Shown one piece after another: positions 1 to 64,000 of a stretch of DNA of 64,000 nt. The DNA comes from Scenedesmus sp. ARA3 (Eukaryota > Chlorophyta > Chlorophyceae > Sphaeropleales > Scenedesmaceae). The stretch covers positions 7,129-71,128 of the forward strand of contig RWJK01001481.1 of assembly GCA_004335835.1 (NCBI GenBank). The letters are read 5' to 3'. The notes beneath the pieces are model-generated. The model ran no database searches. It was not told where the DNA came from and saw only the letters and a program-made list of their open reading frames with translations. The translations under genes and the position numbers were made by a program. Numbering within the stretch: position 1 is the stretch's first letter; every line of letters starts with the position of its first letter.

Positions 1-744
1 TTGCAGTGCCAGCAGGGCGCGCCAGGCTCCAGCGCAACCCTGTCACCCACAACCACACCACACACAATCTACAACAACACAGCGTGCAACAGCTTATCGT
101 GTGTATGCGGCGCACCTGCCCTCCCGTGCCGCCTTGCAGTGCCAGCAGGGGGCCCCAGGCTCCAGCGCAACCCTGCCACCCACAACCACAGATACACACT
201 CTGCATATGATGCCAGCAAATGCGTTTCTTCTCCCTGTCCTGCCCTCTCTTGCTGCCTTGCAGTGCCAGCAGGGTGCGCCAGGCCTCAGAGCAACCCTGC
301 CACCCACAACCACAGATACACACTCTGCATATGATGCCAGCAGATGCATTCCTACTCCGTTACCTGCCCTCCCGTGCCGCCTTGCAGTGCAAGCAAGGCG
401 CACCAGGCTCCAGCGCAACCCTGTCACCCACAGCCACACCACACACACTACATGTAACACCAGCAGATGCATTCCTACTCCCTTACCTGCCCTCTCTTGC
501 TGCTTTGCAGTGCCAGCAGGGTGCGCCAGGCTCCAGCGCAACCCTGTCACCACAACCACAGATGCACACACTACACAACGAAGAAAGTAGATACGCATCT
601 TTTTGCGCACCTGCCCTCCCTCGCCGCCTTGCAGTGCCAGCAGGGTGCACCAGGCTCAATTGCAACCCTGTCACCCACACCCACAGCTAAACCATCTACT
701 TGAAAGACAGCGCACAACAGCTTATTGTGTGTATGCGGCCGCAC
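1..744 (-). repeat. Array of exon 3'-edge copies (dehydrogenase exon 2), period about 122-134 bp
   Basis: Six or more partial copies of the last ~70 bases of dehydrogenase exon 2 (peptide [22 protein letters not shown]), with the splice donor and some 50 bases of following intron. They end near plus-strand positions 611, 487, 363, 239 and 117, with one more cut by the window start. Each is readable in the same frame. Differences are mostly third-position: Gly GGC/GGG/GGT, Ala GCG/GCC/GCA, Arg CGG/AGA/AGG, Glu GAG/GAA. Two amino-acid changes are visible: Glu to Arg in the copy at 239 and Trp to Leu in the copy at 363. The copy at 239 has lost its donor GT. The array lies in the intron after the complete exon. 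Confidence 0.85.
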
Positions 745-1596
745 CTGCCTTCCCTTGCTGCCTTGCAGTGCCAGCAGGGTGCACCAGGCTCCAGCGCAAC
801 CCTGTCACCCACAGCCAGCCTGGTGACGCCAGGCCCCACTGCAGCCACAACGCCGCTTGACTCATGCCCAATCACCATTGGTGCATCCACCACAAAGTCG
901 CCGATCCTGCAAGCACCGTGATGCCCATGATAATACGTGCATGTAGATGTGCAAGCGTGCTGCGGTCAGCCATTGTAAAAGGACTGCATGAAAGGGTGGC
1001 AGTGCGCAGGGAGCTCAGACGCTGCCAGGCGTAACCAATTGGGCTAGCCTAGTGGCAGACCGCTTGATTTGACATGATTTTGGACTGTAGCTGTTTGATG
1101 TGATGTGCATGTATGAACGTTCTGCGGTGAGCCATTGTAAATAGGACTGCATGAAAGGGCTGCAGTGGGCAGGGAGCACTGAAACGCTGCCAGGCGTAAG
1201 CAGGGCTAGCCACATGCCTCGGTGACCGTGGCAAGCCGCGTGATTGAACATGGACTTCAGCTGATATGCAACAACAGCAATGAAAAGCCTGGAAGCGTTA
1301 GAGCTGCATCCTCCATGCATTGCTGCTGCTGCTGCTGCTGTACTGCCTGCTGCTGCTACAGCATATGCGCCGGTTGCGGCCAGCTGTGTGCCTAATCAGC
1401 CATCATCGAGTCGCTGTTACGCCCTTTCCCACCTGCCGTGCTGCAGGTAGTGCACATCAGAGCCGCAGATGCCCACATTGCTCATTTGCACCCTGACATG
1501 GCCTGCTGCAAGCTCCTTCGGAAGCTCCCACTGATGCACACGCAAGTCATTGATGCCGTACAGCACTGCTGCGGTGTTGCTGTCAGGGTCAGCCAT
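1..1596 (-). CDS. Sorbitol dehydrogenase-like zinc alcohol dehydrogenase (5' part; continues beyond the left edge)
   Basis: The visible N-terminal part of a medium-chain zinc dehydrogenase, closest in pattern to sorbitol/xylitol dehydrogenases, which oxidise polyols with NAD+. Exon 1 is 1433-1596, starting at an ATG on the minus strand with peptide MADPDSN, and holds the catalytic-zinc motif GICGSDVHY. Exon 2 is 745-906 and holds GHE (zinc ligand region), GDRVALEPG and the PCWHC pair. The junction is in phase: an AG|G arginine codon gives HGR-IGDF. A donor GT follows exon 2 at 744-743. The expected next block (YNLC) and the Rossmann domain must lie left of base 1. Downstream of exon 2, toward lower coordinates, come at least six partial copies of the exon's 3' half, entered separately. 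The first intron holds a 161-bp tandem repeat. The family call is good; the substrate is inferred only. Confidence 0.8.
961..1280. repeat. Two-copy 161-bp tandem repeat in dehydrogenase intron 1
   Basis: Copies begin at 961 and about 1122. Both contain GCCATTGTAAA, a GGACTGCATGAAAGGG stretch, GCAGGGAGC and GCTGCCAGGCGTAA. They diverge at several positions and carry no coding similarity. This is an intronic tandem repeat without an exon edge. Confidence 0.7.
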
Positions 1597-2922
1597 GCAG
1601 CGAAATCGGCAGTCTGCTTTCGAAGCAACTGTAACCAAGCGTGGCAGCGATCGGGGGCTTCCGAACGTGCAGGCAGCGACGTACTTTATTTGAAGCAAGC
1701 ACATACACTTTACTGTAACTAGGTTCATCATCAAAGGGCTACAAGCGCATAAGGTGCCAGATGTTGCCTGCCAAAACCAGGGTTTGAAACCCTAGGAGGA
1801 GTGAGCAAGTGTATCTGTCACTCCAGCGGGTTGCACGCTATACAGGAGGGCTATACTAGAAGCTGATCTGCAGTGCAACATAGGCACACTTGCGCATAGC
1901 GCAATGTGGCAGATCCATTGCATATCGCTGGGCCACCTGGCCTCAAGCTGCCTTGCAGAGTGGTGGACAAAATAGAGAGTTGCAGGGAAAAAGTATGCAT
2001 GTATAACACAACGCAGCACTCAAAAGGCATTTGATGGTCTTTGGATAGTACTCTGGTTACAGTGTAAAACATGATGCTGATCCATGCATCTGTGTCTCTT
2101 GCACGCTGCTGCACTGCCGCCGTCTCTTCGCGGCGCGTGTAGCTTCTACGACTTGCAGCAACCTCAGGCCACATAGCAAACGTCGCATAGTACCGCCCCA
2201 ACACACACAGCACCTCAAAAAATGGCTGTGCAACAGTGCTGATGTGATCACTTACAAGCACGCATCGTTAGGTGGCACAACAGTGCTTGTAAAAATCAGC
2301 ACCAACAGGCATCACACCAACACCTCCTCACTGCGCACTGCTACAACCCATGCATCCACCCTTCCCAATCAATGCCAGAACACCGCAGTTGTCAACTTGT
2401 TAAGCTCGTGTGCAGAAGCACCACCAACATCCGCCTACAGCACAGGAGACTATGTCAACTAGCAGGGAGGCTCGCACACTGTGAGCTGCTGCTAGCCAAC
2501 CATAGCCATCGCAGCAGGCATGATTTGTATCACATTGTCCCATCCCTACTGTCACTGTGAAGGCTGTGAGGACACCTGAACAGTTTTGCTACTGCATCGG
2601 CAATGAGCCGCTGCCACTCGTGCAGCCGCTGCTGCACGCGCTGTGGCAGCTTCACAGCACAACCCACAGCACCACTTCTGTCACACCTGCAGCTGCTGCT
2701 CCACTTGGCTGCAGCCCAAGCTGCTGCTGCTGCTGCTGCTGCTGCAGGGCCCAGCATGCCGATGGCAGCAACATTCCTGCCGCGGCCGCCGCCAGCGCCG
2801 CTGCTGCGTGCTGCCCCCGCTGCTGCTGCTGCGGCTCTACCTGTCACTTTTCACTCAAACACCACATCCAGCCTGCCAACGCCGGCCCCGCTGCTGCTGC
2901 CGCCGCCGCCGCTGCCGCTGCT
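1597..2922. other. Intergenic interval between the dehydrogenase start and the nad7 stop
   Basis: Holds the upstream region of the dehydrogenase (right of 1596) and the 3' flank of nad7. A short perfect palindrome, GGGTTTGAAACCCT, lies near 1784-1797. From about 2690 to 2920 it becomes GCT/GCC-rich, giving long alanine- or serine-rich frames without database-like features. No gene was recognised. Confidence 0.5.
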
Positions 2923-5900
2923 CTACCTGTCAATCTCTCCAAACACCACGTCCAGCGTGCCAATCACAGTCACCACGTCAGCCAGCATGAACTTCTTGCA
3001 CATGAAGTCCGTGGTCTGCAGGTGCGCAAAGCCGGGTGAGCGGATCTTGCACCTGCGCAGCAGCAGCAGCAGGAGGAGCAGCAGCAGCAGCGGCAGCAGC
3101 AGCACACGTCAGCCAGCATGAACTTCTTGCACATGAAGTCCATGGTCTGCAGGTGCGCAAAGCCGGGCGAGCGGATCTTGCACCTGCACGGCAGCAGCAG
3201 TGAGTGAGGTGTGCTTAGCCAACACGGCCGTGACTGTAGGTATGCCAAGATTAGTGCAGCAAAGCACATGTTTGTGCGCCTCTACAGGCAACATCCTCGC
3301 TGGCTGATCTCTGGCATGCATGTAGCAGACAGTGTTCAAGAACTGCGGCAACCACGCAGCCGCACCTGTACGGCTTGTTGCCGCCCCTGGAGACCAGGTA
3401 CACGCCAAACTCTCCCTTGGGCGCTTCAACGCCCTTGTAGGTATCTCCGGGGAGCACCATGACCCAAACCCTGACTCAAACTTTGAACCCTCACGGTTAG
3501 ACCCTCACCTGTAGGGCCTGATGCCGCCCCTGGAGACCAGGTACACGCCGAACTCTCCCTTGGGTGCTTCCACGCCCTTGTAGGTCTCGCCTGGCGGCAC
3601 CATGACCTAGATCCCTGCACCGCACCTCCAACCCTGGACCCTAACTGTTAAAGCCTCACCTGTAGGGCCTGTTGCCGCCCCTGGAGACAAGGTACACGCC
3701 AAACTCTCCCTTGGGCGCTTCCACGCCCTTGTAGGTCTCGCCTGGCGGCACATGGAAGCCCTCAGTGTAGAGCTTGAAGTGGTGGATCAGCGCCTCCATG
3801 GACTGCTTCATGGTGGACCTGCGAAGGCAAAAGGGTTTTCAATCGTTATAATGCTTTGGTAAGCAGCAGTGTGCCTGAAAGAGTGTAGAGCTTGAAGTGG
3901 TGGATGAGCGCCTCCATGGACTGCTTCATGGTGGACCTGCAAACATACATCACATAATGTGCAATGCTTTGTTAAGCAGCAGTGCTTGAGGGAGGGTAGA
4001 GCTTGAAGTGGTGGATGAGCGCCTCCATGGACTGCTTCATGGTGGACCTGCAAACATACATCACATAATGTGCAATGCTTTGTTAAGCAGCAGTGCTTGA
4101 GGGAGGGTAGAGCTTGAAGTGGTGGATGAGCGCCTCCATGGACTGCTTTATGGTGGACCTGCATGGGCCAGTGGAGGGCGCACCAGACATTTGCATGACC
4201 CATGCCAAATCCAGATATACAATTTGCCCGCCGTCTTGGTTCTGCAGCTCTCAGGGCGCTAAATGAAAGCCTTGCCTCCAAGGATTGGGGCAGCAGCAGC
4301 GGCAGCGCCCGTCCCAACTATATGGCTGTGACACCTTTGCTTTGTGAACTTGACCAGTAAATGGTGTGTGCTTCTTCACATCAGAACAGCAACAAAACCC
4401 ATCGAGCCTCTTATCCGCACCTGGAGGGTGGTGACACCTTGCCGTCGATGGACTTGTAGGGCCCCTCAGGCATCTCGTTGAGGCACTGGAAGATGATGCG
4501 CAGGCTCTCACGCATCTCGTGCATGCGCACCTGCACACAGAATAACACAATAACACAATGACAATATGTTCAAAGTCCGGCAGCAGTGACAAATGGACAG
4601 CTACGTGATGATGTGCAGGCTCTCACGCATCTCGTGCGTGCGCACCTGCAGCATGACGCAGCATGTAACACCGTTTTAGCGGTGAAGCAGCATCAACATC
4701 AGCATGCTGCAGGCGAACTGCAGCAGCCTAAATCACAGCTGTGATTTGCTACGCGCAACCCTCGCAAGCAACACCACATGTGTGCCTGCTAGGGCACACC
4801 GTACATAGCAGTCGCACCAGCTGGCCATGTGTAGCACTATCAACACAGGCAGCGGCCGAAACGAAGGGTTTCAGTCTCACCAGGTAGCGGCCGTAGCAGT
4901 CGCCGTGGCCCGCCACGGGCACGTTGAAATCCATTTTCAACTCTGCCGCAATGTGGCGTGCACGCTCAGCAACAACACCCGCAGCTAAAACAAAACATAA
5001 CAGATAACCAAGCAGTAGGTTCCAGTCTCACCAGGTAGCGGTCGTAGCAGTCTCCGTGGCCCGCCACAGGCACGTTGAACTCAATTTGTGATATATCACG
5101 CTCAGCAACAACACCCTCAGCCAAAACAAAACCTAACACAAAACCAATAATTAGGTTCCAGCCTCACCAGGTAGCGGTCGTAGCAGTCGCCGTGTCCCGC
5201 CACGGGCACGTTGAACTCCATCTTGCCGTACGCATCATACGGCTGCGCCTTGCGCAGGTCCCAGTCGATGCCGGATGCACGCAGGATGGGGCCGCTGCAG
5301 CAGCAGAGAAAATGACGGCAAGAAAATGAGCAGAAACACAAGTGCCAAGCACAGGTCACAGCAGCAGGACAGTGGATTGTGGGCAAAACGACCTGCTGCA
5401 CCACTCTCCTGCTTCCAGGCTGTGTCCAGTTCAGCTGTGGCCTAGGCCTGCTGCGTCCCGAATGTCCTCATCTGCAGCCCCAGTCCCAGGAATGAGGTGC
5501 CCCATGCCCCTCACAAAAAATCTGGTGAAACTTTGATTACAAACTTTGATTACATGACTACCACGCGTTGCAAACGACGGCGGCTCACCTGCAGCCCCAG
5601 TCCCAGGCCTGCTGCGCGTTGATGAGCCCAACACGGCCCCACGATGAGACAAAAGTGTCTGTTGTGATACACAGTCAGTCCCCTGCACGGGCGCTGCCCT
5701 CACCTGCAGCCCCAGTCCCAGGCCTGCTGCGCGTTGATGAGCCCAACACGGCCCCACGATGAGACAAAAGTGTCTGTTGTGATACACAGTCAGTCCCCTG
5801 CACGGGCGCTGCCCTCACCTGCAGCCCCAGTCCCAGGCCTGCTGCGCGTTGATGAGGCCGATGCCCCCTCACCTGATCCCCTTATCCCCAGCCTACTCTG

Positions 5901-8113
5901 CGACAGGCATACTAAGTCCCAAACCCTGCTGTGCGCCATCTGGCTCACCTGCAGCCCCAGTCCCAGGCCTGCTGTGCGTTGATGAGCCCGATGCCCACGG
6001 TGCGCTCCTTCCACACGCGGTTGTCGCTCAGCAGCTCCTCCAGCTCATCCATGCGGCTGGAGAACTGCGCGCATAAGCAGATAAACCGTTTTAAAAATTT
6101 GTTGGGCGAGATGGGCTTGAGCAAAGCGTCTGAATATGTACAGATGCCCTGCCGGGTGCTGCGCAGCTGCTTCTCAAGCTCAACAAAGACAGCACGCATC
6201 ACACACTCTGTTGTTGTTGTTGTTATTATCGCGGGTGCTTTCAACACAACAGAACGCCCGTTGGCGTGCACCACTCCCATTTCTTGGTGGGAAAGCAGAC
6301 ACACCTGGCGCGCAAAGTTGAATTCTGAAAAGCAAACACACCTGGCGCGCAAAGTCGTAGATGTCCTTGAGCAGGCCAATGGGCAGGTCCTGGGAGACGC
6401 CGCCGGGCCTGAAGTAGGCCGCGTGCATGCGGGCACCCGACACGCGCTCGTAGAACTCCATCAGCTTCTCGCGCTCCTGCAGGGACAAAGCATTAAGGTG
6501 AACGGCAACAGGTGATTCGTGTGATGCGCGTAATGTTGAGAACAGCACGCGGATGTACAAAACTCCCACACCAGCACCACATGAACCAACAGGCTGTCGC
6601 GCAGCTCCCAGGCCCTCAAGGTGACATGAGCTGCACCTCAACAAAGCTTGCAAGCAGCTGCATAACGCATTTATTGCATAAAAGCCGCTGCGCACCTCGA
6701 AGGCCCACAGGAAGGGAGTGAGGGCCCCCACGTCCATGGCGTGGCACGTGACCGCCAGCAGGTGGTTCATGATGCGCGTGATCTCAGAGAACAGCACGCG
6801 GATGTATTGCGCGCGCGCTGGCACTGTCACGTTGCACAGCTGCTCGATGGCCAGCACGTATGAGTGCTCCATGCACATCATGGACACGTAGTCCAGGCGG
6901 TCAAAATAGGGCAGGCCCTGCAAGCCACAATTACAAAGTAACACATTTGTAACAACATGTGAACGTCAGCTGTTGAAATGGATAAACCTGTAGGTGGACA
7001 GGCAGCACAATGCCGTAGCGCACTGCTGCCACAGGCTTCACCTGCAGATATGTCTTGCACGCTATAACACTTCATCTTCACCCAGATGCATCCTGCAAGT
7101 GATGTCAACCCACCTGCAGGTACGTCTTGTACTCAATCAGCTTCTCAGTGCCGCGGTGCAGCAGCCCGATGTGGGGGTCCGCGCGCTCCACCAGCTCTCC
7201 TGCAAACCACAAACACAGCAGCAGCACAGAGCAGATTGATGTTGAGGCCAGCTGGAGTGCGGCTGAAGTGCAGCTTGCAAACCCGTTGAAAGACGGCTTA
7301 AAGCAGGTTCATAAAAGGCAGCACCGCAAGCGGTGACATCAGTGCATGCAGGGTGACAGCTGCTGGTTAAACTGTGGTCAAACTTGGTCAACGTCGGTCA
7401 ACATCCTGACAGTCGACTGCACTGCAGCACGCGCTACCCCACCCACCATTCACCTCCAGCACCAACCACAGCACGCAGTGCCCTGCTGGCAGCTGCAGGC
7501 TGGAGTAAGCATGCAGCCAACCTTGGTCAACACCGGTCAACCCTGTGTGAACAGCCTACAAACCTAGAGCCTGCTGCACTCACCTTTCATCTCCAGCACC
7601 AGCCGCAGCACCCCATGAGCTGCAGGATGCTGCGGGCTGGTGTATGCATGCAGCCAACCTTGGTCAATCATGTCAACCCTATGCAAACTGCCTGCAAAAC
7701 TACAGCCCTGCTGCACTCACCTTTCATCTCCAGCACCAGCCGCAGCACCCCATGAGCTGCGGGGTGCTGCATGTTGGTGTAGGCATGCAGCCAACCTTGG
7801 TTGATCATGTCAACCCTAAGCAAACTGCCTGCATAACTACAGCCCTGCTGCGCTCACCTTTCATCTCCAGCACCAGCCGCAGCACGCCGTGCGCTGCAGG
7901 ATGCTGCGGGCCGAAGTTGATGGTGAACTGGTTCACCTGCACACAGTAGAGCAGCAGGCCACCGCAACAGTATAAACATGTAACCTAGCATGCAACTACA
8001 CATTGGGGCACACACCTGCACTGCCACTGGGTTGTGCCACGGCCGTGCAAAGGAGCCATGAACTGTGTGTGGCGTGCTGCCAGCAGGTGCGAGAACGCAG
8101 AGGTGCCTGCTTC

Positions 8114-8159
<46 letters not shown>

Positions 8160-8714
8160 TGGTGCTTGAATCCATAAAGCTGCACAGTGCATGCTGTGCT
8201 GTTGCATACAATGGAGATGCAGATCACTCACTTCAGAGACAGCAGAACTCTACTGCTGGCACATCATCCCGTGCACCGCAAACACCCAAAGCAGCAGCAT
8301 GCACACACCACACTATGCACTGCAAAGCGCACCCAAGTCCCCAAGCATGCGAATGCTGGCCTGCTACTGCAACTCATCATCATCGTGGCAGACGCTCCAC
8401 AGCAACAAGGCATGCTGCTGCCGTTGCTGTTGCTGGCCATGCCGCTTCCACTGCCACTGCTGCTGCTAAAAGCCGTCCACCTGCTATGCCTGCTGCCAAC
8501 AGTTGCATAACCCATTGGCACTCCCACAACCACTGCTGAATGCTGCAACTGCTGCCTATTTTTGGGGCTCACCTTTGCTGGTGCCAGCGGCTGTGTGGTG
8601 GCACTGCGGCTGCCAAAAGCCCATCCAGGCGTGAAGGGGTTGCTGCTGCTGGGGGCCTGGCCGAACGCTGGCAGGCCGCTGCTGCTGCTGGCTGGCTGGC
8701 TCGAAAGCAGCCCG
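2923..8714 (-). CDS. nad7: NADH:ubiquinone oxidoreductase 49-kDa subunit (NDUFS2/Nad7), nuclear, multi-exon
   Basis: Core complex I subunit that shapes the quinone pocket in the mitochondrial inner membrane arm. Ten exons chain in phase: 8573-8714, 7858-7936, 7114-7199, 6696-6917, 6342-6476, 5949-6064, 5168-5294, 4421-4530, 3660-3818 and 2923-3052. Diagnostic blocks are [104 protein letters not shown] and the C-terminal [20 protein letters not shown] before TAG. About 435 residues are encoded from the 8573-8714 exon, which opens with a Ser/Ala/Arg-rich targeting-like stretch. That exon starts after an acceptor and lacks an ATG, so one or more 5' exons lie further right and were not resolved (9190-9310 is a candidate). 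At least eight exon edges have partial copies in neighbouring introns. Confidence 0.93.
3109..3190 (-). repeat. 5'-edge copy of the last nad7 exon
   Basis: Repeats the acceptor and first ~75 bases of the terminal exon ([25 protein letters not shown]), then breaks into TGC triplets. It lies upstream of the complete exon in transcript order and is separated from it by a CTG-type triplet tract. The one clear amino-acid change is Thr to Met in the middle. Confidence 0.85.
3361..3606 (-). repeat. Two 3'-edge copies of the nad7 exon 3660-3818
   Basis: Copies at about 3365-3460 and 3511-3604 repeat the [28 protein letters not shown] end of the exon with its donor, spaced about 146-149 bp. Both lie downstream of the full exon. 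Substitutions include synonymous Ala GCA/GCG, Phe TTC/TTT, Leu CTG/CTT and Val GTG/GTT, plus one Arg to Lys. Confidence 0.85.
3885..4165 (-). repeat. Three 5'-edge copies of the nad7 exon 3660-3818
   Basis: Copies at about 3887-3939, 4001-4053 and 4115-4163 repeat the acceptor plus [17 protein letters not shown]. They are spaced about 114-116 bp, and the first two are nearly identical including intron sequence. All lie upstream of the full exon in transcript order. Confidence 0.85.
4605..4650 (-). repeat. 5'-edge copy of the nad7 exon 4421-4530
   Basis: Short copy of acceptor plus VRxHEMRESLxII, upstream of the full exon. It then meets a stop codon. Confidence 0.75.
4876..5092 (-). repeat. 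Two 3'-edge copies of the nad7 exon 5168-5294
   Basis: Copies at about 4878-4938 and 5030-5090 carry the (K)[18 protein letters not shown] end plus donor, downstream of the full exon. The nearer copy differs by several synonymous changes (Pro, Gly codons) and Met to Ile. The farther one has Glu to Asp and Asp to Gly. Confidence 0.85.
5440..5860 (-). repeat. Three to four 3'-edge copies of the nad7 exon 5949-6064
   Basis: The [12 protein letters not shown] end with donor recurs near 5586, 5704 and 5823 (period about 118 bp). A degenerate relic lies near 5466-5505. All are downstream of the full exon. The copies at 5586 and 5704 share their intron sequence almost exactly, so that duplication is recent. 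Confidence 0.8.
7035..7068 (-). repeat. 3'-edge copy of the nad7 exon 7114-7199
   Basis: A short copy of the KTYLQ end plus donor downstream of the full exon. A similarly short copy of the FARQ end of exon 6342-6476 lies at about 6303-6322. Confidence 0.55.
7440..7768 (-). repeat. Two to three 3'-edge copies of the nad7 exon 7858-7936
   Basis: The [16 protein letters not shown] end plus donor recurs at about 7578-7625 and 7717-7765 (period about 139 bp), with a relic near 7440-7470. All are downstream of the full exon. Differences from the real exon in AHG are synonymous (Ala GCG/GCT, His CAC/CAT, Gly GGC/GGG). Confidence 0.8.
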
Positions 8715-10430
8715 CTGCAGGACAAGCAAATGTTGCAGAAGGGTGCTCAACATGCTGATTTTGCAAGCTAGAGTGGTACAATGAGCCTGTGGTGAATGCA
8801 AGCCATGCGTGGAGCGCCATGCAGCTGCTGGCGCAATACGGTTGGCCAGCCTGTACGACACTGCTTGCGCGCATGGCTGCTGCTGCTGCTGCGGTTGCTG
8901 CTGCTGCGTATTCCATGCCATGCAGGGAGTAGTTGAAGGCTGCAGCATCAAGATGTGCTCAAAGCACCACTCCAGCAGACACTCTCACACACATGCATGG
9001 CTTGCAGGAAGCTGCTGCTGTTCAACTGCAGGTTCAACAGTGCTGCTGCAGTGCCCCAAACAGGCAATCTGTGTGGCAAAACGTAATTACAAGTTGCCCC
9101 AGCGCCTCAGCAGCATCTACATAGCCATGTCTGGCATCCACTGTCCCTGCCACAGCAGCACTGCTGGGACTGCTGCTGCCTCACCTGTGCAGGCTGCGCT
9201 TCTGAGCCTCGCCCAGCGCTGCTAGAGCATGGCTGACAGCTGGAAGCGCTGAAAAGCCTGCTGCAAGGCACGCAAAGCAACGTATGAGGTCTGCTGCTCG
9301 TTGCCATCGCTGCCTGTCTTGCCAGATGCCTCCCGTCAACTTTGAGCAGTCAAAACGCCAGTCATTGCGTTGAAAGCTTTATACAAGCGTAGGGCACATA
9401 CCTGCTCCAGATCGCGCCAGGGCAAGCAGCCCTGTGGCCAGTGAGCCAGGCATGGGGTGCTACTTTTTGCTGCGAGTGCGTAAGCGCCCAGATTTTCAAA
9501 GCCAACAAATGGAACTGGAGATGTAGCGTAGCAGCAGCGTGCTGCGCCGTGAGCAGCACGAACGGACCAGATCACCCAACCCTGCCCCGTTTTCTGTGCC
9601 AATACAGGGTAACGCGGGATTCAGTGTGCTCAAGTCACACTACATTACGGGCAGGAGAGGGCGACGTGTCATCGGTGCATGTCCTGGGCCCTGCTGACTG
9701 AACATCAGTGCTACTGACAAGGACATGCGAGCCAACTGCGACCATATGTTCAGCTTGAGGACTAAAACTGCTGCGGCACTTTCTTGAGAGACCTGCAGTT
9801 TCATGGGCCTTGAAACACGGCATGGCTAGCACCAGCACATTCGGACTGTGCTGCTGCTTGATTGCCAATGCTGCTGGCAATCTGCACGTGGTACTCTACT
9901 GCTTCAGCGCTGCTAAGACCAGCATGCACACACCCAACCCTTTGTAGTCAACTGCAACGGCTGTAGAATGCAACGCAGATGCTGCGGCAGCTGGCCAGCA
10001 GCAGACCACACCTGACAGGCCTGCAGCAGCGGGCCGGCTGTGCGTGTTACAGGTCTGCCTCAAAGCTGGGGTCACTGCAATGTGTCTGCAGAGGTGAATG
10101 CTGCTGCAGGTCATCAGGCGCACTGGGCTGCAGACGCAGAACCTGCAGCTGCCGGCAGCAGCAGGCAACCGTGCAGTGCTGCCCTGCAAGTGCGCAGCCT
10201 CTTGGCAACCAGCTTTAAAAATGCTGCAGCCACCCGGCTGGCGCTGCTGCTGTGCTACTGCCTCCTTGACCTGCCAGTGCTGCCAATTTGACTATTGCTA
10301 GAGCAGCAGATGCAGTGCAGGCAGGCTATGTGCTCCAGCTTGTGCTGATGCTCTTGCAGATCTTCTTGTCTTGGTGTGGTTCCCAGCTACGCTTAGCGCT
10401 GGTTTGTGGCGACAGCAGAAATGCTGCAGG
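8715..10430. other. Upstream region of nad7 and 3' flank of MYND gene A
   Basis: Probably contains the unresolved first exon(s) of nad7. A minus-strand open stretch at about 9190-9310 ends at a donor-like AG|GTGAGG, and one of its frames would join in phase to the 8573-8714 exon. The rest is CTG/CAG-interrupted sequence in which I recognise nothing. Confidence 0.4.
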
Positions 10431-12852
10431 CTACCTGGCCTGGCTGGCGGCGATGCTCTTGCACATCTCCTTATGGGCCGGGAAGTGCGCCACCTGGCAG
10501 GCCTTGCTGCAGTAGCGCGCAGCCCTGCAGCAGTAGCAGCAGGTGCAGCGCATGCGCTGAAGTTTGGTGTGAAATCATCATCTTTCTTTGAGCGACAATG
10601 TTGGCATTATGTGGTGGGCGAGTCATGTCAGTATGTGCTACGTGTACATGCAGTCCTGCAAGGGAACGCATGTACTTGCTGTACAGCAGCGTAGTCATGC
10701 ACAACACAGCAAGAAACTGCAATCTCACTGTTGACAGCATGCGCCAAACGCAGGTGAGGCACAGATTGTGCAGCTGAGGCATATAATGTGCAACTGCAAA
10801 TGGCAACAGCTGTCAACTGCCAAGGGAGTCAATGAACCTCATAAGCGGAAAGCGCCTGAAAAGTAGGCAGCATTGCACCCGCAGCATTGCACCCACCTGC
10901 AGCGGGAGCACTGGCTGTCCCTGTGCGACACCAGCTGCTGCTCACTCGCCCCGCGCAGCTCAATACATCCAGGGTTGTTGCAGCAGTGCGCCACAGGGCA
11001 CAGCGCGGCCAGCGCCTCCCCACATGCCACCAGCCGCTGACTCAGCCCAGGCAGCAGCACAAGCAATGCTGCAACTGATGCCTGGCTGCTGCTGCTGCTG
11101 CTGCTGCGGCCAGCATCTGCGGATTCTGCTGCTGCGCTTGCAGCACGCAGTGCATCCTGGGTAGCAACCCGCTGCTGCTGCAGAGCCCTGAGCTTCTTCA
11201 GCAGCTGCCGCCGCTCTGACCCAGCAGGCAGGTCTGCTGCAGGCAGCACCTGTTGCAAGGCCCCCACCCCCTCCAGCAAGTCGCCCACAGCGGTGTGCAG
11301 GCGGCTGATTGCCTCTTGCTGCTGCATGTAGATGAGAACCATTGCGCTGGGGTCATCCCCTTGGGGTTCCATTGGAAGCAGCGAGGCCTGGCCGCAGGCA
11401 ACAACTAAGTTATGCAAGACCCCGCCTGCAGCAGTACAGCTGCGTGCAGCCAACATGAGGCCCTGGTTATCTGCAGCAGTGCTGCCTGCTGCAGCAGCAC
11501 TGGTGCTGCCAGCAGAGCCGTTAGCAGCAGCAGCAGCACTGGTGCTGCCAGCAGAGCTGTTAGCAGCTGCTGCTGCTGCTGCTGCTCCAGCCGCTGTTGC
11601 TTCTGTTGCTCCCTGCGTGCTCTGACGCAGCGCAGCCGCATGTTTCATTACTCCTGCGAGTGACGCTGCGTCCATGCTAGCTCCTAAGATCCGGGCGCTG
11701 CTCATTGCCGGTGTGACCGCAAGCTGTGGCGCAGCAGCCAGTGCTGTGTAGGCCGCCTGCACAAGTTTCATGCAGCTGCATTGCAGAGAGAACATCCGCA
11801 GTTCAGGCAGCTCCTGCTGCTCTGCGCCTGCGCTGTTGTTGTCGCCGTCCACAGCAATGCTGCAAGCTTCTAAGCTGATGGTTGCCAAGGGTAGGAAGTC
11901 CCTCAGCTGATCTGCTGTGCTGCTCCGAACTGCCAGCTCCAGCGCTTGGCATGTTATCAGCGGCTGCTGCTGCAGCAGCTCTGCCAGCAGCTGCGGGTCA
12001 CCTGCAAATGTATAGGCACAGCAGGCTGTTCAGTCCATACAGTTCAAGGCATGAAGTCCAGACTCATGTGTGTTGTGCGTGTGTTGCAGTGCAGATGTGC
12101 AGTGCAGCATGGTTGGCAGAAAGCGTGCTTCAGCTACATCTGAGATAACAAAACGCTGGGGCGCGCCGTACGCCACTGGTAACCCAACCTAGTACGATCT
12201 AAACAGCCAGCACAGGTTGTGGCAGTCACGAAATCAGAGCACTCTCTTTCTCTGATGCCCTTCTGCACTCTATGGCTTGCTCACCTGCCCCTACCAGCTG
12301 CGCCACTACTGATCCAAACACCTGACAGGTGTCTTTTGGATGCTGTTGGTGAAGCACTTCTGGATGCTGTAGCACATGCTGCACTGCTTGCGACAGCAAA
12401 TGCAGCACCGGCGGCAGCAGCACAGCAGCAGCAGCAGCCTCTAAGCAGCCATGCAGGTCCAGTGCTTGGGTGGTGTGGAAGCACAAGCAGACAGCAGTCC
12501 AGCAGCAGTTGGCAGGGTCCAGCAGTGCGGCCTCAACCATCAGCAGCACCTGCTCCAGCGAAGGAACTGCTGCAGCTGCCTGCAAGCTCTGCCAGCTGTG
12601 CTGCTGCTGCTGCTGCTGCTGCTGTGCATGTAGCATCACCCCTGCGCCTCTACTGCCGGCAATGCCACTGCCACTGCTGCTGGCTTCATAGCAGCCTTGA
12701 ATAGCTCGAGCTTGCAGGAATCGAATGAGGCCAGCCAAGCTCACAGGCGGCACATCCTCCCTGATGGATAGCTTGGTGCATGGAGCACCAATTACAGTAA
12801 GGTACTGCTCATGGTAACTGGGCGCCTCCAGCTGCTGCCGCCTGCTGCTGCT

Positions 12853-12885
<33 letters not shown>

Positions 12886-13363
12886 TGATGTTGCTGCTTC
12901 TATCGACATTGTTTTGAGCTTGCCGTGCTCAACTTGCAGCCCCCAAGCCAGCAGCAGATACAGCAGCTGCAGCAGGCAGCAGGCGCCTGCTGGATCTGCT
13001 CCTGCCATCTCAGAAGGCTTCTTCAACGGTTGTAGCATGTGGGCTGTGAGCATTCGCGTATGCTGACAGCAACCCAGCCTTGTCCAGGGCTGTCATCAGG
13101 CTCATGTGAACCGTGGAAACATCATCTGTGTAGGCTGCTGCTGCTGCTGCTACTGTTGTTGCAGCGGGAGTGGCAGCAGCAGCACTTCCAGTGCTACTCC
13201 TGCTGCTGACAGGTTGAATTTTTCAGCAGTGCTGTGCACAGCTGTGCCAGTGGGAACAGCAGCTGCTGCCACTGCTGCTCATCACTTGTGCGGTGCCTGC
13301 ACAGTGTTGTGAAGGCATGGACGAGCCTCAGCAAGCTTTCTGCTAGCTCTTCATGGCCACGTT

Positions 13364-13422
<59 letters not shown>

Positions 13423-13637
13423 NNNNNNNNNNNNNNNNNNNNNNNNNNNNNNNNNNNNNNNNNNNNNNNNNNNNNNNNNNNNNNNNNNNNNNNNNNNNNN
13501 NNNNNNNNNNNNNNNNNNNNNNNNNNNNNNNNNNNNNNNNNNNNNNNNNNNNNNNNNNNNNNNNNNNNNNNNNNNNNNNNNNNNNNNNNNNNNNNNNNNN
13601 NNNNNNNNNNNNNNNNNNNNNNNNNNNNNNNNNNNNN

Positions 13638-13700
<63 letters not shown>

Positions 13701-13961
13701 AATTTCACTGGCTGTTGCAGCCGTTGCAGCCAGCAGCTGAAATCCTTTGACTAGGCAGTTGCAGTACAGCTGAAACAGCTCAGCCTGGGACACTGCCTCG
13801 AGAAGTGGGCTGTAATCGCTCCCACCACGCTGAAAGGCGCTGAGTGTTACTGCAGCCGCTGCCCATTCCTGGGGGTGCTCGGAAACAGCACTGACAGCCA
13901 GTTGCCGCTTCATGACCTCCACATCTAGAACTGTGTTCGTTGCTGCGTGTGTGAGGATCAT
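10431..13961 (-). CDS. MYND zinc-finger protein, paralog A (frame broken, contains assembly gap)
   Basis: Starts at the ATG at 13961 (MILTHAATNT) and ends with a C-terminal MYND finger split by the last intron. The CNNPGC and CSRC half is in the exon 10897-12001; RYCSKACQVAHFPAHKEMCK is in 10431-10524, before TAG. The join is an AG|G arginine codon. MYND fingers usually bind proline-rich partners; the long helical, alanine/glutamine-rich body has no recognised domain. The first coding block (12285-13961) contains a 215-base N gap inside a GCT repeat. It also has two apparent +1 frame breaks, near 13205 and 13020, judged by alignment to paralog B (motifs RTSDxQQWQ, DPAGACCLLxLL, EHGKLK). These may be real lesions or indel errors. 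Ala/Ser/Gln runs track the triplet repeats. Confidence 0.7.
13361..13697. repeat. CTG/GCT triplet expansion with a 215-base N gap
   Basis: About 60 bases of uninterrupted triplet repeat on each side of N at 13423-13637, inside MYND gene A. It would encode polyalanine on the minus strand. The true length is unknown. Confidence 0.95.
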
Positions 13962-14894
13962 GACTGCCGGCTAGATGTTGCTGAAGAGCGCGTATAACTA
14001 GCAGCACCCAGCAGAGGAGCAGCAGGAGCAGCACTGAGCGAGCTGAGGCTCTGACAAGGCCTGCCGTTGCACTAACAAACCTTAATGATGTTGTTATCTA
14101 ATGTTAAGCTTCGAGATCAACACGGACTGCCGCACAAGCGTCGGAACCTTGCTTGCGAGACACTTGTACGAGGGAGACGGTATGGACAAGGTGTGAGCGC
14201 TAGTCAGCTGCTCCGAAAGGCAGAAACGATAGGTTGAGCATGCACCATAGACTGAAGCGTATTCGGTCGCGTTGTCACCCTGTCAGGCAGCAACGTTACA
14301 CCCAACTGTTCTCAAGAACTTTCACCCAAACGCCAAGGCCGTGCGGGTATGTTAGGGCGTCAACCCTCGTTTTTCAGATAGACAAACGAGTTCATAAAGT
14401 AACACCAGCACAAGCACAGCATGTGGCCAGTCACTTACGCCGTTTCGACGCAACACCGGATCACCGAGCGTGCAGGTTGCTGCACCCAGGCTGTGTGTTC
14501 TGTGCTTCCTGACAGGCTTTCAAGCAGCGATATTATAGTCCTCGTAAAATGCTGAGCACGTCAGACGTATGAAGCTCGAAGTTGCTTGCATCAACAGCAG
14601 GAGCACCCAACTGGCATTCACGTGACGTCAGGTGAATGATCCACGTTACCCAGTGCCAGCTCATATGGCAGCTGTGGACCATGCCAGCAGTCAACGCAAG
14701 CACACTGCGCTTCCTGCACCAACTGATGTGCCACGGCAGCGCGCACAGCCAGCAGTTGCTGACAGCTGCAGGCAACCAAGCGATGGGAGGCTTCCCCGCA
14801 AGCACTGCAATCAGCTGCCACACGCTGCAGCCTGCTCGCGTTTGACGCAGCCAGTGGCGCTGCTGCTATTCAAAAGCAGCAGCTCGGCTGCAGG
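13962..14894. other. Intergenic interval between the two MYND genes
   Basis: About 930 bases, less repetitive than its surroundings. It should hold the promoter of gene A and the terminator region of gene B. No coding feature was recognised. Confidence 0.5.
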
Positions 14895-17800
14895 TTACTT
14901 TGCCTGGCTGGCGGCGATGCTCTTGCAGATCTTCCTGTGGGCTGGGTGGTGCGCCACCTGGCAGGCCTTGCTGCAGTAGCGCGCCATCCTGCAAGCGGCA
15001 CACAAAGGCAAAGCACAACTGGCGGCGTCAGTGACCTGAGACGAGCATGCCAAATTAACATGAACGGCCGGCCGCAGCGCACGTTTCTGCAAGCAGCAGC
15101 AGCTGCACAAGCAGCGCCGCTGGGACTGCAGATGTAAGATGAGCATGTTGCATGAAGCTGCGGACGATGATGACGGCGACTGATTTCCTCAATGCTGCAA
15201 CATCAACAGCAGCCAGATGTGTTTGATGCCGCCTGATTCACCACTGAAGTCAAGAGTTTGTCACAAACAAATAACGGTTATTGAGGGTTGTGAATATGAC
15301 TCCCTGGCACCACACTAACCTGCAGCGGGAGCACACACAGCCCTTGCCTGCCACCAGCTGCTGCTCACTGGGGCCGCGCAGCTCCACGCAGCGCGGGTTG
15401 TTGCAACAGTGCGGCACAGGGCACAGCGCTGCCAGCGCCTCCCCACACGACACCAGCCGCTGACTCAGCCCCGGCAGCAGCGACACCAACGCTGCAGGCA
15501 ACACTTCACTGCTGTTGCTGCTGCTGCTACTGCTGCGTGCTGTGGCTCGCAGCACTGCCTGTGCAGCAGCCAGCTCCTGGTGCAGCTGCAGCAGCTGCTG
15601 TGCAAGGCGCTGCTGCATGCTGTCGCGCAGCTCTGCGGCTCCAGGCATGGATTACCCAATGCTGGGCAGTGCAGCCTGCATAAGCTCACCACCCTCCTGC
15701 AGATGTGACATTGTAAGGCGTAACCAGCCACACATTTTTCGCGGTGTGGTTTCCTCACCAACTGCAGCTGACTCCGGTTGTGATGGCTGTGCCACCTCGC
15801 CAGCTGCAGGACTGCCGGCAGCTACAGCCGCTGCCACCTCGTCAGCTGCAGAACTGCTGTCAGCTGCTGCCGCTGCCACCTCTCCAGCTGCAGGAATGCC
15901 GCCAGCTGCAGCCGCCAACGCCGCGCCAGCTGCAGGAATGCCGCCAGCTGCAGCCGCTGCCACCTCGCCAGCTGCAGAAATGCCGCCAGCTGCAGCCACC
16001 AACGCCGCGCCAGCTGCAGGAATGCCGCCAGCTGCAGCCGCCAACGCCGCGCCAGCTGCAGAACTGCTGGCAGCTGCTGCCGCTGCCACTTCGCCAGCTG
16101 CAGGAATGCTGTCAGCTACAGCCGCTGCCACCTCGCCAGCTGCACGACTGCTGGCAGTCAAGGCCGCCAACACCTCGCCAGCAGCAGTAAAGCTGCCGGC
16201 TGTTAGCATCAGCAGCCGGCATAGCACTGCCTGCTCTGTAGGTGCAGCGCCACTGCTGGCGCAGCCGCTGGCTGCAGCTGCTGCCGATGAAGATGAGCAG
16301 CCATCATCCCGGCTTGCTGCTGCTGCTGCGGCTGTTTGGCCATCCAGCCCCTCCTGCTGCTGCCCCCCACACAGCTGCGCTGAGTACATCAGCGCCCTGG
16401 ATGCTGTCACTGCATGGCCAGCAAGCGTATCGCAGAGCTGTGCTGTGCACGGCTCTCTGCCCCCAGCAGCAGCAGCAGCAGCAGCAGCGGCTGCAGCCAC
16501 TGCAGCAGCACGCATTTGCTTCACGCAGCTGAAAGGCAGCGAGAATGTGTGTGGTGCTGGCCCTGCAGGGCCTGGCCCCGCGACTGCTGCGCCTAGCTGT
16601 GCAGCATCGCACAGCTGCATGGTTAGGTTGGTCAGCAGTGTGCAATGCTCCAAATCCTGCGGGAGGCTGCCCCTGACTGCCAGCTCCAGCGCCTGACACG
16701 TCAGCTGCGGCTCCTGCTGCAGCATTGCCAGCAGCTGCTGCTTGCTACCTGCGCATAGAGAGGTGCAATGGAGCGTTCTTTGAGATATCGCAGCAGTGGC
16801 CGCAGCCATGTGAAAGCGCATATCCTAAGCTACTGCTTGGTGCCGGCTGCTGTGACCACAAGAGAGACTGCTGAGCGCCCAGAATCTGATTTACTGTCCG
16901 AGCAGCAGCATGTGCTTTCAGGAAATGGAGCAAGCTGCCATCAAGACTTCCAGCAGCGAACAAGGTTGCCGCCTGAGCAGCCATCTGAGCAGCTAATAGA
17001 GCATGATGAGCATCATGCAAAGGACGCTGCTGAACATGCTGGCTGCTCTCCATGCGCCGGCTGCCACAACTCGGAGCAACTCGATGATGGACCGGGACAA
17101 TTGATGATGGGCCTGGATATATTGGTCGCAAACGCGTAGCTAACGTTTGTGACAGTACTGACAGCAAGCACGTTTGAACTGTTGATGAAGCAGTGAAAGC
17201 CGGTTGGCCACTACCCCCTTTCAAAACTTGAAGCAACTCAGGCACGCAGCAAGCTCCTGTCGCATCGCACCTTCGGGCAGGAGCAGCCTTATCACCATTG
17301 CAGCAAAGAGATCTGGCAGCTCCGCAGCACCAGCGCAACCTGCCACTCGCTCCGACTGCTGCTGCATCACGTGCTGCACTACCAGCGGCAGCAGGTGCAG
17401 CGCAGGCGGCAGCAGCACCCCTGCGGCCTCCTCTAAGCAGCCATGCTCTGCCAGCGAGCAGCAGGTGACACGGAACATGTGGAGTGCAAAGCCAATGCCA
17501 TTGGGAAGGTCCAGCAGTGCTGCCTCTAGCACCATCAGCAGCTGCTCAGGGGTGGGTACCAGTGCAGACACCTCCAGCTCGCGCCAGGCTGCAACACTCA
17601 GTGTGCTCTGCTTCTTCTTCTTCTTCTTCTTCTGCTGCTGCTGGGCTCTCGCTGCGTGCGTATGCATCGCAGCTGCCAGTGTTGCCAGTGCTAAAGGCCT
17701 TGGGCAGACAGCTGCCAGCTTGTCTGTGGGAGCACCAACAGCACGAAGGTACTGCTGGTGTTAGCAAGGGACCTGCAGAATCTGCTGCCTGCTGCTGCTG

Positions 17801-18334
17801 CTGCTGCTGCTGGGGAGCTGTGCTGCTATCGGTGACCTTCCTTTGAGCTTCCCGTGCTCAGCTTGCAACGACCAGGCCAGCTGCAGGTGCAGCAGCCGCA
17901 GCAGGCAGCAGGCGCCTGCTGGGTTGTCGAGTGCCAGCTGCTCCCATGCAGCAGGGCCTCCACCATCCGAGTCTTCTAGCATGCCGGACTTTGCCAGCAT
18001 CTCCGCCAGAGCATCAATCATGCTTGCAACCAGAAAGGAGTATTCTGACGGCGCCGGCGCCCAATGAGCAGCTGCCGAGGCAGCAGCATTGCGCCGGCCG
18101 CCGCCGCCGCAGCTGCTGCTGCACCCGGGTGATGTTGCGGTGGTGCTGATGCTGCTGGCTGTATCGGATGGTCCTGGCAAAGCCTGCAGTGCAGCTGCAC
18201 CAACCTCTGCGGCTGGCAGCAGCACTGCTTGCCACTGCTGCAGGTCAGACGTCCGGTGCTTGCTCAGCAGAGCGAAGACCCGCAACAGCTCCACCACGGC
18301 ACCAGCTAGGTTCAGCTTGTTGCGTATCTGACTG

Positions 18335-18367
<33 letters not shown>

Positions 18368-19259
18368 CTGCGGCGCTGCTGCGAGATGCGCGAGTCTGCT
18401 TGCTGCTGTGTGTTGCCGGTTGCACACAGTGCGGTCACCGCAGGGCATGCAGCAGCAACTGCGGCCAGTATACCTGCAAAGTAGTGCAGTGCAAGCATGT
18501 CAACAACTTCAAGCCAACAGCAAAAGGCAAGGACTGGCTCATTCATGCCTGGCTGGGCTCCCAGTCGTTTACGGGCTTTGAATAAATATCGTGTGCTGTG
18601 ATGTAGTTGTATGTGTCATGCAGCTGTATGCGAAGTGGTATGCAAAGCAGCATACAGAGTCTACCATGACACAGCGGCGGACACAGCAAGCTGCAGCAGT
18701 TGCCCTGAAAGTGCAGGGCCCACGGCTGACCTCCTCCACATAACATCAGGATGCCTGCCAAAGACTGCTGTTGAGGATGAGAGATGCATGAATACACATG
18801 TTTCCTTGTCCTGCAAAGTTGCTTGCAGGAGAGTTGGCAAAGTACCGAGATGCTGTGCTTTTTGCACGCACCGCTGCTGTCCACAACCTCAAGCAGCCTG
18901 TCACTGTCCTGGCTGCCAAACAGGGTGCGGCACTCCAGCACAGCACACGCCAGGAGTAGCAGCACCTCGAGCTCTACGGCATCTAGGGGTGCTGCTGTTG
19001 ACGCTGCTGCTGTAGCTGCAGTGCTGGCAGCAACCAGCAGTCGCAGGCAAAGGGACAGGCTGTTGCACAGCAGTTCGAATAGGTCGGAAGAAGCAATCAG
19101 CGGCCGCAGGCTTCGGCTATCCTTTACCAGCGCTCCCAGGGCTGCAGCACTACTTGTCCACTGCCTGAGATACGACAGCGTTGTTGCGTTGTTGGGCAAC
19201 TGCCGCAATGAGCTGGATAAAGCCTCCAAGCTGTGTTGATTTGCTTGCGTGCGGGACAT
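14895..19259 (-). CDS. MYND zinc-finger protein, paralog B (two internal in-frame TAA codons)
   Basis: Start ATG at 19259 (MSRTQANQHS). Exons 18872-19259, 17271-18473, 15320-16748 and 14895-14988 join in consistent phases, giving about 1038 codons. The C-terminal MYND finger is complete across the last intron: CNNPRC, CSRC, then RYCSKACQVAHHPAHRKICK before TAA. The order matches paralog A just downstream, so this is a tandem duplication. Two in-frame TAA codons interrupt otherwise open exons, at 17761-17763 (paralog A has TAC there) and at 15652-15654, three bases before an ATG. The gene may be a recent pseudogene, or these may be base errors. Exon 15320-16748 contains a 14-residue repeat array. 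Confidence 0.7.
15775..16195 (-). repeat. In-frame 42-bp minisatellite encoding a 14-residue repeat
   Basis: About ten tandem units of a 14-residue Ala-rich motif of the form IPAAGEVAAAAAGG, inside MYND gene B. Units vary at positions 1-2 and 6-7 (GEV/GAA/DEV). The frame is kept throughout, and the same DNA is open on the opposite strand too. Paralog A lacks the array. Confidence 0.85.
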
Positions 19260-19705
19260 GGCGCGTGGCTGTTGAGTCGTTGCTTCGTGATCTGCAGCAC
19301 TGGGACGCTGACATGCTCCCTCCAAGCTTGCCGTGAAGGATATAGATCACTACATTATCAACTGCAGTTTCCGCGATCAACTTGGGTGCCATTAACATGT
19401 AGCTTGGAACACAGATAAGGGCAAGGAAGTAAGGGGGAGGAACAGGGTGTCTCAGCTTCAACTAAACCGCCCCCCTAAACATACCTTGGATTCTTGACCC
19501 GCTTGACACTCACCACACAGCCACAGCATTCAAATGGTACAACAGCCACAGCACAACCGCTCACGCTTGCATGACACGCATATCAGGCAGTGGTCATTCA
19601 AGCTCAGCAGATACTACACGGCACAGGCGCTACTTGAGGTCCATCCCATCAGCCTGAGTGCACTGCTGTGCATGCATTTGTTCAATGCTGCTGCACCTGG
19701 CAGCA
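19260..19705. other. Short intergenic interval upstream of MYND gene B
   Basis: About 450 bases between the start of MYND gene B and the stop of the thiouridylase gene, both on the minus strand. It should hold the promoter of gene B; nothing specific was recognised. Confidence 0.45.
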
Positions 19706-22488
<2,783 letters not shown>

Positions 22489-22528
22489 CTAAGTCAATAT
22501 GTGTTTGGTTTTGTTGAGCTGCAACTGG

Positions 22529-22897
22529 CTATGCTTTCCTCCTTCGGGTGGGCTGCGGCCGTGCCTGCTGCTGTTGCTGCTGCTGTATTGGCTCCTGCTC
22601 TTCCTCTGCCTCCTGCTCCTCCTGGCTCTGTTGCTCTTGCTGCTGCTGGTCGCCGTCGACTATTCCGGTTAATCCAAGGACGTAGATAAGCGCGCCCCAT
22701 AAGCCGATTGCCAGAAGGATTAGGACTATTATGTGCACCACCAGCCAGTTGTGGGCTGGGCTGCTGGCAGCTGCTGCCAGGAACAGGATGAGCGAGAGGA
22801 TGACAGCAAAGAGCACCACGTTTATGGCGATGAAAGTTGGATAGTTCACGCCGCTTTCAACAGCGCCGGTTGCAATCTGGGAGAAGAAATCGGACAT
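22529..22897 (-). CDS. PKR1-like V-ATPase assembly factor (ER membrane)
   Basis: Single-exon 122-residue protein, starting at ATG 22897 with MSDFFSQIATGAVESGVNYPTF. It has two hydrophobic segments, AINVVLFAVILSLILFLAA (about residues 24-42) and VVHIIVLILLAIGLWGALIYVL (about 53-74), then a hydrophilic Gln/Glu tail ending in RRRKA. Size, the N-terminal FF and two-helix layout fit the PKR1 family, which helps assemble the V-ATPase membrane sector in the ER. The lysine-rich end would suit ER retrieval. It shares strand and a very short spacer with mnmA and is divergent to the kinase gene at 23390. Confidence 0.75.
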   Translation of the reverse strand: MSDFFSQIATGAVESGVNYPTFIAINVVLFAVILSLILFLAAAASSPAHNWLVVHIIVLILLAIGLWGALIYVLGLTGIVDGDQQQQEQQSQEEQEAEEEQEPIQQQQQQQARPQPTRRRKA

Positions 22898-23389
22898 TTC
22901 GCACAGCCAGCTGCTGCTGTGGCCTCCTGATGTGCTCAGTTAGTAAGCAGCATAAGGATCTACAAACAAAGTTACTTCATCTTCAATATATTTATTGAAT
23001 CTTGAATTTCCGTGGCACTCACGGTGGTGGGCGCAGTACTGTCTGTTGCTGTGTTACTAGGGCTTCGAGTTCGTCGACAGACGCAACGTTTGCTGCAGGG
23101 CGACATGGCTGTAGGCTAGAACATCCATTAAATCTTCATTCGTGCCCTGAGTTTGCACATATGTTGTGGTTTGGCATGCGCACGTCCTGGCTTGCTTAGC
23201 ATTGTAGTAGCTCCGAGACACTTCACATACGTATCACATGCAGCTCAGTTTCAATAAAATTAGCTATTGAACAATGATAGCTCCCAGTAGCACAGCAGCG
23301 AGGTCCTAGCACAGCAGCAGCCCACCACTTCACAGCTCCACCTGACAGCAGCACAGCAGTACATTTATCGTGCCACGCCGCACAACGCA
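22898..23389. promoter_or_regulatory. Divergent intergenic region between the PKR1-like and kinase genes
   Basis: The 490 bases between two divergent start codons, so likely to hold both promoters. It is more AT-rich than its surroundings, and no specific box was assigned. Small CAGCAG/AGCACAGCAG repeats lie near 23290-23360. Confidence 0.45.
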
Positions 23390-26300
23390 ATGGACAAAAG
23401 CAAGAAAAACGCAGCCAACTCCGGCGAGTTACGAAAGAGCGGCGTCACGTGGCAGGTGGCCACCCCTAGCTCAACAGAAGCAAGCAGTGCCGGACCCCCA
23501 GCAAGCAGCAGCAGCCTGGCACATAAAGCAAGCATAAAGCGCAGTGCCAGCAGCCTGGTCTCCTCTCTCATTTCAAGCCTGGGAAGCAGCATCGGGCCCT
23601 CTGTAACACGCGCAGAGTCAGCAGCAGTGTCTGGTAGCTCAAGCCCCAAGGGCAGTGGCAGCAGCTTCACCACTGCCACATCAGCAGCAGCAATTTCAAA
23701 TGCAGCAGGCAGCCCAAATACCTCGACTATCTCTATGATTGGCTCATTCAGTAGGAATAACGCAGAGGCGAGTCCTTTCAGCTGGTCCGGTGGGAGCGCC
23801 AGCTGCAACGCAGTCATGACTGCTGGTGTTGGACTTGGCAGCTTCACTGACCCTGGTGAGTGTACTGCAGGACAGCAGTACAATGCTGACTGTAGCTGAC
23901 TGCTGGTGATCAGAATTCATTCCTTTGCCAACCATTGCTGTGGGACTTGCATGAACCGGGTATGGTTTGTATTCGAAGACGTGGTATGGCAGGCCAGCTT
24001 TGCATGTGGGATGGCACTTGACTGTCTGTGCAGGTCATAGCAAGAGAGCACCTGCTTTTGCTTGCTCATCATAACTGGCTGCTGCATGTGTTTGCTGCTG
24101 TCATCCGCACACACACGCAGGCACCCTGACGCCCCGTGGCAAGTCCCTGAGCCGCCACAGCCTCACCATAAACAGCAGCAAGCGCCTGTTTTTCAACTTC
24201 TAAACTGAACCCCTTAACCCCTCTCTCATGCGCGCAGGCACCCTGACCCCTGTCGGCAAGTCCCTGAGCCGCCACAGCCTCACCATTAACAGCAGCAAGC
24301 GGCTGCTGCCTGATGCAGTGTTCACCCCAGACCTTCCAAACCTCGCCAGAATCAGCGCCAGCAGCACTACCAACCTGTACGCCGCAGCACCCGACTCCAA
24401 GTTTGAAGCAGCAGCTGGGTTGTCAGACATAAAGCAGCAGCTGGCGGCTAGTGGCACGACTCCGAACAACAGCGCTGCGGGAGGCTCGGGCATTGCTGCT
24501 GGTGGTGCGCTGTCTGCCAGGTAAGTCGGTGCCGCCGTGGCTGGCATGATTGATTTGTACTTGAGGATGCGTGGATGCCACATGATGTCGGGTGATGCCA
24601 GGGGCTGCAAATAGCTATTGGCAGTATGGCATGTCATGAGATGTGGTGCGGGCTGCGTGCCAGGTGGGTTGGTAGAGCAGTTGGTGGGCTGCATATAGTA
24701 GTAGAGCATGCGCAGCTGCCACATGGTGTCGCGTGATGCAAGGTGCTGCACACTGCTCTTGTAACGCCACAAGATGTGACAACACACCTGCCTTGGTGGC
24801 TGCGGGCCAAATATCAGCTGGCCAGACTTGCACAGAGCGCAGCAGCAGTCCACAGCAGAACCTGCTTGTGTGGTGGGCAAAATCCACACAGTTTTGGTGC
24901 AAATGCGTTGCATAGTACCACACATTGCTGTGTTGCCCGCGCCTGCAGGAAGTCACGGGTAAATTTCCTGATGGAAGATGCAAGGGACACTGTGAACAGC
25001 AGCAGCAGCAGCAGCAGCGGCGGCGGCAGCAGCAGCAGCAGTGGCAACCGGGTGCTGTGGGCTACAGATGACAGTCAAGTTGCTGAGGTAAGGACGGTTA
25101 TATGTGTGCAGGGAGGTTTAGGAATGATTTCAATGTGATGGCACCAACCCAGCAACAGCACGCATTGCTGCAGCATGCCGCGCCATCCAGCTACTCTGCC
25201 ACCCTTCTCCTGCACTTGAATCATATCAGGCGTATGCAGCCTTCCGGACACTGCCTGCATCACATGCCTTGCTGTGCATATGTCAATCAGGGTGCAACAG
25301 CAGCTCGCGACAGCAGCAAGGCTACAAGTGCTCCAAACAATACCCTTCTCCTGCACTCCAAAACGTATCAGACTGTGGCAGCCGTCCAAACCATGCCTGA
25401 CTCAAAAGCCTTGCTCTGCATTTGTCGTTTGTCATTCAGGGTGCAACAACAGCACGTGACAGCAGCAAGGACTACAAGCGCTCCAAAACCACTCCCCTGC
25501 CAGAAACCTCCCCAGTGGACAGCAGCCCAGCCGAGCTGTCTGCTGCAGGCAGCAGCAGCAGACACAAGCCTGCAGCAGGTTTCAAACAAGGCCTCGCGCA
25601 TGCCCTTGCAAGGCTCTCAGTTGCAATTGATAGCAGCATTCACTGCAGCAGCAGCAGCACGCCTCGATCGCAGGCGATTGAGTACAAGCAGCAGCATGGC
25701 TACCTGCCGTCTCCTTCCGGATCATCCCCTGGCCATCTGCCTTCTTTCAGGCAAGCCACCAGCATCAAGTCGAGCCTGTCCCGGGCTTGCAGCAGTGTGC
25801 TCGAAGTGGATGACAGCGCCGGCAACTCAGCCTCACATTCGACAGAATGCCAGGACGGTGACACAACACCCAATGATGTCGATGATGACGATGATGACGA
25901 TGATGACGATGATGGCGATGTTGGAAGCTTGCTGCCGGCCCTGCCACCTGGCGTCATTCCAATGTTTGCTGTCGGCAGCAGCAGCAGCAGCAGCAGTGCT
26001 GCAACAGCAGCAGTGACGAGCCCAGCAAGCGCAGCTGCTGCAGCTGCTGCGGCTGCCAGCAGTGCCCCAACAGCGGTACCTAGGGTGCCGCTGCCTTCAT
26101 CTGTTGCTCAGGCAAATGCCAGCAGTACTCAAGCACCACAGCAGCGGCAGCAGCCGCCGCCGCTGCAGCAGCCGCCGGCAGCAGCTAATTTACAGCCCGT
26201 CCAAATCCCAAAATCTTTGTCGCTGGCACCAGCGAGTATGGTGCAGCCAATGCTGCTTGCGGTGTCGCCGCGGCTTGCGCCGGCTATGCAGCGGCCTTGC

Positions 26301-29252
26301 TGGTGCATGGCAGACTTTGTGATTCAAAAGAAGCTGTATGAAGGCTACGCTTCAACCATCTGCAAGGTGAGATGTTGAAATGTTTCTTGCTGACGTTCAG
26401 CCGTAGTGTGCAAGTTTAGCTGCTGTCGCATTACCAAAGAAGCTGCGCGAAGGCTGCGCCTCGACCTTCTGCAAGGGTGACGGCTCTGGTGGTAACAGCT
26501 ACCCAGCTGCTGGCCTACGTTATAGCCCTGTCTCTCTGTGCTGAAAAAAACGCTACCAGGTGACGTCAACTCAGCTGGGAATTGCATGCTGCCGCAGCCT
26601 GAGCTGCTTGTGCAGGTCTGCGGATTTTCGGCACTTTTGACTGCTTCACAGCTGAATTTCACACAGCAATTCACAGCTGAAGTTCTCACAGCATGCTCCG
26701 AAACTGCGGATTTCGCTGTCCTGGCTCCTACACCGTGCAACACATGATCTGATGCGTTGTGTTGTGCTCTTGCTGCAGGCTTTTGACCGCGTATCAGGCT
26801 CCACAGTCGCGCTCAAGCTGTACCACATGAGCAAGCTCAACAGCATCAGTAGCCACCAAGTGGCGAGAGAGGTGGGGCTGCATTTGATCTGTGGTTCAGG
26901 GTTTGTTCTTCACAGTGCCCTGCCTGGTACTTCACAGTGCCCTGCCTGGTACTTCACAGTGCCCTGCCTGGTACAAAGTCGGCAAGCAAGCGCGAGATGC
27001 CGTAGTGCACTGTGCGCATGTATTGTGGCAGGAGTCGGCATCCTTGGGCAAGTTTGCCGAAGCACGGTCGACGATGCACCCGCAAGCGTCTCGAAACCTG
27101 TGCAGCAGCTGCTGTCATTTTACGCAAATCCATTCCCAAATTGCCACCGCTGAATGCTGCCACCTCCAGTGCTGTGATACACTCATGAGTGTGCCGCACT
27201 GCTGCTGCTGCTGCAGGTGCGGCTGCACACAGGGCTGGACCACACCAGCCAGCTTCTGCGGTACACCGCACCAACTGCGATAAATGTGTAGGCTGTGCTG
27301 TTCAGCTGAGCTCAACTCTCATGCTTTGCTGCTGATGTATGTACTGCTGCAGGTGCGGCTGCACATAGGGCTTGACCACGAGAACATCATCTCACTGTAT
27401 GCGGCATTCCAGGAGGCTGGCAACGTGGTGATGGTGCAGGTGCGGGCACAGCAAACACTCTGCTGTGCTGTTTATTGGGCTACGTGACATAGTGGCAAGT
27501 TATGTGCTATATCTAAATACTCCTGTACATAAGCAGCTTGGGGTATATATCCTGCAGCATGTAAAATGCTTGGGTGGACCACGAGAACATTATCTCACTC
27601 TACGCAGCATTCCAGGAAGCCGGCAATGTGGTCATGGTGCAGGTGCGGGCACAGTGACCAGTGCTATGTAGGATGTGTTACTTCTGAGATAATGTGTCAC
27701 GTTGTTTGCCACAGCATGTCAGGAGGCTGGCAACGTGGTGATGCTGCAGGTGCGCACATGGCAGCCGGTGCCATTATAGTGTCACTTACGGAAGTGGTGG
27801 AACATGTACCATGTCACCTGCTGTGAATAGGATGCACTTGCAGCGCACCCGGTTGCCGGTCGACATGCAGCAGTCATGCTGGGCTGCTTTGTCGCCAGCA
27901 AATTACTAAACTAGTCACACCAGCAGGTCACGCCACGCTACATCGTGACCTTACCAGCACGTGCGTCCTGAGTAACCAACTAACCAACTGACTGCACGTG
28001 ATATGCAGGAGTTTGCTGGTGGCGGCGACCTGTGGTCCTTCATGGATGCCAACAGTGGACGCCTGACGGAGCGCGTGACGGTGTCACTGGTGCTGCAGCC
28101 CTTCCTGCGGGCGATACACTACCTGCACACCTCGGGCATTGCGCACAGGTGCGGGTGCACTGGTTTGTATAACGCAAAGTTGTAGCTGAGGACTAGAACA
28201 GCGCGTGGCATTGCGCACGGGCGATACACTACCTGCACACCGCGGGCATTGCGCACAGGTGCGGGTGCACTGGTTTGTATAACGCAAAGTTGTAGCTGAG
28301 GACTAGAACAGCGCGTGGCATTGCGCACGGGCGATACACTACCTGCACACCGCAGGCATTGCACACAGGTGCGTATGTATTGGGCTGCCTCATGCGGTTG
28401 GGTGGAAAAGCCGGTGTTGTGCGAAGCCGTGGTTGTGCAGTATGCTGCAGCCGTTCTCAGGGCGATACACTACCTGCACACCGCAGGCATTGCGCACAGT
28501 TGCGTGTTTTGAGGTTCGGTTGCAATCATTGCTTTGCCGCACTACCAGTAGTGCATACGTGGGTATGTGCAGTGTGCTGCAGCCCTTTCATTGCTTTGCC
28601 GCACTACCGGTAGTGCGTACGTGGGTGTGTGCAGTGTGCTGCAGCCCTTTCTGAGAGCGGTGCAGTACCTGCACACCGCGGGCATTGCGCACAGGTGCGT
28701 GCGCGTGGGTCATGTTGCACACAGCAGGGTGTGCAGTGGGTTGTGTACTGCTGCTGTAGCACAAGTGTGTCCATTGGGTTGCAGCCTTTCCTGCGGGCAG
28801 TGCACTACCTGCATACTGCGGGCATTGCGCACAGGTGCGAGTGCAATTCAATACACTGCTTTGGGGTACTGCCCTTGGTGGATGTGTGCATTAGTGGATG
28901 TGTGCATTGCGCCGCAGCACTTCCACAGGGCAGTGCACTACCTGCACACCGCAGGCATTGCGCACAGGTGCATGCGTCAGTGACTGCTTTGCACGGATAG
29001 CTGCATTGCACAGCGTCATGCGTGGCTGCTTGCACTTTGTGGGCATTGCACACAGCTGCGTGTTATCTAGTCTGCATCACACTGCACATGGGTCCTGGTG
29101 TACACGTAGTCTTCGCGCACTGCGCACACAAACAGGCACACTGTTCATCTCTCTCTGCCGTCTCTCTGCGACTGCATCTCTGCGGTACGGCATGACAATG
29201 CTGTGCAGAAAAAAGAGCTGGCTGCGTCATACTCACTGCCATATGAGCGCTG

Positions 29253-29309
<57 letters not shown>

Positions 29310-29359
29310 NNNNNNNNNNNNNNNNNNNNNNNNNNNNNNNNNNNNNNNNNNNNNNNNNN

Positions 29360-29416
<57 letters not shown>

Positions 29417-29508
29417 ACGCAGGGACATCAAGCCTGAGAACGTGCTGTGCAGCAGCGGCATGGTGCTCAAGGTGGCCTGTGCTTTATGCCGTGCTCTTGG
29501 CTGTGCTC

Positions 29509-29551
<43 letters not shown>

Positions 29552-31951
29552 CAGGGACATCAAGCCTGAGAACGTGCTGTTCAGCAGCGGCATGGTGCTC
29601 CAGGTGGCAGATTTCGGGCTGGCAGTAAACTTGAGGGAGGAGCGAGCGGTCACACGAGTTGGTGAGTTGCAGCAGCAGCATGCTGTTAACTGTTGTTCTT
29701 GCTTGCCCTTGACAGGGGTTTTGGCCTGGCTGTAAACCTGAGGGAGGAGCGAGCGGTCACACGAGTTGGTGAGCTGCAGCAGCAGCATGCCGTTGACTGT
29801 TGCTCTTGCTTGCCCTTGACAGTGGTTTTGGCCTGGCAGTGAACCTCAGGGAGGAGCGAGCGGTAACACGAGTTGGTGAGCTGTAGCACATGCTGCCCTG
29901 TGTGGCTGCTGAGGTGCTGCTTGCAATTGCTGCCACGCTGCCAGATTGTCAAATTCTGTGCTGAATAATGTGCTGTACTGACCTTGACAGGTTTTAAACA
30001 TGCTGTGGCTTGCAAGCGTGCCAGCTGGATTCATGGCGCTCAAGGTGCTGCGCACAAGTTGGTCAGACTGTGCACTGCCTAGTCTGCTGTAAAAGAACAA
30101 AGTCTGTTGAACTCAAGTTCACCATATTTCCTGCGCTGGCACATGCAGGCACGCTTGACTACGCTGCTCCTGAGGTGCTGCGCTGCCCGCTGAAGCACCA
30201 GCCAGGTGCCACACTTGCATCATCTAGTGGACCACAGCACTCGTGTCACCTGCTGTTTCAATTGCTGGCACTTGCAGGCACGCTTGACTACATGGCGCCC
30301 GAGGTGCTGCGCTGCCCGCTGAAGCGGCAGCCTGGGGACAACAAGGACCGCCCAGAGCTCTTCTACAGCCAGGCTGTTGACGCGTGGGCTGTGGGGGTGC
30401 TGAGCTATGAGCTGCTGACGGGCAGGTACGTTGCACGTCTTGTCACAATCATGTGTCACAGTAACGTGTGCTGATGTGAGCTGGTGGTGGGCCAGCTGGG
30501 GCCGCCCGGAGCTCTTCTACAGCCAGTATGGGGATGCGTGGGCTGTGGGGGTGGTGAGCTATGAGCTGCTCACGGGCAGGTAGGTCACATGTCCTCTAAC
30601 AGTCACGTGCCACAGTAACGTGTGCTGATGTGAGCTGGTGGTGGGCCAGCCTGGGGCCGCCCGGAGCTGTTCTACAGCCAGTAAGGGGATGCGTGGGTTG
30701 TTGGGGTGCTGAGCTATGAGCTGCTCACGGGCAGGTGGTTGTGGGCCGCTGGTGTGCTGGTGGTGTGCTGGTGGTGGGCTAGCGGTGTTGATTAGTCAGC
30801 TATGGGCTGCTCACGGGCAGGTGGGCTGCTTGCGACTGGTGGTGTGCTGCTGGGCTGATGGTGGGCTGGTGGTGGGCTGGTGTGCTGCTGGTGGGCTGCT
30901 GGTGGGCAGCTGATGGGCAGCTGGTGGTGGGCTGGTGGCATGCCTAGTCCGTTGTAGACAACAATAACCACCAACCTGACAGCTGCACACCTTCTGCTGC
31001 TGCTGCTGCTGCTGCCAGGGCTCCCTTCTCCGCAACTGGCGCAAGCGACAGCGCCATCGAAGCAGCAATCCACTGCGCCGCACCAGCCTTCCCAAGCCGC
31101 ATGTCAGAGCCTGCCTCAAGCTTCATCGCTGCTGCGCTGCACAAGCAGCCTGAGAAGCGGCCGAGCATACTGGCTATGCTGCAGCACCCTTGGATACGCA
31201 GCTTCCAGGTGCGTGTTGCTGCAAATGCAAACAACCTAACCAGAACCTTGAGTAATGACTAGCAGAGAGTAGAGTGATTATCAGCGGCCGAAGAAGCGCC
31301 CAAGCATCCTGGCCATGCTGCAGCACCCCTGGATTCGTCGTTTCCAGGTGCGATCAGTAAACTCAAATGGTTTGATCCAATGTCGTGATACAAGGTAGCG
31401 ACCAAGCATCCTGGCCATGCTGCAGCACCCTCGGATACACTGCTTGCAGGTGTGCAGTTCTGCCAGACGGAATAACAGCCAGAGATGTACGGACCTCAAT
31501 TTCAAGTACTGTCTGTGCGGCGGGCAGTGACTTCGATGCCCAACTTTGGCCGCCACATGTACGCACCATCTGCAAGCATTTAACGCATGTTCGTCTTCAG
31601 CAGTTCTGACGGCTCTATGCTCGTGCCGCTGCCTGCTGCATCGTGCAGAGATCCAACTCAAATGACAGGTCGGAGCGGCGCAGCTCCCAGGAATATGCCG
31701 GGCAGGGAAAGCTGCTGGTGCCTGGTGCTGCTGCTGCTGCTGCTGCTGCCAATGCGGCGGCTGGTGCTGCTTCATCCAGCATGCAGCGCTCCCAACAGCT
31801 GCTGCCGCAGTTGGCTTCCAAAAGCGTCAGCAAGAAGGATGTAGCTGGCAGTAGCAGGGAGGAGGGGAAGCTGAGCAGCGCTGCTGTTGCTGCTGCTGGA
31901 GTGTACCACACCGATGACAACGGCATGACTGGCTATGCTGGCGGGTGGTAG
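23390..31951 (+). CDS. Aurora/CALK-like serine/threonine protein kinase
   Basis: Eleven exons join in phase to about 961 residues: 23390-23855, 24238-24520, 24949-25087, 25440-26366, 26779-26871, 27353-27439, 28009-28148, 29555-29661, 30278-30425, 31019-31208 and 31649-31951. The first ~585 residues are a Ser/Ala-rich, probably disordered tail with an Asp run (DDDDD, near 25880). The kinase domain begins at MADFVIQKKLYEGYAST. The glycine loop is degenerate, VALK lysine is about residue 618, then HRDIKPENVL, DFG (VADFGLAVN), TRVGTLDYMAPEVL, and DAWAVGVLSYELLTGR. The GTLDY-x-APE activation loop and C-terminal HPWI resemble Aurora kinases, specifically algal CALK-type flagellar kinases, which regulate flagellar length and disassembly. 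The subfamily call is from memory of motifs, not a search. Start context is CAACGCAATGG. Confidence 0.85.
24108..24190 (+). repeat. 5'-edge copy of kinase exon 24238-24520
   Basis: Repeats acceptor plus GTLTPxGKSLSRHSLTINSSKRL upstream of the full exon, then diverges into a stop. Two similar 5'/3' edge copies belong to the next exon pair: 25289-25340 repeats the start of exon 25440-26366 (GATTARDSSK...) upstream, and 26432-26477 repeats its end (KKLxEGxASTxCK) downstream. Confidence 0.8.
27570..27752 (+). repeat. 3'-edge copies of kinase exon 27353-27439
   Basis: A ~66-base copy at 27578-27643 (DHENIISLYAAFQEAGNVVMVQ plus donor) differs from the real exon at eight codons, all synonymous: Ile ATT/ATC, Leu CTC/CTG, Tyr TAC/TAT, Ala GCA/GCG, Glu GAA/GAG, Ala GCC/GCT, Asn AAT/AAC, Val GTC/GTG. 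A shorter copy with donor ends near 27750. A 5'-edge copy of the same exon lies upstream at about 27216-27240. Confidence 0.88.
28150..29060 (+). repeat. Array of about seven 3'-edge copies of kinase exon 28009-28148
   Basis: The (LQPFLRA)IHYLHTxGIAHR end plus donor recurs, with donors at about 28259, 28369, 28693, 28835 and 28968. A copy near 28499 has TT in place of the donor GT, and there are relics near 28590 and 29055. The first two units are almost identical 110-bp repeats including intron sequence. Later units keep coding sense with synonymous or conservative differences (Ile/Val, His/Gln, Ser/Ala). Confidence 0.88.
29255..29476 (+). repeat. CTG tract with 50-base N gap, followed by 5'-edge copy of kinase exon 29555-29661
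   Basis: A CTG tract on both sides of N at 29310-29359 runs into an acceptor and a copy of RDIKPENVLCSSGMVLKVA at 29423-29476. The real exon follows a second CTG tract. A Phe to Cys change separates the copy from the exon. Confidence 0.88.
29712..29880 (+). repeat. Two 3'-edge copies of kinase exon 29555-29661
   Basis: Copies ending near 29770 and 29876 carry GLAVNLREERAVTRVG plus donor. In the second copy four of four differences from the real exon are synonymous (GGG/GGC, GTA/GTG, TTG/CTC, GTC/GTA). Confidence 0.85.
30149..30830 (+). repeat. 5'- and 3'-edge copies around kinase exon 30278-30425
   Basis: Upstream at 30149-30205 is a copy of GTLDYxAPEVLRCPLKxQPG with acceptor. Downstream at about 30505-30582, 30655-30735 and a shorter 30795-30822 are copies of RPELFYSQ...DAWAVGVxSYELLTGR with donor. 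The second downstream copy contains a stop codon (TAA after CAG) and Ala to Val, so it is decaying. The real exon lies exactly between the two groups. Confidence 0.85.
31283..31452 (+). repeat. Two 3'-edge copies of kinase exon 31019-31208
   Basis: KRPSILAMLQHPWIRxFQ plus donor at about 31285-31348 and a more diverged copy at 31399-31450 (HPRIHCLQ), both downstream of the full exon. Confidence 0.85.
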
Positions 31952-31960
31952 GTGCGGTGA

Positions 31961-32027
31961 CACTGGAGTGACGCTGGAGTGACGCTGGAGTGATGCTGGA
32001 GTGATGCTGGAGTGACACTGGAGTGTA
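31961..32027 (+). repeat. 11-bp minisatellite just after the kinase stop
   Basis: Six units of an 11-mer of the form CTGGAGTGAYR in the kinase 3' flank. Confidence 0.85.
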
Positions 32028-33821
32028 CCACACTGACGATATTTCTATGACTGGCGGCTAGTAGATCTGTGAGAAGTGATTGAGACGTTTGGTCAATGAT
32101 GGCAAGTACTGGGATTACAGCATCATGATGCATCATGATACAGCAATTGCTGCTGCTATCTGTCTGGGTTGAGTTCTCACAAGTGTTATCCGTGATTGTC
32201 ATTACAGCAATAAAGAACGCTGTCAGACTCTGGGCACAGCTTCCACACCTGTGCATGCAACCATGTGAAAATATGAGCATGCATGAAGCAATAACAACTC
32301 TGCACACGCAGCGACATGACATAGTTGGCTATGCACTGCAGTTGACCGTCAATGTAGTACATTCTTGCGCACCTGTGCATATGCGCACTCAAGCTGATGT
32401 GACATTTCGCACCATTTCATTGGCTGCAGCTGCACCTGGCCAGGTGCTCCCTGGAGCGATATCTATTTCAGCACTGATGAAGTGTACGGTATCATGTCAT
32501 ACAATAATGCTGCGCAAGCAGCTGCACTGCAGTGCTGCCATCAAGCGGCAAGGCTCTCCTTCAGTATAAAGCATCAGCAACAGCCATGCTGCATAGCCTC
32601 CATATGCATGTGCACAGTTGTGTTTGTTTGAGTTGATGCTGCATTGCTGCAGCGGCATGCTGCGCAGGGCAGCGCTTCTAGGCTTTGTGGTATAGCCTGG
32701 ACCAGCTTTACCAGCTTTATGTTTGACGAGTGTGCCCTTGAGCTGGGGTGCTGCAGCGTACTGTTGACACACTGCACAAGAAATATGGAAATTCTGAGGT
32801 GCCTATGTTGGCTGAAAGCGTTTGCTGTCATGGTGAGCGGCTTAGCGCAGCCGCTGCGCTTAGGGCAGCCGCTGCGCTGTGACAGCTCGTGACGCTGGCA
32901 AGCATCAAGAGGGTCCCAACAGAGTACTGAGGCCTGTGTTTTGTGGTTTCCTAAACCTCTAGGAGCATCGTGGACTTGCCACGATGTGGGGAAGTAAGCG
33001 TTCTCAGCATAGGAATGCCTGCTACATGTGTGTGTTACACAGCGGCAACATAGCCCTTTTTTTAGGGAATGACAGCCTGCAGGCTCATTGTCAAGCAGCC
33101 TACTCAGCTTCCAGAGACTCTGTGCACACGGAGCATACTCATATATAGTACAGCACTGTACAAAGGCCATGCATGGGCTCCGAGCTGAGTCATGTGTGAC
33201 TTTGCCAGGTTGGTTGCAGTTACTAACTGCACATAGTATGTCAGACCGCACTGCGTGCAGTTCCTGTGTGATGTGTGGTGGTGAATAGTATGAAGAGTGC
33301 ACGTTGATTATTTTGGGAGCCGAGCTGGTGCAGCTGCGCAGCAGCGCTGGCTGTAGCACCGCTGCGCTGGCTGTAGCGCTTCGGGAGTGCTGGAACAACA
33401 GCAGCAGACCTGTAAGCATCTCAACCAGCTGCACACTGCTGGAGATTGAGTTGGTGCCTGTTGCTGAGCCGCTTGCGATGCAAACGTTCACTCGCTTCAG
33501 CTGAAAAGCTCGAATGCCGTGGTGTTGCAGACAAAGAAAGCAGTCAGCGCACGTGGGAGGACTTCGCTGTCATGTGTGTCATGGTTCGTACACATGTGAC
33601 ACAACATCTGTCTGCAATCAACACGCGCACTGCTATACATGCAAGAATGTGTTTAAAGCATTTGTGTTGAAGATAGTCTGCAGTCCTGCAGGACTCCTTG
33701 GAGCAACAGCTGGTGCAGCCTCACCTCGGTCGCTTCTCCACTGGCAGCAAGCTGCAGCGATCGACTGTGACAAAAACATTTGAATACTTTTAGTGTTAGA
33801 TCCGCCAGCAAAACAACTGCA
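32028..33821. other. Intergenic interval between kinase and secreted-protein genes
   Basis: About 1.8 kb. A 305-codon minus-strand open stretch (32574-33491) has no recognisable motif, signal or splice partner, and I treat it as chance. A short direct repeat of CGCAGCCGCTGCGCT occurs near 32850-32880. The right end is the promoter region of the gene at 33822. Confidence 0.45.
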
Positions 33822-34285
33822 ATGGCTGCTCGTGCAACCGCGTTGCTGGCTCTCTCGCTGCTGCTGTTGAGCACTGGCGCCTTCGCCAAGCGCCCTTATC
33901 ACGGCAGCAACAAACCTGGAAACCCCGGCCGCACCTGCCGTGGCCTGCCATACGCCGTACCTCTGAACAATGGCACTATAATTGCTTCGGAGGGCTCTGT
34001 GGCGCCTTCCTTCAAACTGGGCGAGGAGTTCATGCTGCCTTACAAATTTTCACCGCTGGACATCGGAGAAACCGTGGCAGTGAAGTGAGCAGCAGGCCAT
34101 GACGCGTCTTGCCACCAGTCTACTTCGTAGTCGCCCGGGGTGCACCCACACCCATCACGTAGTTGACCTAGTGACCAGGCCAGTTTTCAAATTGCACACT
34201 GCCTTGCCGCATGGGGCTTGAATAAGGCAGTCAACATCTTGACTAGAAGCAGCTGGTGCACACATGTCTCAGCAGCAGCAGCAGC

Positions 34286-34321
<36 letters not shown>

Positions 34322-35100
34322 CATGCTGGTGCTCTGTCAACAGTTGTGCTGTACCGCCATGGCCACCTGCCAGTGCACGTGCGCTGCAGGACACCTGCAG
34401 GACCCTGCTGCTGCTGCAGTACGCCATCATCAACGCCAACGCCCTGCATGACATGTTTTCTTTGCACACCACAGAGCATGCAACATCACCATGCCCGAAA
34501 CACGTCACGAGCAGCCTCCACAGGCGCGCACCTGTTGCATGCACCGGCCTGGGCATAAATCTGGACCCAGCAGCTGCATGCGCCATGTAGTCAACCCCCA
34601 AACCACCTCTAAACATGCTGATGACTAGCCTCACATGCCCTCTGTTTTGTGCACCCGCAGGGCCAAGAGCTTAGACCCAGCAGCTGCATGTGATGACAGC
34701 ATGCATGCATACTGTGCATAACACTTTCCTAGACATTCTGTATCATGCACCTGCAGGGCCAAGAGCTTGGACCCAACAGCAGGTGGCAAGGAGGTTGGCT
34801 ATGCATACTGGAGCGGTGTCTCCATGGGCCTCGTGAACGCTGCCAACCCCTACCAGGCGATCGTCAACTGGCAGGTCACATTGTGAGTGCTGTGCGAGTG
34901 CTAGATGCGCATGAGGTGCCAGATGCGCATGATGCGCATGAGTACTCTGCAGGTGCCAGCAGTGCTGTGATGGTCACATGCATCTTACAGTGCTGTGATG
35001 GGCACATGCACCTTACAGTGCTGTGATGGGCACATGCACCTTACAGTGCTGTGATGGGCTCCAGCGGCAGTAACAGTACATGCCAAGGATCAGGCTGGCA

Positions 35101-35148
<48 letters not shown>

Positions 35149-35365
35149 TGAATCAATCCAGCAACATGCCAGCATGCCAGCGTGCCAGCTCGCCAGCGCA
35201 CCAGCACGCCATGTCTTGTGACATGCTGCACACAACTGTTATGCGCATGGAGTGGATCTTGAAGCAGCTGCTGGTTCGAAGCGGCGGGCGCGGGCCTCAG
35301 CCGTTACGCAGCAGCGACATATAGACCAGCATCCAGCTGTAGCCTGCTTGAATCCTACTTCTGTC

Positions 35366-35416
<51 letters not shown>

Positions 35417-35649
35417 CCTGCTGCAGCGTGTTCACCCAGGGCCCAGGCAAGTACAGCAGCTACGGCGCAGGCAGCATCAGTGCAGTGGGTGCCGGCATCA
35501 ATGAGGGTGCATATGTGAACCTGCGCATTGTGGGCGGTACGGGCAGCTTCTGTTGGGTCAGTGGTGGGCAGCTGCTGTGGAAGAAGGTTGCGCCTGCTCC
35601 CGGTGCCCCAGGAGAGTTGAGCTTCTACCTCACTGAGGGCGACAAATGA
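33822..35649 (+). CDS. Small secreted protein, possibly a dirigent/allene-oxide-cyclase-like beta-barrel
   Basis: ATG at 33822 opens MAARATALLALSLLLLSTGAFAKRPYHG, a clear signal peptide with cleavage likely after AFA. Exons 33822-34084, 34757-34882 and 35427-35649 chain in phase (263+126+223 bases) to about 203 residues. They give ETVAVK-AKSLDPTAGGKEVGYAYWSG...NWQVTF-VFTQGPGKYSSYGAG and end LTEGDK before TGA. The pattern LRIVGGTGSFCWVSGG, after an alternating beta-like region, recalls the GGTG-x-F turn of dirigent and allene oxide cyclase barrels; this is weak, motif-level inference. A hydrophobic open stretch near 34345-34445 could be an additional or alternative exon but is not needed for phase. 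Copies of both the middle-exon start and the terminal-exon end flank the real exons. Confidence 0.7.
34546..34696 (+). repeat. Two 5'-edge copies of the secreted-protein middle exon
   Basis: Copies at about 34546-34585 (degenerate) and 34655-34694 repeat the acceptor and the start of exon 34757-34882 (AKSLDP-A), upstream of it. Confidence 0.7.
34964..35150 (+). repeat. 28-bp tandem repeat and CAG tract in the last intron of the secreted-protein gene
   Basis: Three units containing CAGTGCTGTGATGG and CACATGCACCTTA, then a run of about 15 CAG triplets at 35105-35150. Neither is coding in the chosen model. Confidence 0.75.
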
Positions 35650-35669
35650 GCTGCTGGGAAGGTGACAAG

Positions 35670-35950
35670 AAGTGACAGGCTGCTGGGTCAGTGGTGGGCA
35701 GCTGCTGTGGCAAAAGGTTGACCTTCGCAATGCTCCAGGAGAGTTGACCTTCTTTTTGACCGAAAGCAACAAGTGAGCTGCTGTATACATGAGAAGAGTC
35801 TTCTTCAGAGACGATCGCCTGGTTAGGAGGGTCTCACCAGGCTGGGGTACAGCCTGCAGCTGTGCAGCGTGACCTGATATGAGTTGCCTTTTGCGCCCCT
35901 TGGGAGCTGACCTTTTGTTTGACTGAGGGCGCCAAGTGAGCTGCTGCATA
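35670..35950 (+). repeat. Two 3'-edge copies of the terminal exon of the secreted-protein gene, with stop codon
   Basis: Copies at about 35683-35777 (WVSGGQLLW...ELTFFLTESNK-stop) and 35908-35942 (ELTFCLTEGAK-stop) lie in the 3' flank. They carry the C-terminal codons, a TGA and the following GCTGCTG. Same geometry as the donor-edge copies, but the duplicated edge is the end of the gene. Confidence 0.8.
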
Positions 35951-37303
35951 GGTTCACAAAGGTGACTGGCTGTTGGAGGTCTACCAGGAAAGCTACAGCC
36001 TGCAGCTGTGAGGTTTGACCAGAAGATTATGATGTACTGCGCCTGCTGTTGCAGCACGGCTGCAACATGCTGTGCAGTGTGTTGGGTGCCGTGCAGCTCA
36101 GTGGCTGCGGTTGCACCCGCAGCCTACGATGGTTGATAAGGTGTTGGTGTGTCTTGCACAAGCAATGTGTCAAGGAGAAGAGTCTAGGTCTTGTGCAGTG
36201 GCATCAAGCATTCTTTGGCTGCGGTGGGGCTCTCAAGCTGTGAAAACTGCAGCAGAGTTTTCATGTCCACGGCCACGTTGCTCTTTGGTCTGGCGGTTAT
36301 CATCTGTATCAGGATGCACAAGGCACTTCGTCAATGCCAGCGAGGAAAATGCATCATTCGATTTCAGAGCTCCACCATGATGTAATGAGACGCATTCCTG
36401 GGTGCAACGGCAGGAGCATGCGCTGCGTTGCATGCACTTGCAATGATTGAACTGCATGCACGTTATAAACCTTGAATACAGGAGCAGGTGACCACTCAGC
36501 TGGGCCAGCATACATGTACTGCTGTAGCACACTGTACTTGAAGTACTGCTGTTGCTGCAGCACTGCTGCCAGAGGCATACAACGGCAGCGGGTGTGGGTG
36601 TGCGGTGTTTAGAGGCTCCTACTCTTGTCACGGCTTGCAATGGGATCGGTTAACGCTGCCGCTGCCGAAATCTGCCATGTTGGCTGCACCAGCCCAGCGT
36701 TGAACAGCACAGGGCTGCCTTCTTTGATCAGGCTAGCTTGCTTTGTCGTGTGGCACATTGTTCTCATATACGGCCATTATTGATTGAACTCAGCGTCTCG
36801 GGGCCAGGTCAGCAGCTTCCTGCCTGAGATAGTGGTGGGCTTGTGCGACATGTATTTGACCAGTCGCACCTGTTACACTGGTCACATGATGTCGGCCAGA
36901 CACTTAAATAATCAGTTTTTATACACGCAACCTATAAGAATCACAAATTGTGATTACATGTGACTCCGGCGGGCTGTCCATAATTGCAGAGGCAGTACCT
37001 TCACTGTTGGGTGCAAGCATAAGGACGTTCTACGTCGCGGAACAGCACCGCTGATACAAAGTGAGCAACCAAGCTTCTTAAATCAAATGGAACATAATGG
37101 AAGCCTGCACGTTTTATGCGGGACTTGCCCACCAACGCTTTAACACTGCACAATGACTCCAGCTGCAGTCAAACCTGTGGTTGGGTGGTGTTGATGCTTG
37201 ATGCCTAGACTCAAAAACCAACCCAAAAAGAACCATATGACGTGCTATACCAACGTATATGTTTCGTTGCAGATCTAGGCCGCAGCTGTGCGTGGCGCAC
37301 GTC
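35950..37303. other. Intergenic interval upstream of the surface glycoprotein
   Basis: About 1.35 kb, more AT-rich to the right; no gene recognised. An upstream in-frame ATG at 37259 would extend the glycoprotein by 15 residues. Confidence 0.45.
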
Positions 37304-40300
37304 ATGGAGCGGGCCAGGCAGCAAGGGTTCTTTGCTGCACAACAGCAGAACATCCTGCAGCTGCTCATTGCAACCCTGCTGCTCCTTGGCTGCGGCCTGC
37401 AACCGGCAGCGGCAGTTGCTGCTTGCACCACAAATGCTAGCTTCACTGGCTTGGGATGTGCCAGTGCCCTTACAGCAGTTCAGGCCCTGGTGGGAAACAA
37501 CAGTGGCATCACAATCGGCAATGCCACCTTCACTGGAAGTACTTCGGCTAGTTGCTCTGCCACAGATGGCCAGCTTGGCATCATCACCAACTTTGGACCC
37601 TGCCACTACCTGGGCACCACAGCAGGCTTCACAGGCTCAAGTGAGTGGTGTCAGCAGTCAAAGCAATGTCAGTCAAGCACTGTCAGCCGACTTGGCACGG
37701 TTCCAAACAATCTCACCTGAATGCCAGACGTTCAAAACAATGTCAGGCGATTGCCAAACAGCACAAGCTGCAACTACAGCATGTCTGTTGCGGCAGAGGC
37801 TGCCATGCATGGCATATGCGGGTGATCTTGGGTATATTGGGTATGTCTCAGCAGTCTGCAGGAATTCATGTTTAACACAGCTCGCTTGCATGTGGTTGAA
37901 CGACCATCTCATGCCTGGCGTGATCCGGTTATGTTTAGTGACACTCAACTTCAAAAGAAGTGATGCCAGCAACCCCTACGCTCTAGACTGAGCAACTGAC
38001 AAGCTCAACGTATGATTTTTAGCATTGCTGTGATCATGCTGCTGACACGGATCGGGTGGTGCTTGCTGCAGGTGCTGTTGTGTTGAGCACAGGCAAGGCC
38101 AAGTTTGCCGCATCAAGCACAGCTGTTGCAGAGACAGCGGATTCCACTACAAATTACTTCAATACATCGAATGGAAATGCAGACCCCGAGTTTGTAGTAG
38201 CTTTGACATCCATTGGACTTGACAGCTACACCAACTCAGTGTTTGATGCTGCAACGTTGGCGTTTGACATTCAGTCCTCCAAGCCCGGCATTCTGGAGTG
38301 GCAGTACGTGATGGGCAGCACTGAGTACAGCTTTTTAAAATTGCCCTTAGGATCAACATCATTCATGGACGCCTTTGTCATGTCAGTCAAAGCTCCTGGT
38401 GACTCAGTTGGAACCATTCTGACCAAAGTGCCTGGCACCAACAGCAGTGTGGCAATCAGCACTGTCAACTGGGAGACCAACAGCAATTCCTACATCGACA
38501 ACCGAGCAAATCCCCCTGCCCGGGCTACAGCAGCAAGCGGCCTGACTACCCTCTTAAAAACTCAGGCGTACGAAATTGCGGCTGGAGTCCGGTACAGGAT
38601 CAAGTTGGTGGTGGCAGACATTGGTGACAACACGTACGACACCATGGTCTGGGTCAAAGCCGGTTCCCTGCAGATCTCATGTAAGTCTTACGTCTTGCAG
38701 AATGTGTCGGCTTGGGAATATGTCACTTGCCAGTTGGCAAGCCAGGTGGTTTGAATCATGTCAAAGCACCATGATGCTCAATGTGTGCATGCAGATGTTT
38801 GAGCTCCGCAAGATCCACTTGCTGCTCATTTGTTTTCTTCGATAGCTGGTGGCAATGTCCCGCACCCTTGCTGTCAAATTTGAGCATCACATACCTGTTC
38901 TAATCCATTGTTTTGCAGCTGACTGTGTTGGAAGCTGGCAGTCAGTGCCTGGCGCAACCTGTGTCAAGCAATGCCAAGGAGGCAATGGCACCTGGCAGGA
39001 GGTCTTCAAAGTTACACAGGCTGCCTATCCTGGAGGAGCTTCCTGCGAGGCCGCAGATGGTGACACTCGCACTGCCAACTGCACAAACAGCACCCCTTGC
39101 CCAATCAACTGCGTGGGCTCCTGGCAAGTCACAGCTCCCTGCAATGCTTCCTGTGGCAATGGCGTTGGCTTCACTACTGAACGCTTCAGCATCAGCGTCC
39201 AAGCACAGTACAATGGCACAGCTTGTGCGGCTACAAACGGCACGGTGCGCACCGTCACCTGCAGCAACAGCACCCCGTGCCCCATCAACTGCCAAGGTGC
39301 GTGGCAGGTGGCAGCACCTTGCAATGCCACCTGCAACAGTACTGGCTACATCACAGAGCAGTATATTGTCACAGTCCCAGCGCAGTTCGGCGGGACAAAC
39401 TGTACGGCAGCTCATGCAGCAGTACGTCTTGTGAACTGCAGCAACAGCCAGCCATGCCCCATCAACTGCCAAGGGGTTTGGGAGGAGGTGACACCCTGCA
39501 ACGGCTCATGCAACAACGGCAGCGGCATTGCTACAGACCGCTACAAGGTCACTGTGCAAGCGCAGCACAATGGAACGCAATGCGAGGCCGCTCACTGTGA
39601 AGAGCGTACACGCAACTGCACCAACACTACGCCTTGCCCTGTCAATTGTGAAGGGGCGTGGGTGGTGGCGGTTCCATGCAATGGTGCGTGCGACAATGGC
39701 ACTGGCTTCACAACTGAGAGTTTCAACGTCACTGTGGCAGCAGAGTACAATGGGACAGCATGTGAGGCGGCTAATGGCACCCTGCGCTTCCCAAACTGCA
39801 CCAACACCGATCCCTGCCCAGTGAACTGCACAGGAAGCTGGCAGCTGGCCGCAGCCTGCAATGCGTCATGCGGCAATGGCACTGGCTTTACTACTGAGTA
39901 CTTCAATGTGGTTACTGAAGCGCTGTACAATGGCACATGTGAGGCTGCCAATGGCACACTTCGCTTCCCAAGCTGCGTCAACACCGATCCTTGCCCAGTG
40001 GATTGCTTTGGAGCTTGGGTGCCGCTGTCACCATGCAACGCTTCATGCGGCAATGGCACTGGCGCTTCCACTGAGTATTTCAGTGTGGTGACTGAAGCCC
40101 AATTCAATGGCTCCTGTGAGGCGGCCAACGGCACGCTGCGGTTCCCAAGCTGCAACAACAGTGATCCTTGCCCTGTGGACTGCATTGGAGCTTGGCAACT
40201 GGCACAATCATGCAACGCTTCATGTGGCAACGGCACGGGCTTTATGAAGGACCAATATGTGATCCTCACTGCAGCGGCACACAACGGCAGCCAGTGCACA

Positions 40301-41413
40301 CATGCAGCGGGCGACGAGCAACTGATCAACTGCAGCAACCCCGCGCCATGCCCTACCTGCAACATGACAGACCCTGGCTGGTGGGGACCATCACAGTTTG
40401 CCTGCCCCAGGGGCTTTGTACTCAACAGCGCAAACAGCAGCAGCCAGCAGCTTGATGCTGCCACGTGCTGCATGCGCTACCCACTGGTTGTACCAGCACC
40501 GCTGCCTGAGCTACCAGCAGCAGGCAAAGCCATTGTGGGTGGCAACCTGAGCATCATTGGAAGCAGCGCAGCGCCACGCATCAACAGCAGCAGCAACGAC
40601 AGCCAGGTCCTGCTGTCGCCACGCACAACGCAGCTGAATGGCACGCTGGTGTTCACAACGCTGGGCCTGAGCCTGCCCTGGTTTGGCAACTTCAGCACCT
40701 CCCGCCTCATGGCATGGCAGTACAAGCCAGACCTGCAGATGTTTGCCACTCAGGTGGCAGTGGACGGGACTTTCAACGTGCAAAACACTGCAACTGGGGA
40801 GTTCAAGCTTGTAGATGTGGCTGGCTTTGTGAACCTGCTCAGTGCCACATACCCTGGGCCTGGTTTCACTGGCAGGTACCAGCTGACAGGAGACCTCACC
40901 CTTACTCCTAATCCCTTCCTTGACAACAACACTCCACCTGCCGGAAGCAACCGCCGCAAGCTTGCAGGACCTGGCTTGAATGCGCTGGCGGCACCTGTGC
41001 AGGGAGCAGTTGCGGTGCGGGAGCAGCGCATTACTGGCACCACTAGTGCCAATGCCACCAGCGGCATTGCTTACATTGATCCTGATGGGTCTGTCATTGT
41101 GGATGGTGAGGTGCCTGAGCTGCTGCGTGCTCCTTGGCTCGGCATGCCATGCACAGCAGAGGCATGTGACGGCGCATACCCCTATGATGCTGTTGTATCT
41201 GGCCTGCCGCCTCGGCAGCGTCGCAAGAGCTGGTTCAATGTGGACGCGCTGCTAGGTGGTTTGATCGGCGGTGTTGCGCTGCTTGCGTTTGTGGTTGTTG
41301 GGCTTCTGGCGTTGATCAAACGGCGCAAGCGCAGATCCAAGTACATCCAGCAAGATGCTCCAGAGAACAATGCTGCTGTTGCAGCCTCAGCTGTTCGGCA
41401 TGGTGACTGCTGA
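37304..41413 (+). CDS. Type I membrane surface glycoprotein: choice-of-anchor-L-like domain plus eight Cys-rich repeats
   Basis: Exons 37304-37640, 38072-38680 and 38919-41413 join in phase to about 1146 residues. The N-terminus (MERARQQGFF then ILQLLIATLLLLGCGLQPAAAVA) is a signal peptide. Exon 2 encodes a domain with SKPGILEWQYVMGSTEYSF, DAFVMSVKAPG, IDNRANPP and YRIKLVVADIGDNTYDTMVWVKAGS, resembling choice-of-anchor-L domains of surface adhesins. Exon 3 carries eight ~57-residue repeats of the form CxGxWxxxxxC-N-xxC...CEAANGT-R-xxC-N-xxPCPxxC, thrombospondin-1-like in Cys and Trp spacing and dense in N-x-S/T sites. After a non-repeated region comes one transmembrane helix, LLGGLIGGVALLAFVVVGLLALI, then KRRKRRSK and a short cytoplasmic tail. 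A role in adhesion, cell wall or mating contact is inferred. Confidence 0.85.
38919..40372 (+). repeat. Eight in-frame Cys-rich modules of about 170-180 bp
   Basis: Module starts DCVGSW, NCVGSW, NCQGAW, NCQGVW, NCEGAW, NCTGSW, DCFGAW and DCIGAW. Each has six conserved cysteines and an AANGT-like stretch. Neighbouring modules 6 and 7 are closest, suggesting recent internal duplication. All are within one exon. Confidence 0.9.
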
Positions 41414-44400
41414 GCAATGTGCTTGGGAGATTTATAGATGACAATATTAAACAAGAACTTGAGTGCATTCTCTGCAAACAGCAGTCTGCAATGTGCATCA
41501 TGAAGGTTGATCAACAGCTGATTTCTGCATCCAGCTTGCAGGCATTGGTTATATGTTGCCATGGCTTGAAGTTGCTTACTGCTCACAATATATGACTTTT
41601 CTGGGTTGTTGCACTTAGAGAGTTTGATTCCTGCACCTGGCCTTGGTGTGTTATGATCCTTGTGACCTGCTGTGGTTCTTTCTTGCCCGTGCTGATGATC
41701 TGCTCTGCGATCAACCCTAGGTGCCAAAACAGCTTATCGTTGCATCAGCTGTGAAGCTTTTCACCAGCAACATCCTCAACATATGTTTGGGCCAGCGCAT
41801 GCTGCTGGCAAACCACAAGGGCAGGCTTTCAATTAAAGGTTGCAACCCCTATCTCGCAAGAAGTGAAACCAACTTCTTATCCCTGCCTGCATGTTGTTTG
41901 CATGCAATGCTACGCAATGTGTGTTGCCCTGTTGTCACCATCATACTATGATAGTACACACACAACATCGCTGCAGTCTTAGTTTGTTGAAGTTGAGATC
42001 TGGTTGGTATTCACGGCTGGCTTCTTGGTTTTGAGTTCAGCATCTCAAGGAGCTTCTGCATGGCTATGATCCACCCTGTGGCACCAATGATGCCAGTTGC
42101 AACAGACCCCTGTCTGAGGTTCTGTGTGCCAAAGGGCTTCTTCCCCAGCAGCAAACATAAAACCAAAACAACTACTGTGCGCTTGATGAGCACTGGTGAC
42201 ACCATGTTCGCCAGTTGCTGCTTGTTATATCAGGAAGTACTAGTGTTTCTGTCACCTGCCTGCAGTGCTGCGCTGCTTTTGGCACCAAAGCGCCAAAACA
42301 TGCTCAACCCTGGTTTGACAGCTGATGTTATATCCTTTTCAAACTTTTGGACTATCTTCATGCATGCAACAGCTTGCATGCTTGTGTTGAGAGCTGATTT
42401 TTGAGCATCATAAACAGTGATGCTGCATCTTGGCTTGACATGCATGTTAGCAATCAAGCCATATGGCTTGACACGTTGTGGCCGCATCTACCAAAACTTG
42501 TTGAATGTTGGGACTGCAGTTTTTGACGTTTGCTTCCTTGCAGCTGTCTCTAGTATAGTAAGAACTGAGCCCTTTTGTCATGCCAGATCACTCACTTCTG
42601 TCACAACAGGATGTGGATGTTAATTACAGCAGCTCATTCTGTTGCCATAACAGCTGTGTTGTTGTGTTAATGACGGCCGAATTGCTGTTACAGCTGCTGA
42701 GTCACCATTATCATAACAGCCGAGTCAGTGTCGCTGTAGCAGCTGAGTCACTAGCAGGATGCCAGCTGTGTAACCGTTGACTTGACAAAGGCACTCTTTT
42801 TGCATCGCTGCATTGTGTGGCTGTGCCACATAAAACACTTGTGGCCAATGCGGCCCATCATAGCCTACAGGTCCAGTGGTCTTTTGAGGCCAGTTGTTCC
42901 TTGAGGGAGCAGAGTTGTTAGCCGTCATGGGCATACATGTCAGCATGGCATGCGCATGGCTGCACATGGGCAGCAGGCACAGCTGGCAGCTCTTTTGACG
43001 CATTTGCAGCAGATGCGGTGTGGAGCTGAAGCCTTTGCGGCAAAGCTGCTGCAGTGGGCAGGATGCTTGTCATCTAAGGGAGGGACTGGTGTGTGGTATA
43101 TACCATATATGCTCAGGGTTTTAGAGTGCTTTATACCCGGGCACATTGCTGCCAGGGCATTACGTGGCTTACTGCCCGCAGCGGCACACACTTGGCATGA
43201 GTGGATTGTAGGATGCATCATTGCAGAAATGTGTACCACAGCTGTTGTGTGACGCTATTAGTGTTGAGGAACTGCCTTACACAAAGGGTGTAGCACTGCG
43301 CAATGCTACCAACAGAATCTCTGGCATTGATAACATTGCAAGCACTGCTGCATTGTGTGACGTGTTTGAGTCCCCAGGATCTTCTCTTGGTGTTACTCGC
43401 TCCTGCATCAAGGCTACAAGCAGCGCATGGATATGCACGAGGCCTGGCTGCCACGAGTTGGAGGCACCGGGACAGCTGCTGAGTGCTGCTGCCAGCACCA
43501 CCCGGGGTGGCGCGCGTACGCTTCTGCATCGTGGTTACAGGCAGCACTTATAACACTGCGAGATGCATGATTCCCGTGTGCGGCTGCTACATTGCCGCCA
43601 GGCGAGCCACGACCGTGGCACAGTGCACGGTGTGCAGTATCAGCAGCTGCTTCATTCTCTCCATTATGAAGGGCCCTATGTTGTTTTCTCATCACCCGAG
43701 TGCAGCACAAACTGCCAGGCAGGCATCAAGTGTGGAGCAGAGTATGATTGCAGCTGTGGTTTGCTTGGTTGCACATGATGTGCTCTGCTGATGTATCTGG
43801 CCACTGGCCATAAACAATGCCAGTGCCTGGCTTTGCGCAGTATGCTGGCTGGGCTAGCAGTACTGTTGATCCTGCCACTACTGCACACGTTGGCAGCTAG
43901 CGCATTGCAGCATTGACCCGCACGGCTGACCCTTTATCAGTACATTTTCAAACTGAACTGCTTGGTGAGATGCACTCGTCTACAGCAATAAGCACTGCTT
44001 ATGCCAGTGCTTTGCAACGGCGGTAGTTACATGACCGCTGCTTGAACCATTTGCTATACAGCCTGATATCACTGGGTATTGATACTCAGTGCAGCCTGGT
44101 CCACGCAAGTGCGCGGGACCAGATTCGGACGTGCATTGTCTCCTGTCATGAGCCACCAAGCTTGGGCACATGCATGACCTTATATTTGCAGTAGCTCTAT
44201 TCAAGAAGTCACACATGCAACTGACAAAAGCCGTCAGCCAGCCATCTCCCCGGCTTCGTACCTAGGAGCCTCCTCAAACCGCCACAGCCAAATGCTGCGC
44301 GCATACTGCCGCAGCTGCTGCACCTCTGTCTCGTGAGCTGAGCTGAGTGATATATGCAGTTGGACGCCAACTGCTGCTGCTAGTAACTTGGCATTGAAGG

Positions 44401-44666
44401 TAGTGAAGTTGCTGAGCAAACAGTCGCTGTAGAGCTACAGGAAAAAGGGACCAGACGGCTGGATGCAGTCTCTCTCGACACCTCATCACTGGTCACTCGC
44501 ATGTCCGTTGCGTTGCAGCTGTCGCAGCCCTGCTTGCTGCGCTCAGCGCAGCCTGCAAATCAAACAAATGAACAATGCCACAGCTACCCCTGCAATGACG
44601 CCGTGTGCTGGACGGTAAACAAAACACTGGCAAATGCATGCACATGCAATATTTGCAAGGCTGGGC
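41414..44666. other. Long convergent intergenic interval
   Basis: About 3.2 kb between two convergent genes. A stretch at 42590-42780 has repeated CAGCTG and TGAGTCA-type sites. Cys-containing plus-strand open stretches at 43221-43553 and 43563-43778 (ending ECSTNCQAGIKCGAEYDCSCGLLGC) have no recognised family or splice context. The right end carries copies of the last exon of the next gene. Confidence 0.45.
44230..44560 (-). repeat. 3'-edge copy of the terminal exon of the radical SAM gene, with stop codon
   Basis: 44234-44340 repeats EVQQLRQYARSIxLWRFEEAPRYEAGEMAG-stop. About 44483-44555 repeats sequence from further inside the same exon, separated by ~140 unrelated bases. It lies downstream of the real terminal exon. 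Confidence 0.8.
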
Positions 44667-44882
44667 CTAGCCGGCCATCTCCCCAGCCTCATATCTAGGA
44701 GCCTCCTCAAACCGCCACAGCCCAATACTGCGAGCATACTGCCGCAGCTGCTGCACCTCATCACTGCTCACTGGCCTGTTGATATCTTCATAGCTGTCCC
44801 AGCCCTGCCTGCTGCGCTGCTCACCAGAGCCAACCAGGTGGCGAGGGGAGTACTGCTCCATGATGTGCACGTAGGTGTCCCT

Positions 44883-44923
<41 letters not shown>

Positions 44924-46724
44924 TGTCACGGTTCACCCAGACAGGACAGTCCACACGGCTGCTGCCCAGAGCCCAAGTGCCGCCGCCGCCGCCGCCGCAG
45001 CAGCAGCAGCAGCAGCTGTCACAGTCCACACGGCTGCTGCCCAGAGCCCAGGTGCCGCAGCAGCGGACTCCTCTTGATCTACGCATGCGCATTGCAACGC
45101 ACACGGCCACGCCCACCTGCCCAGTTCCATCACCACCCAGTCCAGGATTGCTTTCCCTTCATCAACCAGGCCAGGCATCACCAGGTGGCGCAGCAGCAGG
45201 CCACGCTTGGCCAGGCCGTCAGGGGAGAACACCAGGTCGCCCACCTGCATTCAGACAGACAGTTCGGCAGCGCAGTGGGGCATGTGCTTGTCAGCTGCGC
45301 TCTGATCGGCAGGCGGTAGGCAGCAGGCCGCGCTTGAACAGGCGGTAAGGAGAAAACCATTTCCAACCTGCACACCCGCAGACAGTTGAGCAGCGCAGAC
45401 AGTTGAGCAGCGCAGTGGGGCACGTGCTTGTCAGCTGCGCAGCAAGGCTCTGATCAGCAGGCAGCAGGCGGCAGGCGGCACTTGGCCAGGCCGTCAGGCG
45501 GAAACAACAGTTCTCCAACCTGCAATTCACAGCAGGTGAACACAGTGATGCAGGAAGATCATCGCCAACTCGACATCACCAGGTGGCGCAGCAGCAGGCC
45601 GCGCTTGGCCAGGCCATCAGGAGAAAATACCAGGTCGCCAACCTGCAAAGTTGTGGAAAACGGCACGAAGCAGTGCAGCAGCATGAGCAGCGTCGGCTGC
45701 TCAGAAGGCGCTGCCTGGCAGGCAGAAAGTATGATATCCCATGCTCAGCTGATACAGCTGCGTTGCCACCTCCCGCAAACGTCGCACTCCAGCAGCAAGC
45801 TATCACACAGATCAAGCAGCACCTCTTCAGCTTTCACCTGGAGGGCACGCTGAAAGCCATAGCACCTGATACCATCACGCCTAACAGACACATCCGCAGT
45901 ACACAATAGGCGCAAACACCAACCTCCAATGGCAGGCTATCATGCGCAACAAGTAGCCAGGGCCCCCACATGTCTGTTCATCTCTTTGATCACTGCCTTT
46001 GCCACTTCTGCATAGTCGTGCGCCTTTGCGCCTTAGCACAGCGCTGGCCTGACTCTGCTGTGAAGAACTTTGAATCTGGCAAATGAATCTGAGCAAGGCC
46101 ATCCATGAGTGCCAGGGAGGGCATTACAAACCAGCAGCACACATGTTATGTGTCCAGTTTGTACTCAGATCCAACGACCAATCACTGTGCGCTATGCAGC
46201 CAGTTCTTGAAGCGCACCTGTCTGTGCATCTTCTTGATCGCTGCCTTTGCCACTTCTGCATAGTCCCGCGCCTTTGCGTAGCGCTGGCCCGACTCTGCCG
46301 TGAAAAGCTTGAAATCTGGCATGTAAATCTCAGCAAGGCCATCCATGAGTGCCAGGGAAGGCATTACAGACCAGCAGCACACATGTTATGTGTCCAATTA
46401 GTAATCAGATCCAACGATCGATCACTGTGCGCTGTGTAGCCAGTATCCAAAGCGCACCTGTCTGTGCATCTCCTTGATCGCTGCCTTTGCCACTTCTGCA
46501 TAGTCGCGCGCCTTTGCGTAGCGCTGGCCTGACTCTGCCGCGAAAAACTTAAAGTCTGGCATGTAGATGTCAACAAGGCCATCCATGAGGGCCAGTGAGG
46601 GCAGGCCATCATACGCGCTGGTGTTGTAGATGATAGGAATGTTTAGGCCCTTCTCCACTGCTGCTGCAATGGCTTCCACCAGCTTTGGTGGGGAGAGGAG
46701 CAGCAGCAGCATCAGCATCAGCAT

Positions 46725-46755
<31 letters not shown>

Positions 46756-47800
46756 TGCAGCAGCTGTGAAGCAGTGTTGTAGATCATGGACATGTTCAGG
46801 CCCTGATGTGGAGGCGGCATCCCAAGCAATTGCTACAATGGTACAGTTGCAAGCAGTTTTGCTTGAAATGCCTCGTGCAGTTACCATGCGCATGCAGGCA
46901 GCAGCATCCAAAGCAGCAGGCTTGCATCGTTCGTTTCACCACCTCCTACTGCTCTACTGCACAGCACATCCCATGTTATGATACAAATTTTATAAGGCAA
47001 GTTTATGACATGCTCCGCACCTGAGGAGCCACGTGTTCTGGTGTCACAAAGTTGATGTTGTGGCAGTTTCCAAAGTCCTGCAGCTTCATCATCCAGTCAG
47101 CAAGCTCCGCCCCTGACAGCTCAAAGCCTGCGGGAATAGCACATGCCACAGAAACTCGGATATGCAGTGGAAACTTGAAAGTGCACTTGAAACTTGCATT
47201 GTGCAGCTTCATCATCCAGTCAGCAAGCTCCACCCCTGACAGCTCAAAGCCTGCGGGAATGTAAATATGACAGTTGGAAGGGGACAGCCAAATACTAGTG
47301 GCTGCTTGGCCTGCGCTGCTGCTGCCTCTGCCATTACTGTGTTATTCAGCACATCAGCTGCATCACTTGCTTCAGGTTCTGCGCCTGCTGGCTCCAGGCA
47401 CCTGCGGCATCTATATATGAAGGCAGCGACTTGACAAGCCATGGTGAGAGGTAACATCTTTTTCTGCTGCGTGCGGTGCTCACCCACACTGACACCTGCA
47501 TCCACAACCCTGCAGCAAAGCCTTCTGCTGCACATAAACATCCCACTGCAGCGTCAAACACAGGGCATTAGGTGCTGCACATGAGCTGGCTTTGTGTCTC
47601 TTCCCCTTGCCCACCTGCTCGCTTCTGGCTGATGTCCCAGTTCTGGCAGAACACGCAGCGCAGGTTGCACATGGAGAAAAAGACAGTGCCGCTGCCGTTC
47701 CAGCCCTGCAGCAACAGCAGCAGCAGCACAGGGTATCAGCAGCATCAAGTTGCACAAAGAGAAGAGACACCGTGCCGCTGCCGTTCCAGCCCTACAATAG

Positions 47801-47842
<42 letters not shown>

Positions 47843-48898
47843 TCCATGCTCAGTCTAAGACATCGCCCCTAGAAAAGGCAGCAAAGTGTGGTCCCACCTA
47901 TGACACCAGCAGCTCATGCCCCACGCCACCGACAACACTTGAAGCCTTTGCCTGCCCTACGACACAGGTGACACCCTACCTGCAGCGACGACTCTTCAGC
48001 AAAGAGTGATGCCACTTTTAAAACCAGCAGCTTGCGGCCCGCCCCACTGACAACACCACATAACGGCACTCGCCTGTCCAGTGACGACCCACTGTTGACA
48101 GCACACTGAAACAGCCTGCAGTCCACACACTGGATGCTGTCACGTCGGCTCACCTGCAGGGGGCTTTCTTCTGCAAAGTGTGGCGCCACGGTCGACACCA
48201 GCAGCTTGCGCCCCACACTACTGACAATGCTTCAAGCCATTGCCTGCCTAGCCACGGCTGAACCTGCACTCCTTACCTGCAGGGGGCTTTCTTCTGCAAA
48301 GTGTGGCGCCACGGTTGACACCAGCAGCTTGCGCCCCACCCCGCACATGCCCAGCTGCCCTGCCAACCTGTCCACGCCGCAGTCCCTGGGGCAGGCCTTG
48401 CAGTTTGCCAATTCCTGTAGACAGCAGCATGGTGATATGATGTAAAGCAGTGACACAATGTCAGCCAGTGGTGCCAGCTGCCCTGCCAGCCTGTCCACGC
48501 CGCAGTCCCTGGGGCACGCCCGGCAGTCCGCCAGCTCCTGCTCGGCAGCAGCAGCAGCATGGTTTGATTCAACGGTCATTCTCAGCCAGTGCTTTTAGGG
48601 GAGTTGGAGGACTGTCCACGCCGAAGTCCCTGGGGCAGCCGCGACAGTCTGACAGCAGCAGCAGCAGCAGCAGCAGCATAGTTGGATTTGAAAGTCAATC
48701 TCAGCCAGTGCACAAGGGGCATTCAGAGGCATGTCCACACCGCAGTCCCTGGGGCAGGCGCGGCAGTCTGACAGCTCCTGCAATTGTACAGCAGCATGCT
48801 AAAGTGACGAAATAGTGACAGACAGCAACCATGTACTGGCCTGTGGACAGTGTCACTGCCACAGTCCCTGGGGCAGGCACGGCAGTCCGCCAGCTCCT

Positions 48899-48966
<68 letters not shown>

Positions 48967-49580
48967 TTGAATTTGAAAGTCAATCTCAGCCAGGGCTTTT
49001 GCAGGATTTGGAGGACTGTCCACGCTGCAGTCCCTGGGGCACGCCGTGCAATCTGCCAGCTCCTGCAGAGCGGCAAATGAACACACGCGGTTACTTTCGC
49101 TGATGTGCTGCGGGGCAAACCCTGCTGACTTCAGTGTTGCGGGCATGCACCGTGGTGGTATGTGACAACAGCTGCAGTGCAGCTTGATTGCGCAAACGTA
49201 TTAGCGTAATGCCTGCCAGGCACGGCTCTTCTTACCTTTTCTGCTGCCTTTGGGGGCATGCGCCCCAACTCCCAGTTAGCCAGTGCTACGGCTGCTGGGG
49301 CGGTATGTTTGCAGCCCACCACCGCCTGTTAGGCATGCCTCTGCCTCTGCGAGTACTTCTGCTCACCTTTTCTGCTGCCTTCAGCTTTGCCGGCATGCGC
49401 CCCAGGCGGTAGGTGGTTACTGCTGCAGGCACATAATCTTCAACAAGGAAAGGCGGGGCCAAGTGCAGACCCCGCCGCTGCTGCTGCTGCTGCTGCTGCC
49501 ATGGGTGCCACGCGCGTGTCTGCTGTCGCCAAGGGTGCTGCCGCTGCCAGTGCTGCTGCTGCTGCTGCTGCCGCTGCCAG

Positions 49581-49612
<32 letters not shown>

Positions 49613-49969
49613 ACCCCTCGCATTCCGCAGGAAACTAAGGGGCTGCCTGCAGGCTTCTGCTGGTGGTTTGTTAGGGCAGGCCGTGCCAGGCAGCAGGTGC
49701 CTGTCCTTCTGCTGTTGCTGCTGATGCTGCTGGGGTTGCTGCGGCTGGGCTTGTTGCTTCGCAGAGTACTGATCACGTTGGCTGTCGTGCTGCACGTGGC
49801 TGGCTACAAGGCAGCTGCTGCTGACACCAGCCTGCTGCAAGTGCTGCTCCAACTGCCTGCTTACGATCGCTGCAGGCGCTACGTGTCCGACTGCCGCCTG
49901 AGTAAGGCCTAAAAGCAGTTTGCTCGCAAACAGCATGTGCTGCAGGCTGTGCGGGGCAATGAGCACCAT
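44667..49969 (-). CDS. PflX-family radical SAM iron-sulfur protein (COG1313-like)
   Basis: Seven exons in phase, 501 residues: 49367-49969, 48277-48414, 47615-47705, 47021-47127, 46458-46682, 45117-45244 and 44667-44880. Start ATG 49969. The radical SAM CxxxCxxC motif is CNLRCVFC at about residue 260, following GSGTVFF. Other family blocks are CKACPRDCGVDR (extra cysteines), GNCHNINFVTPEHVAPQ, IPIIYNTSAYDGL, DGLVDIYMPDFK, EMHRQV, GLLLRHLVMPG and YVHIMEQYSP. These match the PflX group, named after pyruvate formate-lyase activases but of unestablished substrate. The N-terminal ~190 residues are Gln-rich and may include a targeting peptide. Nearly every exon edge has copies in adjoining introns, and CAG/CTG tracts sit at several acceptors. 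It is divergent to gluconokinase. Confidence 0.9.
45288..45648 (-). repeat. Three 5'-edge copies of radical SAM exon 45117-45244
   Basis: Copies with acceptors near 45366, 45522 and 45645 lie upstream of the exon. The farthest copy, VGDLVFSPDGLAKRGLLLRHLVM, differs from the real exon at six codons, all synonymous (GTT/GTG, GTA/GTG, TTT/TTC, TCT/TCC, GAT/GAC, CGC/CGT). The two nearer ones are more degraded and frame-shifted. Confidence 0.87.
45960..46385 (-). repeat. Two 3'-edge copies of radical SAM exon 46458-46682
   Basis: 46216-46370 carries SLALMDGLAEIYMPDFKLFTAESGQRYAKARDYAEVAKAAIKKMHRQ in frame with donor. In the compared stretch about eight changes are synonymous and five are not. 45970-46110 is a shorter, frame-shifted older copy. 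A small 5'-edge relic (GLNMSMIYNT) lies upstream at about 46775-46815. Confidence 0.85.
47195..47256 (-). repeat. 5'-edge copies of radical SAM exons 47021-47127 and 47615-47705
   Basis: 47198-47250 repeats GFELSGVELADWMMKL with acceptor, upstream of exon 47021-47127. A comparable copy of the start of exon 47615-47705 (GWNGSGTV) lies upstream of it at about 47743-47797, next to a CAG tract. Confidence 0.83.
47880..48228 (-). repeat. Three 3'-edge copies of radical SAM exon 48277-48414
   Basis: GRKLLVSTVAPHFAEESPLQ plus donor at about 48160-48225 (a synonymous Ser TCG/TCA visible), and more diverged copies at 48010-48060 and 47880-47935. Confidence 0.85.
48478..49080 (-). repeat. Five 5'-edge copies of radical SAM exon 48277-48414, interleaved with CAG tracts
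   Basis: Copies of ELADCxACPRDCGVDxxA with acceptors near 48540, 48645, 48780, 48900 and 49072, upstream of the full exon. CAG (sense CTG) tracts at 48656-48678 and 48901-48961 sit directly at or between them. The repeated ACPRDC motif is preserved in most copies. Confidence 0.88.
49120..49295 (-). repeat. 3'-edge copies of radical SAM exon 1
   Basis: 49238-49288 repeats LGRMPxKAAEK plus donor downstream of exon 1. A degenerate second copy lies near 49125-49150. Confidence 0.7.
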
Positions 49970-50356
49970 GTCTCGGGACTACTTCTTGCAGACAACCCTA
50001 ATGTGCGAGCGCCGTTCGCCTGCAAGGTGAATCACGGCTCGCCATGCTCCAAACAAGTAACATCTGTACTCAATACAGTTCTGATGAGTTGTGTCCATCA
50101 GAGGAAGGGTGTACGACGACATACAACAGCACCACTGGTGACTGAGTAACAGTGACAAGGCGTTCTGCGTGTTACGTGTCACGGACGTTCAGAATACACT
50201 GCACGCATGATTATGAGGATCGAAAGCTGAACGAGGTTTGACGCTGGATGCTTTGGTGTAACTGCCACGCCCCTGCACTTACTGCTGCTGTATGTGCTGT
50301 ATTCAGCAACCTGACACAGCTATTATGGCAATCCACGTAACCCGAGTGTGGCAACA
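49970..50356. promoter_or_regulatory. Divergent intergenic region between the radical SAM and gluconokinase genes
   Basis: About 390 bases between divergent start codons; expected to contain both promoters. No specific element recognised. Confidence 0.45.
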
Positions 50357-51581
50357 ATGATCCATCCAATGAAACACAACTGCACAGTGACAAAGATCCA
50401 TGCTGCACCATTGCGGAAGCGCTCAACCACCATGGGTTGTACTGCAGTCACTGCGACGCGGCAGCAGCAACACTGCAGCGCTGCACCGCTGATCTATGTG
50501 ATCATGGGCGTGAGTGGATGTGGAAAGAGGTTGGTGAAGCAGTTTTGAGTGCAGCAGCATTGCTTCTTATGCCACTTTTTGCAGAATACAGAAGTTTGTG
50601 CTGCTGCTCCCACTCGCGTTCCCGTCCGGTTCTGGAACAGAGACCAAGCCAACACAGACTCAACTTGTTGAACTGAAAGAGAGACAGCAAGACTCGATCC
50701 ATGGATCCGCTGAATTTTATTTAAAGCTGTGCTGTGCTGTTTGGTTGATGCAGCACTGTGGCAGAGCTGCTTGCAGGGAAGCTGTCCTGCAAGTTCTACG
50801 ATGCTGATGCGTACCACCCAGCAGCAAACATCAGTTGAGCACCCATTGCAGGCACCCCTCGAGCAGTGCCAGCAGTGAAACAGAAGTATAGCCTTGAAAC
50901 AGCAGCATCTCTGCTGGATAGAAACCATGTGTGCGCCGCCTGAACTACACTGTTAGTGTGTCCTGCAACAGTGTGTCCTGCAACAGCAACCCAGGATTGC
51001 CACAGTAGTCCTGCAACAGCAATTTACATGCATGGATGCCTCTTGCTTCTTGCCGTTATCAACAGGTATGTGTTTAGTATCTTGCAGGAAAGATGTCTGC
51101 AGGCATTCCTTTGACAGATGAGGACCGCCTGCCGTGGCTGCAGCAGCTGGCAGAGCTGCTGCGGGGTCATGTGGCCAGGTGAGCAGCACGCGTGGCAGTG
51201 CTGCTTGGCTGATGTTGTGCTGCATTCTGGTTGCAGCAAGCATGATGGGCAACAGCCGTTGCATCATCGTAGGTGAAGCTGGCTGCAGACGTCTTGTGGT
51301 TGGTTGTGCTGCTGCACCTGCAGCTGCAAAACGCGCACTGCATTATATGGAGTTGCTGCCCTCACTACCCTCCTCTGTGCGGCCGATCTAATGCTGTTGC
51401 AAAACCGCTGGCTTCTGTGAAAGTAAATAAACATCTGAATATGCTGATGAACTCGGACAACAACAAACATTGGAATGTGGGGCTGTCCGCCACACGTGTG
51501 CTGTATGCTGTGCAGCAACACGCCTGCAGTGCTGGCCTGCTCCGCACTCACGCCGGCTTACAGGCAGCTGCTGTTTAGTGC

Positions 51582-51619
<38 letters not shown>

Positions 51620-52351
51620 CAAACGATGTAGCAGCACAGCCAGCACAGGATGCCACGGCCGGATCACATAGAGCAGCATCGCTGGCGGCAGCAGCAGCAG
51701 CAGCAGCAACAGGTGTCGTGTCAGCAGCAAGACCTCCAGCAGTACATGGTGCTGCTGCATCACTCTCGCAAGGCTCTTGCATTGCCTTCGTGAGTGGCAC
51801 AGCTTGCTGTTTACTTTGCTTGAGCAATTGTGCTTGCGCTGGTGCTTGTGCAGTGCTTATTATCACTGTCAGCCGTATCTCACTCAGCGCATAGCGTGAC
51901 CAAACCATGCACTGTCACATGCAGATCTTTGTTAGCGCTGTGGCGCTTGCACAGCTGCATTGCGCTAGTGCCCATCGGACTTACAGAAACCAGGCACAGG
52001 TCAACCCTGCAAGCTGTTAGCCCTCACACAAGTCCATCACACATTGGCTAGCCAATGTCTAAGTTGATCAGTCAACTGCTTGCATCTTCTGCTTGGCTCT
52101 GCTGCTGCCTGCAGGTGCTGCTGAACCCTCCGCCTGAGCAGCTGCTGCTGCGGCTGCAGCAGCGAGCAGCATCAGGCAGCCACTTCATGCCTGCAAGCCT
52201 GCTGCAGTCGCAGCTGCAGCAGCTGAGCTACAGCGAAGATGAGATGCACCTAGTGTTCAACGGCAATGAGCAGGCAGCAGAGCAGATTGTGGAAGCAATC
52301 ATGGCACACAGAGCAGCACACGATGCGAATGCAGCAGCAGCAGAAGGATGA
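50357..52351 (+). CDS. Gluconokinase (GntK/IdnK type)
   Basis: Phosphorylates D-gluconate to 6-phosphogluconate with ATP, feeding the oxidative pentose phosphate pathway. Five exons in phase, 284 residues: 50357-50529, 50754-50833, 51088-51178, 51516-51789 and 52115-52351. Motifs in order: P-loop IYVIMGVSGCGKS (about residue 50), FYDADAYHPAANI, KMSAGIPLTDEDRLPWLQQL, AVLACSALTPAYRQLL, a ~70-residue Gln/Ala-rich insertion from a CAG tract at 51583-51618, then VLLNPPPEQLLLRLQQR and GSHFMPASLLQSQLQQL near the C-terminus. The insertion sits between the ACSAL helix and the next strand and is the main departure from the compact family. The N-terminal ~45 residues could be a targeting sequence. Unlike its neighbours, it shows no exon-edge copies. 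Confidence 0.92.
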
Positions 52352-53110
52352 GATGAAGCGACTTTTGTTGGTTTTGTATATGTGCTGATAAAGTGACAAA
52401 CCCTCCGCGTTATATGGCATCAACAGCATCAAGTATGCATGCGACCACCAGGCACTTTGATGTGTTTGTGTAGATTTGCTCACCCACAGCGCTAGCTGCT
52501 AGCCTGCATCCTCTCTTGCAGCTTTTTCTTCATGCAGTAGTGCTCCTTCTTCCCAGCAGGAGCGCTGTGATAATAAATCAATTTCTTTTCTTATGCTTGT
52601 GCGCGGATCTGCAGCCACGCGCCACGGTGGTCTGGCAGAGAGGCTCTCTGAGAGAGCAGCACATGGTCCATGGTTGTTGACTGCACAGCAACAGCGCGCA
52701 CATGCAGCTGCTTGCCGCGTGAAGTAAAGAAGTATTGGTGTCTTTATTTCTGCTGACTATGTCTCAACGTGTCTGCTGATGCGCCATTGTGACCTCCGCG
52801 AGTACGATTCCAGTTCCGATGCTCTAAGCCCTATAGGCAGTTCCTAATTGCTGCTGGATCGGTCGTCAGCACCGCTGGAACTGCAAGCTCTGGTGTCAAC
52901 CCTTCAAGAATTTGTTGACAGTGGCATTCTCTCTCTGCAAACTCTGCAGGTCCTCAGCTTTGCTGCACATGTGCATCAAGTTCTCGGTGCCAGTCGGTCA
53001 CGTTTAGCTTGAAGCACAATACTCAAAACAAAATTGCATTATAACAGCTTTTAAACGTATCTCGACAACCACAGGAGCCCCCAACGCTTACAGCAGCAGC
53101 AGCAAGCACC
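52352..53110. other. Intergenic interval between gluconokinase and GST
   Basis: About 760 bases; no coding feature recognised. The last ~100 bases are the likely 5' leader and promoter of the GST gene, ending in CAGCAGCAG triplets before the ATG. Confidence 0.45.
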
Positions 53111-55645
53111 ATGAGCAGCAGCAGCGCACCAGTCCCAGTGCTCACTTACTTCAATGTGCCCGGGAGGGGAGAGATTGCACGGCTGCTGTTCACAATCGGC
53201 AAGGTGGATTTTGAGGTGGGCAGCGGATGCTCAGCTAGCGAAGCAGCTCTTCTGATGTAGTGCACGCCTGTGCATCTGACTCAGCAGCACCAGTGCGCAC
53301 TGGTGCATGCACTGCTGCGCAGCTACACTGCTGCGCAGCTGCACTGCTGCTAAGCACATCACTCAACGCCGCAATTTTGTCAAAGCCTTGCATCCAGGCT
53401 TACAAAAGCCACTGTGGCGCAACACACAAAGATTCTCTGTACGACACATGCAGCTCTGCGGCTAGCAGCATGCAGCATGCTGTCTGCAGCATGCTGTCTG
53501 TGCAAACACTGGCGTTGCTAGAATCAGTGCGACACAGCTCACTGCCCTGCACGCCATGCGTGCTGTCCTTGACCTTGCAGGACAAGCAGGTGGTTTTTGA
53601 AGAATGGGGTGCTCTGAAGCCCACTACGCCATTCGGGCAGATCCCCATCCTGCAAGTTGGGGATACTGTTGCGGCACAGAGCGCCGCCATAGGTGAGCCG
53701 GCAGGGATTCCTCGCATGACCTGTTGTCATGCTAGGAAGCAAAAACAGAACCTTTGCTGCAAACAGTGCAGCTGCTTGGGGCTGCAGCACACCTGCACGG
53801 ATGTGTCTACAACCAAGGTTGCTGCTGTTGCCAAAGCAACCTGCTTGCTTGTCCCTTCCGCCCATTTTTCGATTTTGTTTCTGCAGACCACTATGCTGCC
53901 AAGCTAGCAGGCTTGCAGCCGCAGGACCCCCTGCAGGCGCTGCTGGTGGACCAAACCTATTACTTCGTGACATCAGACATACACACAGCGGTGAGCACAC
54001 AAGCTACGAGCGCTGCACACATCAGCGCATGTCAGCGGATCTGCTGACACTCTAGAGTACGCAGAAGCACTGCATTATGGTGCCAGCACTGCCTGACGTA
54101 CTGCATATTGACATCCAGCATGCACATCAGCAGCGCATGCAAGGCGGCACAGAACTGCAACTCCTATGAGCCTCTCGTAGGCTCCTGACTGGGGTTCCCA
54201 CTCCTCGTTGAGTGGAGCATGTAATGTAATGTAATGTATGCAACACAGGCGCGATGCCTGTTTCATTCATTGCCCTAGCTACTAAGCACCGTGATGCTTG
54301 CTTCTGAGGGCTTGCAAGCCTCCCTACCTCCTACTGCTGTTGAAACTTTCCCAGTGCAGCAGTTGCTGAAGCAGGCGCGCGCCACTGCCTGCTGCTGCTG
54401 CTGCTGCGGATGTGCAGCTGATCTCCCCCACAGCAAAACTAGCGGGTGAGGAGCAGCTCAAGGCAAGGCAGGCGCTGTCTGCGCCTGGTGGGCCCCTCAA
54501 AAGCAAGCTGGCACAACTGGAGAAGTTAGTGGTGAGTTGATTACAGCCCAGTAGTGTATGTTGAACTTATGATGTTCCTTGCAAGCGTTGCGTAGTTGTT
54601 TTCACGGCGCAACAGTTGGCCAATTGAGAGCAAGCTGGGGCAGCTGGAGCAGCTAGTGGTGAGCTGTTGTGCAGCAGGAGTGGTTGTTTTGTTTTGTATG
54701 AGCAGATCGAGGCAAGGCAGGCGCTGTCTGCGCCTGGTGGGCCCCTCAAAAGCAAGCTGGCTCAGCTGGAGAAGCTGGTGGTGAGCTGAGTGCAACAAGA
54801 GCATGACGTTGTGTCGTTTTCCAAAAGCGTCACGAACCTTGTATGCACTGCTTGGTGATTGTACTGTTTTGATGGCGCAACAATGGGCCACTTGGGAGCA
54901 AGGATGATGGGACAGGTTGAGATCAAGTTCTGTGCAGGTGCAGCTCTGGCGTTCTGAGATAGAATACTAGTGTCGACGGTTGTGTTGCCTTTTGCAGTGC
55001 ACACTTCACAAGTCTCAATGCAGCTTTGCTTATCATTTTGTAACAAGCCGCATTGCTGAGGCTGCTTGACATGCCTGCCCTGCTGCATGCACGTGCAGGC
55101 AGGGCGCTCCGGCAAGTTCATTGTGGGTGAGCAGCTGAGCCTGGCTGACCTGTCCATCTTCAACTTCCTGGGCATGCTCAAGTCAGGCTTCTGGGCAGGT
55201 GGGATATCCATTGCAATTCTTGATATGTAGACTGCAGTGCAACACCGTGTTGCACGTGACGTGCATGTGTCGCACAGACAACAGAATTGACAGACAAATG
55301 CAGCGTCCGTATATATTATCTTCTATATATACAGACGAATTGCTCGCACCAGTTATCCTGGGATTTGGCGGTCTTCAACTTTCTGGGCATGCTCAAGTCA
55401 GGCCTCTGGGCAGGTGGGTGGGCTGATGCTCCTGCAGCTGGTGTATGTTGGGTTGGTGCACATGCATTTTCGCAGCCACGTGTGTCTGATTAGTCATTGC
55501 TGTTGCTTCATTGCTACTGCCCTCATTGCCGCATTGCTGCCAGGCTGCTTCCATCATGCTGGAAAGCAGGAGATTGCAAACCTGTGTTTGCAGCTCAATA
55601 GCCACACTGCAGCTGCTGGATCCACTGACATGCGAGCACAGTTGC

Positions 55646-55680
<35 letters not shown>

Positions 55681-55832
55681 CTGTTGCAGGCATCCCTGCT
55701 GATGTGGCTTCAGACTTCCCTGCCCTGACAGTTTTCAGGAACCAGATAGCCAGCCTGCCAGAGATTGCAGCCTACTACGCAGCAGCAACAGATGAGCTGC
55801 GGGTCAAGGGTTACAGGCCAGATGAGGCCTGA
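53111..55832 (+). CDS. Glutathione S-transferase, sigma-like class
   Basis: Conjugates or isomerises substrates with glutathione; probably cytosolic, as no signal is visible. Six exons in phase, 225 residues: 53111-53215, 53581-53692, 53887-53990, 54418-54531, 55099-55198 and 55690-55832. The N-terminal thioredoxin-fold half has LTYFNVPGRGEIARLLF with the likely catalytic Tyr13, then PFGQIPILQVGD (cis-Pro turn) and AQSAAI (glutathione gamma-glutamyl site; usually QSxAI). The helical half ends SGKFIVGEQLSLADLSIFNFL and LPEIAAYYAA. Exon 4 uses an acceptor at 54416-54417, just after a CTG tract; an alternative one 16 bases later would put a stop in frame. Exons 4 and 5 have 3'-edge copies. Confidence 0.92.
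54598..54786 (+). repeat. Two 3'-edge copies of GST exon 54418-54531
   Basis: Copies end at donors near 54658 and 54781, downstream of the exon. The second (about 54714-54780) is identical over its first half and then differs at Ala, Gln and Leu codons, all synonymous. The first is shorter with more changes. Confidence 0.87.
55362..55414 (+). repeat. 3'-edge copy of GST exon 55099-55198
   Basis: FNFLGMLKSGLWAG plus donor, downstream of the exon, with one synonymous Phe change and one Phe to Leu. Confidence 0.83.
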
Positions 55833-56599
55833 ATCTCATGCTGCTGCTATCGATCCAGGAGTTTGCAGCTGAAGCGTGGTAGTACACAATGCAGCGTGCA
55901 CATAACGGTTCCAGGCGAGAGGCTCGAGGACGGCAGCAGTGTGTGGCTCAGAAAGGGCGTGCACAAAGTCAATGGCTCGAGCATTGCGCAGCCCTAAAAG
56001 CGCTGTCACTGATACCGCTGTGGCACAGCAGTTCCAGCCTGACACTTGGTGCTGCTTTGACTTTGAAAGGGTCATTCATGGCGGCTGTTTTCCCGCATTA
56101 CTGCAGGCAGCGTGCTGGACAGCGGCTTTGGCTGTTGCTGTGCTATCCTTTCTTTCTGTTGTTCATGAGCTGATCGTAAGAGCATATCATTGTGGCAAGC
56201 ATGGTGCCAATGCTGGGAACTGAATCATCCTGTCACACGGTGCAGGGTATCAAGTAGCAGCCGCCTGGTCGCCATTTCAACTGTGAACATCTTTACCACG
56301 CGAAAGCCTTCCGGGAACTTCCGCCAGTCTTCAAGCCAACAACAGGCTCCGTGGTACCCGGGTTGAGCATGTTAGACCATTAAATTCAATTTGCAGCAGG
56401 CGTTACCTCCTGACAGCAGCAGCTCTCATGCCTACAACAACGTCAACTTGCAGCAACGGCTGCAACCAGCAACTGTGATATGTGTATCAACAACAGCAAC
56501 ACAGTCCCCTACATGCACAGGACATGCCGCATCACCCGTCACTCTCCCTCAGCAAATGCGCTCAAACTCGATCACACGCAATCACTGGCAGCGCAGTTG
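55833..56599. other. Convergent intergenic interval between GST and the RAP gene
   Basis: About 770 bases of 3' flanks. Open stretches here overlap on both strands and show no motif. No gene recognised. Confidence 0.45.
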
Positions 56600-56722
56600 T
56601 CACAGTGCTGCTGCAACTTTACCAGCCAGGTAGGTAACCAACACCTGCTGCCGGCCTGCAGCTGGCTGCGCTGCTGAGACAGTGCTGCCTGCACTGCAAC
56701 TTGCCGCGAATTCAAGATCCCT

Positions 56723-56771
<49 letters not shown>

Positions 56772-58920
56772 GCCACAGCGCTGCTGCTGCTGCTGCCAAG
56801 CTGCTGGACATCATGCCAGGGCACCCGCACGACTGCATAGCCCCGCGCACGCAGCGCCCTGCTTCGTAACAAGCTCTCGTCATTCAGATGCTGCGCAGGG
56901 TACAGGAAGTGCTGTGGCCCATCCACCTCAACTGCCAGCAGCAGCTGCTGCATGCCATCTCTGCCGCCGGTTGCAACTTCAGCTGCTCCTGCTGCCGTGG
57001 ACTCCGCGCTGCTGCCGCTTGCTGCATTATGTGCCAAACCAGCAGCACCTGCTCCAGCAGCAGCCTCAAGCAGCTGCTGCCTGCTGGTCACTACAGCAGC
57101 AATGTCGATGCTGTAGCAGCCATCATCTGTAAGTGCTTCAAGCTGCACATTTGACAAGCCCGGCAGCTTGCGCAGTGCAGCGGCTACATGTCCTTGTAAT
57201 GATGACGGTCGCGTCACTGCTGCCTGTGCGCACCAGTCCTGCCTGCACTGCTGTAGCTGCTCAGCTGATAGAACTGTTGCTAGCCCTGCATTTTTGAATA
57301 TGTCAGCTGCTGCTGCTGCGGCGGCTGGGTCGCTGTCTGCCTCTCCAGCTGGTGCTGCTGTTGTGCTTGCTGCCTCAGCTGCTGCACAGTCATGCAGCCA
57401 CAAGTGCACTTGGTACAGCTGGCAGCGCTGCTCCACAGTCATCTCTGCAACAGCACTTGCACTGCTGGCTGAGATAGCAGCTAGCTGCTGCACCAGCTGC
57501 AGCACAGTGCTCCTGCAGCTGTGGCAGTTGCCGACAGCCGCAGCCCAGCACATCAGAGTGGCCCACTCAGGCAAGAGACGCTGCTGTGCTGCATCCGCCT
57601 CAGCTGCTGGTGCCTCAGCAGGGGCTGAATCTGCTGCTGTTACTGCTGCTGCTGGTAGGTATGGCTGTATAACTGCCTGCCGCACGTCATCCTTGAGGTG
57701 GTTCAGGGAAGCTAGTGCAGCAAGCAGCTGGCTGCACTTTGCTGCACCCAGCCGCCACTGATGGTCTCGGTGCTGTGACTGCACCTGTTCTGCTGCATGC
57801 TGCTGCTGCTGCTGCTGCTGCAAGTGACGGGGCCTCCAAGGTGCTGACGGCCATAAAGACACCTCTGCTGCTGCTGTTGCTGCTTCTGCTGCTGCTGCTG
57901 CTGGTGATGCTGCAGCCGCCCCCAACCCGCTTTGCTGCAGCTTATCCACTGCATCGACCAGCCGTAGCTCCTTACAAACTGCATCCAGCAGCTGCGGCTC
58001 AGCAACTCCCATCTCCCCACAGGCCCACACCACATCCAGCAGTGCTACTGTGGTCAGCTTAGCCAAGCTGCCAGCTTGCAGCAGCTGCCGCAGCAGCCGG
58101 TGCAGGGCTTGCTGCAGCAGCTCCTGATGCCTGTTGCTCCAGCTGCTGCTGCTGCTGCTGCCTTGCAGCTCGTCACCGTAGAAGTAAGCACGAGTCAAGC
58201 TGAGCACACACATTGAAACGTCATCGCTGCCTGCATCGATCTGCAGCCGCCAGCCAATCTCCTGTAGCAGCAGCAGCAGCAGCAGCAGTAACAGTGACAT
58301 CACAAACATCTTGTTTTGAAGCAAGTTGCTTGCTGAGAGGCATCTTTGAAGCACACAAAAGTGGGGAAGTTTCATAGCATGCCAGCTGGTTGTTGTGGGA
58401 AGGATGCACAATGTGCTGCAGCGTTGAAACACATGCAATGCGTTCATTGATACAACTTCATTGATGCAACCGAGACTGCATGACATTGCAAACAGCAGGC
58501 ACAGCGTAAGAATGTCAAAGGCCCCTCACCTGTGTAAGCTGCACCAGCACTGGCACCAGCGAGTCAGCCTGAGCAGCATCCATGCTCTGCATGCCCCTGC
58601 TGCTGCTGCTGCTGCTGGCCTGCAGCAGCGCAGACCGCTGCAGCTTGGTGTTGGCATACATCATCAGTGCTGCGCTTGTTGCGCCAGCCTCCTCTACCTT
58701 TGCCATGTAGGCCTTGACTATCCAGTTGAGGTCATCTGCCTTCACTGCTAGGCCCAGTGCAGCGGCTGCATACAGCGCGGTAGACATGTTGACGCTGTCT
58801 GCCTGGCTGATGCTGCTGCGCTGCAGGAAGATGCTTAGCAGCTGCTGCACCTGCTTCTGGGGAACCAGCACAGCACTGAACTCCTGTCCCTGGCTGTCCT
58901 GCTGCTGCACTGCAAACTCT

Positions 58921-58975
<55 letters not shown>

Positions 58976-61504
58976 TTACTGGCCTGCCAAGCCTCCTGCT
59001 GTAAGCTGGCTTTGCCCAGTGCGTACTGCTCTTAGATGCGCGCGCTATCGCCCACAGCAGCATAGAAGCAGCCATAGGGTCGCTGCTGCCGCTCCAAGCA
59101 CCGCCAGGTGCCCCAGCTGCAAAGTATGCAGCTACTAGCTGCTGCAGCAACCCTGGCACTTGCAGGACATCCACCCTGCCCAGCCGTATGCAGCCCCACA
59201 CTGTGTTTGTGAAGTTCAAAGGCAGGGCCAGCGCCTGACAGCTGGGCTGCAGGAAGCGTTTGACCAGCGCCAGCACTTGGTCAAACGACAGGCTGCCGCC
59301 GAGCGTGGCCGTTGACCAAAGGCACAGCCCGACAGAGCAAGGCGTGAGGTGTGAGAGCCGCCCGGGTGCTGTCAGCATGTCTGTCAGTTGCTGCACTGCT
59401 GCTGGAGGCAGCACTGGCTGCTGCAGCTCTGGAGCTGCTGCTGCTGCTGCTGCCTCACACTGCTGCTGCTGCTGCCTGTCTTGCTGCGCAAGGCAGTGCT
59501 CGCCAGTTCCTGCTTGCACCAGCCAGCCCCGCCTTGTGCAGCGCTGCTGCAGCCCACAGCGTGTTGTCCAGCCCCAGGGACTCAGTCTCATCTGCTGCTA
59601 TTTCCTGCAAGATATGCGGCTGCCTAAACTGCTCCTGGATCTGCACCAGCAGCTGCCTTGGCAGCTGAGCTTGCAGTGTAGCTAGGCCCCAAAGCGTAGT
59701 GCTGATCTCCTGAGGTGCAGCACGCCGCTGCTGAGCTTGATCCAGCAGCGCTGCTGCCAGCAGGCAGAGCTCGTGGCTGGTCACTGCCTCGTGCTGCTGC
59801 AGGGTGCCGAGCGCCCACAAAAGGTTTGCGATGTCCTGCAAGGCGCGGTTGACAGGTGCGCAGCCAGCAAGAACACGGCTGTAAGTCACATGGCAGGCGT
59901 AACATTGGTGGGGTTGTGCATGACGCATTATTGTCATGTGCACGCAATCAGAATGAGGCAGAAATAGCTGCTGCTGCTCACCCCCAAACGCACTTGTGGA
60001 TGCAGGCTAGCGCCACACCCTGCATACAGGTGTCGCTCCATTGCACGGCACCACAAACTGCAGATAATATATATCAAATGGTCCATCCTCACCTGCGCAT
60101 TTGCGCTGCGCAGCACCTCGCTGCTGCAGAACATGGCATACAGGTGTCGCAATCTGTAAAACTAATGTCTTCACTCATCATCATGTTACCCATCAAGCCA
60201 TAGCATCAACGCCATCGGCCCCGCGCCCCAATGGAGCGTCTAATGTCTTCACTGTACAGCTGCCACAGCCTTCACATTGAATGCATCCTCACCTGCGCAT
60301 TGGCGCTGCGCAGCATTTCACTGCTGCAGAACATAGCCACCAGCGCGTTGCAGTCAGCTGCTTCCACCGCTGCTCCCAGCTTTGCTGCTGCCCACAGCGT
60401 GCGGCTGATGTCCCTTGCGCTGGCCCTCCTGAGCTGCCGCAACGCTGCAAGGCAGCCCAGCAGCTCTCCTGCAAAGCCTGGGCTTGGCAAGCTGCTTGCA
60501 GGAAGCTCTGCAATGACAAAGGCTGACAGCGTGTTACAAACCTCCACTGGCTTTGCTGCTTGAAGGAGCTGCAGCTGCGGGTGCGTCAGCAGCGCTGCTA
60601 CATCTTGGAAGAGATGCAGCAGCTTGCCGTTGGGTGGAGTGCGCTTCTGCGCTGCAAGCATGGTGGCTACTCCCCACAGTGTCTGAGACACATACATGGG
60701 CTCCAGCTGCTGTGCCCTGCTGCAGCTGTCTGCTGTTCTGCGGGCTTCAAGATTGAGTAGTGCTGTGAGCAGCTGCTCCAGCTGCACATCACGCGCAGGG
60801 ATGTGCAGCTTGGCAGCTGCTGTTGTGACCATGGTGATGCCCTGCGGTATGGCTTGCTGCAGCACGCTAGGCTGTAGGAAGTGCAGCAGCAGGCCATATG
60901 CTGTACTGGTGGGTGTTGCCAAGCCACTGCGTTCCTGCAAGCGTGATAGGCTCTGCAGGACGACGGCACAGGACCTGGAGTCAAGCTGGGGCTGCTGCTG
61001 CTGCTGCGTACTGCTGCTGTCTAAACCAGAGCTGTCTGCTGCTGCTGATGGCAAGTGTGTAGCTGCCTCTGCTTGCTGAATCAAGCTGTCAAGTGCTGGC
61101 AGCAGCTGCTGCCGCAGCAGTGGCTCTAAGACACGTGGGTGTTCATGTGTCATGTTAGAGAGAGCATTCAGTGCTGCAGAGATGTGTGGAGCTGTTAGCT
61201 GCGAACCCCAACGGTCCAGCAACCGCTGGAGCTCTTGAGGATTGGGAGCTGCGCGCAGCTGGGATGTGATTGCACCTGCTGCTGCTCGGGACAACTGGCT
61301 GTGCTGCTGGTGCTGCTGGTGCTGCTGGTGCTGCTGCCTGTCCACGGTGCTAGATGCGCTGCTTCTCCGGTCTTCTCTGTTATCTTCAGCTGCAATCTTT
61401 CGGTTCTGCGACGTCCAGCTGCTACTGACATTGCTGCGATATGCTGCAGGCATGCTGGTGTCTGCTGACTTCCTCCACCAGCTGCTGCCGTCTGCCCCAG
61501 CCAT
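56600..61504 (-). CDS. RAP-domain organelle RNA-binding protein (FASTK-like repeats)
   Basis: ATG at 61504 (MAGADGSSWWRKSADTSM). Exons 60293-61504, 58530-59835 and 56600-58261, about 1390 residues. The body has repeated helical motifs of the form xxxTLWxxAxLx: TLWGVATML, ISRTLWAAAKLG, IANLLWALGTL, ISTTLWGLATLQ, NTLWAAAALHKAG, VGLCLWSTATLG and FTNTVWGCIRLG, typical of algal RAP proteins. The C-terminal RAP domain reads LLLAVEVDGPQHFLYPAQHLNDESLLRSRALRARGYAVVRVPWHDVQ, interrupted by Ser/Gln runs. Such proteins usually act on chloroplast or mitochondrial RNAs; the Ser/Gln-rich N-terminus may be a transit peptide. Exon 2 has one frame break between about 59470 and 59560 (its length is 1 modulo 3), so a lesion or an indel error is present. 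A 3'-edge copy follows exon 1. Confidence 0.87.
60085..60142 (-). repeat. 3'-edge copy of RAP-gene exon 1
   Basis: AMFCSSEVLRSANAQ plus donor, downstream of the exon whose end reads AMFCSSEMLRSANAQ. The flanking intron sequence is also shared. Confidence 0.83.
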
Positions 61505-62909
61505 GACCAGCGTGCTTGTTGTCTTTCCGACCCGAAAAAAAAATTCAATGTATGATATCTATCGCCTCATTCCGTCGAAACAGCAGCAAGGGCGGGAAAT
61601 AAGCCGAGAGCGCCCGTGTCGGTTGCCAAGTACACCTAAACAGATTGCTGGATTCCAGCACCAACCACTCGACGCCGAACAACTCAACTAAGCAGGGTGA
61701 GGTGCCAAGATCTGCGTATAACGTTGGCATGGGATGCAGCTGTAACGCTCCTGACAAGGCCAAGAAGCCCGCTGACAATTTTGCTGCAACCACGGCGACG
61801 TCCTGCATTAACGGCAGGCATAAAATTCACCATCCGCTGATCATGTGGCAATCTGTGACATTACATCAGGCTCAGGGCAAAGGCTTCCGCATAACCATGG
61901 ACATGCACTCTGCAGCCTCATCAACACACATTCTCACCGTCCAATGAATGGATCTCAACCTGATGCTCGCCTGAGCAGGGGATACATGCATCTATTATCA
62001 TCATGCAGGTGCTGCTCAACAGCACAGGCTGTGCCCCACAAACGAAGACGCGTTGAGGACACATGCACCAGCAAGACACGATGCTCACTACACTGTCCTC
62101 TGACAATTCATACAATACCATCGTCCACATGATGCCTGACTCTTTGCGCACAAGCCACAGTACATGCTGCAGATCATGCGCTGCTGTTGTGTAACCTGCT
62201 GTTGCTGTCCAAGCTTCAATTACATATATGCGCGAATGGGCCAATAGCGCAGATGGCTCGCTCACCACAGCACTACCAGTGGCTGGCAGCAAGGTAGCTG
62301 TTCGTGCCCCATGAACCATGGCACATAGTATCGCTGCTGCACCAGCAGTTGATCAGCTGCCATTTCAACATGCATCCGATGCTGTTACTGACATCATAGT
62401 ATGCATTGCGGTCAGCATGTAGTGTAGGGTATGATATAGAGATATGTCCGGCAACCACCCAGCCACCACGGCCTTGCTCAACACTTCGCCCAAACCTATC
62501 ATCCACCCACGCGTGCATAACCTGAGCCGGCAGCTACTGCTGACTTGAGCCGAACAGTAGCTGCAGCACAGGAGCGACACCATTTTGCCGACCACCTGCC
62601 TATACACCTGACAATGTACACCCATTGTGAACCCAATAGCCTGACACCCTGCCACCACACGTAATTGGTTCTGTATGCCTGCTGCACGCAGCCCTGCCGC
62701 ATGCGATCTGAGCTGTGGTACACCGTTCCAGGGACACAAAGCACATCCATAATACACGGCAACTCCACGGTTTACGCGCCACAACTGTCTGCACACACCC
62801 GTCTTTGTACATCGCCTGCTAGGGCAGCCAAACAGAGCACGCAAGCAGCTGTTGGAGAGCTGGCAGCAACACAAGCATTCCAAGGCTGTTCCCCAGTCAG
62901 CGGATGAAT
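61505..62909. other. Intergenic interval upstream of the RAP gene
   Basis: About 1.4 kb, less triplet-rich than its surroundings. Long overlapping open stretches on both strands (for example 62365-62913, minus) have no recognised motif. The first few hundred bases should be the RAP-gene promoter. Confidence 0.45.
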
Positions 62910-64000
62910 TCATACGATGTCAGACAAACGGGCATCATTGCCTGCTGCGCGTGCTGCTGGGCTGCCGGCAACAGCAGCAGCAGCACCGGGCTGCTCGCCT
63001 GCCTGCCCAGCCCTGGCCTGCTGCCGTGCCAGCTCGCGCTGCGTTGCAGACAGGATAGCAGCACGCACCATTGCACGCACAGCAGCCACCATGCGCTGCT
63101 CCGCCGCCACAGCGTCCGTCTGCTGCCCAGCCACTGCCGCTGCTGCCGCCTGCCCATTCGCTCCAGTCGCACGCGCTGCACCTGCAGCAGCAGCAGCAGG
63201 CGCTGCTGCAGCAGCAGCGGATCCCCAGAATGTGGCATCCCTGCCCAGCCTATTCAGCGCTGCACGCCGTGCCTGCAGCACCTCCAACTCAAGCTCTGTG
63301 AAGCTGCTGCCCCTGCTGTGGCCCCTGCTGTGGCTGCCACCTGCAAAGCGTGCCAGGAAGCCTCCACCATTTGCTGCTGCTGCTGCTGACACAAGTCCTG
63401 CAGGCGGAGCGTCCAGCCCCGGAACGCGCCCAGCTGCTGCTGCTGCTGCTGCTGCTGCATCAGCCTCTGCTGCCTGCTCCTGGGCCCTCGCAGCGAGCCG
63501 CATGACCATCAGCAGCGGCAGCACTACCAGGAACAGTTTCGTCAGCAGCCACAGCAGGAACAGCGACGCTCCTGCTGCGAAGCCTGCTGCTGCCGCTGCT
63601 GCATCACCTCCAGGCATGCCGCCTGGTCCCGCAGCACCGCCTGCGCTTGCAGGATCAGCTGCAGGGCTGCCGCCGGGGCCCATGCTGCTGCCGCCTGCTG
63701 CTGCTGCTGCTGCCCCTCCTGCTGCTGCTGAGGGGTCTGCCACTGACAGCGTCATTGTGGAGTGCAGGAACATCATGAACAGCAGGAACATCATGAAGGA
63801 GAAGCACCAGGACACTGTCGGCTGCCTGTGGTCGTCCCAATCATCATACACATCCCCCAGCAGCTGTCCTGCAAGCCGATCATCCTCAACAGTCAGGTAT
63901 AAGCTGCCCAGGGGTGCTACTGCATGCAGCGGCTCGCCCTGCAGGTGAATTGTAGCAGGCGGCGGCGGCGGGGGCACAACGTACGCTCCGCGGTAGGCCT
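62910..64000 (-). CDS. Ala-rich two-helix membrane protein, C-terminal part (runs off the right edge)
   Basis: Open frame from the right edge (AYRGAYVVPPPPPPATIHL...) to TGA at 62910, about 363 visible residues. No ATG suits as a start, so the N-terminus lies outside the window. Two hydrophobic segments are visible, WCFSFMMFLLFMMFL and FLLWLLTKLFLVVLPLLMVM. They are joined by a Gly/Ala/Pro-rich linker and followed by an Ala-rich tail with FTELELEVLQARRAALNRLGRDATFWG. The segment before the first helix, LLGDVYDDWDDHRQPTV, is compositionally normal and the best handle for a search. I do not recognise the family. Confidence 0.65.
   Translation of the reverse strand, partial: AYRGAYVVPPPPPPATIHLQGEPLHAVAPLGSLYLTVEDDRLAGQLLGDVYDDWDDHRQPTVSWCFSFMMFLLFMMFLHSTMTLSVADPSAAAGGAAAAAAGGSSMGPGGSPAADPASAGGAAGPGGMPGGDAAAAAAGFAAGASLFLLWLLTKLFLVVLPLLMVMRLAARAQEQAAEADAAAAAAAAAGRVPGLDAPPAGLVSAAAAANGGGFLARFAGGSHSRGHSRGSSFTELELEVLQARRAALNRLGRDATFWGSAAAAAAPAAAAAGAARATGANGQAAAAAVAGQQTDAVAAEQRMVAAVRAMVRAAILSATQRELARQQARAGQAGEQPGAAAAVAGSPAARAAGNDARLSDIV

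Follow-up and report, generated by a model that had tools for sequence, protein, structure and literature searches.

The introns analysed here hold arrays of partial exon-edge copies, each made up of a splice signal plus the coding edge of the adjoining exon, and in these copies amino acids and splice signals are kept much better than silent sites, which are in turn kept better than the adjoining intron. Across a joint set of 135 copies lying beside 48 of 87 exons (chaperonin, tRNA-synthetase, kinase and complex I exons and one radical-SAM-like exon), pS was 0.224 and pN 0.049, a pN/pS of 0.219 (0.18–0.27, exon bootstrap), while third positions took a share of 0.621 of the mismatches (0.58–0.66). 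The pattern itself is established by the counts on this gene sample, and from it we infer a mechanism: the copies may have arisen as tandem duplications that span splice junctions and are tolerated, with a coding edge that either goes on exchanging with the exon, in a population that is diverse and recombines, or comes from diverged alleles. We give this reading a probability of about 0.4, and no more, because only part of the simulated grid described below matches the data.

Part of the sample comes from the window (the whole 64,000-nucleotide stretch analysed), whose self-comparison gave 92 near-tandem matches, some with mismatches in a single codon phase (0, 8, 0 for 27374/27577 and 0, 0, 6 for 45176/45574) and many without such phasing. 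As a sample independent of these picked examples, chaperonin (PF00118) and tRNA-synthetase (PF00133) exons were located by profile in the same genome (an assembly of 87.27 Mb in 1567 contigs); the genes were picked regardless of the finding, and 13 loci were taken. We read 53 of the 59 chaperonin hits (the six left out lie on contigs C1260 and C1192) and 30 of the 37 synthetase hits (leaving out those on C732 and C1176 and two multi-stop rows), and profile hits judged to be copies, low-complexity or uncertain were not taken as exons. Kinesin, with 130 hits located in the genome, stands outside the joint set. Codon frames were set by translation and homology, and exon frames outside conserved domains were mostly unused in the counts. 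Copies were sought on the same strand only, up to 3 kb from the exon, and were dropped if they were shorter than 9 codons, of low complexity or overlapping a listed exon. At a looser threshold, 30 of 50 chaperonin exons had intronic partial copies (96 copies, 93 of which form part of the joint set).

The window carries a kinase gene on the plus strand, with a pN/pS of 0.227 (differences are given from here on as synonymous/non-synonymous). Its first exon found, recognised by translation at 26779–26871 and beginning AFDRVSGSTVALKLYHMSK, has zero copies that pass the filter. Exon 27353–27439 (VRLHIGLDHENIISLYAAFQEAGNVVMVQ) is followed by a copy of its 3' edge with a GTGCG donor at 27577–27642 (8/0 in 22 codons) and by a second at 27714–27749 (1/2), and is preceded by a copy of its 5' edge with a CAG acceptor at 27217–27243 (1/1). 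Six copies of the 3' edge of exon 28009–28146 (EFAGGGDLWSFMDANSGRLTERVTVSLVLQPFLRAIHYLHTSGIAH, by translation) lie downstream of it between 28218 and 28965, at 28218–28256 (0/1), 28328–28366 (2/1), 28443–28497 (3/1, with a gap), 28636–28692 (3.5/3.5), 28767–28832 (7/5) and 28911–28965 (4/6). Exon 29556–29660 (DIKPENVLFSSGMVLQVADFGLAVNLREERAVTRV) has one upstream copy of its 5' edge at 29424–29476 (0/2) and two downstream copies of its 3' edge at 29719–29767 (4/0) and 29826–29874 (5/1), and exon 30280–30423 (TLDYMAPEVLRCPLKRQPGDNKDRPELFYSQAVDAWAVGVLSYELLTG) likewise has one upstream at 30151–30206 (4.2/3.8) and two downstream, at 30499–30577 (4/5) and 30654–30732 (6.5/5.5, with one new in-frame stop). 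Exon 31020–31208, read by translation from APFSATGASDSAIEAAIHCAAP to WIRSFQ, is followed by copies at 31283–31347 (9/3) and 31397–31449 (4/4).

The remaining window genes in the set lie on the minus strand and together give a pN/pS of 0.187. The nad7 label (NDUFS2), proposed in the earlier note, is borne out by matches to PF00346 and to the 49 kDa subunit of complex I in the PDB (best matches 9f5x and 7arc). Together with richness in CTG/CAG, these best matches make the window, which lies on contig C1100, look like green-algal DNA. Its exon at 2926–3054, which ends in EIDR, has an upstream copy at 3105–3185 (1/1); the exon at 3662–3826 has two copies downstream, at 3511–3600 (3/1) and 3368–3457 (6/3), and three upstream, at 3882–3943 (1/1), 3993–4054 (1/2) and 4104–4162 (1/2). 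An upstream copy at 4607–4645 (0/2) accompanies exon 4414–4530, which was trimmed before a stop, and downstream copies at 5017–5085 (4/1) and 4867–4937 (3/3) accompany exon 5153–5299. The nad7 edge unit at 5818–5865 is one among four similar candidates for the spliced unit, the others being 5948–5995 (2/0), 5703–5744 (1/0) and 5588–5629 (1/0). The exon at 45119–45244, beginning VGDLVFSPDGLAKRGLLLRHLVM, has upstream copies at 45574–45642 (6/0) and 45468–45519 (5/6); it had been labelled radical SAM, and a Pfam search of three minus and three plus frames gave zero hits for that label. For a further label, GST, the sole support is one hit under its cut-off.

The observation that led to this analysis was that intronic copies differ from the real exons almost only at synonymous sites. 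The three all-silent cases quoted for it are exact (27577–27642 with 8 synonymous differences, 29719–29767 with 4 and 45574–45642 with 6, each with 0 non-synonymous), and a bias above chance is clear, but "almost only" overstates it: the 31 copies in the window carry 101.2 synonymous against 66.8 non-synonymous differences (pN/pS 0.21), only six of the 31 are all-silent, and sister copies in the same genes, such as those at 28911–28965, 30499–30577, 28767–28832, 45468–45519 and 29424–29476, show no such purity. About 60% of the differences in the window are thus synonymous, whereas a dead copy beside a constrained exon is expected to show about 60% non-synonymous differences, and not nearly all, since changes in the exon itself are largely silent. 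The larger sample shows the same bias, with a pN/pS of 0.228 (0.18–0.30) for the 93 chaperonin copies and 0.175 (0.11–0.29) for the 11 synthetase copies. A genome-wide dN/dS near 1 for exon–copy pairs, which the earlier note took as the outcome that would speak against it, was not what we found in this sample of 135 copies. The bias is uneven among loci (0.14 at L021 and 0.12 at L030; 0.56, 0.53 and 0.43, about the dead-copy value, at L025, L029 and L027) and among copies, which are overdispersed (p 0.003), some being clean and some decayed; 24 of the 135 have zero non-synonymous change.

Dead tandem duplicates, in which the silent excess would stem from mutation bias, counting or hit selection, are an improbable source of these figures. 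A trinucleotide mutation spectrum was derived from 109 pairs of local repeats; under it, a dead copy next to an exon open to silent change alone gives a pN/pS of 0.48 and a third-position share of 0.445, within ranges of 0.48–0.53 and 0.43–0.445 for dead copies next to a constrained exon. In 300 dead-copy simulations run at each copy's own divergence, the ratio ranged from 0.42 to 0.68 with a third-position share of at most 0.492, and none of the 300 reached 0.219; two runs to which the BLAST filter was applied yielded 0.60 and 0.52, and fourfold GC-to-AT rates brought the minimum to 0.37 in 100 runs. A loose control came from 82 local repeat pairs that lie outside the window's listed exons and copies; taken over all of their 263 open frames, third positions held a share of 0.371. 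The observed value lies outside the simulated ranges, and mutation spectrum and GC bias were accordingly rejected as the cause of the silent excess; in these models, duplicate-and-die is not able to yield much less than about 0.5. What does resemble dead copies is the array of six at L022 7967, with 4 synonymous and 8 non-synonymous differences, and the whole loci L025 and L029. The L022 array (7967–8730) consists of downstream copies with a period of about 107 and an intron identity of 0.81–0.90, and its neutral behaviour is unlike that of the pooled sample. For the sample as a whole, the pooled counts are reproduced neither by dead copies nor by the local mutation spectrum or GC-to-AT bias, which supports the proposal that a history of protein-level selection is common to the copies.

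The changes within copies bear on the same question. In the chaperonin set, copies compared with one another give a pN/pS of 0.33, and changes private to a copy have a third-position share of 0.49 (0.43–0.56) against a neutral 0.315, a class of which part may be ancestral states retained by the oldest copy. Simple arithmetic on the copy–copy and private changes is compatible with a non-synonymous rate in the copies of roughly 0.4 times the neutral one. Within an array, the nearest copy is more biased than the farthest (36 arrays, difference 0.12, CI 0.03–0.22), and copies of at least 20 codons are more biased than shorter ones (0.17 vs 0.31, CI of the difference 0.06–0.23); a stronger bias in nearer and longer copies is a prediction of exchange.

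The anatomy of the copies follows a simple edge rule. Of 57 upstream copies, 56 start at the acceptor edge, no more than 15 nt from the exon segment start, and of 78 downstream copies, 73 end at the donor edge, no more than 20 nt from the exon segment end, which may be the remainder expected from random short tandem duplications once selection purges those that alter the spliced product. In keeping with duplication across the junction, copies found in the same-strand search within 3 kb lie in direct orientation, adjoin their source and carry the junction. Splice-site retention was scored in 120 of the 135 copies (the remaining 15 have no clear junction), with AG kept in 42 of 49 and GT in 60 of 71. 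Exon and copy agree at about 0.9 for AG and GT, and the identity drops to 0.45–0.5 by the sixth intron-side base; part of the identity at the splice signals is shared consensus, since unrelated real junctions agree at 0.54, 0.71 and 0.94 at positions −5 to −3. Across 31 acceptors and 32 donors from the chaperonin, synthetase and window genes, the consensus is apparently TGCAG for the acceptor and GTGCG or GTGAG for the donor.

Homology on the intron side is detectable in 46 of the 135 copies, where about 96 would be expected had the intron diverged at each pair's silent rate, and among the 31 least diverged copies it is found in 18 against an expected 30.8. The coding parts are thus more alike than the flanks beyond what silent divergence predicts, although very fast intron turnover, involving CTG repeats, could instead account for the loss of intron homology. 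Copies without it keep AG in 26 of 30 and GT in 38 of 48, have a pyrimidine content of 0.68 (real acceptors 0.64, other CAGs 0.48) and carry a GTGNG donor, that is, G at +3 and +5; they look like working exon edges.

This resemblance raises the question of use in place, that is, that the splice sites of the copies are active and their coding edge reaches the protein in some transcripts. The joint conservation of amino acids, AG/GT and pyrimidine tract would suit such use, as would the stronger bias of the 102 copies that keep the dinucleotide (0.20, against 0.29 in the 18 that lose it, with a CI of the difference that includes zero) and the number of new in-frame stops, 3 among 135 copies against about 6 expected from the neutral share, too few to decide (six copies hold a stop, and in three of them the stop already stands in the profile-defined exon segment). 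Mutually exclusive exons, which are tandem duplicates of whole exons with both splice sites, resemble the present arrays in being coding-constrained exon copies in tandem. In contrast, the copies described here are one-edged fragments: they cover less than 0.91 of the exon segment, with the exception of one copy of the 48-nt nad7 fragment query, and their inner ends show no excess of splice sites (GT at 11/57 and AG at 19/78, against backgrounds of 0.28 and 0.31). Whole-exon alternative splicing was rejected for this sample on these grounds. Moreover, indels of a length not divisible by three occur in 14 of the 135 copies, and the 17 frame-broken copies are about as biased as the 118 intact ones (0.25 and 0.22). 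The lack of a splice-site excess at inner ends, together with the frameshifts in some copies, makes in-place translation improbable for the majority, and we regard use in place as a poor prospect; the suggestion that the copies are translated alternative exon ends is not supported as a general reading.

The main rival to exchange predicts much the same counts. Under it, a fragment of a diverged functional allele, or of an introgressed homolog, was placed in the intron by one unequal event and has since been dead, with no continuing exchange. Copies with many silent and zero non-synonymous differences are what such capture would leave (10/0 in 34 codons at L022 4824–4926 and 10/0 in 26 codons at L021 1713–1794), and in the array at L021 1591–1975 the spacers, judged by eye, are mutually unlike, each ending in a pyrimidine-rich stretch and AG. 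However, silent divergence in some pairs reaches 0.5–0.67, an interspecies level, intron homology is undetectable in 13 of the 31 least diverged copies, and pN/pS shows no steady rise across four divergence bins (0.25, 0.18, 0.16 and 0.33). We consider capture without continuing exchange unlikely, if less so than use in place. Functional paralogs, also suggested as a source, found no backing for the kinase stretch, which matched its own locus only, with no second genomic source, in an assembly DNA search of limited sensitivity.

A draft assembly of 1567 contigs, with N runs inside CTG repeats, might also have inserted the exon edges of other haplotypes or strains into introns. Against such an artefact stand the graded decay with frameshifts and the tandem units of constant period, and up to eight differently decayed copies flank a single exon, which leaves interleaved haplotypes unsupported as a general reading. 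The chaperonin hits are spread over 11 contigs, about as many as eight CCT subunits and organellar Cpn60 would lead one to expect, so that no second haplotype set is evident. An assembly origin is very unlikely.

We return to exchange with the working exon. The copies would originate when a short stretch spanning a splice junction is duplicated in tandem, an event that selection would tolerate because the splicing edge next to the remaining exon stays intact. They would not be dead on arrival: the coding edge would go on recombining with the exon, by gene conversion and by unequal exchange between chromosomes, because exon sequence would be the only homology remaining between diverged homologs. 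Units would rotate through the working position and be screened there by selection, or else be recent fragments of diverged working alleles, and copies that lose homology would drift and then decay. It is conceivable, and we put this part more tentatively than the whole, that exon edges form multicopy rotating pools, in which the working edge on the acceptor or donor side is one among several intronic units and their trading places by recombination lets selection on the exon maintain the amino acids, splice dinucleotides and pyrimidine tracts of untranslated copies.

Simulations of conversion with recombination come close to the data in part of the grid. At 2Nc 4 and 2Nr of at least 20, they gave exon–copy ratios of 0.21–0.23 and copy–copy ratios of 0.35–0.38 with theta 0.08, and 0.18–0.21 and 0.31–0.35 with theta 0.05, where 0.22 and 0.33 were observed. 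At 2Nc 1 or 2 with theta of at least 0.05, ratios of 0.32–0.52 did not fit even with recombination, and theta 0.02 at 2Nc 4 overshot (0.10–0.16); the absolute levels need a neutral diversity of theta about 0.14, extrapolated from theta 0.08. Conversion without recombination gave 0.38–0.58. Gene conversion on a single chromosome does not help because silent and non-synonymous differences are then erased equally fast, and selection acting on the copies only through harmful conversion into the exon there, for which argument leads one to expect about 0.5, was rejected alongside these conversion-only runs. Mismatches are clustered within copies when pooled (p 0.017 over 76 copies, 6 of them individually below 0.05), a weak mosaic signal.

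Tandem genomic duplication as a source of intron gain or change is the subject of PMC4974935, on the potato RdRp case, and of the review PMC3443670, which cites Gao and Lynch 2009 and Hellsten 2011; there, as here, a short duplication across an intron–exon boundary brings splice signals along, whereas the present copies lie inside existing introns, frequently as arrays flanking the exon on both sides, and show protein-level constraint. In the concerted evolution of paralogs by gene conversion (PMC10503786), exchange and purifying selection jointly keep coding sequence alike, with the difference that the partner here is a partial copy in an intron of the same gene and not a second gene. In the hypervariable mushroom Schizophyllum commune (PMC4209137), two parental genomes differ by 0.14, a distance comparable to the diversity that the simulations need, and crossovers lie in exons above chance; exons there likewise offer enough similarity for very diverged homologs to exchange sequence; allelic exchange was observed there in offspring, whereas the exchange we propose would take place between misaligned copies. 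Among algae-directed and general literature results, judged by their titles, none was recognised as this pattern. If the exchange reading is true, intronic sequence can come under protein-level constraint without translation, via exchange with the exon, and dN/dS is no proof of alternative exon use; it would also offer a route to intron growth and splice-site replacement, and it directly predicts a pattern of polymorphism.

The window contains further repeats. Two gene-sized stretches, 10423–12993 and 14887–17922, are similar to each other in several blocks (69–88% identity) and are probably tandem paralogous genes. Within 15711–16286 lie ten overlapping copies at 42-base spacing, one phase being richer in mismatches in several pairs. 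Repeats of about 180 bases at 39042–40290, offset by a multiple of three and with a codon-like mismatch phase (77/143/69), are probably coding repeats, and 44236–44326 and 44669–44759 form a phased pair with 7 of 8 differences in one phase and an offset not divisible by three. Runs of CTG or CAG are dense across the window, and N runs occur inside long CTG repeats at 29310–29359 and at about 13423–13637.
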